A DNA stretch of 64,000 bases, taken from positions 12,809,633-12,873,632 of the forward strand of contig OZ007583.1 of assembly GCA_963931925.1 (NCBI GenBank), read 5' to 3'. The translations under genes were made by a program, and so were the position numbers. Below, in pieces: positions 1 to 64,000 of the stretch. Under the pieces are notes generated by a model. It was not told the DNA's origin. It did not search any database and saw nothing but the letters and a program-made list of their open reading frames with translations. Positions within the stretch are counted from its first letter, which is position 1. Each line of letters opens with the position of its first letter. This DNA is from Onchidella celtica. Taxonomy: Eukaryota > Mollusca > Gastropoda > Systellommatophora > Onchidiidae.

Positions 1-1258
1 TTCTAATATTTTTTTGTGAAATTCCAGCCAAAAGGGAGTTGCAATAGTCAAGCTTTGAAAGTACAAAAGAATTTACTAAAACAGCCGCAGTTTCAGTTGA
101 AATAAGATGTCTGATTTTACCAATTTTCCAGATTTCCATGTATAGAATACGAATGAGGTGACTAACCTGAGATGACATAGAAAGATTTGAATCAATGTAA
201 ACCCCTAGGTTTTTTACTTTTTTTGAAATTTCTATTGAATTAGTGCCAATTATCATCTCAGTTCTGTCCACTTCTTGCAGAACCCGCCCACGGCCTAATA
301 AAATAACCTCAGTTTTATCCTCATTTAGTGCCAGTTTGTTTTGGTTCATCCAGCTTTTAATTTCTGTTATACAGTTTCCAGCCTGCTGCAGAAGGCTGTC
401 AACATCGCATGGCAAGGCAGAACTGTAGAGCTGGGTATCATCAGCATAGAAATGATATTGTAAATTAAATTTCTTTATTTCATGTACAAGTGGAATAGTA
501 TAGATGGTAAACAAAATAGGACCAAGCACTGGGCCTTGTGGTACGCCATACTGAAGCGCATAAGAAAAAGATCTTATTTTGTTGGTTACAACAAATTGGT
601 GGCAATTTGACAGGTAAGATTCGACCCATTTAAGGGCGACCCCTCTGATTCCAAACGATGTTTCTAGCCTTCTGAGCAGGATTTCGTGATCGATGGTGTC
701 GAACGCTGCTGATAGATCCAACAAATTTAGCAGAGTAATATTTCCAGAATCTGCCTTTACTAATATGTCATTCATGATTCTTAATAGTGCAGTTTCAGTA
801 ATGTGGTTACTTCTGTAAGCAGATTGAAATGGTTCCAACAGGTCATTATTTCTCAAATGACACATTAGTTGTTGTAATATCACCTTTTCAAGGATTTTTG
901 AAAGAAAAGGAAGGTTTGAGACGGGTCTATAATTTTTCAACATGTTTTGATCAAGAGTCGTTTTTTTCAAAAGTGGTGTTACCCAGGCTGTTTTAAAATA
1001 ATCAGGGACAGACCCACTTAAAATAGAGTTGTTTATTATTTTTGTAATAGTTGGAACCAGTTCACCAATACAAGATCTAACCAAAAATGTAGGAATAGGA
1101 TCGAGGTCACAACATTTTGATGGCGATGCCATGATGATAGATTTTACAGATTCATTCGACACAACACCAAAAGTGTCTATAGGATTTCCCTGAAACTCAT
1201 CAAAATGATCAATGGCATCAAAACTGTCAAGATTTTCTCGGATAGTTGTAACTTTTTA
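1..1258 (-). pseudogene. LINE reverse transcriptase (3' part missing at window edge)
   Basis: This would copy the LINE RNA into DNA at a nicked target. Reading down the minus strand from 1255 there is an uninterrupted frame to position 1. Visible motifs in order: a fingers segment YRPVSNLPFLSKILEK (about 935-890), the palm-A motif LDLSAAFDTIDH (about 730-690), the GVPQGPVLGPILF box (about 545-505), the catalytic FYADDTQLYSS (about 455-425), then a thumb-side KTEVILLG segment (about 320-290). The only obvious lesion is the TAA at 1256-1258 that separates it from the endonuclease part; the codon is AAA in the expected reading. The frame continues past the window, so length cannot be judged. Confidence 0.9.
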
Positions 1259-2898
1259 ATCAAAATAATCAGCAAAAACATTGGGCAACAAATTGTTCTC
1301 GTAAATTGTGGGTAGAGGTGTTTCCTTTCTTTTCCCTGTGAGTTCATCACAAATACTAAAAAGTTCCTTACAAGATGTAGAATTTTGAAGTTTAGTGACA
1401 TAGAAGTCTTTTTTTGCAAGTTTAATAACACATTTCCATTTGTTCTTCTGGTGTTTGAAAATGTCCTTGTGGACTGTAAGACCTGTCTTTAACCATTTCC
1501 TTTCTGCTTTGCGACATTCTGCTTTGGCTGCTTTGACATCTAGGGTGTACCATGGTGCGAACGGTCTGTTGGAGATTGACCTGGTCTTGATAGGTGCATG
1601 TCGCTGTAGTAGATCTTGCTGGATGTTATTATAAGATGTGATGTCGCCTTCAAAGTTCTCGAGAGCATTGGCCATTTCCGTCTTGAAGGCATTGATGTCG
1701 ATACCTTTTATGTCTCTGGACGACACAACTTTTTTGATATTTGGCTTTGCGAAATCAATATCGAGTACGATGGTTTTATGATCCGAAATGAGTTTTTCTA
1801 GGACGGCGGTGTTGGTGAAGGTGCTCAAGGTTTGTTTGATGATCACTAAATCTAAGATGTGACCAGCTCGATGAGTTGGACATTTGATTATCTGAGACAT
1901 GTTGCATTGGTCGATAAGTTCTTTAAGTCGTTTTACTTCAGATGATGTTTCAGAATCAAAATGAAAATTAAGATCACCCAAAAGAACAGGGTATCCTTTC
2001 TCGCAGGTTAAGCGTGGTAGGAGAACTTCAAGTTCACTCAGAAAATTGGTTTTACTGCCTGACGCTCGATAAATGCAGACAAAATGAAAGACTTTGGTGC
2101 CAAGACTAATGATAGCTCCATAATCTCAAATGTTTCAGATTGGTAGCTAGTTTCCGGTTTAATAACAATTTTTGGTTCAAGTGATTTTCTGAAAATTACA
2201 GCGATCCCGCCTCCAAGACGATTTTTGCGAGGAAAAGATTTAATTTTGAAATTAGGAGGTGTCAGTTCATCTTCAATAATAGCATCACGCTCTTTCACTA
2301 ACCATGTTTCAACGATAAACAGTAAATCTAGATTCTTTTCGTGAATGAGGTCCACAATGTCTTCAGTTTTATTTCTAGATGACTGAGCATTTAAATAACC
2401 AACTCTGATGTGACTGCACTGGTCACGTTCTACATCATCAGTGTCCACTTTGATTAAATTTGCTTTACATACTTGTCTATATCCAGGGAGACAACCATGT
2501 CTACTGGTGATGTTTACTTTAATTCTCTGTTTGCCTCCCCTTCTTGAGCGTTTGGTTGCTGGTATTAAGTTAATTTTGTTGTTTCTTAATCTATGCATTA
2601 CACTAGGTGGTACAATTGCTGTGTTCAAGGGTCTTAAAGCACACAGCTGGTCTCTTGAATAGGCCATTGTGGGATTACACAGTTGTTGACTGAAGGTGTT
2701 CATATTCACTTCACCAAGCACATCAGTGTGCACACCGGTCTCAGTGTGTAAGTGTTCACTTGTCAAAACAATGTTACCTGTACTAGCCATGAGTAGTGAC
2801 AGGCCAAGAATAACACAAGCACAATGGTGGAAATTATTCCAACTTGAAGATCTTAAAATTGATCTGAGAATTTCTGACTTCAATTTCATAATTTTCAC
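1259..2898 (-). pseudogene. LINE apurinic-like (EEP) endonuclease and linker, frameshifted
   Basis: This is the target-nicking domain of the LINE. The first part (2898 to about 2110) has a variable N-terminal region, then VGYLNAQS and LLFIVETW, which carry the conserved Asn and Glu of the EEP fold, and the RLGGGIAVIF strand. The second part (about 2110 to 1259) continues in another frame with VFHFVCIYR, LLGDLNFHFD and SDHKTIVLDI, the Asp/Asn and SDH catalytic positions. A frameshift near 2100-2130 splits the two, so the product is not made as one chain. Downstream is the basic linker leading to RT. The start at 2898 is only the first Met; no ORF1 protein is visible upstream. Confidence 0.85.
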
Positions 2899-3050
2899 AA
2901 TATTTTTTCACACATGAATTCACTGAAACCTAATAAACATGCTGGTATAAAAATCCAAAAGAAAGCCGATGTTGATCAGGAACAACAAGTAATAAAATGC
3001 AGAGCACAAAAAGGCTGCCAACCGGCGCACTGTGTCATACATACTCCCCA
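2899..3050. other. Junction sequence between LINE and element A1
   Basis: About 150 bases with no recognisable homology. It may be LINE 5' UTR or the original 3' partner of the A1 recombination; its right end is sharp because the duplicated gag block begins at 3051. Confidence 0.4.
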
Positions 3051-5186
3051 GTCCTTGGCCTCATCGATCGGCAATCGACAGAAGCACTCCAGAGCTCTCC
3101 CAGTCAGCAGGGCAGACAGTGATGTCGTCCAGGTGGATCTGGGCCAATCCGCTGTCTCGGCAAATGGGATGTCTGCCACTGGCATACTCTGCAAATGCAC
3201 CTTAGGAGTCGCTCCCTTGTTCACTGTCCTCTGGCAGATGTCACATGAGCGGCAGTATCTCGCGACGTCACCTTCGATACCAGGCCAGTAAAAATTGCTC
3301 ATCACCCTGTCCTTCGTCTTCTTCACGCCGAGATGTCCTCCGACGATAGAATCATGGGCAACGCTCATTACATACTCCCTCAGTTTCTCGGGTAGTACCA
3401 CTTGTCTTGTGATCGTGGCCTGTTTTATGTCCTTATAAATCCTGTACAGTACACCTCCGTGTCTCTCGAAGTGTACGGACTTATTGCCTCTGTTGGTCGG
3501 AATTTTCTTCTGCCCCAACTTCTTGAGGTCTTCGTCTTCTTCCTGGAGTCGGATGAGTTCCTTCCTATCCACTCCCGCGTGCCGTTCTGCCCTCGGCACC
3601 CTCAGCGACGTAGACTGGTCCTTCCTCTTCTCCTGGGCCCTCGTGGTCACCGCTCCTACCATCACCTCGGTATCAGGGTCGTACGGGTCCTTCGCTCCGT
3701 CCACGTTCCCGACTACTAGGTCGCAGATGGTCTCCGGGAGACACAGTGCCGTCATTCTGCCCGTCAGGCAAGGCGTCTTCACGTCGATAACGGCTTCCTC
3801 CGCCGCTAGCAAGGAGTTATCGATCCTCGCGATGAGTTTCTTCCCACCGGTGAGCTGTCCGTCGTCCACCAGTGATCGCCGCGCCACTACACCTTCACAG
3901 CCGGTATCTCTTAGGACGTCTACTGCTCGATTTCCAATCAAGCCCTTCATCATTGGTAACTTCAGCTTCTCCACGGTCCTTCCGTCACTGCATCCTCCGC
4001 ACGTAACAGGCCCCGCTAACTGGAGCTTCCCGTCCTTCATTACCGCTTGAACGTTGATGCTGGTGTCAGCCGTCGTCGCATCCTGTCTCGACGACTCGTC
4101 CACCGCTATAACTACGGCCGCTGCCGTCTTGTTCGGCTTGCCTCGCCCCGTATCCTTCTGGGCTGGACACATTCTCCGAACGTGGCCTGGCTTTCCACAA
4201 AGGTAACATTTCAACTCACCTTTGCCGTTTATCTTGGTACGACACTCCGTCGCCTTATGTCCCGGCCTCTGGCACCTATGGCAGACCTGTAGACTTCTGT
4301 CTCCGTTGGGCCTCTGTCGCACTGGCCGGCTCTGCAGTCTGGCGCTTCCTCTGAGTGTCCGGTTCCTCGCTACCAGGAACGCCTCCGCTGAGTCTGCGAC
4401 GTCCTGTAGCGTCTTTGGCTTCCTCTCCCTCACATGGGTCGCAAGGTCTGGTGGGCAAACATCCATAAACTGCTCTCTAACGAACAGGTCCCTCACTCCT
4501 TCGTAGATCTTCTCCGTCTTTGATAGCTTTATCCACCTCTCTAGGTAAGTCTTGATCCTAGTTAGAAACATCCCGACATCTTCTCCATCTTCAGGCTTAC
4601 CTTGTCTGAACATGAGTCTGTAACCGTCCTCTGACGGGTTATACCTCTTCTGCAAAGCTTCCTTGACTTTGTCGTAGTCCTTGGCCTCATCGATCGGCAA
4701 TCGACAGAAGCACTCCAGAGCTCTCCCAGTCAGCAGGGCAGACAGTGATGTCGTCCAGGTGGATCTGGGCCAGTCCGCTGTCTCGGCAAACCTCTCAAAA
4801 CGAAGTAGCCAGCTATCAAGGTCGTCCTTCCCATCCTGAAATGCAGGTAGCTTGGGTCTCTTGGAACTGGCGTGGTCGCTGGTCCCCTGCGTCGACTGGC
4901 CTCCACGCTGATGGCGGATCCTCTCCATCTCCAGCTCGTGGTTCATCTTTTCTCTTTCCAGCTGTCATTGAGCCTCCTTGTCCTGAGCCTGTCGTTGAGC
5001 CCCCTTCTCCTGAGCCTGTCGTTGAGCCTCCTTCTCCTGAGCCTGTCTTTCCATCTTCAGTTGCTCCATGCGCTCTTGCCTCTCTCTTTCCTCCTTTAGG
5101 CCTTCACGGATGTAATCCTGTCTCTCCTTCCCAGTGAGCTCCAAGGCACCTGCTTCCTGGCCAAGCCTCCCAATAGCCTCTGACAT
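2976..5186 (-). pseudogene. A1 gag-protease-integrase (zinc finger) polyprotein, broken
   Basis: Gag builds the particle, the protease cuts the polyprotein, and the integrase finger helps bind DNA. From Met 5186 there is a Gln/Glu-rich coiled coil with RQAQEKEAQ-type repeats, cut by a TGA at 4965-4967 where A2 has CGA (Arg), a CpG-to-TpG change. The frame then stays open from 4964. It holds a SCAN/capsid-like region (KLPAFQDGKDDLDSW to RALECF), two zinc knuckles (CHRCQRPGHKATEC, CYLCGKPGHVRRMC), the protease motif VLRDTGCEG, and the integrase H2C2 finger ending CRSCDICQ. After MPVADIPF the frame re-enters gag (AETADWPRS...) and ends in unrelated residues at 2976. No RT domain is present. Confidence 0.9.
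3051..3164 (-). repeat. Duplicated 114-bp gag block (partner 4677-4790)
   Basis: The block from gtccttggcctcatcg to tctcggcaaa occurs at 3051-3164 and 4677-4790 in the same orientation. By eye there is one difference (gccaatcc versus gccagtcc). The second copy is fused in frame to the end of the integrase zinc finger; the join shares only about three bases (ttt). Confidence 0.9.
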
Positions 5187-5276
5187 GTTGTGGATATCCT
5201 CGATGATCTTTACACAATTTACTGTACTTTAGAAACGCTTCGATGGTCTGAGTTGAATCTGTTCTGATCTGATCGG

Positions 5277-5294
5277 ATCCCGGACGAGCCCCCA
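5277..5294 (-). promoter_or_regulatory. Primer-binding site of A1, tRNA-Pro type
   Basis: Read on the minus strand, this is an 18-base sequence beginning TGGGGGCTCGTCC. It is complementary to the 3' end (with CCA) of metazoan tRNA-Pro and sits three bases inside the LTR. It is the same primer type as murine leukaemia virus. Confidence 0.85.
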
Positions 5295-5297
5295 ATA

Positions 5298-5915
5298 TGT
5301 AACAGTTGATGCAAATTTTCAGCACGTTATAATGGGGAGAGTCAGATGAACTGATCGTCTACCCCTTAAAAACGAAACTGTCTCGAACTGTTATAGAAAT
5401 AAATAACAGGATCCGATGAACAATTTAATACTAACGTTTAATAACTGTAAACAAGAGCTGATATCCACAAGTTACTTACACCTAGCTAGCCGGGAAGATA
5501 CACTTCTAACTATGACTGGATTTGAACACCTACGATTTGCACCTTACGATTTTCACCCACGATTTGCACCACTCCTACTCGCCTGGCCCTCCTTATATAT
5601 ATTCTGTCCAGGAACGTTCAGGAAGCGGCTTAACCGCCCCATAAGCACGAGACAGACCTAGATCGTTCGGGACACATACAAGCCACCCAATCGTACACAG
5701 ACACGTCACAGAATTACATCACTCAAGGTCGACCTAGCGTAATCTCGGACACTGCAGTTCCTTCCAGACCTTCTAGATTTTCTACAGTGAAACAAACAAG
5801 CCACATCAAAGAGAAATACCGGCCTTGCTGGCGAGAGGGGGGAGGAAGGTCGCCGAGTGAGACTCGCCAAGCGGGGGTGAGAAAATATCGATCGTTCAAC
5901 TAGTGGGACGCTACA
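5298..5915 (-). repeat. 5' LTR of A1
   Basis: 618 bases; on the minus strand it starts TGTAGCGTCCC and ends CTGTTACA. It matches the LTR at 33758-34358 along its length, including a TATA-like TATATATAAGG (about 5590-5602). The outward flank is tctat. No partner LTR survives on the other side of A1, so no TSD can be checked. Confidence 0.9.
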
Positions 5916-6194
5916 TCTATGCACTATTCATTCTCTTCATTCTTTTTCTTCTTGGTGTTTTTTTCCTTCTATCATTACTCGTAGGACAATAAACACCTTG
6001 AAAAAAGCAATCTAATGAGATGGTTTGATGCCCGGTGATGTAAATTTTATGCCTTCTAAATTTAGACTTTGCAGTTGATTACAACATATATTAATAATAT
6101 AATACAATATAATGACACTTAAAACGTGATTCCTCTACTTCCTCGACTGACATATTTTAAGTTCTATGAACTCAGTAGGCCTATATATCTCTCT
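5916..6194. other. Non-coding stretch
   Basis: T-rich sequence between the A1 LTR and a LINE fragment. No gene, repeat or terminal motif recognised. Confidence 0.5.
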
Positions 6195-6380
6195 CTCTAT
6201 CTACCCCGTAGTTCTGTGGACCGTTTGGGACGCCACAGGTGACCTGGCAACCAGCATCCTCCAATCCTCTCGGTTTTCTGACCTCCTGATTGTATCGCTC
6301 AACCTCAAGCCCGTCCATTCTGGGATATTGTCCTCCAGTCTCTTCCTCTGTCTGCCTCTACTTCTTCCTCCTGCTGTTAA
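6195..6380 (-). pseudogene. 3' end of a non-LTR retrotransposon ORF
   Basis: The minus strand encodes a segment containing RLEDNIPEWTGLRLSD followed by NREDWRMLVARSPVASQ. The pattern (basic run, W/L-E-D-N-I-x-E-W-T-G, then W-R-x-L-V) is the typical C-terminus of many animal endonuclease-RT ORFs. Only this tail is present, without start or catalytic motifs. It lies just upstream of the orphan exon at 6569. Confidence 0.65.
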
Positions 6381-6568
6381 GCATTCTCCTTTCGAGACTC
6401 GCTTTAAACTACCTGTTTATCCAGTCGTTGATTTACCTAACCACCCACCACTCTTCCTCACCCCATCAACCCCTCCCCGGTTCTTCTGGGTTTTTTTTTT
6501 CTCACTTTTTTTTTTTTTTTTTTACATCGGCGAGTTATTAATTATGTCATTTTACCTTCCTCTTCTAG

Positions 6569-6756
6569 TCGTTTACATCATCATCTGTGTTATTTGCTGG
6601 AGGACCGAGGTAAAAGAGGCAAGGCTGTGGGACCTTGGATACTCTTTTGGACTTAGCGTCGCTGGAGGGATTCTACTTCTACAGGGAGGAGTTATAATAT
6701 TTATTGGAGGGAGACAACATGCTGCAGGAGGCAGGGAAACTATAAACTTGAGCTGA
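6569..6756 (+). pseudogene. Orphan last exon of a claudin/PMP22-like gene
   Basis: A polypyrimidine-AG acceptor (cctcttctag) precedes an open segment beginning in phase 1. It encodes the end of TM3 (VYIIICVICW) and TM4 (GYSFGLSVAGGILLLQGG), then a short polar tail to TGA at 6754-6756. It is clearly homologous to the last exon of the minus-strand gene at 16507-16353, including the acceptor context and about 80 bases of 3' flank. No matching upstream exons are visible on this strand; the preceding DNA is LINE and LTR scrap. It is therefore either a partial duplicate or a gene cut off by insertions. Confidence 0.7.
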
Positions 6757-6844
6757 CCTCAACCTCACAGAGCCGAGAACTAGTTCCTTACAATACATCT
6801 CTTGTAGGAGGCCACTAGTGTTTGAAATACAAGACTGTATTGTT

Positions 6845-7325
6845 ATGTAACAGTTGTTTGGAAGAATGGAAGATTGAACACTATCATGTCATGCAACAGT
6901 TGTTTGGAAGACAGATTGTCCTGTTTCATGTCATGTAACAGTTGGTTGGAAGATAGAACAGTGTCATCTCATGCAGAAGCTGGTTGAAATATAAAACAAT
7001 GTCATGACATGTAACCGTTGTTTGTGATATAAAACAGTCTTTTGTCATGTAACCGTTACTTCTGATATAGAACAGTGTCTTGTCATGTAACCGTAGTTTG
7101 TGATATAGAACAGTGTCATGTCATGTAACCGTTACTTGTGATATAGAACAGTGTCATGTCATGTAACAGTTACTTGTGATATAGAACAGTGTCAAGTCAT
7201 GTAACCGTTACTTGTGATATAGAACAGTGTCATGTAATGTAACCGTTACTTGTGATATAGAACAGTGTCATGTCATGTAACCGTTACTTGTGATATAGAA
7301 CAGTGTCATGTCATGTAACCGTTGT
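6845..7325 (+). repeat. Minisatellite, about 38-bp unit
   Basis: About thirteen tandem units such as tcatgtaaccgttacttgtg followed by atatagaacagtg. The early units are more divergent and shorter; units between about 7080 and 7320 are nearly identical. A related array lies in inverted orientation at 15925-16250 next to the paralogous exon. Confidence 0.9.
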
Positions 7326-7359
7326 TAAATCATAACTATAATAATTGTAAGAAACGCGT

Positions 7360-7570
7360 TTCTCTCTCTCTCTCTCTCTCTTTCTCAACCTTCTCACTCG
7401 TTGTCTGTGTCTCTCGCTCTTTCTCTTCTCTGTCGCTGTCTTTCTCTGTTCTCTATCTCCTCTGTCTCTTCCTCCCAATCTCCCTTACTCACCTCTCTTT
7501 CTATGTTCTCTCTCATCCCCGTCTCTCTCTTTTTCTCTCTCTCTTTCTCTCCCACGGTGTGATGAGTGTG
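7360..7570 (+). repeat. CT-rich low-complexity tract
   Basis: Degenerate (TC)n, about 210 bases, no coding meaning despite an open frame. Confidence 0.8.
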
Positions 7571-7829
7571 TGTGTCATGTCTCTGTGTGTATATATATAC
7601 ATGTGTTTTCTAACCGCAAAGGAAGAATCCGAATATTGAACTGTCGACATTTACAAGAAAAATGATAGACAAAGGCATTCAGAGAAATGTAGGGAACTGT
7701 TCCTTCAACCTCACTTTGCGACACATTGCCTAGGACGATTAATGTTGTCAAATGTCAGTAGAAATTAAACTACCTGCCATTAAATTGTCTTTCAATCATG
7801 TTTTAAAATGATAAGGCCAATGATAATAA

Positions 7830-7846
7830 TAAAATATCTATCTATG

Positions 7847-7899
<53 letters not shown>
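7830..7899 (+). repeat. TATC microsatellite flanking the DIRS-like element
   Basis: (TATC)n abuts the left end of the DIRS-like element at 7900. The same tetranucleotide resumes at 13205 on its right side. Confidence 0.9.
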
Positions 7900-7901
<2 letters not shown>

Positions 7902-8533
7902 TCTACTTCGGAACTGTCCGTAAGTTCCGGGAATCAATGAGAGAGAGTGTCCTGCGCACGCATCATTCATTGTGTTCCGCCAACGCATCATGGCTACCGT
8001 GAATTCAACGAAATGCTCGTGAATTTGGATATATATTCTCTAGTTTCATTCTAGTGGTGGTGTTCGGAAAGTCTTGAAGTGTTACATATCCCTCCGTTTT
8101 CCTTCGGGAACCAATTGGGAAGTGCTTACGGATTCCAGACGGATACTTTCTGAGTCTGGTAACATTGCCCTTGTCGTTTGAAAACGCGGGGTTTTACCCA
8201 GCCAGTTGCTAGTTTGGCCTGGTCTGGAGGGCGAAAGCCGATCTAGATCTAGCCTAGTTTTCTAGATCTAGATCTAGTTCTCTAGCTAGATAAGGATTCT
8301 GATCTATGGTTTGCCCGTAACTGTGATTTGGTCTAGATCTATCTACTGGAGACGGGTGTACGATTTCGATCGGGAATGCAAAGCATTGTTAGACTAGATT
8401 TCTAGTTCTAGATCTACTGACCTAGATTCTAGATTTTGGGTTTTTACGCACTAAGTGCAATTTGACTTCTCTGTTTCCATTAATATTATTTCAACTGGTT
8501 ACACTACCCCCTATCTGTGAATCAAAGATCTCA

Positions 8534-9608
8534 ATGGCTGACAACACAAAGCAACTTAGCCTTTCGGCTATGTTCAAGGGATCTAAGAAGTTTCTTAGGG
8601 AATCAGAATCAGAAGGGGGATCTGAATCTGGAAAAGAAACGGGAAAGGCACAAACAACTTTGGAGACTGCTAAAACATCTAGGAGTGCTAGATCCAGATC
8701 GAACAGTGGATCTGAACGCATTTCGGGAGAAGGACCTGACGAGGGACCCTCAACCTCGAATTTTGAAACACTTAAAGATGAAATGGGGGGGGGGGGGAAT
8801 TAAGACAGCTATTAGTTCTATAAAGCAAGCTCTAGTCTTCCTTTTAGAAGGAGACAGATGTAGATCTAGATCCACTGAGAGAAGAGCCGGAAGGAAGAGG
8901 GGATTTTTGAACGACAATGAGTCTGAGTCAGGACATAAAGGGAAGAAGAAGAAATACATTACAGATTCTGAAGAATCAGAAGAGAGAGAAATAAGTCCCA
9001 AACGACCCTCTAGGCCTAAAATCATAGAGAAAGCGAAAGCATCAAGTCCAAAGCAGGGAAAGTCGAGAACAGGCATGATGGACTTTAATTCAGATTCAGA
9101 CTCTGAAAATCCTTCATCTATGTACCAGAATGTTAGTGATTCAGAGGAGGAATTTCGCCAATGGTTTAAGAAAGAAGAGCCAGTAGGGAAGGAAATCAAT
9201 AAACAGTTGGTAGACACCATCGATGCTGGATTAAGAGAGGTGATGGATTTCAACAAAGTGAAGGAAGTCTTCGAGAAATACCCTGTTCCAGCCAACTGTA
9301 GGGCACTATGTGTCCCTAAAACAAACTTTGAAATCTGGAAGCAACTTCCCAAAAGACAAAGGCAGAGGGATGAAAAATTACAAAAAACACAGACAATGGC
9401 AGTGAAAGGTCTTACGGCAGCTGTCCAACTTAAGAACATCTTAAGACAAGCTAGGAAAAATAAGAAAGCAATCGACATCAAACATTATGAGGGAATTGCT
9501 GAGGACATTATAAAGATGAAATCTTCATGTGTCACGGAAATAAGTCAGAGAAGAAAAGGAGGGATAAGGGACAACATAACGAAAGGAATACAAACCCCTC
9601 TGCAACAA
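8534..9608 (+). pseudogene. DIRS ORF1 (gag-like), frameshifted at a poly-G
   Basis: Likely structural protein of the element. Met at 8534 (MADNTKQLSLSAMFKG) opens a Ser/Glu-rich disordered region with many SESE and SRS clusters. The frame changes at an eleven-to-twelve-G run (about 8787-8798). The second half carries acidic DSDSENPS and SDSEEEF patches. It ends with the conserved DIRS ORF1 block ALCVPKTNFEIWKQLP, RDEKLQKTQ and KGLTAAVQLK (about 9300-9430). The homopolymer frameshift may be real or a sequencing artefact. A stop at 9609 ends the frame. A basic segment in a third frame (9634-9897, GDNLSRKVDDLNKTSKI) looks like the normal continuation, so another frameshift lies near 9600. Confidence 0.75.
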
Positions 9609-9899
9609 TAAACGGAAAGACGATGAGGGATCCTTGGAATTGTTGTTTGGGGACAATTTGTCCCGAAAGGTAGACGATCTTAATAAGACAAGCAAAATTA
9701 CTAACCAACTGAGCATGGCTCCAAAAAACTGGAAGGAGAACCGAAGGGACCGTCAGTCGTCCGGTTCAGCAAAACCAAAAACAAACTGGCGGGGACAACA
9801 GCATCAGTTTCCATGGACAAAGGAAGGAGGAGGAGGAGAGTACAAAAACGCAAACAAACAGTGGAGAAATCAGAAGGGGAAAGGACAATGGAAATAAAT

Positions 9900-10682
9900 A
9901 ATAAGGTGCATATAAATGATGACACACCCTCTTTAAGAAATACAGAAGAGAATTTTATGGGAGGAAAGCTACAGTACCACATAGATGTATGGGAAACTCT
10001 TACATCTGATGGAAATATCTTAGGATACATAAAAGGTGTTAGAATATCATTTGAACTATCAGATGAATCAGAACTGAAAAATAAACAAGAAATTAACTTT
10101 TCAAAAGAGGAACGGTTGTTGGTGGAGAAGGAAGTTCAATCGTTTTTGAAGAAAAGAATTATTTCTGAAGTAAAAGCAGACAATTTGGAAGGCAAGAGCC
10201 TTTTGCTCTCGAATATATTTCTAAGACCCAAAGATGATGGATCCTTTAGAATGATTCTAAATTTAAAAAACTTCAATGAAATTATAGAGAAACAGCATTT
10301 CAAAATGGAATCTCTTACTTCAGCTCTTAATCTAGTCACAAAAAATGTTTATTTTGCAAAAATTGACTTGAAAGACGCTTACTATTCAATAGCGGTGGAT
10401 AAAGAGTTTCGGAAATTATTTCGCTTCAAATTTCGCGAGAAATTATATGAATTTAATTGTCTCCCACAAGGCTTCAGAGATGCACCTAGAATTTTCACAA
10501 AATTATTAAAGGTCCGCTTATCAAAATTAAGGGCACTAGGACACATTATCTCAGCTTACCTGGATGATTTACTCATTATAGGAGATGACTTCTCAGAATG
10601 CCTAGATAGCGTCAACGAGACTGCAAATTTATTAGATAAACTAGGATTCACTATTAACACTGGGAAGTCGGTCAAATTATAG
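9900..10682 (+). pseudogene. DIRS reverse transcriptase
   Basis: The domain begins near GGKLQYHIDVWETLTSD (about 9961), the usual start of DIRS RT. It continues with FLRPKDDGSFRMILNLKNFN, FAKIDLKDAYYSIAV (catalytic Asp), LPQGFRDAPRIF and AYLDDLLIIGDD (YLDD catalytic box, about 10557-10590). The frame stops at 10680. In the next frame DFLGFTIDSKDMTV carries on into RNase H, so a small deletion near 10665-10680 disrupts the ORF. RT copies the element RNA; in DIRS elements the product is a circle used by the recombinase. Confidence 0.9.
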
Positions 10683-11330
10683 ATTTTCTAGGGTTTACTA
10701 TTGACTCGAAAGACATGACAGTGAGGCCCACAGATAAAAAGATGAGGAATATAAAGGAAATTTGTGGAACCTTCTTTAAAAAGAAACAACTTTCCATCAG
10801 AGAACTATCTATGGTGATAGGGAAACTAGTTGCAGACGCCCCAGGGAACAGATTTGCCCATATATTTTTTAAAAGGATTGAGAATTATAGAAATAAGAAA
10901 TTAAAGGAATTCAAGGGCAATTATGAGGCTATCATTGAACTCACAAAGCCAGTGGAAAATGATTTAAAATGGTGGGTTCTAAACGTGAATAATTACCCAA
11001 AGAGCATCCAAGAAGAAGAATTTTCTAGAACTGTTTATACAGATGCCAGCCTATGGGGCTGGGGAGCAACTTGTGGGAATAATAAAACAGGAGGAGCTTG
11101 GACTGCACAGGAACGGCTACTGCACATTAACCCTTTAGAACTCTTAGCAGTCAAAATGGGATTGTTATGTTTTTGTAAGGAGGCACATATTCAGTGACAA
11201 TACAGTTACAGTCACTGGTATCAATAAAGTGGGAAAGATGGACTTAATGATATTATAAGAGATTATATATGGATCTTTGCTCTAGAAAGAGATCTGACGC
11301 TTACTGCTTCTCATATTCCTGGAATACTTA
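10683..11330 (+). pseudogene. DIRS RNase H domain
   Basis: After DFLGFTIDS the connection region is followed by TVYTDASLWGWGATC (catalytic Asp, about 11034), NPLELLAVKMGL (Glu) and, after a frameshift near 11195, FSDNTVTVTGIN (Asp). A second frameshift near 11235 precedes ERDLTLTASHIPGILN, the usual C-terminal His motif. The order and spacing match DIRS/Ty3-type RNase H. Two frameshifts mean no intact product. Confidence 0.85.
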
Positions 11331-11668
11331 ATTCAGTACCAGATTTTGAATCTAGAAACAAAGGTGGAAATGAGACTGAATGGATGCTTGATGAGGAAAT
11401 ATTCAAAGTACTGGAAGAAAGGTATGGACCTTTTGATTTGTTTGCCTCTAGATTAAATTACAGGATTCTGCCTTATGTTGCCTGGAGACCTGACCCTTAT
11501 GCCATCTACTGCAATGCATTTCATTTGAATTGGAAGTTTATATATGCTTACTGTTTTCCTCCATTTAGCATGATTTCAAAAGTACTACAGAATTTGGAAG
11601 AAGACAGAGGAGAAATGTGTCTGATTGCTCCTCATTGGCCAACTCAGGCTTGGGGCAAAAACTTTTAA
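11331..11668 (+). pseudogene. DIRS Dam-like methyltransferase-related domain
   Basis: The frame from about 11331 to 11668 includes GPFDLFASRLNYRILPYV, AFHLNWKFIYAYCFPPFSMI and CLIAPHWPTQAW. This block, between RNase H and recombinase, corresponds to the region in DIRS elements compared with N6-adenine methyltransferases; the PPF triplet sits where DPPY-like motifs occur. Enzyme activity is not established for this copy. The conserved continuation LLRLLVEEPLELSRGKD is in a different frame (11650-11785), so another frameshift exists near 11650. Confidence 0.7.
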
Positions 11669-11779
11669 GACTGCTTGTGGAAGAACCACTGGAACTTTCT
11701 CGGGGAAAGGATACACTGAAACACCCAATATACTTGGACAGAGTCCATCCTCTGGGAAAAAGACTAAAGTTGATAGCTT

Positions 11780-12743
11780 GCAGATTATCCGCCAGAAATT
11801 CAAAAAACAAAAACTTTCAGAGGAAACTATAGACATCTTAATGAGTTCATGGAGGAAAGGAACAATCAAACAATATTCTACATATATTGACAAATGGATT
11901 GAACACTGTAAAAAGGAAAATGTTGACATATTTTATGTCAGTATGGTGGAAGTACTTAACTTTCTCACAGATCTATACAATAAAGGCCTTAGTTATAGCA
12001 GCATTAATGGAGCTAGAAGTGCCATATCTGCTATTAGTCAAAATAATATTGGAGAAAATTCCATTATAAAACGGTTTATGAAAGGGGTTTTCCATAACAG
12101 ACCAGCTTTGCCACGATATTCTGTAACATGGAACCCTGACACCGTTCTGAAATTGCTGGGAAAATGGGACCCTCCTGATCAACTGTCTTTAAAACAGCTC
12201 ACACTTAAAGTGTCAATGCTGTTATTGCTGTGTCCAGCAAGAAGGGGCCAAACAATTGTGTCACTCAGTATAAAAAACATAAGATTTTTCGATAATGAAA
12301 CTAGAATAGCCATTGGGGACATCATTAAGACAACAAAACCAAATCGACATATGCCAGAGATTGTGGTGCCCAAATTTCATGGGAACTCTTCTTTATGTCT
12401 AAGTATATATTTATCTGCATATATTGAGAGAACAACTTATTTACGTAAAGATAAAAATCAACTGTTGATTAGTTTCAAACCCCCTCATAAGGCTATAACC
12501 AGAGACACCCTTAGTAGGTGGGTGAGGATGATTCTTGAAGAGGCAGGAATTGATCTTACGCGATTCAAACCTCATTCTGTTAGAGGTGCTTCTACTAGCA
12601 TGGCAGCATCGAGGAATGTGTCATTGGCAACTATCATGGCTTCGGTAGGCTGGAGGAGTGAATCTACATTCGCAAAGTTCTACCAAAAGCCATTAGACAG
12701 TAACACAGGAGACTTGGGTGAGGCTTTGATTGCCTCCAACTAA
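11780..12743 (+). pseudogene. DIRS tyrosine recombinase
   Basis: It would insert the circular DNA copy by site-specific-type recombination, which explains the absence of a TSD. Visible: the core-binding part SSWRKGTIKQYSTYIDKW; the first catalytic Arg in LLCPARRGQTIVSLS; the H-x-x-R box KPHSVRGASTSMA; the Trp in SVGWRSESTF; and the tyrosine in FAKFYQKPL (about 12680). The ORF closes at 12741 and is open from about 11625, but residues before about 11780 read out of frame relative to the conserved upstream block. The catalytic R-H-R-W-Y set is complete, so this module alone could still be intact. Confidence 0.9.
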
Positions 12744-12841
12744 GGTAAATTTAGTACTATCTTATTTACCTTTCAGGAGACTTGGGTGAGGCCTTGATTG
12801 CCTCCAACTAAGGTAAATTTAGAACTATCTTATTTACCTTT
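12706..12841 (+). repeat. 68-bp tandem duplication over the recombinase stop
   Basis: caggagacttgggtgagg through aggtaaatttag and ttatttacctt occurs at 12706-12773 and again at 12774-12841 with very few differences. The first copy contains the last codons and stop of the recombinase; the second is non-coding. Confidence 0.9.
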
Positions 12842-12924
12842 ACTATGAGACGGAATAGACAGAATTGGCCACATGATTTAAAACTCTCGTTGATTCCCTG
12901 AACTTACGAAAAGTTCCGAAGTAG

Positions 12925-13204
12925 AATTTGTAATTAAGCTATACTGGTTGCAGTTTAATTATAATTCTACTAGGAAACTTGGAGTAAGTGAAGGGAGTTA
13001 ACGCCCTCCCGTCCCATCCCAAACCATGTTCACAAAACAAATTATCTTTGGGGTGATCATGATAAAATGTGGCCAAATCGTCTTCTGACTTGTTTAAAGC
13101 TGAATGATGCGTGCGCAGGACACTCTCTCTCGTTAACTCCCTTTACTGACTCCAAGTTTCCAAGTAGAATTATAATTAAACTGCAACCAGTATAGTTTAA
13201 TTAC

Positions 13205-13208
<4 letters not shown>
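12925..13208. repeat. 284-bp inverted-repeat terminal segment of the DIRS-like element
   Basis: The left arm (12925-13003, from aatttgtaattaag) and right arm (13131-13208, ending tttaattacaaat) are inverted repeats of about 78 bases with few mismatches, separated by about 127 bases. The spacer contains the inverted copy of the element's left-terminal region (tgaatgatgcgtgcgcagga). It may be the internal complementary region, or a small related foldback element next to it. Confidence 0.75.
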
Positions 13209-13500
<292 letters not shown>

Positions 13501-13979
13501 TGGCTTGATCTGACTGTCTGTGGTAACAAAGTTAAAATCACTGCCGTCTGCCATCGTCTGTGTACGTTTTACCCCAACCCTCACGCCCCATAACTTCAGA
13601 CTTACTGTAGATTATCGTCAAGTCAAGCTGGAGTATTGTCCCTTTGACAAGTTTGCGATGATGTTTTAACTGTGAAACTTAAACCACGTTTTTTTTAAAA
13701 CTCAAAGATCAACCTAAACTGTTACACACTGTTTACTACATTTTTTATTTAAAAAATTGGAACCCCTCGAGTAAAAAATGCTGAAGATTAATATGTATTG
13801 GGAATTATCACGTTTTTATGCACAAGACAAATTAGTTTGAGATATGGAACAGTTGCAGATTGGGTTGGCTAAACGTTGGCATTTCCGCAATATTTTGATT
13901 TCCAATATTCAGGCAGTAGTTCCAAACTTCGGAAAATTTCATTCAATTACTTTATTTATTTATGTATTAATTCATGTTT
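13501..13979. other. Non-coding stretch
   Basis: AT-rich sequence with no recognised feature between the microsatellite and a solo LTR. Confidence 0.5.
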
Positions 13980-13983
13980 CTAT

Positions 13984-15083
13984 TGTCACGATTAAGGTTG
14001 ATGGCCTTGTACGCCACGAGTATAGAGGGGGTAAACTTAGTAGGGGAGAAGGGGAGTTTTTAAGTTGTTGACTAGCATGAAAGATTAAATATCACGAGGA
14101 AGGTCGGTGACCTTGTGCGCCACGAGTCTAGGGGGGTGAGCATAGCAGGGGAAAACACGGTTTTTAACATTGTTGACGAGCGTGAATAGATACACACGAC
14201 TCGCTTTAAACTAGTCGCGTGTGCAAAAACCTCGGGAGTATAAATAGAGGAGAAGCTCGACACACGTGGTTCCCAAAATTATTCAGTCCCAGAGGAAGAC
14301 GCAGAATTTATCGGTCCGGGCGACAAGTGGAAGGTCGTGCCAGTGGGGACCAGAAGTGTTGGGTGTGTGAGGGATCCATGATGTTCACATTTATTTCCCA
14401 ATAAGAAGAATTTATCGGTCCGGGCGACAAGTGGAAGGTCGTGCCATGGGGACCAGAAGTTGAGGAGTCCTGATGATAGGATGGGAACCCTTCAGGAGCT
14501 CGTGATTTACGATGGCGGGTGTGAACCGTCGGTGTGCTATGTGTTTGCAGAAGTTGAAGAGTCCTGAGGACGGGATGATGAGAACCCCTCAAGGAGCTAG
14601 TAATCTACGATGGCGGGTGTGAACTGTGTGTTCTTATTTGTGTGAAGCCAGGGGCGTCTGTTTCCCCTTTTATCGTCGAAGTTAGAGATCTAGAAAGGAT
14701 CGTGTGAACTCTGGAAACGTGAAACTGCATCAACGAAGAGGGCAGCTGTTGACAGAGACTATTAAGTATACGTAATTAATTTTATGGACAGAGGGGTTAT
14801 ATCTAGATGTGAATCGGGGAATAGAGAATAGCCATGATCCCCAAGAGTGAATTTCAAATATCCCTGTTTTTGTGATTATGTATGTGATTATCATGAGTTG
14901 AATGTTTTGACATAAGTTTTGTCATGCATTTAGAATTAAATATCGTTTAATTTAAATCTCACTCCATGTGTCCGTTGATCGCTGGTCTGCTTGCTTGGCT
15001 TGTTAGCTGGGTTGGAAAGGTAAATAAGTTAGGTACTCATCACACACGTGGTCGTGACCATCTTCACGCACGTGATCGTGACA
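13984..15083 (+). mobile_element. Solo LTR, 1.1 kb, with 4-bp target duplication
   Basis: It starts TGTCACGAT and ends ATCGTGACA, perfect 9-base inverted ends. Both sides carry CTAT (13980-13983 and 15084-15087). Inside is a TATA box and three sets of direct repeats: about 95 bp (13995-14075 and 14103-14185), about 55 bp (14307-14360 and 14407-14460), and about 75 bp (14457-14531 and 14550-14628). No coding sequence. The orientation is taken from the TATA box. This family is distinct from A, B and C. Confidence 0.75.
14239..14247 (+). promoter_or_regulatory. TATA box of the solo LTR
   Basis: gtataaatagag lies about 255 bases into the LTR, with a plausible start site 30-50 bases downstream (ttcagtcccagag, 14282). 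Confidence 0.6.
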
Positions 15084-15924
15084 CTATTTATTTATTCATT
15101 CATCCGTTTATTAGAATTCAACATAGAATTCACGGAGTCATGCACACAATGGTTACAGACCAAATCACATGTCAATCTGTTAAACAAAAAAAAAAAGGAA
15201 TCGCAGTTATACTCTTCAATTACTAAAATGAATTAACGAATGCGAATTGCATACTTAGTTGTGCAGGGTCTTCCTCATTTTTTGTTCACTGTGAGTGTTT
15301 ATTTTGAGAACTTTATAATGTCGTCCTGGTTTATTCATTTGAAAAGCGTTATCTTTATTCTTGTGAGGATAATGAAAAAAGCAAACACACACATGATAAG
15401 AGAGGCCTCGACTGGTTACGACATGTATTTAAAAGATAACTTTTTTAGTTATTTGTTCCATTAAAATAAAGCTGCGCTGCTTTTCCACAAATTCTTTGTT
15501 GCTTTTAGTAGTTGTTGTTTTTTAGTTGTTGTTGCTGTTTGCATTTTTTTTTTCTGTTAAGTTTGCTTGACATAAATCAGGCGTGAGAAAAAACAAATAA
15601 AAAAGAATTGAGAGTAGAATATTTTATATTTATTTTAATGAGGTGGAACGCAAATCTTCAACATCAAATCAATATTTGCACAAATACACAGAACTGACAA
15701 ACAAGTAGGTTTACCTAAAATCTGAATCAGCAGATGAAGAAATAACATGATGTTCCTCGGCACAACATTGTCAAGAGGCAGAAGGATTTTTTGAGGGGTT
15801 GAATGTAAATATAAAAGGAGAGATATTGCGTAATTCACAACTTAAGATGGAGGCAGTCAATCAAGGCAAATATGACATAACACTGTTCTACCTTTCCAAA
15901 TGATTTCACATAATAATTATGACA
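15084..15924. other. Non-coding stretch
   Basis: AT-rich with GTT/T runs (about 15500-15560). No gene seen. Confidence 0.5.
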
Positions 15925-16250
15925 ATGGCCTATCTTCCAAACAATGGTTACATGACACAGTCCTATTTTCCAAACACCAGTTACATGACATGACATGGTC
16001 CTATATTCCAACAACAGTTACATGACACTGTCCTATTTTCCAAACACCAATTACATGACATGACATGGTCCTATATTCCAAAAAACAGTTGCATGAACGA
16101 CACTGTCCTATCTTCCAAACAACAGTTACATGACACTGTCCTATCTTCCAAACAACTGTTACATGACGCGGTCCTATTATCTAAACACGGTTTAAATGAC
16201 ATGTCACTGTTCTATATCCTAAACAACTGTTACATGAAATGAGATTACTT
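15925..16250 (-). repeat. Minisatellite, about 33-38-bp unit
   Basis: On the minus strand the units read like atgtaacagttgtttggaag then ataggacagtgtc. It is the inverted relative of the array at 6845-7325 and lies in the same place relative to its exon, just past the stop codon. Confidence 0.85.
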
Positions 16251-16352
16251 TATATTTCAAATATGACTGGGCTTCTGCAAGAAATATACCACAGGAAACT
16301 CGTTCTTGGCTCTCTGAGGTTGACATCAGCTCAAGTTTATCGTTGCCCGGCC

Positions 16353-20295
<3,943 letters not shown>

Positions 20296-20299
20296 GCTG

Positions 20300-20678
20300 G
20301 AATCCTGGTGACATGAAATCATGTTGTTATATTATTTTGTGTTAGGACTGTTAAAACTATAGTTCAAAATATTATTTGTAGATAACATTTACCTAGCGCT
20401 TCACATCGTTAAATGCAAGCTCCTACCCCTTTACAGATATTCTCCAGCTCAAATTCAGTTCACCAATCAGAGAAATTACTAAACAACGCGTAAAGGTCAG
20501 AAACAGCTGACGTTGCCTTCTACGAATTAGGCAAGTGCGTTTTCAGTTCCTTGTGTTTTGACACTATCGACGTTATACTTGATATCGTATGTAAAAGAAG
20601 GAGCAGTGAAATGAGAAAGGTGGCAACAAAGACTAACACGGTTTTATCTACAAACTCAGTGATAGAAACGCAACAACA
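20300..20678. other. Non-coding stretch upstream of the four-TM gene
   Basis: Possible 5' UTR/intron (an AG acceptor lies at caccag, about 20305). No clear promoter motif. Confidence 0.4.
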
Positions 20679-20683
20679 CACTC

Positions 20684-21918
20684 TGTCACAAATCCCAGAC
20701 TGGGAGATGTAATAAGTATGACAGGACAACAATCACGAACAAACAAGTTTAACACTTAACAGAACAACCCATCAGACTCACACATTTATTAAACATAAGT
20801 ATACATATAATAGCGCAATTACATACATTATATTATTGAAATGCACTGCCGTACAACGGCCTTATTCTCACACACACTCTCCCTCGGATCCACAATCCGG
20901 TAGTTACTCCTAAAGGCACTTCGGCCTCAGCCTCTCCCTCAGGGTCTTAATAGCACATTAATAATTTACTGGCACCGCAGTCTCTCAATATCACCTTCCT
21001 ATTGTCATACACCTTAGCATTCCCCTCGCACCTCAGCAGGGCAATAACACATTATTATTTCCATAGCCATCAACATGGCAACAACATAGTATCAGTTCAC
21101 TAGCCTATCAACATGGCAACAATATAGTATCTCATTCACTCTCAGATCTACGTCCCTGTCCGTGGCCTGACTGCCACGACTTTATGTGCCTCTACTGTCC
21201 TGCACTGACAGCCTCACTTCTGGCCTATGTGTGGCCTCCGGCCCTATGCTGGCCTATCCCCTGTGCTCATCGAGGTGGCTCTGCGGCCCGTCCCCGACAC
21301 CTACAAGAATAATATTACATTGGTATAATACCCTATCATTTCTATTCACTCTACCTCTCCTTACAACCCATGAAACGTACACACACTAGTTCACCTTTCA
21401 CTCACCACACATCTTACGGTAACACACTTCCATCGGAGTACACACTACTCACTCGCGCTACAAATCCATGAACTCACTTTCATCTATCGCTCGTGGCGCA
21501 CATTGCTATATCCAATATCAAGGACTTCCACATTCCTCACATATACTTATTCACATCATGGTAATAGACGAATATAATATAATACATCAATCATAATAAT
21601 CAATCAACGTTCTACATACCAGTCATAACTGGAAAGACTCACTAGTCTTCTCGACTGCTTCCCTTATGTCCGCCCGATGGGCTCTTATTCACAGGTCCGC
21701 TCCGTCGGACCTTCTAACTTGCAGTGATAGTAATCCAGCGCTTTCGCCTCATTCAGACTTCCACACCACTCATACACGCACGCTTTTCCCACTTGTCTGC
21801 ATGAGTTATTTTTACTCTTCCCCTTTCACGTCTTTTCCTATCCGTCTGTCGTGAGCTCTTCTTATTCTACACCCGCTCTGTAGCAATCCCCTTAATTGCA
21901 CTCACTCCACTCGTGACA
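20684..21918 (-). mobile_element. Solo LTR of family B
   Basis: 1,235 bases starting TGTCACAAATCCC and ending CTCGTGACA, flanked by perfect CACTC duplications (20679-20683 and 21919-21923). The diagnostic bases gacaggacaac and aatgcactgcc match B2 rather than B1. Orientation is that of B1 and B2 (element sense on the minus strand). It was presumably left by LTR-LTR recombination. Confidence 0.95.
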
Positions 21919-21923
21919 CACTC

Positions 21924-22224
21924 AGAGAGTTGCTTCCAAACTAGACCTGGGAAAGACCTATAACCTCTTTCGTTGAACACGCATACTTCGTACCTAGTTA
22001 GTTGCGTTTTTTTGTTGTTGTTGTTTTTAAGCAGTTGCTGTGGGTATTGTATTTGTCGATCCTTGCAGTATTCATTTAACGTATTCTTTAAGCCGTTGTT
22101 GGCTTGAATAGAGGCCACGGCCAGTACCACGTTCAGAACTTAACAATACATTAAATCCATTCCTTCACGCCCACTGTTCTCTCCATGTTTTCGTTGGGCA
22201 ACTAAATTAGTACAAAATGATAAC

Positions 22225-22281
<57 letters not shown>

Positions 22282-22940
22282 GACAGAGAGACAGAGAGAG
22301 ACAGAGAGAGAGAGAGAGAGAAAGAGAAAGAGATGTATAATTGACTTCGAAGTCAATTTGTTTTGTTGTTTTTTTTTGTTTTTTAAAGTGGTTTAGGGAA
22401 AGAGGTTGGGGGGGGGGGGGCATATATTTATTAGGATCGAACTTTTGGCGACAAATTATGGATATTGTTGTTGCCATTTCAGGTATATAAATATATCATT
22501 AGCTTAGTTAGGTTGTTTTTTGTCTTTTCAAACTAAAAGCAACAATCAGAAGAAACACCGTTTTTCATCCAGACAAGACAACAACAAAAATCTACAAATG
22601 TGAGCAAAATCGCCATTGCTTACCCTAGCAACATCTATATACATTATTCACTTTGGCTGTAGGGTTAGTCAGTGGTTAAAAAACAAACAAACAAACTTTA
22701 TGCAAGTCTGAATTTGCCTACAATGAATATTATTACTGGAATACAACAGTATTTGAGACACTTGCAAGAGGCTGAGATCTCGAGTTACCAAAGATAATGT
22801 TGGAACGAATGGATGCAGAGTATGGCACATTTCACAATAAAAGAGGAAACTTGAGTATGGCTGTGAAAGAATTGAGAGCTATCATAGACAAGGAGATAAA
22901 ACTCCTATTTTTTCAAAGATGGGGTGGGGGGGGGGGGGGG
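21924..22940. other. Non-coding with GA microsatellite and poly-G
   Basis: (GA)n at 22229-22330, a GTT run near 22012-22028, and a twelve-G run at 22409-22420. An open frame at 22797-22915 lacks recognisable homology. Confidence 0.6.
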
Positions 22941-23183
22941 TTAAAGCCCACACACAGTGGCTTCGGTCTCCTTTCGTTTTCGGCAGTTTACCGAATGACG
23001 TCAGTTTCGACTTGGCGAAAAGCCGAGAGGCTGTCAAAAGCCTTCTCACGGCGCCTTTTAGAGCGCACAGTGCTCCTGCTTTTGTATCCTTTCGTTTTTA
23101 ACTGAGACTGACGTCTTTCGGCGAAACTACTGAAAGTGGGCAGAAATCGAAATGAGACCGGAGTAACTGTGTTTTGGCTCTAA
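22941..23183. mobile_element. Foldback MITE, 243 bp
   Basis: The left arm (ttaaagcccacacacagtgg...cggtctcctttcg) and inverted right arm (ttagagccaaaacacagt...cggtctcatttcg) match over about 75 bases at roughly 75 percent by eye. Both arms contain gacgtcagt near their inner ends. Flanks are TTAA-like on the left and CTAA on the right; no clear TSD. No coding capacity. Confidence 0.6.
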
Positions 23184-24389
23184 GCCACCTTTCCATTGTT
23201 GCCGTAAACATTATACATAGGCCTGGAGCGCATTGACCTAATTTGATAAGCCGGCTAGTTGAATGATGGCCTTACAACCTGTCGTTTCAAAGAGATCTTG
23301 TGCACTAGCCAAACACATGCATTTTTTTTTCTCATTAGAAAGCAATATCGTGACGACACCAACCAAGTTGCTGGCCGATCAAAATTTGCGACTGCACGTG
23401 GGGTCTTAGTTGCTCAGTGGTTACTCCAGAGCTTGCTGAACGTTAGGATTCACCGGTTACTTCCGCAATGGCGTGCAGCCATAATGTCACTGATACAGTG
23501 ATAGTTACATCTAGCTTGATTACGCGGTCTTGCCCATGAAAACTTATTATTTACTATTTATTTACTTTTAATTTGTTTAGTTCATGTCGCGTCTCTGATC
23601 ATATTGCATAAATGAGACTGGCAGGAATTTTTGAAGTAAAAAAAAAACTCCAACCCAAAATATGTGAGTACTGTAAGCATTGTGCTTGACGTCATAAATT
23701 TACTGTCCATTTTCTTTTTCATTCGATCAAGTGGGTGACACGGGACCTTTATCGTGCTGAGCCAAACTTTCCGCTTTGGTGTTTAATTCAACTGCTAGTA
23801 GCCCGTTCCCATGAATTGGGGGTAGATGTGGTTAAACGGTTTAGTACTGAGTATAAAAAAAAAATGGATTTTACAAAGAGCAGAGGAGAATGCAAAAAGA
23901 CAATAATTCCTTCAGTTGGCCGAAAGTAGTACAGGTTCAAGCCTGTATTCAGCTTCATCATAACGAGACCTTAGTCCTTGTTTGTTCCAACTCAACTTTT
24001 TGCTCCAGTGAGAAATTATACTTTAAACGTTTGCAGCTTTGGTATTATGATAAGGAGTTAGAATAAACTGGACCTGTGAAACAGCTCGATAAATGTCACA
24101 ACACATTTTAATGGCTCTTCTACATACCGGAAGAGCTTCAGTTTTTCGAGAAAAATGTTTACTGGAGATAGGACAAAAGCAGGACTACGATCGCGATAGA
24201 TACAGGCGTAAACTCCAGGATGTTAGGTCCCCTCATCACTCACACAAACAAGTCGTTGTGAAATTAGTGCATTTGCCCTAGGTTATCAAAACTGCTTCTC
24301 TGCAGGACAGGTTGTTGATAACAGAAGTACTTAGCCTGTCGGTCTTGGCTTGGCTTGGCTTGTCGTTTTTGTTTTTTTTTTGTACTTGT
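23184..24389. other. Non-coding stretch
   Basis: No gene or element ends recognised. A tRNA-like box-A match near 23405 is not followed by a good box B. Confidence 0.5.
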
Positions 24390-24790
24390 ACACTTTTATT
24401 TGATCACATTTGGGAAATTTCCCATTGTGTCATTGCAGCCCAGTTACATCTGGCACAAACACTTCGACGCCTGAAAGATTTGCCGGTCTGATTTTGTTGT
24501 TGTTGTTGTTGTTTGGAGAGGGAGTGACGGATGGTAGGGATTAGTTGTGTCTTTTCTTTAACTTTTGCCCAGGCAGCCGGCCTTGTTTAGGCCTTCTCTT
24601 CTTCGACTGCAAACTGCCGAGGTATCTTTAACATGTCATCCTTGTTTTTCGCCCTTATCCAAGAAGACTAGGTGCTCGATCTACCTCAAAGGATCAGGGA
24701 CAGAAGAGTATGAGAAATATCCCAAAAATTCCGACCTGCCTGCCCCGAATCAAACCCGGTACCTTCGGCATGAGAGGCGTACACCATAGC
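24390..24790 (-). mobile_element. tRNA-derived SINE, diverged copy
   Basis: On the minus strand the head near 24785 has a box-A-like tctagagctatgg and a box-B-like accgggtttgattcggg. The body contains taaagatacctcggcagtt and the tail ends with gggaaatttcccaaatgtg and an A-rich run. It is collinear with the better copy at 29715-30155. Confidence 0.7.
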
Positions 24791-24799
24791 TCTAGACGG

Positions 24800-26139
24800 A
24801 CGTTTATGTAATTTAAACCTTTCTAGCAGCGACATATTTATTATCATTTTGTCAAGGAAGTGATTGAGTTTTCGAGACAGTAGTTGTCGTGACTTTATTC
24901 ATGTTAGGACAAAATTTTGTTTTCCTAAAAACTCTTTGATATTAATAAATAAAACTTATTAGAACTGATACAAAGGAATTGCTGCCTCATTGTAAAGTAT
25001 TTCAAATGGCAGTAAAATCTTTAGTAACAAACTCATTGGAACTGAGATTATCAATGAAACTTATTGAGGAAAACAAAGATATTATGTATTTGGAAAATCG
25101 ACAAATTTTCGTAGAAAAGAAGAAAAAAATCAGTAATTTAAAAATTGTAAGATTTACATTTTTTTTTTACGAAAACATTTTCACTTTCGTCCCAGTTGGA
25201 GACAGAAGATGGCGAATTTGAATCGTACTAGAGTGGAGTCCAACTTAGCTGAAAAGTTCATGATCTTGAAGGAGCATTGACTGAAGATTGTTCACTGGCA
25301 ATCAGTCTTCAATACAATACAGGGATACATTACTGAATAACGTCCAAATCAAATGCATACATATAGCTTTCGCCCACACCCCCATGCCCCCTTTAGGTTG
25401 CTGTATTAGTAGACGACCGATCTCCCCCGGGGCAGGGAGTTGAAGAAGGAATGTTAGACCGGTGGTCTGTGAGACCTTGAGTACCCTGTGCTTCCCCATA
25501 ACGTTGCAGAAAAAAATGTATTTACTTTTCGCTGAAATCTGGACAATTTTCTTAAATTATTGTGAGGTAACTATCAGTTCTACCATTTCTTTACAAAAGT
25601 CAGCACAGAGAGTGACCACTGAATATCATTTTGGTTTATTCTTATGATGCGCTCATGGGGGCTGTACCATGAGACCCATGGCCATATATGTATGTATTTA
25701 TGTTGTTGTTGTTTTTTTGGCCCTCCACAATTCTGTTCACCAAGACACCCCTAGATGTGTGCCAGATTTCACGAAGATTCCTTACCGCGTCAATTCATGT
25801 ACATCTGTTTCTGAGTTATTGAGTTATGATGTATTATGTTTTTGTAATGATTCCTAAGAAGCGTGTACCATCATGTGCTCTTGAATAGTTTGTGAAAGAG
25901 AATTTTTCTCATGGGGCAATAAATTGGTTTTTATCTTACTTTATCTTATCTTGTCTCTAACCCCACACCCCCCCCCCACTCAACCCCGCCCTCCCAACCA
26001 CACCCCGAGCTCCCACCCCAACCGTTGTGTGCGTTATATTGTATTTTTCACTTTATTCGTCATAAAGCACGGCGACAATTATTTCTTTTAATAGGATTAT
26101 ATGCATATTAATATGATACATAACGATATAATTGGTTAA
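24800..26139. other. Non-coding; possible LINE 3' tail at 25680-25960
   Basis: The sequence before 25960 ends with caataaattggtttttatc and a short (ttatc)n run, which looks like a LINE 3' terminus. This is pattern-based only. A polypyrimidine/C-rich tract follows at 25955-26020. Confidence 0.35.
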
Positions 26140-26330
26140 TCATTACATAATAACAATAATAATAATAATAAAGAAATAGAAGTTAGACTTGTTTTCATTC
26201 CTATAATAGTAATAATAATGATAAATTATACCAATAATAATAATAATGTTTGAAAATATAGCAGTTTGACTTAGTTTCATCCCTATAATAATAATGATAA
26301 TGATGATGATGATAATGACGATGATCATAA
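26140..26330 (+). repeat. ATA/ATG trinucleotide repeat region
   Basis: Three interrupted arrays of (AAT)n and (GAT)n interleaved with a duplicated unit ending agtttgacttagtttcatccc. Confidence 0.8.
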
Positions 26331-26680
26331 GAATAAGAGGAAGAAATATCCGTCAGACTCAGGTTCATCCCTCAAGTAACTGACTGGACTTAAAACGTGA
26401 ACGCCTTTTGACTTACTTTAAAATGTCAGTGAGCGCAAATACTCCAGCTGAGTACGGACGAAGTGAAGCCTTCTGAAGAATGTGTATCACCAAGTCAAGA
26501 ACCAGGCTTTTATAAAATGTTAGTCAATTTGCTTTCCCAGTCTGTGGGTCATAGTCCTGCGTCACGAGGGCAAAGGACTTTTTTTTTTTTTTCTCCATGG
26601 AAACTGTGCAGGCTAATCACACAGGGAATAAGTTCAAGGGCTTTGCGGTCCATTTTTTCTTGAAGCCGGATACTTTCTTT

Positions 26681-27078
26681 CAGTGATTCTCAGCGTGGGC
26701 AATTTTCATTTCCAAGATCGTGGGGGCAACAACGAAGTAAGGGGATGAAAACTTTGACAAGGAAGGAGGATTTGGGGGCAAATATAAGGCAGCCACTGAC
26801 TTGCTTAACAGTATACGTAGATGGGTTTTATGCTTAGAAAAGGTGCTTTTTAAAAAAATACATTTTTTTGATAAACAATACTTTCTGTTTTAAAAGAATA
26901 ATGAACACGCCTGTAATCACCAACAGGGTTTTGAAAAACCAATGTCGTAATTTGTGGGTAATCTGTCTTATTGTGATTAATGTATTTATTGGGTTTGTGT
27001 AAGGACTGGGGGGGGGGGGGGGAGAAAGAAAATGTGGAGCCTAAGGGGCCGACTGCCTGTAAAGGGTTGAGAACAACT
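26681..27078. mobile_element. hAT-like non-autonomous element
   Basis: The left end CAGTGATTCTCAGCGTGGG and right end GGGTTGAGAACAACT form an imperfect inverted repeat of the hAT type (CAGTG-TTCTCA). Candidate 8-bp flanks ctttcttt (26673-26680) and ctttggtt (27079-27086) agree at six of eight positions. The interior is non-coding with a fifteen-G run near 27008. Confidence 0.45.
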
Positions 27079-27210
27079 CTTTGGTTGAAGCAGCGGTGGC
27101 GTCTCAGTTCAACGCGGGGACATGTTCCAACTTATTTGTGTTGCGGAAGAGGTGACCACAATGGCGGCATAAAAAATGTTGTTACATTATAATATTATAT
27201 TATATTTGCT

Positions 27211-27213
<3 letters not shown>

Positions 27214-27251
<38 letters not shown>

Positions 27252-27340
27252 CGAGAGAACAAGACTTTCTGTAAAGCGCCTAGAGCGAACTTGTTTGGAT
27301 TAGGCGCTATATAAATGATCTTCATTATTATTTCATTAGG
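27214..27340 (+). repeat. GA microsatellite and L2/SINE-like 3' tail
   Basis: (GA)n at 27213-27243 is followed by gtaaagcgcctagagcga and taggcgctatataaatg then attatt. That tail is widely shared by L2-clade LINEs and the SINEs they mobilise. Confidence 0.55.
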
Positions 27341-28308
27341 ATATTCACGCAATAACTGTCGATGCACTCGAGCTTAGTATCAAGAATGGAAAACAGTATT
27401 GTTATGGCCAGTCTGTTCTAGTTTTCAGTGGAAATTCCATACTAATATCTCCATTAGCCAACGAAATGCAACGTCCTGAAAATATCGATGGTTGTTTTAA
27501 TATAAAAAGAATGGGATATTAACATCATACTGTCATTTCATAGTAATATAACGCATTTCGGTACCGAAATTTCATGCTTTATATACAGAAATCAAACTCA
27601 CTTAAAATGATTCCATGGGCTGCAAAACTCTGCAGGCTGTAGGTTTTGAAGTGTTACATCCAGCACACACATAAAACCCTTTAACTTGGAAAAAACACCC
27701 AATAGGTATGACTGCTCCAATAATCCCTTATTGTTATACAAATATAACCGCCGACAGTTCCATGAAAATTTGATACCATAAGAATGAGAATATAATTATT
27801 TACATTCATACAAATGTGCGGAAATTATTTACCATAATCAAAAATATGTCATACAAAACTGTTTCTCCCACTTCTCTTTTCGACATTCCTCAACACTTGT
27901 TTCCTGTTTTGGCCCTTTCTCTTCTGTTCTGGCACAGTGCCATGAAGAGTTCGAGATACATGTAGCATGTTTGAACCATAGTGGATTTTCGAAAGGTACG
28001 TATCAAAGGCATTGTTTTCTCACCGGGCTGTCTTTTTACCATCCTCTTTAGTTGTCTTCACAGACTAATAAAATACCCAGACTGGATGATCCCATTGTGT
28101 GACGTCACAAAAGAGCGAAAGGTCATGAACCATCCGCCACATTAGGTTTACGGTAACGACCGACGCTTCAGCATAGCTACAATTTTGAATGATGCCATTT
28201 TGACGCGCCTACTGAACGCGGAAGTTTGGTTCCGCACCAAGAAATTAATACATGTACAACCAATCTTGAGAAATAAAAAGAAAGTTCTACTGCAGATAGA
28301 ACTAGAAT
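27341..28308. other. Non-coding stretch
   Basis: No element recognised. A CRE-type tgacgtca sits at about 28099-28106, just upstream of the hairpin region. Confidence 0.5.
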
Positions 28309-28365
28309 CGGAATTTCCCGAGCGGCGACCATGTTGATTATACGGCCGCCGCTCGGGAAATTCCG
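28309..28365. repeat. Perfect 19-bp inverted repeat (hairpin)
   Basis: The arms at 28309-28327 (cggaatttcccgagcggcg) and 28347-28365 are exact reverse complements around a 19-nt loop. The loop includes caacatgg on the minus strand. GC-rich arms in AT-rich surroundings. Confidence 0.9.
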
Positions 28366-28904
28366 TAAAAAACGACACAGCCCGAAGCTCGTGTTTCCAG
28401 TCTGGTTAATTTATTAGTCTGTGGTTGTATTTGAGTAATACACAACATGCCAAGTGCCCGGCAGTTTCTTCAGATATTTGCAGTGTCTTTCTAAAGTGTG
28501 TTCCATAGTGATCGTTAGGTTTCACTTTCGGTCAGATCTGTATCATCAAATCCGCCACACCATACGCTCAAATAACCTTCTTGTGTCTATCAAGAAGTCC
28601 CATGAATTTACTTTCGCTGCCGAAATATTACTTTATACAAGCCCTTGTGTAATCAAATTTTCCATAGGTATTATAAATCACTGGCACGTCCAAAACAGAC
28701 TATACAAAACAAAGATCGATAGGTTCTTTTTTATTATTATTATTATCAATGCCAATAGTTAATGACTCACCATCCCCTCTCCCCCCCCCCCCCCCCAAAA
28801 TAAAAAAATATTTAACAACACCAATACTGGCAAAAGCAAACCCAAATGGTGAGAGAAAAACACAACTTTCACTTGCAAGCTGAAACTACTGAATGCGGTG
28901 GTCC
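28366..28904. other. Non-coding stretch with poly-C
   Basis: Contains (attatt)n at 28735-28747 and a C-rich run at 28776-28796. No gene seen. Confidence 0.5.
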
Positions 28905-29340
28905 TGTCAGTCTATTTGTACGCCTGCGCGTCATAGACACCAACAGCAGAACTATGGGAGAAAATCCTAGCAATAGAGATGAGATGTCTCAGAAGAGTAC
29001 TTGGCAGCTCGTACACAGAACGCATCACACATGGAGACGTGCGCAAAACCATCACCCAGCAACATGTGCGTCGCTATGAAGACCGTCTGAACGCATTAAA
29101 GAGAAAGTTGAAATTGTATAGACATTTATTGTGACAAGAGCCATTGGAATATCAAATGCCATCCTCCAGGGTATTGTTCGGGTAACGATGAGACGGGGCA
29201 GACAAAGAAAGAAATGGACGGACAATATTACTGAATGGACAGGTGAAAACTTTGCCATAATCCAGGCCCTTGACATGATTGCCAGTCAGTTGGTACAAGC
29301 CTCACTACCAAGATATATTCACTTCTCAAGTCAATGCTGA
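28905..29340 (+). pseudogene. C-terminal remnant of a non-LTR retrotransposon RT ORF
   Basis: In shifting frames the plus strand gives AIEMRCLRRVLGSSYTERI, DVRKTITQHVRRYEDRLN, then RRGRQRKKWTDNITEWTG. This is the conserved C-terminal tail of animal endonuclease-RT ORFs and the same kind of tail as at 6195-6380. Stops and frameshifts (for example taa-like breaks near 29120-29135) show it is dead. Catalytic RT motifs are not present. Confidence 0.75.
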
Positions 29341-29714
29341 TTTCTTTTTTTTGTTGTTTTGCTATCCTCATCTCAAGCTTGGTTAAAGAGGTTGGAAATT
29401 ATCAAACAACTACCCAATAATTGAATGCGTCGGGCTGCCAGATATTGTTTGATATGCAGTCCTTGTGACCCCAATTAACCATTGTCACGCCTTATTACCA
29501 GGCGTGGCTTCCTGCGAGGAGTCGGCGAGAAAATCCAGCTCGATTTCGGAGGAATTAGGACGACATTGTCAGGCATCCTGGCGAGTGAGACGACCAGTAA
29601 GTTCTAATCTTCACCCCCCTCCCCCCCAAAAAATGATAGTGCTTTGCTGAATATGCATAGCATCATATTTACGACATATTTTTGCACATGTTTTTTTGTT
29701 TTTGTATTTGTATT
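29341..29714. other. Non-coding stretch
   Basis: T-rich; no feature recognised. Confidence 0.5.
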
Positions 29715-30155
29715 TGTTTAACTCTTTAATCCCATTTGGGAAATTTGCCGTTGTGCCTTTGCAGCCCAGTTATAACTGGAGCAGGCACGTCGTCGCCACA
29801 GTGCAGCGCCGGTCGGCGTTTTTTTTTTTTTTTGAGGGGAGATGAGGGAGGAGGGGTAGGGAATGGTAGGGATGAATTACATTTAATTTTGGCCGGGCAG
29901 CGGCCTGTTCGGCCTGCTCTTTTCGATGTCCAACTGCCAAGGTATCTTTAACGTGCGCAACGTGCACACGAGCCCTCCGAATTTTTTCGTCCTTATCCGA
30001 GAAGACTAGGTACTCGATCCTACCCCCCAATAGGATCAGGGACACGAAAATACGAGAAAATCCCAAACTTCCAACATGCCTGCACCCACCGGCCGGGTTT
30101 TGAACCCGGGACCCTTGGCATGAGAGGCGAGCACCTTGCCTCTAGACCACCTTGT
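29715..30155 (-). mobile_element. tRNA-derived SINE
   Basis: On the minus strand: box A (gtggtctagagg, about 30148), box B (cccgggttcaaaacccgg, about 30110), a tRNA-like head ending in ggccggtg, a body with cgtgcacgttgcgcacgtt and taaagataccttggcagtt, and a tail gggaaatttgcc...A-rich. It would be transcribed by RNA polymerase III and copied by a LINE. The second copy is at 24390-24790 in the same orientation. Confidence 0.8.
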
Positions 30156-31089
30156 CCCCTTGTTTTGTTGTTGCATTTGTTTCTTTATGCTGGAAATTAC
30201 AGCTGACAGATAACAAGGAAGGTTTCGAAATTCGGCAATTGAAGCACGAAAGATCTAGGCTGTTCAATAGGATCTTGGTAATTCCCGGTATTTTATCAAC
30301 TATAATATATACCGGACCCTCGCCATCCGGGGATTAAGATTCATACTGTCTGTGAACAGCATTCACTGGGTTCGGGAGGGTACCGAACAGTCCACAGTTT
30401 CATTCTGAACAAGGAAATGGGTTCGCGAAGGTAAAAAATCCTTAGGAATGGCGAGCAGGTGGGAGAGGTTTGAGCCTGTCTCTAGGGTTATCTTGGTAGG
30501 ACTCCATCTGTTCCCGGTCACAGCGGAAGGTCGGTGTCAGAGGGAGATGGGCAGGAATGGAGACCAAAATGACCCCCCAAAAAATCTGTAATGTAGGCCA
30601 ACCAACGCAACAAGGAGTGTCCTTGACCTGGAAGCTGTCTTGTTGGCGCTATCAGGTAGACCCAAACGAATGCCCCCCCCTCCCCCCATTTCTCTCTCTC
30701 GCTATTTATCTCTGCTGTGGTGACACCTTCATCAAATTCAGGAAGAAGAAGAAACCAAAATGTGGAGTTTTTTTCGAGGGGGGGGGGGGGGCTGTTACCT
30801 TTTAAAAGTTCATGACTCGTGATAACTCAACGTCGAGAGGCCAGAATGACTGTTTGCAATGTACAAGTAGTGCTGAAATAACAGGAAATGACGCTCGAGA
30901 ATTTAAAAGAAAATAGGGATAAAAGTATGGTTTTAAATGCAAGAGTGCGTGGCACGTAAAACAAAAGTGCATTTTTTTGTAAAAGCCCACCCAGGTTAGC
31001 ATCAGATACATAAAACAGGGGCGCACGGAGAGAGGCAGATGTAGAGACTGAGGGCGTGAAGAGAGATAGATGAAACGTGTGAGAAAAAG
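30156..31089. other. Non-coding stretch
   Basis: Contains short poly-C and poly-G runs (30674-30687, 30779-30791). No gene seen. Confidence 0.5.
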
Positions 31090-31285
31090 GGGGTGGGAGT
31101 AAAGAGAATGAGAGAGAAAGAGTGAGAGAGGGAGTTGGAATAGAAAGAGGGGGAGAGACAGAGAGGTAGGTTGGAAAGAGTGTGAGAGATAGAAAACGAG
31201 AGAGAGTGTGTGTGTCACAGGAAAGAGAAAATGAAAGAGAGAGAGAGAGAGAGAGACAGAGGTGCGGGGGGGGGGGGCAGAGAGA
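31090..31285 (+). repeat. GA-rich microsatellite
   Basis: Degenerate (GA)n followed by an eleven-G run. Confidence 0.8.
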
Positions 31286-31493
31286 AAGATATGAATACGT
31301 TGTCGTAGTCTATAAAATAGAAATGAACAATATAATAATTAATTGAACACATTGAGACGGCGTAACATCTGCAGTAAGAATACAATGGCCAGGCTGATTT
31401 GGCACTTTTGCCCATAAAAATATACTGGCATAGTTACTGGCAAAGTATGAATGGACTTGCTGAGTCTTGTACTTTCCTGTATAATCTGTATTA

Positions 31494-31740
31494 TATTCCT
31501 TGGAACTCAGAGGCAACTTGAACATTTTTCCTTATTTCAATAATGGGCCACTTGCTGATATTTGTTGAACACTCATTGAATGACAGTTCGACAGGATCAG
31601 GAATGGCATAATCTTTCAATATATCACTGTAGCCATTTTCAAGTCTTTCCAAAAACTGCTCTGTTAAACGTTTCACGGGTGATTTGGTTTCCCAAACAAC
31701 TAAAGCCCTTGCCACCAGCACTCGCTCCCCTCCGCTGTAG
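31494..31740 (-). CDS. Possible coding fragment, unrecognised
   Basis: A minus-strand open frame whose translation has balanced composition (for example RLTEQFLERLENGYSDILKD and IPDPVELSFNEC) rather than low complexity. I do not recognise it. No splice-site pair or homology supports it strongly; it could be an exon, a domesticated element fragment, or chance. Confidence 0.2.
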
Positions 31741-31944
31741 ACACTCTACGAGCGGCTATAGACTAGGCTAATAGATCTGTATTAGAAATCTGAAAGAATT
31801 CTTATCGAGTTCTCAGTGCAGGCATACGTTACAATTTTGTTGAAGTTAAAGCTTGCTTAGTACTAATAGTTGTCTCATAGAGCCACAACTATTGACCTTA
31901 AGGTTCTTGGGGTAGGATATTCTTATTAGTCTTAAATTTTAAAC

Positions 31945-31981
31945 ACTTGTCAACACTTTAAACATTAAAGTGTTGACAAGT
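31945..31981. repeat. 17-bp perfect hairpin with 3-nt loop
   Basis: acttgtcaacactttaa, then aca, then its exact reverse complement. Confidence 0.9.
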
Positions 31982-32317
31982 TTGGGAACAATCTTTTTCT
32001 TCTATTAAGAAATGACTCCCAGACTGTACTGATAAAGGACGACTTCTTTCACTGGCTCATAAACAGTGTCGTTTGATCGCCATCTTGCTGGCTGTCTCCT
32101 GTGCCATTAGTGTTCTTAAAACTCATGTCATTGTACTTCGATTTCTACATTATGAATGGCATTCCTTACTGCTCATGTGATTCTCCTAACAAGGCCGGTG
32201 AACTCGATTGTCACCTCTAGGTTAACAAAGAAAGCCATGGCGCGATTAATTTATTATACAGTAACCAACAGAAAAACAGATATAGAAATATAATATGCAA
32301 GTACAACGAATTTCCCT

Positions 32318-32349
32318 CCCCCCCCTCTCTCCCTCTCCCCCTCCCTCTC

Positions 32350-32389
<40 letters not shown>

Positions 32390-32440
32390 TCTGTCTGTCT
32401 CTCTCTCTCTCTGTCTCTTTCCCTCTCTGTCTCTCTCTTG
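32318..32440 (+). repeat. CT microsatellite
   Basis: (CT)n with CTGT interruptions. Confidence 0.9.
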
Positions 32441-33757
32441 CAGGAATATGTCACTAAATTGAACGTATATCAAATACAGGCTCTCATAGCCAGTAAAACC
32501 ACCCATACTATTCTTGTTGTAATGGAAGACTGCACTTAACTGAAAGCTCTTGAAACTCCGTCTAACAACTACAATAGCTCTGGGGAAATTCTGACAGCTC
32601 TGTTAGACTTTTTTTAAAATTTAATTACCAATAACGTTTCCCCAATTTTCTCCTGGTAAACTCCTTGAACATGTTACGATACGAAAAATTCCTTCTGCAC
32701 AAAAGTTGTTTCATTTCGAACTGTTTCCACGAAAAGCTGCAAAGGAAAACAAGAGGAATTGTGAAGCCTGGACAGTTGGTATTTTAATTTGCCAAAGCAC
32801 TGAGTCTTCCTAGTTGCTTGAAAAAAAAAACGTTGCCCTCCTCATTTATCTCATCTTTATCACCACCCCCCTCCCCCCCCCCCCTCCAAAGCGCCTTTTC
32901 CCAGCCCGTATCAAAGGTTAAGTCTTTTCTAGTCTAAATGGCCCTGAGAAATACAAAAGGAACATTCGAGACTGAAATACTCAGTTTCGTTTTCTATCAC
33001 AAATTTTGAAGGCCAGGATGACACTGACTTGTCCAATAGACATATCAGTAAATACTGTAGACGTATGTATGTTGGTATTCCTTTACCAGACATTTTATTA
33101 CGTCTGGCGTAAATACCAGACACCCAATAATGCTATTGGCAATTTTTTTTTAAAAGGCTAAGAAACTTGTCAAAATTTAACTGTAATTGTTATTAGACAA
33201 TGTGTAGAAAAAAGTGAATGCAAAGGAGAATCAAAATTATTGATATCGTTCGGTGCAATGCGGATAGACGTGTGATTTTGTTTCATTGTTTCCGTGTTAT
33301 TTAGACCATACTGTATTCTATGGTGACAGAATAAACTGTCTTTCTGCAAAGGTCATGATGATGATGACTGATGATTGTCGTAGTAATTATTGTAATCCTG
33401 GTATAAATGTAACAACGGTGATGACATTAAATGTGGGTGGCGATAATAGGGATAGTTTTAGTTTAAAATGTTCAAAATGGTGAAAAAAATGTAATAGTTA
33501 CACGGCCTGTAGATATAGAGGAAATGCTGCTATTAGTGCTGATGGTTATCGTGGTAGAGCCTGGTGATGGTAATAATAATGGTGATAAAGCGAATATTCG
33601 TTAAAATGGTTCTGATGTTGACGTTTGATTTATAGTGGCGCCGGTGTGTGATACAAGTTAATGCTTCCAAATTGTAATCGCGTCAATGATGCCAGCTTAT
33701 TTACTGCTTAATTAGACACCTCGACAAAAGTTAATCTGAAAGATGGTCAAGAGGGGG
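32441..33757. other. Non-coding stretch
   Basis: AT-rich with a C-rich run at 32868-32885. No gene recognised up to the A2 LTR. Confidence 0.5.
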
Positions 33758-34358
33758 TGTAGCGTCACACTAGTTGAACGATCGATATTTTATCACCCCC
33801 CCCCCCCCCCCGCTTGGCGAGTCTCGCTCGGCGACCTTCCTCCCCCCTCTCGCCAGCAAGGCCGGTATTTCTCTTTGATGTGGCTTGTTTGTTTCACTGT
33901 AGAAAATCTAGAAGGTCTGGAAGGAACTGCAGTGTCCGAGATTACGCTAGGTCGACCTTTAGTGATGTAATTCTGTGACGTGTCTGTGTCCCGAACGATC
34001 TAGGTCTGTCTCGTGCTTATGGGGCGGTTAAGCCGCTTCCTGAACGTTCCTGGACAGAATATATATAAGGAGGGCCAGGCGAGTAGGAGTGGTGCAAATC
34101 GTGGGTGAAAATCGTAAGGTGCAAATCATAGGTGTGAAAATCCAGTGGTAGTTAGATGTCTTCCCGGCTAGCTAGGTGTAAGTAACTTGTGGATATCAGC
34201 TCTTGTTTACAGTTATTAAACGTTAGTATTAATTGTTCATCGGATCCTGTTATTTATTTCTACAACAGTTCGAGACAGTTTCGTTTTTTAAAGGGTAGAC
34301 GATCAGTTCATCTGACTCTCCCCATTATAACGTGCTGAAATTTGCATCAACTGTTACA
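33758..34358 (+). repeat. 5' LTR of A2
   Basis: 601 bases, TGTAGCGTCAC to CTGTTACA. TATA-like tatatataagg at 34060-34070. A poly-C of about 16 sits at 33797-33812 where A1 has few Cs. Confidence 0.93.
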
Positions 34359-34361
34359 TAT

Positions 34362-34379
34362 TGGGGGCTCATCCGGGAT
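34362..34379 (+). promoter_or_regulatory. tRNA-Pro primer-binding site of A2
   Basis: tgggggctcatccgggat, three bases inside the LTR. One mismatch (A for G) to the tRNA-Pro 3' end. Confidence 0.85.
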
Positions 34380-34469
34380 CCGAATCAGATCAGAACAGAT
34401 TCAACTAGACCATCGAAGTGTTTCTAAAGTACAGTAAATTGTGTAAAGATCATCGAGGATATCCACAAC

Positions 34470-35459
34470 ATGTCGGAGACTATTGGAAGGCTTGGCCAGG
34501 AAGCAGACGCCTTGGAGCTCACTGGGAAGGAGAGACAGGACTACTTCCGTGAAGGCCTAAGGGAGGAAAGAGAGAGGCAAGAGCGCATGGAGCAACTGAA
34601 GATAGCGGCTCAAGAGAAGGAGGCTCAACGACAGCTGGAAAGAGAAAAGATGAACCACGAGCTGGAGATGGAGAGGATCCGCCATCAGTGTGGAGGCGAG
34701 TCGACGCAGGGGACCAGCGACCACGCCAGTTCCAAGAGACCCAAGCTACCTGCATTTCAGGATGGGAAGGACGACCTTGATAGCTGGCAACTTCGTTTTG
34801 AGAGGTTTGCCGAGACAGCGGACTGGCCTAGATCCACCTGGACGACATCACTGTCTGCCCTGCTGACTGGAAGAGCTCTGGAGTGCTTCTGTCGATTGCC
34901 GATCGATGAGGCCAAGGACTACGACAAAGTCAAGGAAGCTTTGCAGAAGAGGTATAACCTGTCAGAGGACGGTTACAGACTCATGTTCAGACAAGGTAAG
35001 CCTGAAGATGGAGAAGATGTCGGGATGTTTCTTACTAGGATCAAGACTTACCTAGAGAGGTGGATAAAGCTATCAAAGACGGAGTTCGTTAGAGAGCAGT
35101 TTATGGATGTTTGCCCATCAGACCTTGCGACCCATGTGAGGGAGAGGAAGCCAAAGACGCTACAGGACGTCGCAGACTCGGCGGAGGCGTTCCTGGTAGC
35201 GAGGAACCGGACACTCAGCGGGAGTGCCAGACTGCAGAGCCGGCCAGTGCGACAGAAGCCCACAGGTCTGCCATAGATGCCAGAGCCCGGGACATAAGGC
35301 GACGGAGTGTCGTACCAAGATAAACGACAAAGGTGAGTTGAAATGTTACCTTTGTGGAAAGCCAGGCCACGTTCGGAGAATGTGTCCAGCCCAGAAGGAT
35401 ACGGGGCGAGGCAAGCCGAACAAGGCGGCGGCGGCCGTAGTTATAGCGGCGGACGAGTC
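34470..35459 (+). pseudogene. A2 gag, frameshifted
   Basis: Starts at MSETIGRLGQEADALELTG, then a charged coiled coil (EERERQERMEQLK), the capsid/SCAN-like region (LPAFQDGKDDLDSW, SALLTGRALECF, DYDKVKEALQKRY) and a basic C-terminal part with two zinc knuckles (second one CYLCGKPGHVRRMC). Compared with A1 it lacks nine residues (KIYEGVRDL, 27 bp, in frame, near 35083). It also has a 17-bp deletion near 35258 between short gacaga repeats, which shifts the frame so the first ORF ends at 35276 and the knuckles are read from another frame. B1 interrupts the gene at 35459. The protein would form the particle and bind RNA. Confidence 0.9.
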
Positions 35460-36653
35460 TGTCACAAATCCCAGACTGGGAGATGTAATAGTTTATGACA
35501 GGACGACAATCACGAACAAACGAGTTTAACACTTAACAAAACAGCCCATCAGACTCACACATTTATTAAACATAATTATACATATAATAGCGCAATTACG
35601 TACATTATATTATTGAAATGACTGCCGTACAACGGCCTTATTCTCACACACACTCTCCCTCGGATCCACAATCCGGTAGTTACTCCTAAAGGCACTTCGG
35701 CCTCAGCCTCTCCCCTCAGGGTCTTAATAGCACATTAATAATTTACTGGCACCGCAGTCTCTCAATATCACCTTTCTATTGTCATACACCTTAGCACTCC
35801 CCTAGCACCTCAGCAGGGCAATAACACATTATTATTTCCATAGCCATCAACATGGCAACAACATAGTATCAGTTCACTAGCCTATCAACATGGCAACAAT
35901 ATAGTATCTCAGTCACTCTCATATCTACGTCCCTGTCCGTGGCCTGACTGCCACGACTTTATGTGCCTCCACTGTCCTACACTGACAGCCTCACTTCTGG
36001 CCTATGTGTGGCCTCCGGCCCTATGCTGGCCTATCCCCTGTGCTCATCGAGGTGGCTCTGCGGCCCGTCCCCGACACCTACAAGAATAACATTATATTGG
36101 TATAATACCCTACCATTTCTATTCACTCCACCTCTCCTTACAATCCATGAAGCGTACACACACTAGTTCACCTTTCACTCACCACACATCTTACGGTAAC
36201 ACACCTCCATCGGAGTACACACTACTCACTCGCGCTACAAATCCATGAACTCACTTTCATCTATCGCTCGTGGCGCACATTGCTATATCCAATATCAAGG
36301 ACTTCCACCTTCCTCACATATACTTATTCACATCATGGTAATAGACGAATATAATATAATACATCAATCATAATAATCAATCAACATTCTACGTACCAGT
36401 CATTACTGGAAAGACTCTATCACTAGTCTTCTCGACTGCTCCCTTTATGTCCGCCCGATGGGCTCTTATTCACAGGTCCGCTCCGTAGGACCTTCTAACT
36501 TGCAGTGATAGTAATACATCGCTTTCGCCTCATTCAGACCCCCCCCCCCACTACTCACAACAGCACGCTTAACTTGCTGTCTACTGTGAGCCCTTCTTAC
36601 TCTACACCCGCTCTGTAGCAATACCCTTAATTGCACTCACTCCACTCGTGACA
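35460..36653 (-). repeat. 3' LTR of B1
   Basis: 1,194 bases. Differs from the 5' copy (41437-42635) at only a few places, such as gtttatg versus gttatg and C-run lengths. Confidence 0.95.
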
Positions 36654-36670
36654 TCATCCCCCACCCCAAA
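36654..36670 (-). promoter_or_regulatory. Polypurine tract of B1
   Basis: On the minus strand ggggtgggggatga lies directly against the LTR start TGTCACGAG. This is the expected plus-strand primer site. B2 has the same sequence at 45364-45380. Confidence 0.8.
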
Positions 36671-37009
36671 AAAATTAATGCAATTAATTTCAAATCGCAT
36701 CAAGATGACTGTCAACGAGTCGGCGTGAGCAATACCTACACTAGAAAAATGTCCTAGCAGTTCCCCTAGTATATAAAATACCGAAATCAGGGGAAAATAT
36801 GGGGATCCGTATGGCCTGCAATATGCATATATGTGTCACATCATGAATAGCTAACTAATCACAATACTTAATACAGAATCAAAAAACCACTCAACCTATC
36901 AACCATTCTTCATATCATATTTATAATGTCAATATTTTAAAGTCGACTCATTCACACAGATCCTGTCAATGTTCCTGTCCTCTGATGTATAAGCTCCTGA
37001 AATCTTCCC

Positions 37010-37893
37010 CTAGGCTCGACTAAGGTAGTCGGCGATATGATTGCTGGTTCCTGGAATTGGTTGAATAACGAAGGTATACGGCTGTAAAGCCAATGTCCAT
37101 CTAGACAAGCGTGGACTGGACGAACGATTCTTCGACAAAAATGTCAGTGGCTTGTGGTCTGTCTGGATACAAAATTCTCGTCCCATGAGATAACGTCCTA
37201 GTTTCTGGACGGACCAGACAATAGCAAGACACTCCCGCTCTATCACAGAATACTTTCTTTCTCTCTGCAATAACTTCCTACTGACATAACATACAGGATG
37301 GAGACATTCGTTCTTCTCCTGTAGAAGACAAGCGCCGACACCAGAGTCCGACGCATCCGTTCTGAGGATAAAATTAGATCGAAAATCGGGTAATATCAGA
37401 ATGGGTGACGATGATAATGCTGTCACCAAATTATCAAATGCTGTCTGACATTCAGACGTCCACTGGACCTTATCGGGTTGTCCCTTCTTAGTAAGGTCAG
37501 TAAGAGAAGATGACAAGGAGGAAAAATTTGGAATGAACTTTCTGTAATAATTTAAAATTCCCACTAAGCTTCTGACTTGTTTCTTTGTTTTAGGGATTTG
37601 TAACCCTACTAATTGTCAATTTTTGTTACTTCAGGTCTCTGAACACCTCTACCCACAATATGTCCTAAGGCTACTATCTCTGGACATGCCAAATCCATCT
37701 TTGCGGGTTTTGCAGTTAACCCAAAATGACGTAATCGTTGAAAAATTACTGTTAGTGTCTGAATATGATTAGACCATGTCGACGTATGGCATGCTATATC
37801 GTCAAAGAATGACACGACATTAGGTATGTCCTTTAATACCAGTATGAGAATACAGATACTCTGGTCTCTCATGAAACCTCTGCAGCATATCAA
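37010..37893 (-). pseudogene. B1 RT C-terminal part and RNase H, 5'-deleted
   Basis: The segment starts abruptly at the YVDD-equivalent VVSFFDDIACHT; fingers and palm A are missing. It continues with LRHFGLTAKPAKMDL and LNYYRKFIPNFSS (connection) and an RNase H with LRTDASDSGVGACLLQ, VIERECLAIVWSV and IQTDHKPLTFLS. The end, TSNHIADYLSRA, is at 37010. B1 has lost one base near 37610 (B2 reads continuously), splitting it in two frames. Upstream it overlaps the integrase C-terminal frame at the same deletion joint found in B2. It cannot act as a full polymerase. Confidence 0.9.
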
Positions 37894-38434
37894 CGTGGAA
37901 AACCTTTACTGATCCATCAATGTGGATAGCGTAATCTACCTTCGAAACAATTCGCTCAATAACATAAGGACCTTTCCATGTCATCAATAACTTATTATGG
38001 TCCGTAGGTAACAACAATAGGACCTTGTCTCCTGACTTAAAAATTCTCAGTTTGGAACCTCTATCTTTATAGTCTTTTGCTCTTTTCGAAGCGATACTAG
38101 ACGCTTCTTCTGCTATAGTGCGCGCTGAACATAATCTTTCTCTTAAATCAACAAGGTCTATCGAAACCTTTTTAAACGGTTCCGAAACCGTGGGGATCTT
38201 TTGAAGAGGAGCCTGGGGTGTACGACCCTTATGCGTCGTCTTTTGGCACGCACTGCACGTCTTACAATATAACCGTACATCTCTGTATACTGACGGCCAA
38301 TAAAAATTTTTCAGAACTCTTTGCTTGGTTCTAGCACTTCCCATATGATCCGCTAATGGAACATCATGGGCCAGACGCAATACTGTAGCAATTAACGACC
38401 GTGGCACGACGACCTGCTTTTGAACGGAAGCCAC
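37820..38434 (-). pseudogene. B1 integrase lacking its catalytic core
   Basis: It contains the H2C2 finger (HDVPLADHMGSARTKQR to CKTCSACQ), a few residues of the core start (FKKVSIDLVD), then directly the post-core segment (LRERLCSARTIAEEAS) and the GPY/F-type C-terminal domain (KLLMTWKGPYVIERIV). The D,D-35-E core of roughly 150 residues is absent in frame. B2 has the same joint. A stop TAG at 38441-38443 separates this from gag-protease, where B2 has TAC (Tyr). Confidence 0.92.
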
Positions 38435-38440
38435 TGCGAC

Positions 38441-40477
38441 CTACATACGGAACAGAATGCCCCCCTGGACAAAAAAAGAAGATGACCCGTTCTTATATCT
38501 CCTCGTTTTCTCGGTTCGCGCTTCCCCAAAACATGGGTTTAATGATGGGTCCTCCCTTTGTAATCTCGCCAAGCGCTCTGGCGTGATATCTAGGTTGACC
38601 GCTGGCGTCGCCAAAGGTCTAATCTTATCTTTATCAGCTACCCGTCGACGTGTTTCGACCGCGGCGCAAAAGTCAATACCTTTTGATTGCGACCATGCTT
38701 GCACGTTCTCATCGGAAGGGGAAACTACCCGTGATACATTCCCAATGATGAGCTGGGCGCCTGGAAAACAACCAACGACTGCTTCGACTTCCCCGCTAAG
38801 GAAAGGTGTATCTATCATTATTCTTGCCATTGGTAATTTCTCAATGGCCCCCGAAAATTGGATGCACGGGACAGTCTCACCTGTAAGCTGTGAATCTCGA
38901 ATGCAGTCCCTATGCACTCCCACAACGGTAGATCCTGTATCTCGTAAAACCGAGACCGGTTCGTCCCCAACAAACCCCGGATAAACCCTAAGACCACCTC
39001 CTGTATGACATGAATTTATAACGGGGATCTTTCTCCCACAAGGTAAAACACCGGAAGATAATAACTTCTCACAACTGGGACACTTAGAATACTGTCCGCC
39101 TCCGTTGTCCGATGTAACACACGCAGTCGCATGATGAAATTTATTAGGGGAACATGGACTGGAGCTACTGTCCACGTTCGCCGCTATCCTACCTGCAGGG
39201 CAATTCACGCTGATGTGATCTGCTCTACTGCAGTTCCAACACTTCGCGGCTCTACACTCGCGTGAAAAGTGACCCACGCGTCCGCAAGTCCAACACTCCG
39301 CTCCCTGTGCTGCACTAGGCCTGGGTCCCCGTGACCCATCGCGACCGGAACTAGAGTCCCTATGCCGTCGGTCATCGGCAAAGGTCACAAATCGCCCCCG
39401 GCCATTACCGCGACCTAGCCCTCCTGCTCGGTCAAACTTACCGGATCCATATGCCGGTGATTGGTGATAGCCCCTACGCTGCCCCTGGGCTTGCCCGCTA
39501 TAGGCACCACGCTGACGCGACCTGTCCTTAAGTCCTGCCGGCGACCCTTCGACAACGGCGACGTACCCAGCATCTTGGACGTACGCCCTGGCGACTGGTT
39601 TGGACGGATGCGCCGTACGGTATGCCTCCGCCAACTTAGACGCCTCCTGCACCGTCGCGGGTTCGTTCTCTTTCAGGAAAGCCACCAGATCTTTGTGGCA
39701 CGACGCGTACAGCTGGTCACGGATCATTAAGTCTTTCAGTTTAGCAAAATCCGTGCCCACATGCGCCAAGTCTACCCAGTTCGCGAAATACTCCGTTAGT
39801 CTGGCGACGAAGGCAGCAAAGTCCTCCCTGGTATCTGCACGTGCTCGCCTAAACTGCTCCCGGAAATATTCCTCGGTACGCGCAAATCGGCGAAGCAGCA
39901 AAGCCTTCAGCTTATCGTAATCTTGCACGTCTTCGCGCTGTAGCTCTTTAAAGTAGGTTAACGCTCGCCCCTGCAATAGCGATGCCAGGTACGTGGCCCA
40001 TAATTCCTTATTTTCCCCCCATTGCAATTGTGCGTTCAGTTCGAACCTGTAAAGGAAGGCGTCTATGTCGTCCTTCCGGTCGTCGAACGTAGGGAGCTTA
40101 ATCCTAACGCCACCTTTATTGTGTACCTGCCGCTCAACTGTTTCTGTTGGCGCATTCTTTTTGATTTCCAACTCGGCGATCTTTACTTGCGCCTCTATCT
40201 CCTTTAACTTTAACTCCCTCTCCTGCTCCCGTTCCTTAGCCTCTCTTTCCTGTTGCTTAAACTCCCTTTCCTGTTCCTTATCCTTAGCCTCTCTTTCCTG
40301 TTGCTTAACCTTAGCCTCTCTTTCCTCCTCCTGAGCCTTAGCCTCTTTTTCTCGCTCTCTATCCTTAGCACGCTCATCGCGCAAATCCGCCTGCTGTTCT
40401 TTAATCCAGCCGCGTAGCTCCTCTCCCTCCAGGCCAAGTTCCTTAGCCAACTTCATTAATTGTTGGAGTTCCGCCAT
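38441..40477 (-). CDS. B1 Gag-protease, intact 678-aa ORF
   Basis: Starts MAELQQLMKLAKELGLEG, followed by a long Glu/Lys/Arg/Gln heptad-like coiled coil (about residues 20-115), a capsid/SCAN-like domain (KLPTFDDRKDDIDAFLYRF, LASLLQGRALTYF), a basic Gly/Arg-rich linker and two zinc knuckles (CWTCGRVGHFSREC and CWNCSRADHISVNC). The protease follows with VLRDTGSTVVGV and IDTPFLSGEVEAVVGC. Unusually for this window the frame is undamaged over 2 kb; only the TAG at its end separates it from integrase. It would build particles and could be supplied to, or use partners from, related elements. Confidence 0.93.
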   Translation of the reverse strand: MAELQQLMKLAKELGLEGEELRGWIKEQQADLRDERAKDREREKEAKAQEEEREAKVKQQEREAKDKEQEREFKQQEREAKEREQERELKLKEIEAQVKIAELEIKKNAPTETVERQVHNKGGVRIKLPTFDDRKDDIDAFLYRFELNAQLQWGENKELWATYLASLLQGRALTYFKELQREDVQDYDKLKALLLRRFARTEEYFREQFRRARADTREDFAAFVARLTEYFANWVDLAHVGTDFAKLKDLMIRDQLYASCHKDLVAFLKENEPATVQEASKLAEAYRTAHPSKPVARAYVQDAGYVAVVEGSPAGLKDRSRQRGAYSGQAQGQRRGYHQSPAYGSGKFDRAGGLGRGNGRGRFVTFADDRRHRDSSSGRDGSRGPRPSAAQGAECWTCGRVGHFSRECRAAKCWNCSRADHISVNCPAGRIAANVDSSSSPCSPNKFHHATACVTSDNGGGQYSKCPSCEKLLSSGVLPCGRKIPVINSCHTGGGLRVYPGFVGDEPVSVLRDTGSTVVGVHRDCIRDSQLTGETVPCIQFSGAIEKLPMARIMIDTPFLSGEVEAVVGCFPGAQLIIGNVSRVVSPSDENVQAWSQSKGIDFCAAVETRRRVADKDKIRPLATPAVNLDITPERLARLQREDPSLNPCFGEARTEKTRRYKNGSSSFFVQGGILFRM

Positions 40478-41436
40478 TTCACAGATTTATGGTTATGGTA
40501 TGTATTACAAAACGACCAACCTGTCGGTATGATCACTAACGATACGACCAGAGACCTGAGATCACACCAGATATAACAATACCCAGTTGTCTCAAATACA
40601 ATTCAGAAATTTACCTTTACAGCACACCTAATTCTATATCTATAAAATGTATAGCACTATCAATTATAAAAGGAAATAGACGACAAGAATGAAGAAATAC
40701 AGTAGAAGGACCACAAGTACGTCAAGGACAACGAACCAGACTAGGACAAAGCTTCTACAAAAGAAAATCTAATGGAAAAAAATGCAACCTAACTACGCCG
40801 ATTATACTACACGGTACAAACAAGAACAGAGTCTGAAAAAAAAGAACGTATCTACAGAAAGGTAGAAGAGGGACAAGAGAAACGTCTTCCTAAAACAACG
40901 AGGAAGATAGAACGCTACAATCTAAACAAAAATACAGGTCCCTACAGAACTGTTCACTGTGATGAACGCGGTTCCTAGATTAGCCCACCTCCCGAAGAGG
41001 ACAAACTACGCTCACCACAGCAAACCCGCGCCACCGCCCGTACAATCAATTACAACGAAAACAGAAAAACAGCGGAACAGACAGATAAAAAGACAGCCCT
41101 CAATCCATGGTACAAAATTTTCACTTAACTTTCACCCTTGATTTCAATTTCTCCCCTTCCTCGGAGCTCTGGCTGCTTGACCTCTACAGGCTGGCACGCA
41201 CACTCTGCAGAAATTTAAGTACACATTAATACATATTCATCAAAATACATGCATCAATACATATTCATAAATATACATAAATCATATCATGAAAATTCCA
41301 TTCATCCCACGAACAAAGACAACAGCATGAATTCCTAGCACAACAGAAAAACAACTAGATATAACGAATACACAATGTCAAAATGACCACAGGTAAACAG
41401 GACGAGCCCCCAATGTCACAACGGACGAGCCCCCAG
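40478..41436 (-). other. B1 5' leader with tandem tRNA-Pro primer sites
   Basis: A purine-rich non-coding leader of about 0.9 kb. Next to the LTR are two 13-base tRNA-Pro complements (41423-41435 and 41400-41412; TGGGGGCTCGTCC on the minus strand). They are separated by 10 bases that include TTGTGACA, a copy of the LTR end. B2 has the identical arrangement. Confidence 0.88.
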
Positions 41437-42635
41437 TGTCACAAATCCCAGACTGGGAGATGTAATAGTTATGACAGGACGACAATCACGAACAAACGAG
41501 TTTAACACTTAACAAAACAGCCCATCAGACTCACACATTTATTAAACATAATTATACATATAATAGCGCAATTACATACATTATATTATTGAAATGACTG
41601 CCGTACAACAGCCTTATTCTCACACACACTCTCCCTCGGATCCACAATCCGGTAGTTACTCCTAAAGGCACTTCGGCCTCAGCCTCTCCCCTCAGGGTCT
41701 TAATAGCACATTAATAATTTACTGGCACCGCAGTCTCTCAATATCACCTTTCTATTGTCATACACCTTAGCACTCCCCTAGCACCTCAGCAGGGCAATAA
41801 CACATTATTATTTCCATAGCCATCAACATGGCAACAACATAGTATCAGTTCACTAGCCTATCAACATGGCAACAATATAGTATCTCAGTCACTCTCATAT
41901 CTACGTCCCTGTCCGTGGCCTGACTGCCACGACTTTATGTGCCTCCACTGTCCTACACTGACAGCCTCACTTCTGGCCTATGTGTGGCCTCCGGCCCTAT
42001 GCTGGCCTATCCCCTGTGCTCATCGAGGTGGCTCTGCGGCCCGTCCCCGACACCTACAAGAATAACATTACATTGGTATAATACCCTACCATTTCTATTC
42101 ACTCCACCTCTCCTTACAATCCATGAAGCGTACACACACTAGTTCACCTTTCACTCACCACACATCTTACGGTAACACACCTCCATCGGAGTACACACTA
42201 CTCACTCGCGCTACAAATCCATGAACTCACTTTCATCTATCGCTCGTGGCGCACATTGCTATATCCAATATCAAGGACTTCCACCTTCCTCACATATACT
42301 TATTCACATCATGGTAATAGACGAATATAATATAATACATCAATCATAATAATCAATCAACATTCTACGTACCAGTCATTACTGGAAAGACTCTATCACT
42401 AGTCTTCTCGACTGCTCCCTTTATGTCCGCCCGATGGGCTCTTATTCACAGGTCCGCTCCGTAGGACCTTCTAACTTGCAGTGATAGTAATACATCGCTT
42501 TCGCCTCATTCAGACCCCTCCCCCCCCCCCCACTACTCACAACAGCACGCTTAACTTGCTGTCTACTGTGAGCCCTTCTTACTCTACACCCGCTCTGTAG
42601 CAATCCCCTTAATTGCACTCACTCCACTCGTGACA
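41437..42635 (-). repeat. 5' LTR of B1
   Basis: 1,199 bases; element-sense start TGTCACGAGTGG at 42635 and end GGGATTTGTGACA at 41437. Confidence 0.95.
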
Positions 42636-42640
42636 GAGTC

Positions 42641-44173
42641 GTCGAGACAGGATGCGTCGACGGCTGACACCAGCATCAACGTTCAAGCGGTAATGAAGGA
42701 CGGGAAGCTCCAGTTAGCGGTGCCTGTTACGTGCGGAGGATGCAGTTACGGAAGGACCGTGGAGAAGCTGAAGTTACCAGTGATGAAAGGCTTGATTGGA
42801 AATCGAGCAGTAGACGTCCTAAGAGATACCGGCTGTGAAGGTGTAATGGTGCGGCGAGCACTGGTGGACAACGGACAGCTCACCGGTGGGAAGAAACTTA
42901 TCGCGAGGATCGATAACTCCTTGTTAGCGGCGGAGGAAGCCATTATCGACGTGAGAACGCCTTACCTGACGGGCAGAGTGACGGCACTGTGTCTCCCGGA
43001 GACCATCTGCGACCTAGTAGTCGGGAACGTGGACGGAGCGAAGGACGCGTACGACCCTGATACTGAGGTGATGGTAGGAGCGGTGACCACGAGGGCCCAG
43101 GAGAAGAGGAAGGACCAGTCTACGTCGCTGAGGGTGCCGAGGGCAGAACGGCACGCGGGAGTGGATAGGAAGGAACTCATCCGACTCCAGGAAGAAGACG
43201 AAGACCTCAAGAAGTCGGGGCAGAAGAAAATTCAGACCAACAGAGGCAACAAGTCCGTACACTTCGAGAGACACGGAGGTGTACTGTACCGGATTTGTAG
43301 GGACATAAGACAGGCTACGATTACAAGACAAGTGGTATTACCCGAGGAACTGAGGGAGTATGTACTGAGCGTTGCCCATGATTCTATCGTCGGAGGACAT
43401 CTCGGCGTGGAGAAGACGAAGGACCGGGTGATGAGCAGTTTTTCCTGGCCTGGTATCGAAGGTGACGTCGCGAGATACTGCCGCTCATGTGACATCTGCC
43501 AGAGAACAGTGAACAAAGGAGCGACTCCTAAGGTGCATTTGCAGAGTATGCCAGTGGTAGACGTCCCATTTAGGAGAGTGGCCGTGGACCTGGTAGGACC
43601 TATTGACCCCCCAAGTGAAGGCGGACATCGGTATATCCTGGTATACGTAGACTACGCTACTCGTTACCCTGAAGCGACCCCCTTGAAGAAGATTGACGCG
43701 GAGACAGTAGCAGAAGCCTTAGTAAATATCTACAGCCGCTTGGGTGTGCCCGAGGAGATCTTATCTGATCAAGGGACTCAATTCATGTCGGACGTCATGA
43801 AAGAAACGAACAGATTACTGGGAATTCGACAGCCGACCACCACAGTCTACCACCCTATGTGCAACGGGCTGGTGGAGCGATTTAATGGCACACTGAAGAA
43901 GACCTTGAGGCGACTGTGCGCGGAGCAACCTAAGCAGTGGCACCGATACATTAACCCGTTGCTCTTCGCGTATCGTGAAGTTCCCCAAGAATCGACAAAG
44001 TTCGCCCCATTCGAGTTGCTGTATGGAAGAACGGTGAGGGGACCGATGCACATCTTGCGACAGTTATGGACCAAGGACGTAGAGGAGCCGGAGACAAAGA
44101 CCAGTTACCAGTAATTCATGGAACTACGCGAGCGGCTGGAGGACACGTGGAAGTTAGCGACGGAAGAGCTCTC
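42641..44173 (+). pseudogene. A2 protease and integrase
   Basis: Continues the A2 polyprotein immediately after the B1 TSD. Protease: VDVLRDTGCEGVMVRR (DTG). Integrase finger: HDSIVGGHLGVEKTKDR to CRSCDICQ. Core: VAVDLVGP (first Asp), EILSDQGTQFMSD (second Asp), NGLVERFNGTLKKTL (Glu), with spacing normal for D,D-35-E. A TAA at 44112-44114 interrupts just after KTSYQ; the frame resumes with FMELRERLEDTWKLATEELS up to the B2 insertion. All catalytic residues are present. Integrase inserts the cDNA and generates the 5-bp TSD. Confidence 0.93.
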
Positions 44174-45363
44174 TGTCACAAATCCCAGACTGGGAGATGT
44201 AATAAGTATGACAGGACAACAATCACGAACAAACAAGTTTAACACTTAACAGAACAACCCATCAGGCTCACACATTTATTAAACATAATTATACATATAA
44301 TAGCGCAATTACATACATTATATTATTGAAATGCACTGCCGTACAACGGCCTTATTCTCACACACACTCTCCCTCGGATCCACAATCCGGTAGTTACTCC
44401 TAAAGGCACTTCGGCCTCAGCCTCTCCCCTCAGGGTCTTAATAGCACATTAATAATATACTGGCACCGCAGTCTCCCAATATCACCTTCCTATTGTCATA
44501 CACCTTAGCACTCCCCTAGCACCTCAGCAGGGCAATAACACATTATTATTTCCATAGCCATCAACATGGCAACAACATAGTATCAGTTCACTAGCCTATC
44601 AACATGGCAACAATATAGTATCTCATTCACTCTCATATCTACGTCCCTGTCCGTGGCCTGACTGCCACGACTTTATGTGCCTCTACTGTCCTGCACTGAC
44701 AGCCTCACTTCTGGCCTATGTGTGGCCTCCGGCCCTATGCTGGCCTATCCCCTGTGCTCATCGAGGTGGCTCTGCGGCCCGTCCCCGACACCTACAAGAA
44801 TAACATTACATTTGTATAATACCCTACCATTTCTATTCACTCCACCTCTCCTTACAACCCATGAAACGTACACACACTAGTTCACCTTTCACTCACCACA
44901 CATGTTACGGTAACACACCTCCATCGGAGTACACACTACTCACTCGCGCTACAAATCCATGAACTCACTTTCATCTATCGCTCGTGGCGCACATTGCTAT
45001 ATCCAATATCAAGGACTTCTACATTCCTCACATATACTTATTCACATCATGGTAATAGACGAATATAATATACTACATCAATCATAATAATCAATCAACG
45101 TTCTACATACCAGTCATTACTGGAAAGACTCTTTCACTAGTCTTCTCGACTGCTTCCCTTATGTCCGCCCGATGGGCTCTTATTCACAGGTCCGCTCCGT
45201 AGGACCTTCTAACTTGCAGTGATAGTAATACATCGCTTTCGCCTCATTCAGACCCCCCCACTACTCACAACAGCACGCTTAACTTGCTGTCTACTGTGAG
45301 CCCTTCTTACTCTACACCCGCTCTGTAGCAATCCCCTTAATTGCACTCACTCCACTCGTGACA
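44174..45363 (-). repeat. 3' LTR of B2
   Basis: 1,190 bases. Differences from 50145-51335 are few (for example catcaggctc versus catcagactc). Confidence 0.95.
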
Positions 45364-45721
45364 TCATCCCCCACCCCAAAAAAATTAATGCAATTAATTT
45401 CAAATCGCATCAAGATGACTGTCAACGAGTGAGCGTGAGCAATACGTACACTAAAAAAAAATGTCCTAGCAGTTCCCCTAGTATATAAAATAGCGAAATC
45501 AGGGGAAAATATGGGGATCCGTATGGCCTGCAATATGCATATATGTGTCACATCATGAATAGCTAACTAATCACAATACTTAATACAGAATCAAAAAACC
45601 ACTCAACCTATCAACCATTCTTCATATCATATTTATAATGTCAATATTTTCAAGTCGACTCATTCACACAGATCCTGTCAATGTTCCTGTCTTCCGATGT
45701 ATAAGCTCCTGAAATCTTCCC

Positions 45722-46606
45722 CTAGGCTCGACTAAGGTAGTCGGCGATATGATTGCTGGTTCCTGGAATTGGTTGAATAACGAAGGTATACGGCTGCAAA
45801 GCCAATGCCCATCTAGACAAGCGTGGACTGGACGAACGATTCTTCGACAAAAATGTGAGTGGTTTGTGGTCTGTCTGGATACAAAATTCTCGTCCCATGA
45901 GATAACGTCCTAATTTCTGGACGGACCAGACAATGGCAAGACACTCCCGCTCTATCACAGAATACTTTCTTTCTCTCTGCAATAACTTCCTACTGACATA
46001 ACATACAGGATGGAGACATTCGTTCTTCTCCTGTAGAAGACAAGCGCCGACACCAGAGTCCGACGCATCCGTTCTGAGGATAAAATTAGATCGAAAATCG
46101 GGTAATATCAAAATGGGTGACGATGATAATGCTGTCACCAAATTATCAAATGATGTCTGACATTCAGACGTCCACTGGACCTTATCGGGTTGTCCCTTCT
46201 TAGTAAGGTCAGCAAGAGAAGATGACAAGGAGGAAAAATTTGGAATGAACTTTCTGTAATAATTTAAAATTCCCACTAAGCTTCTGACTTGTTTCTTTGT
46301 TTTAGGGATTTGTAACCCTACTAACTTGTCAATTTTTGTTTCTTCAGGTCTCTGAACACCTCTACCCACAATATGTCCTAAGAATACTATCTCTGGACAT
46401 GCCAAATCCATCTTTGCGGGTTTAGCAGTTAACCCAAAATGACGTAATCGTTGAAAAATTACTGTTAGTGTCTGAATATGATCAGACCATGTCGACGTAT
46501 GACATGCTATATCGTCAAAGAATGACACGACATTAGGTATGTCCTTTAATACCAGTATGAGAATACAGATACTCTGGTCTCTCATGAAACCTCTGCAGCA
46601 TATCAA
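45722..46606 (-). pseudogene. B2 RT C-terminal part and RNase H
   Basis: Same content as the B1 segment but in one open frame. It begins at VVSFFDDIACHT without fingers/palm A, then the connection (RKFIPNFSSLSSSLADL) and RNase H with TDAS, ERECLAIV and TDHKPL. The RNase H catalytic set looks complete. The first 24 residues read through the deletion joint in the alternative frame of the integrase tail. No stand-alone start signal is evident. Confidence 0.9.
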
Positions 46607-47195
46607 TATGGAAAACCTTTACTGATCCATCAATGTGGATAGCGTAATCTACCTTCGAAACAATTCGCTCAATAACATAAGGACCTTTCCATGTCATCAA
46701 TAACTTATTATGGTCCGTAGGCAATAACACTAGGACCCTGTCTCCTGGCTTAAAAATTCTCAATTTGGAACCTCTATCTTTATAGTCTTTTGCTCTTTTC
46801 GAAGCGATACTAGAAGCTTCCTCTGCTATAGTGCGCGCTGAAGATAATCTTTCTCTTAAATCAACAAGGTCTATCGAAACCTTTTTAAACGGTTCCGAAA
46901 CCGTGGGGATCTTTTGAAGAGGAGTCTGGGGTGTACGACCCTTATGCGTCGTCTTTTGGCACGCACTGCACGTCTTACAATATAACCGTACATCTCTGTA
47001 TACTGACGGCCAATAAAAATCTTTCAGAATTCTCTGCTTGGTTCTAGCACTTGCCATATGACCCGCTAATGGAACATCATGGGCCAGACGCAATACTGTA
47101 GCAATCAACGACCGTGGCACGACGACCTGCTTTTGAACGGAAGCCACTGTGACGTACATACGGAACAGAATGCCCCCCTGGACAAAAAAAAAAAG
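46533..47195 (-). pseudogene. B2 integrase lacking its catalytic core
   Basis: Finger (HDVPLAGHMASARTKQR to CKTCSACQ), truncated core start (FKKVSIDLVD), the same in-frame joint to LRERLSSARTIAEEAS, then KLLMTWKGPYVIERIV. In B2 the codon that is TAG in B1 is TAC, but an eleven-A run (47184-47194) shifts the frame relative to gag-protease. Confidence 0.92.
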
Positions 47196-49158
47196 ATGAC
47201 CCGTTTTCATATCTCCTCGCCCTCTCGGCTCGCGCTTCCCCAAAACATGGGTCCAATGATGGGTCCTCCCTTTGTAATCTCGCCAAGCGCTCTGGCGTGA
47301 TATCTAGGTTGACCGCTGGCGTAGCCAAAGGTCTAATCTTATCTATATCAGCTACCCGTCGACGTGTTTCGACCGCGGCGCAAAAGTCAATACCTTTTGA
47401 TTGCGACCATGCTTGCACGTTCTCATCGGAAGGGGAAACTACCCGTGATACATTCCCAATGATGAGCTGGGCGCCTGGAAAACAACCAACGACTGCTTCG
47501 ACTTCCCCGCTAAGGAAAGGTGTATCTATCACTATTCTTGCCATGGGTAACTTCTCAATGGCCCCCGAAAATTGGATGCACGGGACAGTCTCACCTGTAA
47601 GCTGAGAATCCCGAATGCAGTCTCTATGCACTCCCACAACAGTAGATCCTGTATCTCGTAAAACCGAGACCGGTTCGTCCCCAACAAACCCCGGATAAAC
47701 CCTAAGACCACCTCCTGTATGACATGAATTTATAACGGGGATCTTTCTCCCACAAGGTAAAACACCGGAAGATAATAACTTCTCACAACTGGGACACTTA
47801 GAATACTGTCCGCCTCCGTTGTCCGATGTAACACACGCCGCCGCATGATGAAATTTATTTGGGGAACATGGACTGGAGCTACTGTCCACGCTCGCCGCTA
47901 TCCTACCTGCAGGGCAATTCACGCTGATGTGATCTGCTCTACCGCAGTTCCAACACTTCGCGGCCCTACACTCGCGTGAAAAGTGACCCACGCGTCCGCA
48001 AGTCCAACACTCCGCTCCCTGTGCTGCCCTAGGCCTGGGTCCCCGTGACCCATCGCGACCGGAACTAAAGTCCCTATGCCGTCGGTCATCGGCAAAGGTC
48101 ACAACTCGCCCCCGGCCATTAACGCGACCTAGCCCTCCTGCTCGGTCAAACTTACCGGATCCATATGCCGGTGATTGGTGATAGCCCCTACGCTGCCCCT
48201 GGGCTTGCCCACTATAGGCACCCCGCTGACGCGACCTGTCCCCAAGTCCTGCCGGCGACCCTTCGACAACGGCGACGCACCCAGCATCTTGGACGTACGC
48301 CCCGGCGACTGGTTTGGACGGATGTGCCGTACGGTATGCCTCCGCCAACTTAGACGCCTCCTGCACCGTCGCGGGTTCGTTCTCTTTCAGGAAAGCCACC
48401 AGATCTTTGTGGCACGACGCGTACAGCTGGTCACGGATCATTAGGTCTTTCAGTTTAGCGAAATCCGTGCCCACATGCGCCAAGTCTACCCAGTTCGCGA
48501 AATACTCCGTTAGTCTCGCGACGAAGGCAGCAAAGTCCTCCCTGGTATCTGCACGTGCCCGCCTAAACTGCTCCCGGAAATATTCCTCGGTACGCGCAAA
48601 TCGGCGAAGCAGCAAAGCCTTCAGCTTATCGTAATCTTGCACGTCTTCGCGCTGTAGCTCTTTAAAGTAGGTTAACGCTCGCCCCTGCAATAGCGATGCC
48701 AGGTACGTGGCCCATAATTCCTTATTTTCCCCCCATTGCAATTGTGCGTTCAGTTCGAACCTGTAAAGGAAGGCGTCTATGTCGTCCTTCCGGTCGTCGA
48801 ACGTAGGGAGCTTAATCCTAACACCACCTTTATTGTGTACCTGCCGCTCAACTGCTTCCGTTGGCGCATTCTTTTGGCTTTCCAACTCCGCGATTCTCAT
48901 TCGCGTCTCTCTCTCCTGTTGGTTATCCCTAGCTTCTATCTCCCTTAACTTTAACTCCCTCTCCTGCTCCTGAGCCTTAGCCTCTCTTTCCTGTTGCTTA
49001 GCCTCTAACTCCTTTACCTGAGCCTCTTTTTCTCGCTCTCTATCCTTAGCACGCTCATCGCGCATTTCTGCCTGTTGTTCTTTAATCCAGCCGCGTAGCT
49101 CCTCTCCCTCCAGGCCAAGTTCCTTACCCAACTTCATTAGTTGTTGGAGTTCCGCCAT
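47196..49158 (-). CDS. B2 Gag-protease
   Basis: Starts MAELQQLMKLGKELGLEG. The open frame runs 49158-47077 (693 aa), the last part out of register after the homopolymer at 47184-47194. Coiled coil (EAKQQEREAKAQEQ), capsid domain (DDIDAFLYRFELNAQ), knuckles CWTCGRVGHFSREC and CWNCGRADHISVNC (the second has Gly where B1 has Ser), protease VLRDTGSTVVGV. The coiled-coil segment differs from B1 by in-frame gains and losses of EREAK-type repeats. Otherwise highly similar, consistent with selection for Gag or recent common descent. Confidence 0.92.
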
Positions 49159-50144
49159 TTCACAGATTTATGGTTATGGTATCTATTATAAGACAACCAA
49201 CCTGTCGGTATGATCACTAACGATACGACCAGAGACCTGAGATCACACCAGATATAACAATACCCAGTTGTCTCAAATACAATTCAGAAATTTACCTTTA
49301 CAGCACAACTAATTCTATATCTATAAAATGTATGCATTATTAATTATAAAAGAAAATAGAAACGACAAGAATGAAGAAATATAGTAGAAGGACCACAAGT
49401 ACGTCAAGGACAACGAACCCGACTAGGACAAGGACGTAAAAAAGAAAATATAATGGAAAAAAAAAATGCAACCTAACTACGCCGATTACACAACAAGGTA
49501 CGAACAAGAACAGAGTCTGAAAAAAAAGAACGTATCTACAGAAAGGTAAGAGAGGGACAAGAGAGACGTCTTCCTAAAACAACGAGGAAGATGGAACGGC
49601 ACAATCTAAACAAAAATACAGGTCCCTATAGAACTGTTCACTGTGATGAACGAAGTTCCAAATTTAGCCCACCTCCCGAAGAGGACAAACTACGCTCACC
49701 ACAGCAAACCCGCGCCACCGCCCGTATAATCAATAACGACAACAAAAACAGCAAAAACAGGGAAACAGACAGATGAAAAGACAGCCCTTAATCCAGGGTA
49801 CAAAATTTCAGCTTCACTTAACTTTTGAAATTTTGAGTAAAACTTCTCCCTTTAATCGGAGCTCTGGCTGCTCGTCTCCTCAGGCTGCACGCACACACTC
49901 TGGAAAGTTTAAATACACATTAATACCTATTCCTAGCAATACATGCATCAATACATATTCATCAATATACATAAATCATATCATCATGAAATTTCCATTC
50001 ATTCAACGAACAAAGACAGCACAAATTCCTACCACAAGATAAGTACTACGTGGACAAAGACTAAAGTAACAAATGCCCACTAACTACTAACTAAATACTA
50101 CGAAATTGGACGAGCCCCCAATGTCACAACGGACGAGCCCCCAG
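49159..50144 (-). other. B2 5' leader with tandem tRNA-Pro primer sites
   Basis: Purine-rich leader. The primer-site complements lie at 50131-50143 and 50108-50120 with the same 10-base spacer as B1. Confidence 0.88.
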
Positions 50145-51335
50145 TGTCACAAATCCCAGACTGGGAGATGTAATAAGTATGACAGGACAACAATCACGAA
50201 CAAACAAGTTTAACACTTAACAGAACAACCCATCAGACTCACACATTTATTAAACATAATTATACATATAATAGCGCAATTACATACATTATATTATTGA
50301 AATGCACTGCCGTACAACGGCCTTATTCTCACACACACTCTCCCTCGGATCCACAATCCGGTAGTTACTCCTAAAGGCACTTCGGCCTCAGCCTCTCCCC
50401 TCAGGGTCTTAATAGCACATTAATAATATACTGGCACCGCAGTCTCCCAATATCACCTTCCTATTGTCATACACCTTAGCACTCCCCTAGCACCTCAGCA
50501 GGGCAATAACACATTATTATTTCCATAGCCATCAACATGGCAACAACATAGTATCAGTTCACTAGCCTATCAACATGGCAACAATATAGTATCTCATTCA
50601 CTCTCATATCTACGTCCCTGTCCGTGGCCTGACTGCCACGACTTTATGTGCCTCTACTGTCCTGCACTGACAGCCTCACTTCTGGCCTATGTGTGGCCTC
50701 CGGCCCTATGCTGGCCTATCCCCTGTGCTCATCGAGGTGGCTCTGCGGCCCGTCCCCGACACCTACAAGAATAACATTACATTGGTATAATACCCTACCA
50801 TTTCTATTCACTCCACCTCTCCTTACAACCCATGAAACGTACACACACTAGTTCACCTTTCACTCACCACACATGTTACGGTAACACACCTCCATCGGAG
50901 TACACACTACTCACTCGCGCTACAAATCCATGAACTCACTTTCATCTATCGCTCGTGGCGCACATTGCTATATCCAATATCAAGGACTTCTACATTCCTC
51001 ACATATACTTATTCACATCATGGTAATAGACGAATATAATATACTACATCAATCATGATAATCAATCAACGTTCTACATACCAGTCATTACTGGAAAGAC
51101 TCTTTCACTAGTCTTCTCGACTGCTTCCCTTATGTCCGCCCGATGGGCTCTTATTCACAGGTCCGCTCCGTAGGACCTTCTAACTTGCAGTGATAGTAAT
51201 ACATCGCTTTCGCCTCATTCAGACCCCCCCCACTACTCACAACAGCACGCTTAACTTGCTGTCTACTGTGAGCCCTTCTTACTCTACACCCGCTCTGTAG
51301 CAATCCCCTTAATTGCACTCACTCCACTCGTGACA
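50145..51335 (-). repeat. 5' LTR of B2
   Basis: 1,191 bases, element-sense start at 51335. Confidence 0.95.
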
Positions 51336-51340
51336 CTCTC

Positions 51341-53266
51341 AAAGGCACAAGGTAGACAGAAAACCTACTACGATCGGAAGGCGCGAGAGAGAAAGTTCCG
51401 CCCTGGCGACGAAGTTTTAGTACTGCTGCCGACAAACACTAACAAGCTCCTAGTCCAGTGGAAGGGACCATACAAGGTAGTCACGGTTGTCGGTGTCAAC
51501 GACTACAGAGTCAAGATGGGTGTGAAAGAGAAGACATTGCACGCTAACCTTTTCAAGATGTATATCCCCAGGACTACACCAGCGACGACGCAAGCAGCGG
51601 CGGCGGCAATGGGACCGGCATCTGTCGTGACCGAGATGTGTGAGATGAACGACGGCAGGAGCGACACCACACCTGGAGATGTCGACGTTATGATGGACGA
51701 CGACGGTGATGGTGCTGGGACTGTGCTGGCAGAGGACGTCGTGATGGACGAGAGTCAACCTTTTAGAGTCAGCTGGCATGACAGTCATCGAGGACTGCGA
51801 CCTGGAAGGCGACAACGGTGGATCGACGGAGGACCTTGCCGACCTAGGGAGCTGGGACCAGAAGGAAGCTACGAAGATGTCCAATATGGAACACAACTGA
51901 CGCTGGAACAACGTCAACAACTCGGCGACGTGGTGAAGGAGTATCAACGCATCTTCACCAATCTCCCCGGATGCAGCCAGTTAGGCGAACATCGCATCGA
52001 CCTGACATCAGAGGTACCTTTTCGGCAACAACCATATCCGGTGCCCTATGCTATGCGCGACTCCTTGAAGGAGGAGCTCAGCACCATGGAAAGGTTGGGC
52101 ATCATACGCAGGAGCTCATCAGCTTATGCTTCACGGTTGTTGTCGTCAAGAAGAAGGATGGATCCAACCGAGTCTGCATCGACTACAGGAGGCTGAACAA
52201 GATCACTGTGTTCGACCCTCATCCGACAGCAGCCCCATCGGAAGTGTTCCAGAGTCTGTCGAGGGGAAGAATATTCTTTCGGATCGACTTGAGCAAGGGA
52301 TACTGGCAAGTGCGAGTCCGGGAACAAGACATTCCCAAGACAGCGTTCGTCACCATGGGCGAACACTATGAATTCACCCGGATGCCCTTCGGGATGATGA
52401 ACTCAGGAGCTACACTGAACAGGATCGTGAAGCCATTGATCCAGGAACTGAACAATGTGACAGCGTATGTGGACGACCTGATGATCCATACAGAGACATT
52501 CGACGAGCATGTGAAGGCTCTCAAGGAATTGCTGCAGAGGATGGACCAAGCTGGATTAACTGCAAGACCATCCAAGTGCCTGATTGGAACGTCTGAAGTG
52601 GACTTTGTTGGACACTCAGTGGGAAAGGGTATGATTGGCTTGTTAGAAGAAAATGTGTGTAAGGTGCGGGATGCACCCAGACCCACCACTAAAAAGGAAG
52701 TGAAAGCATTTTTAGGACTGGTGGGATATTACCAAGAATTTGTACCTAACTTTGCAGCGATTGCAGCACCACTGTCTGATTTGCTTAGAAAGGGTCAGCC
52801 CAATGTAGTTCAATGGGAAGAAGTGCAGGAGAAAGCGTACACTTCTCTGAAGAATGCCATTGTTTCCAAACCCGTGTTATGTTTGCCAGATTTTTCAAAA
52901 GAATTTGTCTTAGCAACTGATGCATCAGATCGCGGGTTGGGTGCTGCTCTTATGCAGGAATATGAGGGAAAGTTGTATCCTGTGGCATATGCCAGTCGTA
53001 AGCTATTGCCTCGTGAGACGAAATATTCAGTCTCAGAGCGAGAATGCCTAGCCATCGTTTGGGCGGTAAAGAAGTTTACTTTGTACTTGTATGGTAAGGA
53101 GTTTGTGCTCCAGACTGACCATAGGTCATTAGAGTATTTGAATTCTGCCAGATTTGACAGCCCAAAGCTATTACGATGAAGTCTATTTTTACAGTCATAT
53201 CGATTCAGGATTAGGTATGTCAAGGGCAAGGAAAATGTCGGCGCCGACTTCCTGAGTAGAGTGTTT
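51341..53266 (+). pseudogene. A2 integrase C-terminus, reverse transcriptase and RNase H
   Basis: After the B2 TSD the A2 polyprotein resumes: KAQGRQKTYYDRKARERKF, the GPY/F module KLLVQWKGPYKVV, and a linker rich in Asp. RT then begins (EYQRIFTNLPGCS, PYPVPYAMRDSLKEEL, VVVKKKDGSNRVCIDYRRLN, FFRIDLSKGYWQV, RMPFGMMNSGATL, TAYVDDLMIHTE). RNase H has LATDASDRGLGAALMQ, VSERECLAIVWAV and LQTDHRSLEYL. It ends GADFLSRVF at 53266. A one-base loss near 52132 (tcacggttg for an expected tcaccggttg) shifts the frame, and TGA replaces a Trp codon near 53177. Catalytic residues are all visible. Confidence 0.94.
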
Positions 53267-54782
53267 TGAATAGTACAAGTTCAGTGAGATGTATTGTAAC
53301 CCAGAGTTTTGCCTGTTAAATACGTTTCTGGGATGACTGTATTGTACTGTAATGGTATATTTGAATGAGTATTGAATTATTGGCCGGCAGAGAGCCACTA
53401 TGTCCTAGTCATGTTTTGATCTTGTATCATATTAACATTATTTGTTACCAACGGGACTTAATGTAATTGTTGAAGAAGGTAACCCAAATGGGAACTGCGA
53501 GCAAACAGTGATTTTGTATGTTGCATTGATGTAATTTACGAGTGGCCTAAGCGTAGGCAGTATCGGTATTGCTTGGTTATAATTCGTTTGATTTGATATG
53601 ATGAAGTTAGACCCTGATCAGTGGTCGATATGTGTGGGTATACATGCCATTGTATGTATTACTTCATGCATTTTTTTTTTTTTTAAGGACAATCATTGTT
53701 ATGCACAATGTTTATGGGCTATGTTTCGTGCACGAAGCATTGTGTATTGGATGGCCATCGTTCACCATTGTATGATTTTTAATAGTATCATTGACCATCG
53801 TTTCACCACAGTGGTGGTAGTGTATTATGTATAATAGTAGGTCTACTGTTGACCATGGTTTTGTAATGGTACTGTAATGATATTGTAATGAGATTGTGTT
53901 AGTGTTATAAGGATACTATGGTTATTGTATTGTACTTAGGATATTGGGAAGGCACCTAGCACATTATTAGCAACAAGCTGCGGTCCCCGGCCCTGCCCGG
54001 GATAAATCGGTTAGAATATAAGTTTCAGTTCTGGGTGGTTATTATGGACCTGCTTCATCTTGTCTGTTCCTGTTTGTTTATTTTATTTTGGTTTGTTTGT
54101 TTTTAATTAAAATCTAAGTCTTACTGCTCTGCCTTTGTGAGTTGACACCCTGCGCATCCCGTACAATAGCTTGATTTGCGCACGGGTTAGATTTAGGGCT
54201 ATTGATTGCACAAAATGCCAAAAACACAGTAGATAGATCTAGGCCAAGACTCCAAATCTAAACACATCTAGATCTATACGGAAGAAGATTCTATGCACTG
54301 CTTAGTTGATTTTTAAGTAGATCGAGGTAGATTTCTACATCTAGGGCTATTGATTGCACAAAATGCTAGATCTAGATTAGATCTAGTGTGTTTCCGAGTT
54401 TCCGGTCCGTCAATTTGAAGAGGATAGAGATCTATGTAAAAAAGATAGATGTGAGTATGAAACGAAGGAAAGCGCTTAAAAAGGCTACTGGAGTTTTTTT
54501 CCGGCCGATTTTTTGTTTGATTTTTCTAAAATCAGTAGAGCATCAAATTTCAAGAAGTATTCCTTAAAAACCTCGTACGTTTTGCTCTGCATCAACACAA
54601 AAAATTTCAGAACTCTGTGTGCTGTGGTCATGGAATGCATAGAGGACAAAGTTTTCAAGTCCTCAAATATATATATATATAAGATGTCTATTGTAAGATT
54701 GGAGATGATAAATATTCTATGATAGTGTAGACGCTTTATGATGTAGATAGTTGAAGAATATTCAACTTAAATTGGGGAGTTG
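53267..54782 (+). other. A2 3' non-coding region
   Basis: About 1.5 kb between the RNase H stop and the 3' LTR stub, T/G-rich. Includes the 172-bp block 53810-53981 that recurs at 54825-54996, and a cluster of tctagatc palindromes (54230-54400). A purine-rich tract (aaattggggagttg) abuts the LTR start at 54783. Confidence 0.7.
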
Positions 54783-54996
54783 TGTAGCGTCCCACTAGTT
54801 GAACGATCGATATTTTATCACCCCAGTGGTGGTAGTGTATTATGTATAATAGTAGGTCTACTGTTGACCATGGTTTTGTAATGGTACTGTAATGATATTG
54901 TAATGAGATTGTGTTAGTGTTATAAGGATACTATGGTTATTGTATTGTACTTAGGATATTGGGAAGGCACCTAGCACATTATTAGCAACAAGCTGC
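54783..54996 (+). repeat. 3' LTR stub of A2 joined to a repeated 172-bp block
   Basis: The first 42 bases of the family-A LTR (tgtagcgtcccactagttga... to atcacccc) are followed at 54825 by a copy of 53810-53981 that looks identical by eye and ends at aagctgc in both copies. The rest of the LTR is missing. Confidence 0.9.
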
Positions 54997-55390
54997 TGTT
55001 TTTAAACGTTTTCTGAAGTAGGTACAATCAAACTCATTCAGATTTGGTCCAGTGTTCTGACTTGAAGAACAATAAAACATAACTTAGGTGACGATTTTCT
55101 TATGGAGTCTGAGTTGGAATAATATCAGAAAAAAAATGCTAGTATGAGTTGTGTTGTTTGTATTGGTGTTGTGACTATGTTTCTGATTGTTAACTTTTAG
55201 TTGAAAACCAAATGTTTTGTACACGTAGCTTTATGCTGTTAGTGGTATCTTTCATGCACTCCAAGTTGACACTCGAGATTGCTGTTGAAACCGCCGTTGA
55301 AATCCTTACCTGTTGATAAGCTTTGGTCTAGATTGATAGCATGGAAAAGCACGTCATGGCCTTTTCACCGACTCCCAGATTAAATTAAAA
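54997..55390. other. Non-coding stretch
   Basis: No feature recognised between the A2 remnant and the LTR palindrome. Confidence 0.5.
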
Positions 55391-55395
55391 TTGAT

Positions 55396-55998
55396 TGTAG
55401 CATCTGCGGGCTACCCCTTGCCCTCCCCCGGTTTTGTTGTTGTGCTGGTGGCTGAGCATGTGTCCACTACTTTTTTCATTTTATTGTTGACTGTACTCCG
55501 TGACCTGACCTTCTTTTCTAGTGAGTAGTTTTTTTCCTCGCTCGCTTGTTGTCAAGTGTTTTGACTCGTTCAGTAAATATTAGTATGTTCCCGAATATTC
55601 GATAACGTTGTGGAAACGAATGTTTACGCCAGATTTGGCCTTGGGTGATGTAACCTGATGACGTATTGATGCGTGATTGGTTAGTTTGTGCGAGGGCAAA
55701 GGTAACGTTGATTTCGGGAACTTTCTATAGAAATGTTTATATATATAGACCTGTGTGAGTGGTTGGGGGTGAGTAAGTGAGTTTCCTTTTGTGTGGCGTA
55801 GATATTTAGTTTCGCTGGTGTCTTCCTAGTAATTTATTGTTCACTATACAGTTATTAAACTTTAGTATTATTTAATCTATCGTCGGATCTCGTGTTTATT
55901 TATTTTACAGCTGTAATAGTTTCGTTTTCTAAAGGGTTGTAGTTAGATCAACTAACTCCCCCCTACTATAACGTGCTAGAACAACCTCAGCTGTTACA
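55396..55998 (+). repeat. Left LTR of the palindrome
   Basis: TGTAGCATCTG to CAGCTGTTACA. TATA-like tttatatatatag near 55737-55750. Confidence 0.93.
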
Positions 55999-56001
55999 TA
56001 T

Positions 56002-56065
56002 TGGGGGCTCGTCCGGGATTTGAACCCGGGACCTCTCGCACCCCAAGCGAGAATCATACCCCTAG
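56002..56065 (-). other. tRNA-Pro copy (nt 12 to 3' CCA) between the LTRs
   Basis: On the minus strand this reads from ctaggggtatgattctcg through a T-arm cccgggttcaaatcccgg to acgagcccCCA. Against the highly conserved metazoan tRNA-Pro(AGG) it matches at every position from nt 12 to nt 72, plus the CCA tail, except position 34 where A is G. The first 18 bases (56002-56019) are the normal primer-binding site; the other 46 go far beyond it. The 5' end of the tRNA (nt 1-11) is absent. It is not a tRNA gene: it lacks the 5' acceptor strand and box A is cut. Confidence 0.88.
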
Positions 56066-56081
56066 GTACGGGACGAAAATA

Positions 56082-56684
56082 TGTAACAGCTGAGGTTGTT
56101 CTAGCACGTTATAGTAGGGGGGAGTTAGTTGATCTAACTACAACCCTTTAGAAAACGAAACTATTACAGCTGTAAAATAAATAAACACGAGATCCGACGA
56201 TAGATTAAATAATACTAAAGTTTAATAACTGTATAGTGAACAATAAATTACTAGGAAGACACCAGCGAAACTAAATATCTACGCCACACAAAAGGAAACT
56301 CACTTACTCACCCCCAACCACTCACACAGGTCTATATATATAAACATTTCTATAGAAAGTTCCCGAAATCAACGTTACCTTTGCCCTCGCACAAACTAAC
56401 CAATCACGCATCAATACGTCATCAGGTTACATCACCCAAGGCCAAATCTGGCGTAAACATTCGTTTCCACAACGTTATCGAATATTCGGGAACATACTAA
56501 TATTTACTGAACGAGTCAAAACACCTGACAACAAGCGAGCGAGGAAAAAAACTACTCACTAGAAAAGAAGGTCAGGTCACGGAGTACAGTCAACAATAAA
56601 ATGAAAAAAGTAGTGGACACATGCTCAGCCACCAGCACAACAACAAAACCGGGGGAGGGCAAGGGGTAGCCCGCAGATGCTACA
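56082..56684 (-). repeat. Right LTR of the palindrome
   Basis: Inverted copy of 55396-55998. Its inner flank keeps tat but not the primer-binding site; a 13-base filler (tttcgtcccgtac, minus strand) links it to the tRNA copy. Confidence 0.93.
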
Positions 56685-56689
56685 TTGAT

Positions 56690-58242
56690 AACAGATGAAA
56701 CGCGACAAACACTCAGAGTGACGGGCATGTTCAACAGCAGGGACCCTTTAGTGTCGAGGCTTCAACATTTCTCCGTGCTTTTGTTATTCTTGCATATCCG
56801 GGATGCCCTTCAATTAAACATCTTGATTATTTCCTACTCACAGGCGTTGGTAAACCTCGTAATGGTTACGCAACTCGCTGTTAGCTATTCTAATATAAGG
56901 TTAGGAACAATCTCCTTCATAATTATTCTTCCAAATCATCCAAATATCAATTACAATGTCTTAGGAGCAGGTTTTTCATTTATGTCTGAACAAGGTATGT
57001 CGCTTCCCAGCATGATCTTTAGTCTCTCCCGATCTCGATCTCTCTCTCTGCCTCTTTCTCTCCCCAACCACTAAAACGTTAGTTCGGCTTTTTCTAAGTA
57101 CGGATACGTGTGCATCCGCTATCATGGCATTATCGTTTAATTGTGAGTTTCTGAGGTAACTATTTCGTCCTTATCTCCTATTCTCTCCCATTGTGCGTTC
57201 TAAATATCTTTGTATCTCCGATCCCATTGATATGTGTTTCTGACTCTGTCTCTCTTTCTCCCCCTCCCCCCTTCCACCTGACCTTAAACATACCATGAAG
57301 ACGCTTAACGAGATATTTTTTGCCCTCAATGTTTTATTCGATCTCATTTTGAAATCAGATAGAGAAAAAAAAAACAACTGCTCGATTTCCTGCAGAATGC
57401 TCAGATGCAAGTTGTCCTTTTCCGTAATGGCCGTTTCCCAGTCCTCGCTTACCTGCTATGAGTCCATTGCGGATATCGGCCATTTTAGTTGTAAGGACCG
57501 ACGCATAACCATGGCGATGGTGACATTGATTTTGATTCGTTAGCTGATTTGCACTGCGCGTTCAATAGTGTATATCTATGGCACTGCGAGCACTTCAGAC
57601 GTCGCGAACCAATCGGCAGCGAGCTAAAAAAAAGTTCACTACAGTAAACAATGACACGTGTATACACGCACTTGGGAGTCGTTGGTCAATTCTTTCACCT
57701 CCTTTCCATTGTTTACACGGACGGTAGGAAATCTGACCAGCTTGGATCCATCCTTCCCACCCCTGTCATAACAGTCAACTGCAGTACAACCACCAGGCAT
57801 TTTAACCGCTTAGGCATAGATCAAAGTTACACTCGTCAGCTGATCCACCCGCCATTTTTGGTGTCGGAAGTACAAAACAAAAACACTCTGTGACGTCATT
57901 TGCAATGGGCCTATAGTACAAAAACACACACACAAAACACACATATACAAAGTGTGACTTAACATGCGTTTTAAGTCCACCCCTCCAATTGCTTGACAAT
58001 TTAACATTAGGCCGAGTAGTGACAGGAAATAGCCTGACATAAGCTGGGGGCACAAATCTTTCTCCTCCCGTCCACCCACCACATCCTTTTCTGGAGCTTT
58101 TAGTAGCAGTAGTAGTAATTAAAGAGATTAAATTTCAGTGGTGGTCTGTGTATGGAGCAATGAGAATAAAATACATTCAGTATCGAGACTGGGGACGCTG
58201 GGCCACTTAAATCTTTGCACTTCTGTTGATACTGAATGTATT
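56690..58242. other. Non-coding stretch
   Basis: No gene recognised. Contains CT-rich runs (57030-57065), a CRE-like tgacgtca near 57891, and a 14-bp inverted repeat (58171-58184 and 58228-58241) just before the DNA transposon. Confidence 0.5.
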
Positions 58243-58268
58243 ATTATTATGCAAGTGAAGGGTTTAGA

Positions 58269-58467
58269 TGCAAAAACCGATATAGACCATTTTTGAACTT
58301 AGCCAGGTTTTTACCCAGTCCGACAAATGCGCGCGCTCTCTATCTAGATCTAAAAACAGTTTGGCGCAAAACCCGATATATCCTTGTCATTTTAAACGTA
58401 AAAATAGTCAATTGTGTGCAGAAGCAGACACATCCAAATTTGATTCTCTGCAAAATCAGACATATCC
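58269..58467 (+). repeat. Left subterminal motif cluster (4 copies)
   Basis: Motif like gcaaaa-c-gatatatcc at 58269-58288, 58364-58383, 58417-58435 and 58448-58467, all forward. Likely transposase-binding sites by analogy with other DNA transposons. Confidence 0.6.
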
Positions 58468-58547
58468 ATTTCTATCAGTTCTGGCCATTCACAAGCCGAG
58501 GATCGGATCACGTGACACAAGGTTGCCAGCTGTAAACATCGAAAACA

Positions 58548-59124
58548 TGGCGTCCTCCAGTGGTGATGCGGACATTGATTTTTCGGCCCTTGAAAATCAT
58601 TTTGATGGCTTGGATCAATGTGTGAAATGTTGTGATAGAGGCAGAAAAAGAAAAGCTAACCCAGAAAGTCGTAAACGAGCAGTAGAGAAAAGGCATCGTT
58701 TTTCAGGTGCCGGTAAGACGCCACAAATTACATAACGATTCTCAACAATCATGAGGTTGTCTTCCAGTATAAAAAGGACTGGGAGGCATACAACTACAAA
58801 AAGGAGGCTACCCTATATGGCAAAGCTAAAAGAGACTTTCAAATTTCAACTGTGAAAAGACTGAAAATCAACAGTGACAAAATTCACGTTTCTGACTCAT
58901 ACAACGGAGAGTACAGAGAGCATGGACTCCTTAAACGCGGTAAGGTCTGGACTACCTTTACACCTCCTTTATTTCCAATGGTCAGCACTGCGAAAGATGC
59001 CAAAAAGACAGATGTGCGTAAACTGTTGGGTGAAATGGGTGTAAGTGACATTGTTGCTCAGCGTTATGAGGACATGATGGCAGTTCCGACTGCAGATTTG
59101 GATTCTGATTCTGATATGGACTAA
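58548..59124 (+). pseudogene. Unrecognised protein inside the DNA transposon, frame-broken
   Basis: A Met with a good context (aaacatgg) at 58548 begins MASSSGDADIDFSALENHFD, then a Cys pair (QCVKCCDRG) and a basic stretch (RKRKANPESRKRAVEKRH). That frame ends at 58735. From 58705 another frame runs to 59124 with VVFQYKKDWEAYNYKKEA, TVKRLKINSDKIHVSDSYNG, TPPLFPMVSTAKDAKK, LLGEMGVSDIVAQRYEDMM and an acidic end DLDSDSDMD. A single frameshift near 58705-58735, or a donor gtaaga at 58710, could connect them. I do not recognise the family. It may be a transposon accessory or DNA-binding protein, or captured host sequence. Confidence 0.45.
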
Positions 59125-59250
59125 TTCATAGATTTCTAGTGCTTGATAAGTCATAGACTGTAGTTAAGGACTTATAAGGTATATCAGTATCTTTTTGGTG
59201 ATTGTTTGACTCTTTTTAGAAAAAAAAAAGCGAATAGAATAAGTATTTTT

Positions 59251-59493
59251 GGATATGTCTGTTTTTGCGCGTAATTATTTTCTTGGATATAACTGGTTTT
59301 GCACCAAAATAGAAATTTCTATTAAGTGTTATTCAAACATGCAAAGGCCTAGATTTCACAGCTTTTAATATTTATTCTTATGTGTATGATCTTTTATATA
59401 CCATCAAAGTTTATGTTTTAACTTTGATATTCAATTGGTAATAAAAATGTCTCATTTTCTCAAATTTGAAAAATCGGATATATCTGTTTTTGA
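59251..59493 (-). repeat. Right subterminal motif cluster (3 copies)
   Basis: The same motif inverted at 59251-59270, 59285-59303 and 59476-59493. Confidence 0.6.
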
Positions 59494-59520
59494 TTTTTCA
59501 ACCCTTCAAGTATTATTATG

Positions 59521-60296
59521 TTGCAAGTAGTCTGTCACCAAAATGGGAGCATCAACAGGGAGACTCTATTTCTAGTTTACATGAGAAATAGTCATCAAAA
59601 CCTACACACTGTTCTGTTTTTGGATCTCGTGGACAAAACATAATCAAGGCCGCAGTGTCAAGAATGGATTCCATCATCAATTCAATCAAACAACTTTCAA
59701 AGACAATGCAGATTCGAGACCTATGGAAAAAAACATACAACAAAACAGATTCTTGGACCATTTAGTTTTTTACACATAAGTCGAGGTGAAGATCGGTTCA
59801 GTGATAAGCAGCTGATCCCAATCAAGTGAACCCATATAGCCCAAATTTTTTTTGCCTTCCAGATCCAACCCTTTTTACAGACTTAGCGTATTCTGAGCAA
59901 GAGATCCTTTAAAAGTTATTCTGGGTTACAGAGAATTGCATCCTAGTTTTAATCATTTAAATTTTTCCATCTTTCAGCCTCATCTGAGACTATCTTTCCT
60001 TTTTCTGCGGGTCACACCAACTTTTTCCCTCCTTGGAAGTCTATCGTTCCATTATATAATGAAAGCATAAAGCTCGTGCGTGTCCTGCTTCTCCCTATCA
60101 CGCCCGCTTCATTTTCTCGAAGCATTTCTTTCAACACAGTAGGACACAATCAGCAAGTGAAAGGGGGTGTTTAGTCCACGCCCCAACAACTGTTTTTCCC
60201 TACTATGTTATAATGCACATACTGCATTTTGTCAGCCTCCACTCATGGGATAGGCAGAGTGGCCTACTGACCTTGAACTAGTGCAACCCCGCCGGT
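59521..60296. other. Non-coding stretch
   Basis: No gene assigned. A minus-strand open segment at 59552-59761 has no recognised homology. Confidence 0.4.
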
Positions 60297-61329
60297 TGTC
60301 ACGAGCAGAATTCTGTGTTTGGGCACTAGAGCTCACGGTGTGTAGGAGTTCACGGGCCGAGATCCAGTGAGTAGTATTTGATGTGATCGGACCCTTAGGT
60401 TAAAAAGTGGTATTTTGGGGGTCAGTGGAGTCACGCCCTGAGGCGGTAGGTTGTACTAAGAATGCATGAAGATGTGAACTCATGGAGCACGCGTTTGGGG
60501 AAGGAAGCTCCACGGGGTTATTTCTGCTATAAAAGGGCTGATCCGCCATATTTTATTTAGAGACGGCTGTAGGCATTGCACAGTGAGGCGCTCTCGGCTC
60601 ATTCTCCTGAGTCTGAAGTAGGAGACGAAACATAGACAACAGCCGAAGACAAAAGAGCTAACGTAAAGAACTAGCTGTTCAACGCCTTGTCGTACCGGGC
60701 CAAGGGTACGAACCGCGTCATTTGGATTCGCGCTCGCTATACGGCGAGCGCAGAATGGTAAGGTCCAGCGATTAGCCAGTGAAGACAGGGCTACCCTGAC
60801 AGAGAAGAAATCCACAGTCAGCTATACGGACTAACTCCCCGAGTCCGGAGATCTCGTTCGACAGGATTGATCGTGTATACATCTAAGGAACCTTAACCCG
60901 AGTGTAGTGGATGAAGGCAGTAGCTATAGTGTTGTGATTAATAGAGTAGTAAGGAATGTGAGGAATTGTTAAATATCCATGTCGAGTAGTTCGACATAAA
61001 TATTAGTAAGGAATTGTGCTGTATAAGGCCATAACGGCTGCAAGTTCAGATGTATAACATATTTGCCTGAATTTATATGTGTGGTTGTGAGTTATAATTA
61101 GAAAAGTGCTAGTTAGTTAATTGGAATTATACCCTGGATGCCATATGATTACTATTATGTATTATGCAGTCAGAATTGTCATATTGTAATGATAAGGCCC
61201 CTCAGGCCTGACTAAATATATAACTTGTGTTATTTGAGGATTTATGGTATGCCTGTGCGAATGTGAGTTGGCCTCTTGAACAGTCGAAGGGCTATCTTCC
61301 CCATATCCCGACTCACCTTGCTCTTGACA
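60297..61329 (+). repeat. Probable 5' LTR of element C
   Basis: A TGTCACGAG start at 60297 and a TTGACA end at 61329 directly precede a tRNA-complementary primer site. TATA box at 60528-60535. The 3' partner LTR was not found in the window, so the left limit is provisional. Confidence 0.6.
60528..60535 (+). promoter_or_regulatory. TATA box of the element C LTR
   Basis: gctataaaagggctg, about 230 bases into the LTR. Confidence 0.6.
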
Positions 61330-61330
61330 C

Positions 61331-61362
61331 TGGAGGGGACACCCGGGTTCGAACCGGGGCCC
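61331..61362 (+). promoter_or_regulatory. Extended primer-binding site of element C
   Basis: Begins tggaggggacacccgggttc. Its complement has a complete tRNA T-arm (cccgg, ttcgaac, ccgggt) followed by an acceptor strand, discriminator and CCA. The tRNA complement runs about 32 bases instead of the usual 18 and ends at the variable-loop position, where gag sequence starts. The tRNA species is not identified. Confidence 0.65.
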
Positions 61363-63012
61363 TCTCTCGCAAACCTATTAACCGGCAGAGCATTGGAGGT
61401 CTTCCATGGCCTCAATGTTGAGGATGCTAAAAATTATGACATACTTAAAACCGCCCTCCTAAAAAGATTTCAGCACATGGAAGACGGTTTTCATAAACGT
61501 TTCCGTGACTGTAAACCGGAACCATCTGAGAATTTTTCCTCACACGTGGACCGCCTCCGGCAGCTTCTCAATCGGTGGATTGAGTTGCCTGGTGTGGAAG
61601 ATGGCAATTTTAGTAAACTATACGATTTGGTCATAAAGGACCAAATATATACATCCTGCCACGAGGACCTGGTCGCGCATCTGAAGGAGCGCGCTCCGAA
61701 AACTTCCGCCGAGATTACTTCAATTGCGGAGCAGTATGCTGCTGCTCACCTTAGCCGCTTCTTGGCCAAGGCCAAAACCAATGAGCCTTATTACGCCGGA
61801 GTGGGCTCTAAGACACCGACAGGCTCGAGACAAACTCGAGCGCCCGCTCGACAAGGGCCACCTCCTTGCGGGCAGTCCGAACCACCAGCTGCCAGGGTGC
61901 AACCCGGCCCGCATAATTTCTCTCGAGGCCATGAACCCCGGGTGGCACGTCAGCTTCCTGCCGGCGGACCAACTTATAGTCATTATGAGGGACCTCCGAG
62001 ACAGACCTATCGGACTGCTCCGGGAATATACGAAAGCCAGTTCAGGTGTTACAACTGTGGCAGAGAAGGCCACCATGCTAAGGAGTGTAGAGTTAGGCCG
62101 GAGACGGCAAATACATGTTTCGTCGTGTTCACCACAGAGAGTGACGAAAACAGCATAAATGCGAGGACATCACGAGCTATCCCGGTTATGTCAGCCCTCC
62201 ACGATCAGGGTGTTTTAACACTATATCAGGGTCAAGTGAACGCAAAACGCGCATTAGTATTGCGGGACTCGGGCTGTACCACCATCGGGGTGCGGGAATC
62301 CCTTGTTCGTCCCACGCAGCTCCTTGATCGGCGGGCAACGTGTATTACATTTGGGGGATCGAGAGAACATTTCCGCCTTGCAAAGGTGTATATAGACACA
62401 CCCTTTCTTACTGGTGTAGTCACCGCCTGTGTCTGGCCAAACCCGGTTGCGGACCTGATAATCGGGAACATACCCCAGGTTAAAGATGTCCCTCAAGGTA
62501 AACTTCAGATGTGGAACGAGTAAGAGGACATTGCGTGTGTCACCACGCGACAGCAGGGGCGTCGCCAAGCTGACGGTGCGTTGCGAAAGATTGCCGTAGA
62601 CTTAAACGTGACCCCTGACGTTTTCCATAATGAGCAGCGCTCAGATTCGTCTCTAAGTCACCTCTTTACCAAGGTTCATCCTGACGCCCCAGATACGACC
62701 GAATACTGTATTAGGGATGACCTATTGTACCGCGTTTTTCGAAGCAAGCGCGAGATCATCATGCAGTTGGTAATACCCAGCTCTTTTCGCCGAGACATCC
62801 TTCGTCTCGCGCACGATACTGCGTTATCTGGCCACCAGAGTAAGGCTAGGACGAAGGCCAGAGTTCTGTCACAGTTCTTTTGGCCTGGCGTGTACGCGGA
62901 CATTAATCGCTTTGTGTCGAGATGTGACACTTGCCGAAAGAGCTCTTCGGGATATAGCTTCGCGGGCGCCTCAAGAGATGCCAACTGTCTCAACGCCGTC
63001 CTTTTGTTAGTC
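61363..63012 (+). pseudogene. Element C gag-protease-integrase finger, N-terminally deleted
   Basis: Gag homology begins abruptly at SLANLLTGRALEVF; the upstream start and first half of the capsid are missing and replaced by tRNA complement. It continues NYDILKTALLKRFQHMEDGF, IYTSCHEDLVAHL, one zinc knuckle CYNCGREGHHAKEC and the protease LVLRDSGCTTIGV (DSG). A TAA at 62521-62523 interrupts, then the same frame gives TTRQQGRRQADG and the integrase finger HDTALSGHQSKARTKAR to CDTCRKSS. Frameshifted EMPTVSTP follows, and homology then stops near 63000 with no integrase core or RT. Same gag-PR-IN order as A and B. Confidence 0.9.
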
Positions 63013-63015
63013 TAA

Positions 63016-64000
63016 CGTCTTGTTGTAATTTATTATCTTTTTACACATTCGTTATATCGGACGTACCTTTTCTAGTTTACATTTAATTTTTCTTGCATAC
63101 TTGAATTGATTCATGTGTTGTGACACGATGGGCGAGTTCATGAATAAATCTGATTTAGTAGGGAGTGAAGTTTATTGACCCTCCTGCTTGAGTAACGACT
63201 ATTAAGGAATTGTTGGAATCTGTGCATTGAGCACACTGCCAGTTCTAGGTAATTATTAATTTATAAACGATCTCGTCCTTAAAATTGACGGGCTCCCGAG
63301 AGGGCATGAGAAGACTGCTTTAGGGGGGGTGACTTTTGAGAAGTGAGTACTGAGTAGTGAGTGTTGGGTTTATTGTCGGCTGGTGCCGCCGCCAGAGGAG
63401 CAATTTGGAGATTGTCTCAGGGGATGTGTCTGTATCAGTATCGAGGTGATATCGGTATGATAGCTATGTGGAAAATTTGAGATGCGGAACAGATTTCTGC
63501 AAAAGAAGTAGAGTTGAGAAATTAGATCGTAATGGAGAATTGAGTATTGAGGTAGAGTGTAGAGTATTGTAAAACCGATTATGTCTATGGCTCTCCACGT
63601 TTTTGTGGACCAGCGAGCGTATACCAAATGTGAGAATTAAGAATTAAACTGATTATGAATGTGGCTCTCCACGTGGTCCAGTGGACGAGTTACCTACGTA
63701 CATACCCGATTTGAGTAATGAGTGAACGGATTATGATTATATACCGACATGGATGTAGCGCGTGTCGAGTGTGTGGGGTCCAAAAAAAAAAGGGGGGAAG
63801 GGAATGACAGCGTGCACAATCGCCTCGTAGCATCTCTGTCTGATGTATACCGGACTGGATATTGGTATCAAAAGAAGCTCTATACTATTGTTGCATTCAG
63901 AGAAGCGCGATGTTATTGTTAAATCAAGAGAAGCGCTATGCTATTTTGAACGTGAATGTCAGGCAATTATCTTGTCGACGCTCTGTTATTTAGGCTTAAT
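63016..64000. other. Non-coding right end
   Basis: No integrase core, RT or LTR seen. Short degenerate direct repeats: atggctctccacgt (63591 and 63660 regions) and agaagcgc(g/t)atg (63901 and 63931 regions). Confidence 0.5.

Follow-up and report, generated by a model that had tools for sequence, protein, structure and literature searches.

In the window, by which we mean the whole 64,000-nucleotide stretch of Onchidella celtica DNA analysed here, two long terminal repeats (LTRs) stand in inverted orientation around a copy of the primer tRNA-Pro, and a single 5-bp target-site duplication (TSD) brackets the entire unit. This palindrome is probably an aberrant product of LTR-retrotransposon reverse transcription, joined by a jump of the reverse transcriptase (RT) and integrated by the element's own integrase. 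Five further LTR-hinge-inverted-LTR palindromes were found in the same genome, four in the LTR family of the window unit (family A) and one in a family with a 1.2-kb LTR (family B), and all six coding-free palindromes carry a perfect 5-bp TSD. On balance we lean towards regarding these palindromes with U3 at both ends as a distinct recurrent insertion class, which would arise from RT jumps onto a strong-stop terminus lacking the primer binding site (PBS) and would record tRNA modifications (unmethylated A58, inosine 34, m1G37), while each inverted repeat could supply small RNAs that silence its own family.

Table 1. Position of the window palindrome, its component parts and related LTRs within the window.
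Feature	Position	Strand	Basis
Left TSD, 5-bp TTGAT	55391..55395	.	read from sequence
Left LTR (TGTA...TACA), U3 outermost, U5 at hinge	55396..55998	+	inverted-repeat and LTR comparison
TATA-like stretch in LTR, mirrored in right arm	55738..55747	+	sequence reading
TAT, U5 tail between LTR and PBS	55999..56001	+	same in normal copies
tRNA-Pro copy, 64 bases, mature, positions 12-76 with CCA	56002..56065	-	tRNA comparison
Filler, 13 bases	56066..56078	.	k-mer scan of window
ATA, U5 tail of second LTR	56079..56081	-	sequence reading
Right LTR, inverted, U3 outermost	56082..56684	-	inverted-repeat and LTR comparison
Right TSD, TTGAT	56685..56689	.	read from sequence
LTR and PBS of a related Pro-primed family, normal LTR-TAT-PBS-internal order	33757..34379	+	
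Second related LTR and PBS, normal arrangement	5277..5915	-	

The arms of the window unit, of 603 bases each, are inverted and differ at one position (55555, A vs G), and the inverted repeat as a whole measures 607 bases with 75 bases between its halves. At LTR position 160 the right arm has G, the state also present in L003 and L004, so that the A of the left arm is probably a later change. The hinge of 83 bases consists of TAT, a 64-base tRNA-Pro copy of which the first 18 bases are the PBS, the 13-base filler GTACGGGACGAAA and ATA. The preliminary description of this DNA had read two inverted 603-base LTRs meeting U5 to U5 across 83 bases, a 64-base primer tRNA copy in the hinge and TTGAT bounding the entire unit, and all of this was borne out, the tRNA being tRNA-Pro with CCA. 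A constant short TSD and TG...CA ends, the marks of insertion by an LTR-retrotransposon integrase, are both present; a 5-bp match would arise at random with a probability of about 0.0011 at the base composition of the window. No source of the filler was found by k-mer scan of the window, the longest match elsewhere being 9 bases, and the last A of GTACGGGACGAAA could be a copy opposite tRNA A76. The TATA-like stretch may serve as a promoter, to judge from its sequence. As RNA, the region 55900-56180 folds into a single long hairpin of -209.6 kcal/mol against a shuffled mean of -68.9, which is what any comparable inverted repeat would give; that the palindrome could feed small-RNA silencing is speculation.

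Several familiar identities were considered for the unit and rejected. ARAGORN calls the 64-base copy tRNA-Pro(ggg), but a tRNA-Pro gene is rejected on the encoded CCA, the GGG anticodon and a 5' acceptor strand that is absent or altered. The five gene-like tRNA-Pro copies read (L047-L051; four further, weaker tRNA-search matches were left out of this comparison) carry AGG, TGG or CGG at the anticodon and no CCA. The unit is not a normal retrotransposon copy, its LTRs being inverted with no internal region and no polypurine tract (PPT); nor a solo LTR, having two LTRs and an 83-base hinge; nor a 2-LTR circle junction, the joint being U5-U5 with the U3 ends outermost; nor a TRIM, its terminal LTRs not being direct. 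An Rfam scan gave nothing at gathering score, and one pattern searched against viral contigs gave no match.

The genome searched was that of the window itself, a single assembly of 1.14 Gb in 43 contigs; the patterns were mostly exact, so that the counts are minimum values. At least 43 matches to the window LTR were listed, of which at least 41 are near-complete, both window arms included. Normal copies of this family read LTR-TAT-TGGGGGCTCGTCCGGGAT-internal sequence, with 1,644 exact 28-base matches to the normal PBS junction, and both normal copies whose flanks were read have 5-bp duplications (GACTT for L003/L004, GAGGG for L006/L007). The integrated 3' LTRs of normal copies are without the TAT/ATA tail. 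Family B is represented in the window by two 7.2-kb LTR elements about 95% alike (35444-42635 and 44155-51335), which interrupt an older Pro-primed element at 33757-54824; the LTR elements of the window contain RT/RNase H and integrase (H2C2, rve) domains. Elsewhere in the window, an RT domain is followed by a tyrosine-recombinase domain in a DIRS-like arrangement (9705-12743; Pfam RVT_1, Phage_integrase), and an endonuclease domain of the endonuclease-reverse-transcriptase kind (1256-2125, minus strand; Pfam PF14529) probably marks a fragment of a non-LTR element.

The preliminary description had proposed to look in the same genome for inverted LTR pairs with tRNA sequence between them. The coding-free class suspected there does recur, with six members in two LTR families. 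The family-A palindromes are the window unit (also L035; TSD TTGAT, hinge of 64 tRNA bases and 13 others), L057 (GGTTG, 27 tRNA bases and 8 others), L058 (GAAGT, 40 tRNA bases and A), L046 (GTTAC, 66 tRNA bases and A) and L101 (GTCCC, 17 PBS-copy bases and A). In family B, L141 has the TSD ATCCA and a hinge of 13 PBS-copy bases and CAG, between arms identical over 1,194 bases. The left arm of L058 ends near LTR position 417, that of L046 has an internal deletion, and the right arm of L057 begins at LTR position 511; the join of L057 lies inside the LTR and not at its terminus. All three matches to the family-B pattern were examined; besides the full palindrome L141 they include two partial ones, L140 and L142, in which just 33 and 36 bases of inverted LTR are copied before other sequence follows, L140 entering a normal internal start and L142 a sequence outside the reference for the next 330 bases.

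An assembly or chimeric-read artefact would have to be entertained for any palindrome, a known artefact type, and here the evidence comes from one assembly without reads; six places with different flanks, matching TSDs and different hinges make it very improbable. In the window the sequences outside TTGAT do not mirror one another, so that a fold-back read does not account for the palindrome. Inverted LTRs might also be left by chance when two LTRs insert independently or when a piece is inverted once integrated, and nested LTR insertion does occur in this genome (L072). However, a single TSD brackets the entire unit in all six palindromes, and the four family-A units with a join at the U5 end (window, L046, L058 and L101) retain ATA in the hinge, a tail that is missing from integrated 3' LTRs. 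On these two grounds the explanation, hardly credible in any case, was rejected. Because the hinge keeps an unprocessed U5 tail (TAT/ATA) that is absent from integrated 3' LTRs, joining must have preceded integration.

Besides the palindromes, longer elements with two U3 ends were detected. In L069 and L117 the 3' LTR end of a full element is joined to an extra inverted LTR. An inverted 3' LTR is joined at the PPT in L097 and L105, with several bases more in L107 and L078, and with 32 tRNA bases in L020. The far ends were read for five of these elements, and the TSD is perfect in four, L069 (ATTTG), L117 (GGGAA), L105 (TATTG) and L107 (ACATC), and matches at 4 of 5 bases in L097 (TATAC/CATAC). 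Among all U3-U3 insertions tested, the window included, 10 of 11 thus have a perfect TSD and one has 4 of 5, a tally that leaves out L015, L019, L020, L033, L053 and L078, as well as L031, in which inverted arms of 873 bases are present and the right flank reads N. The TSDs at the window and at ten further U3-U3 insertions support the earlier proposal that the unit was integrated as a single linear molecule by two U3 ends.

Two full elements linked U5 to U5 as an inverted dimer, integrated and later emptied of both interiors by LTR-LTR recombination, would likewise keep the TSD and the hinge, and larger U3-U3 forms do exist (L117, L069). Two further recombinations would be needed in each of the six cases, however, and the measured arms are nearly identical (602/603, 511/511, 415/418, 602/603 and 1194/1194 in the five palindromes measured), so that the palindromes are probably young. 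We consider this origin quite improbable.

Readthrough from the PBS into the primer tRNA is widespread in this genome. A 29-base pattern consisting of the PBS and 11 bases deeper into tRNA-Pro gave 28 exact matches and a looser 24-base pattern 42, the reversed control giving 0 in both cases, and the tRNA search added three sites (L044, L045, L058) for a total of 45. By end motif, 15 belong to family A, 22 to family B and 5 to a third family, 3 being without an adjoining end of these kinds; the sites thus lie at U5 ends of at least three LTR families. Measured with single mismatches allowed, the copies are 24 (seven sites), 25, 27 (two), 32, 34, 36, 37 (seven), 38, 39 (ten), 40 (eight), 42, 64, 66 (two), 67 and 69 bases long. 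In 26 of the 38 sites with at least 25 bases copied, the stop lies at 37-40 bases, beside tRNA position 37, a 39-base copy ending just before that position. The counts keep two pairs of probable duplicates, L017/L018, which do not differ around the junction, and L023/L024, which share a junction and lie 245 bases apart, and the 38 leave out the seven 24-base sites L055, L056, L059, L061, L062, L063 and L065, which may be normal or inherited variants. Four of the seven (L059, L062, L063, L065) belong to the third Pro-primed LTR family, with U5 end ..GTGACAAT, and have TTGAAC or CTGAAC after the PBS, the same or nearly the same as the tRNA sequence beyond position 59; the 24-base stretch there looks like the normal internal start of that family. 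In L055 and L061, both of family A, CCGACC is replaced by TTGAAC in a 24-base tRNA copy with normal continuation, and since the two share one junction, slight over-extension seems to be tolerated and perhaps inherited. At L010 (C1:22210700) a family-A 3' LTR is followed by 67 bases of tRNA copy, after which other sequence begins; here the tRNA copy sits on the end of an element.

For the U5 tails that lack the usual preceding CCA, a census gave 32 + 44 = 76 matches, of which 29 + 40 = 69 were read; outside the 69 are L015, L019, L020, L033, L069 and the window, already covered, and C17:2036365, which coincides with an LTR from the family-A match list. Judged by junction sequence, 19 of 29 in the first set are LTR ends next to ATA that no element sequence precedes. 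The 40 of the second set include 11 normal PBS junctions that have a different spacer, and 9 copies of one repeated family (L095, L096, L109, L111, L112, L113, L115, L123 and L133), an LTR-bearing sequence with a shortened PBS and, behind it, sequence matching no reference used, possibly an amplified aberrant derivative. Rearranged loci in the census include L083, L091, L098, L110, L118 and L132.

Based on these junctions, we propose the following course of events. As the window hinge shows, plus-strand strong-stop DNA was copied through U5 into the tRNA-Pro primer, past the 18-base stop and up to position 12. Normal plus-strand transfer would then fail, since such a 3' tail is unable to pair with the minus-strand PBS. 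RT would shift the stalled 3' end to another molecule of plus-strand strong-stop DNA, one that has already lost its tRNA, and place it at the 3' terminus; this terminus would read U5-TAT, often with one further T opposite tRNA A76. After addition of a short filler, the second molecule would be copied to its 5' end, the U3 terminus, which would thereby become usable by integrase, and the partner strand completed likewise. As the 5-bp duplications show, integrase finally used both U3 ends of the linear LTR-hinge-LTR' product to insert it. The same jump to the same terminus would also account for the elements in which the 3' LTR is inverted or an additional LTR stands in inverted orientation.

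In line with this scheme, the joined partner is in most cases an LTR end that lacks the PBS, met exactly at its terminus. Seven of the 45 readthrough sites, found by a search that demanded no U5 end, lead into an inverted LTR either at once or across a short filler (L015 and L031, with an inverted LTR only after other element sequence, are left out), and the join is at the exact U5 tail in six (L019, L033, L035, L046, L053 and L058), L057 being joined inside the LTR. In HIV-1, RNase H leaves one ribo-A. An A before ATATGTAAC is expected if one base opposite tRNA A76 is copied, and A precedes ATATGTAAC in 9 of the 13 inverted joins read, with a chance of about 0.004 if A makes up 30%, an indicative figure only, as the 13 joins pool matches from differently biased patterns. 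In L033, an unusual second junction leads from the CCA of the tRNA copy into plus-strand LTR sequence from about position 214, and the filler is LTR sequence in reverse direction. Against the jump model stand the filler of the window unit, whose source was not found in the window scan, and L057, which is joined inside the LTR.

Host end-joining could alternatively have ligated the U5 ends of two double-stranded linear cDNAs or LTR fragments with filler, the product then being integrated by its U3 ends. The fillers of 0-13 bases, the joins at the exact U5 terminus and the extra LTR attached to the 3' LTR end of a full element in L117 and L069 agree with such an origin, and double-strand end-joining could also yield short fillers. 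On the other side, normal reverse transcription is not known to pass through double-stranded pieces that consist of an LTR only and are finished at U3. The donor end in L097 and L105, which have one common junction and might descend from one event, is the exact PPT/U3 boundary plus A, as would befit a strand end and not a double-strand break. Together with the partial LTR copies that pass into other sequence (L140, L142) and the reversed-LTR filler of L033, these donors favor copying over ligation, and we regard end-joining as unlikely. The preliminary description had two LTR-bearing cDNA ends, one of them extended into the tRNA, joined before integration. The timing stands, with the U5 tail TAT/ATA on both sides of the hinge; the joining itself is better explained by RT template jumping than by double-stranded ligation; and tRNA readthrough is rejected as a requirement, the hinges of L101 and L141 holding only PBS-length copies (17 and 13 bases). 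An exact search of the genome for family-A U5-U5 palindromes with 0-7 bases and no tRNA between the arms gave no match.

The tRNA copies may also carry traces of modification in the copied tRNA. The window copy was aligned to human tRNA-Pro(TGG), with the sequence taken from PMC12217144, and its sole difference is at position 34 (gene T, copy G). G stands at this position in all five copies that pass it (window, L010, L044, L045, L046), and A, T or C in the gene-like copies L047-L051. A pattern allowing any base at 34 with the copied body otherwise exact found, in this genome, three of the retrocopies and one broken tRNA-like piece, and no tRNA-Pro gene with G34. Position 27 is C in all five long copies and T in the one AGG gene read; exact search of the genome gave no AGG tRNA-Pro gene with C27, and no gene with exactly the copied body was found. 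As inosine is read as G in cDNA (PMC12362250, accessible text), the G34 in five of five copies points to mature tRNA-Pro(AGG) with I34 as the copied template. CCA is present in the tRNA copies, yet was demanded by the search patterns for 42 of the 45 sites.

According to the accessible text of PMC13191261, m1G37 occurs on tRNAs reading C-first codons other than CAN, a context common to bacteria, eukaryotes and archaea; tRNA-Pro falls under this rule. The base at position 37 is altered in two (L045, L046) of the six copies extending past it (window, L010, L044, L045, L046, L054), each with three differences overall, so that chance mutation is possible, and the eight 40-base copies end opposite position 37 with the correct C, which weakens the position-37 signal once they are counted. 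Opposite A58, T is found at 42 of 45 sites, A in L053 and C in L057 and L065, T having been required by the first pattern for 28 sites and left free by the second. Readthrough past a methylated A58 as the rule is considered less likely. Primer tRNAs including tRNA-Pro carry m1A58 (PMC13191261, same text), so that the templates here would have to be an unmethylated minority. From the DNA we infer a template without m1A58 and with m1G37 and I34.

The 18-base stop of plus-strand synthesis on the primer tRNA has been studied with HIV-1 in the accessible parts of the literature consulted, and this genome preserves, as a natural collection, what results once that stop is missed; the stop sites seen here adjoin a known modification position. 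The insertions also indicate that a molecule with two U3 ends can be integrated productively, and the jump provides a one-step, testable account of the origin of inverted LTR repeats, which are potential silencing triggers.

Known forms resemble the window unit in part. In 2-LTR circles two LTR ends are likewise joined before integration, sometimes with primer sequence, but there the joint is U5 to U3 with the LTRs direct, and here it is U5-U5, inverted and integrated by two U3 ends. Like a solo LTR, the unit is coding-free with one TSD, but it has two inverted LTRs and a tRNA/PBS hinge. TRIM/LARD-type elements share the lack of coding capacity, the LTR ends and the TSD; their two LTRs are direct and accompanied by a PBS and a PPT, whereas the window LTRs are inverted and no PPT is present. 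Inverted terminal repeats also occur in some DIRS and Penelope-like elements, groups that use different enzymes; the ends, TSD and PBS of the window unit are, in contrast, those of a tRNA-primed, integrase-type LTR element. Among the open-licence PMC titles and abstract openings listed, a scope outside which older retroviral circle-junction work lies, no integrated LTR-tRNA-LTR palindrome is described, and the accessible text of PMC12789967 has nothing on them. An 'inverted pair of LTRs' is named for a locust Gypsy family (PMC8786324), where the LTRs described flank a retrotransposon and, in one instance, lie within a lncRNA, the accessible text making no mention of a tRNA hinge or a coding-free palindrome. 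A close parallel is HIV-1, as described in the accessible text of PMC13191261: extension passes A58 when m1A58 is missing, with minor stops at position 37 that are unusable for transfer, and the over-extended plus-strand strong-stop DNA, which either stops at position 37 or copies unmodified tRNA-Lys3 in full, resembles the present copies in passing A58, in stopping beside 37 and, as proposed here, in being unfit for normal transfer. The post-PBS start of the third family resembles the lentiviral primer over-extension sequence in that text. Unlike the HIV-1 products, observed in vitro and in cells, those found here are integrated copies of tRNA-Pro in LTR retrotransposons, in which over-extension was followed by joining and integration.
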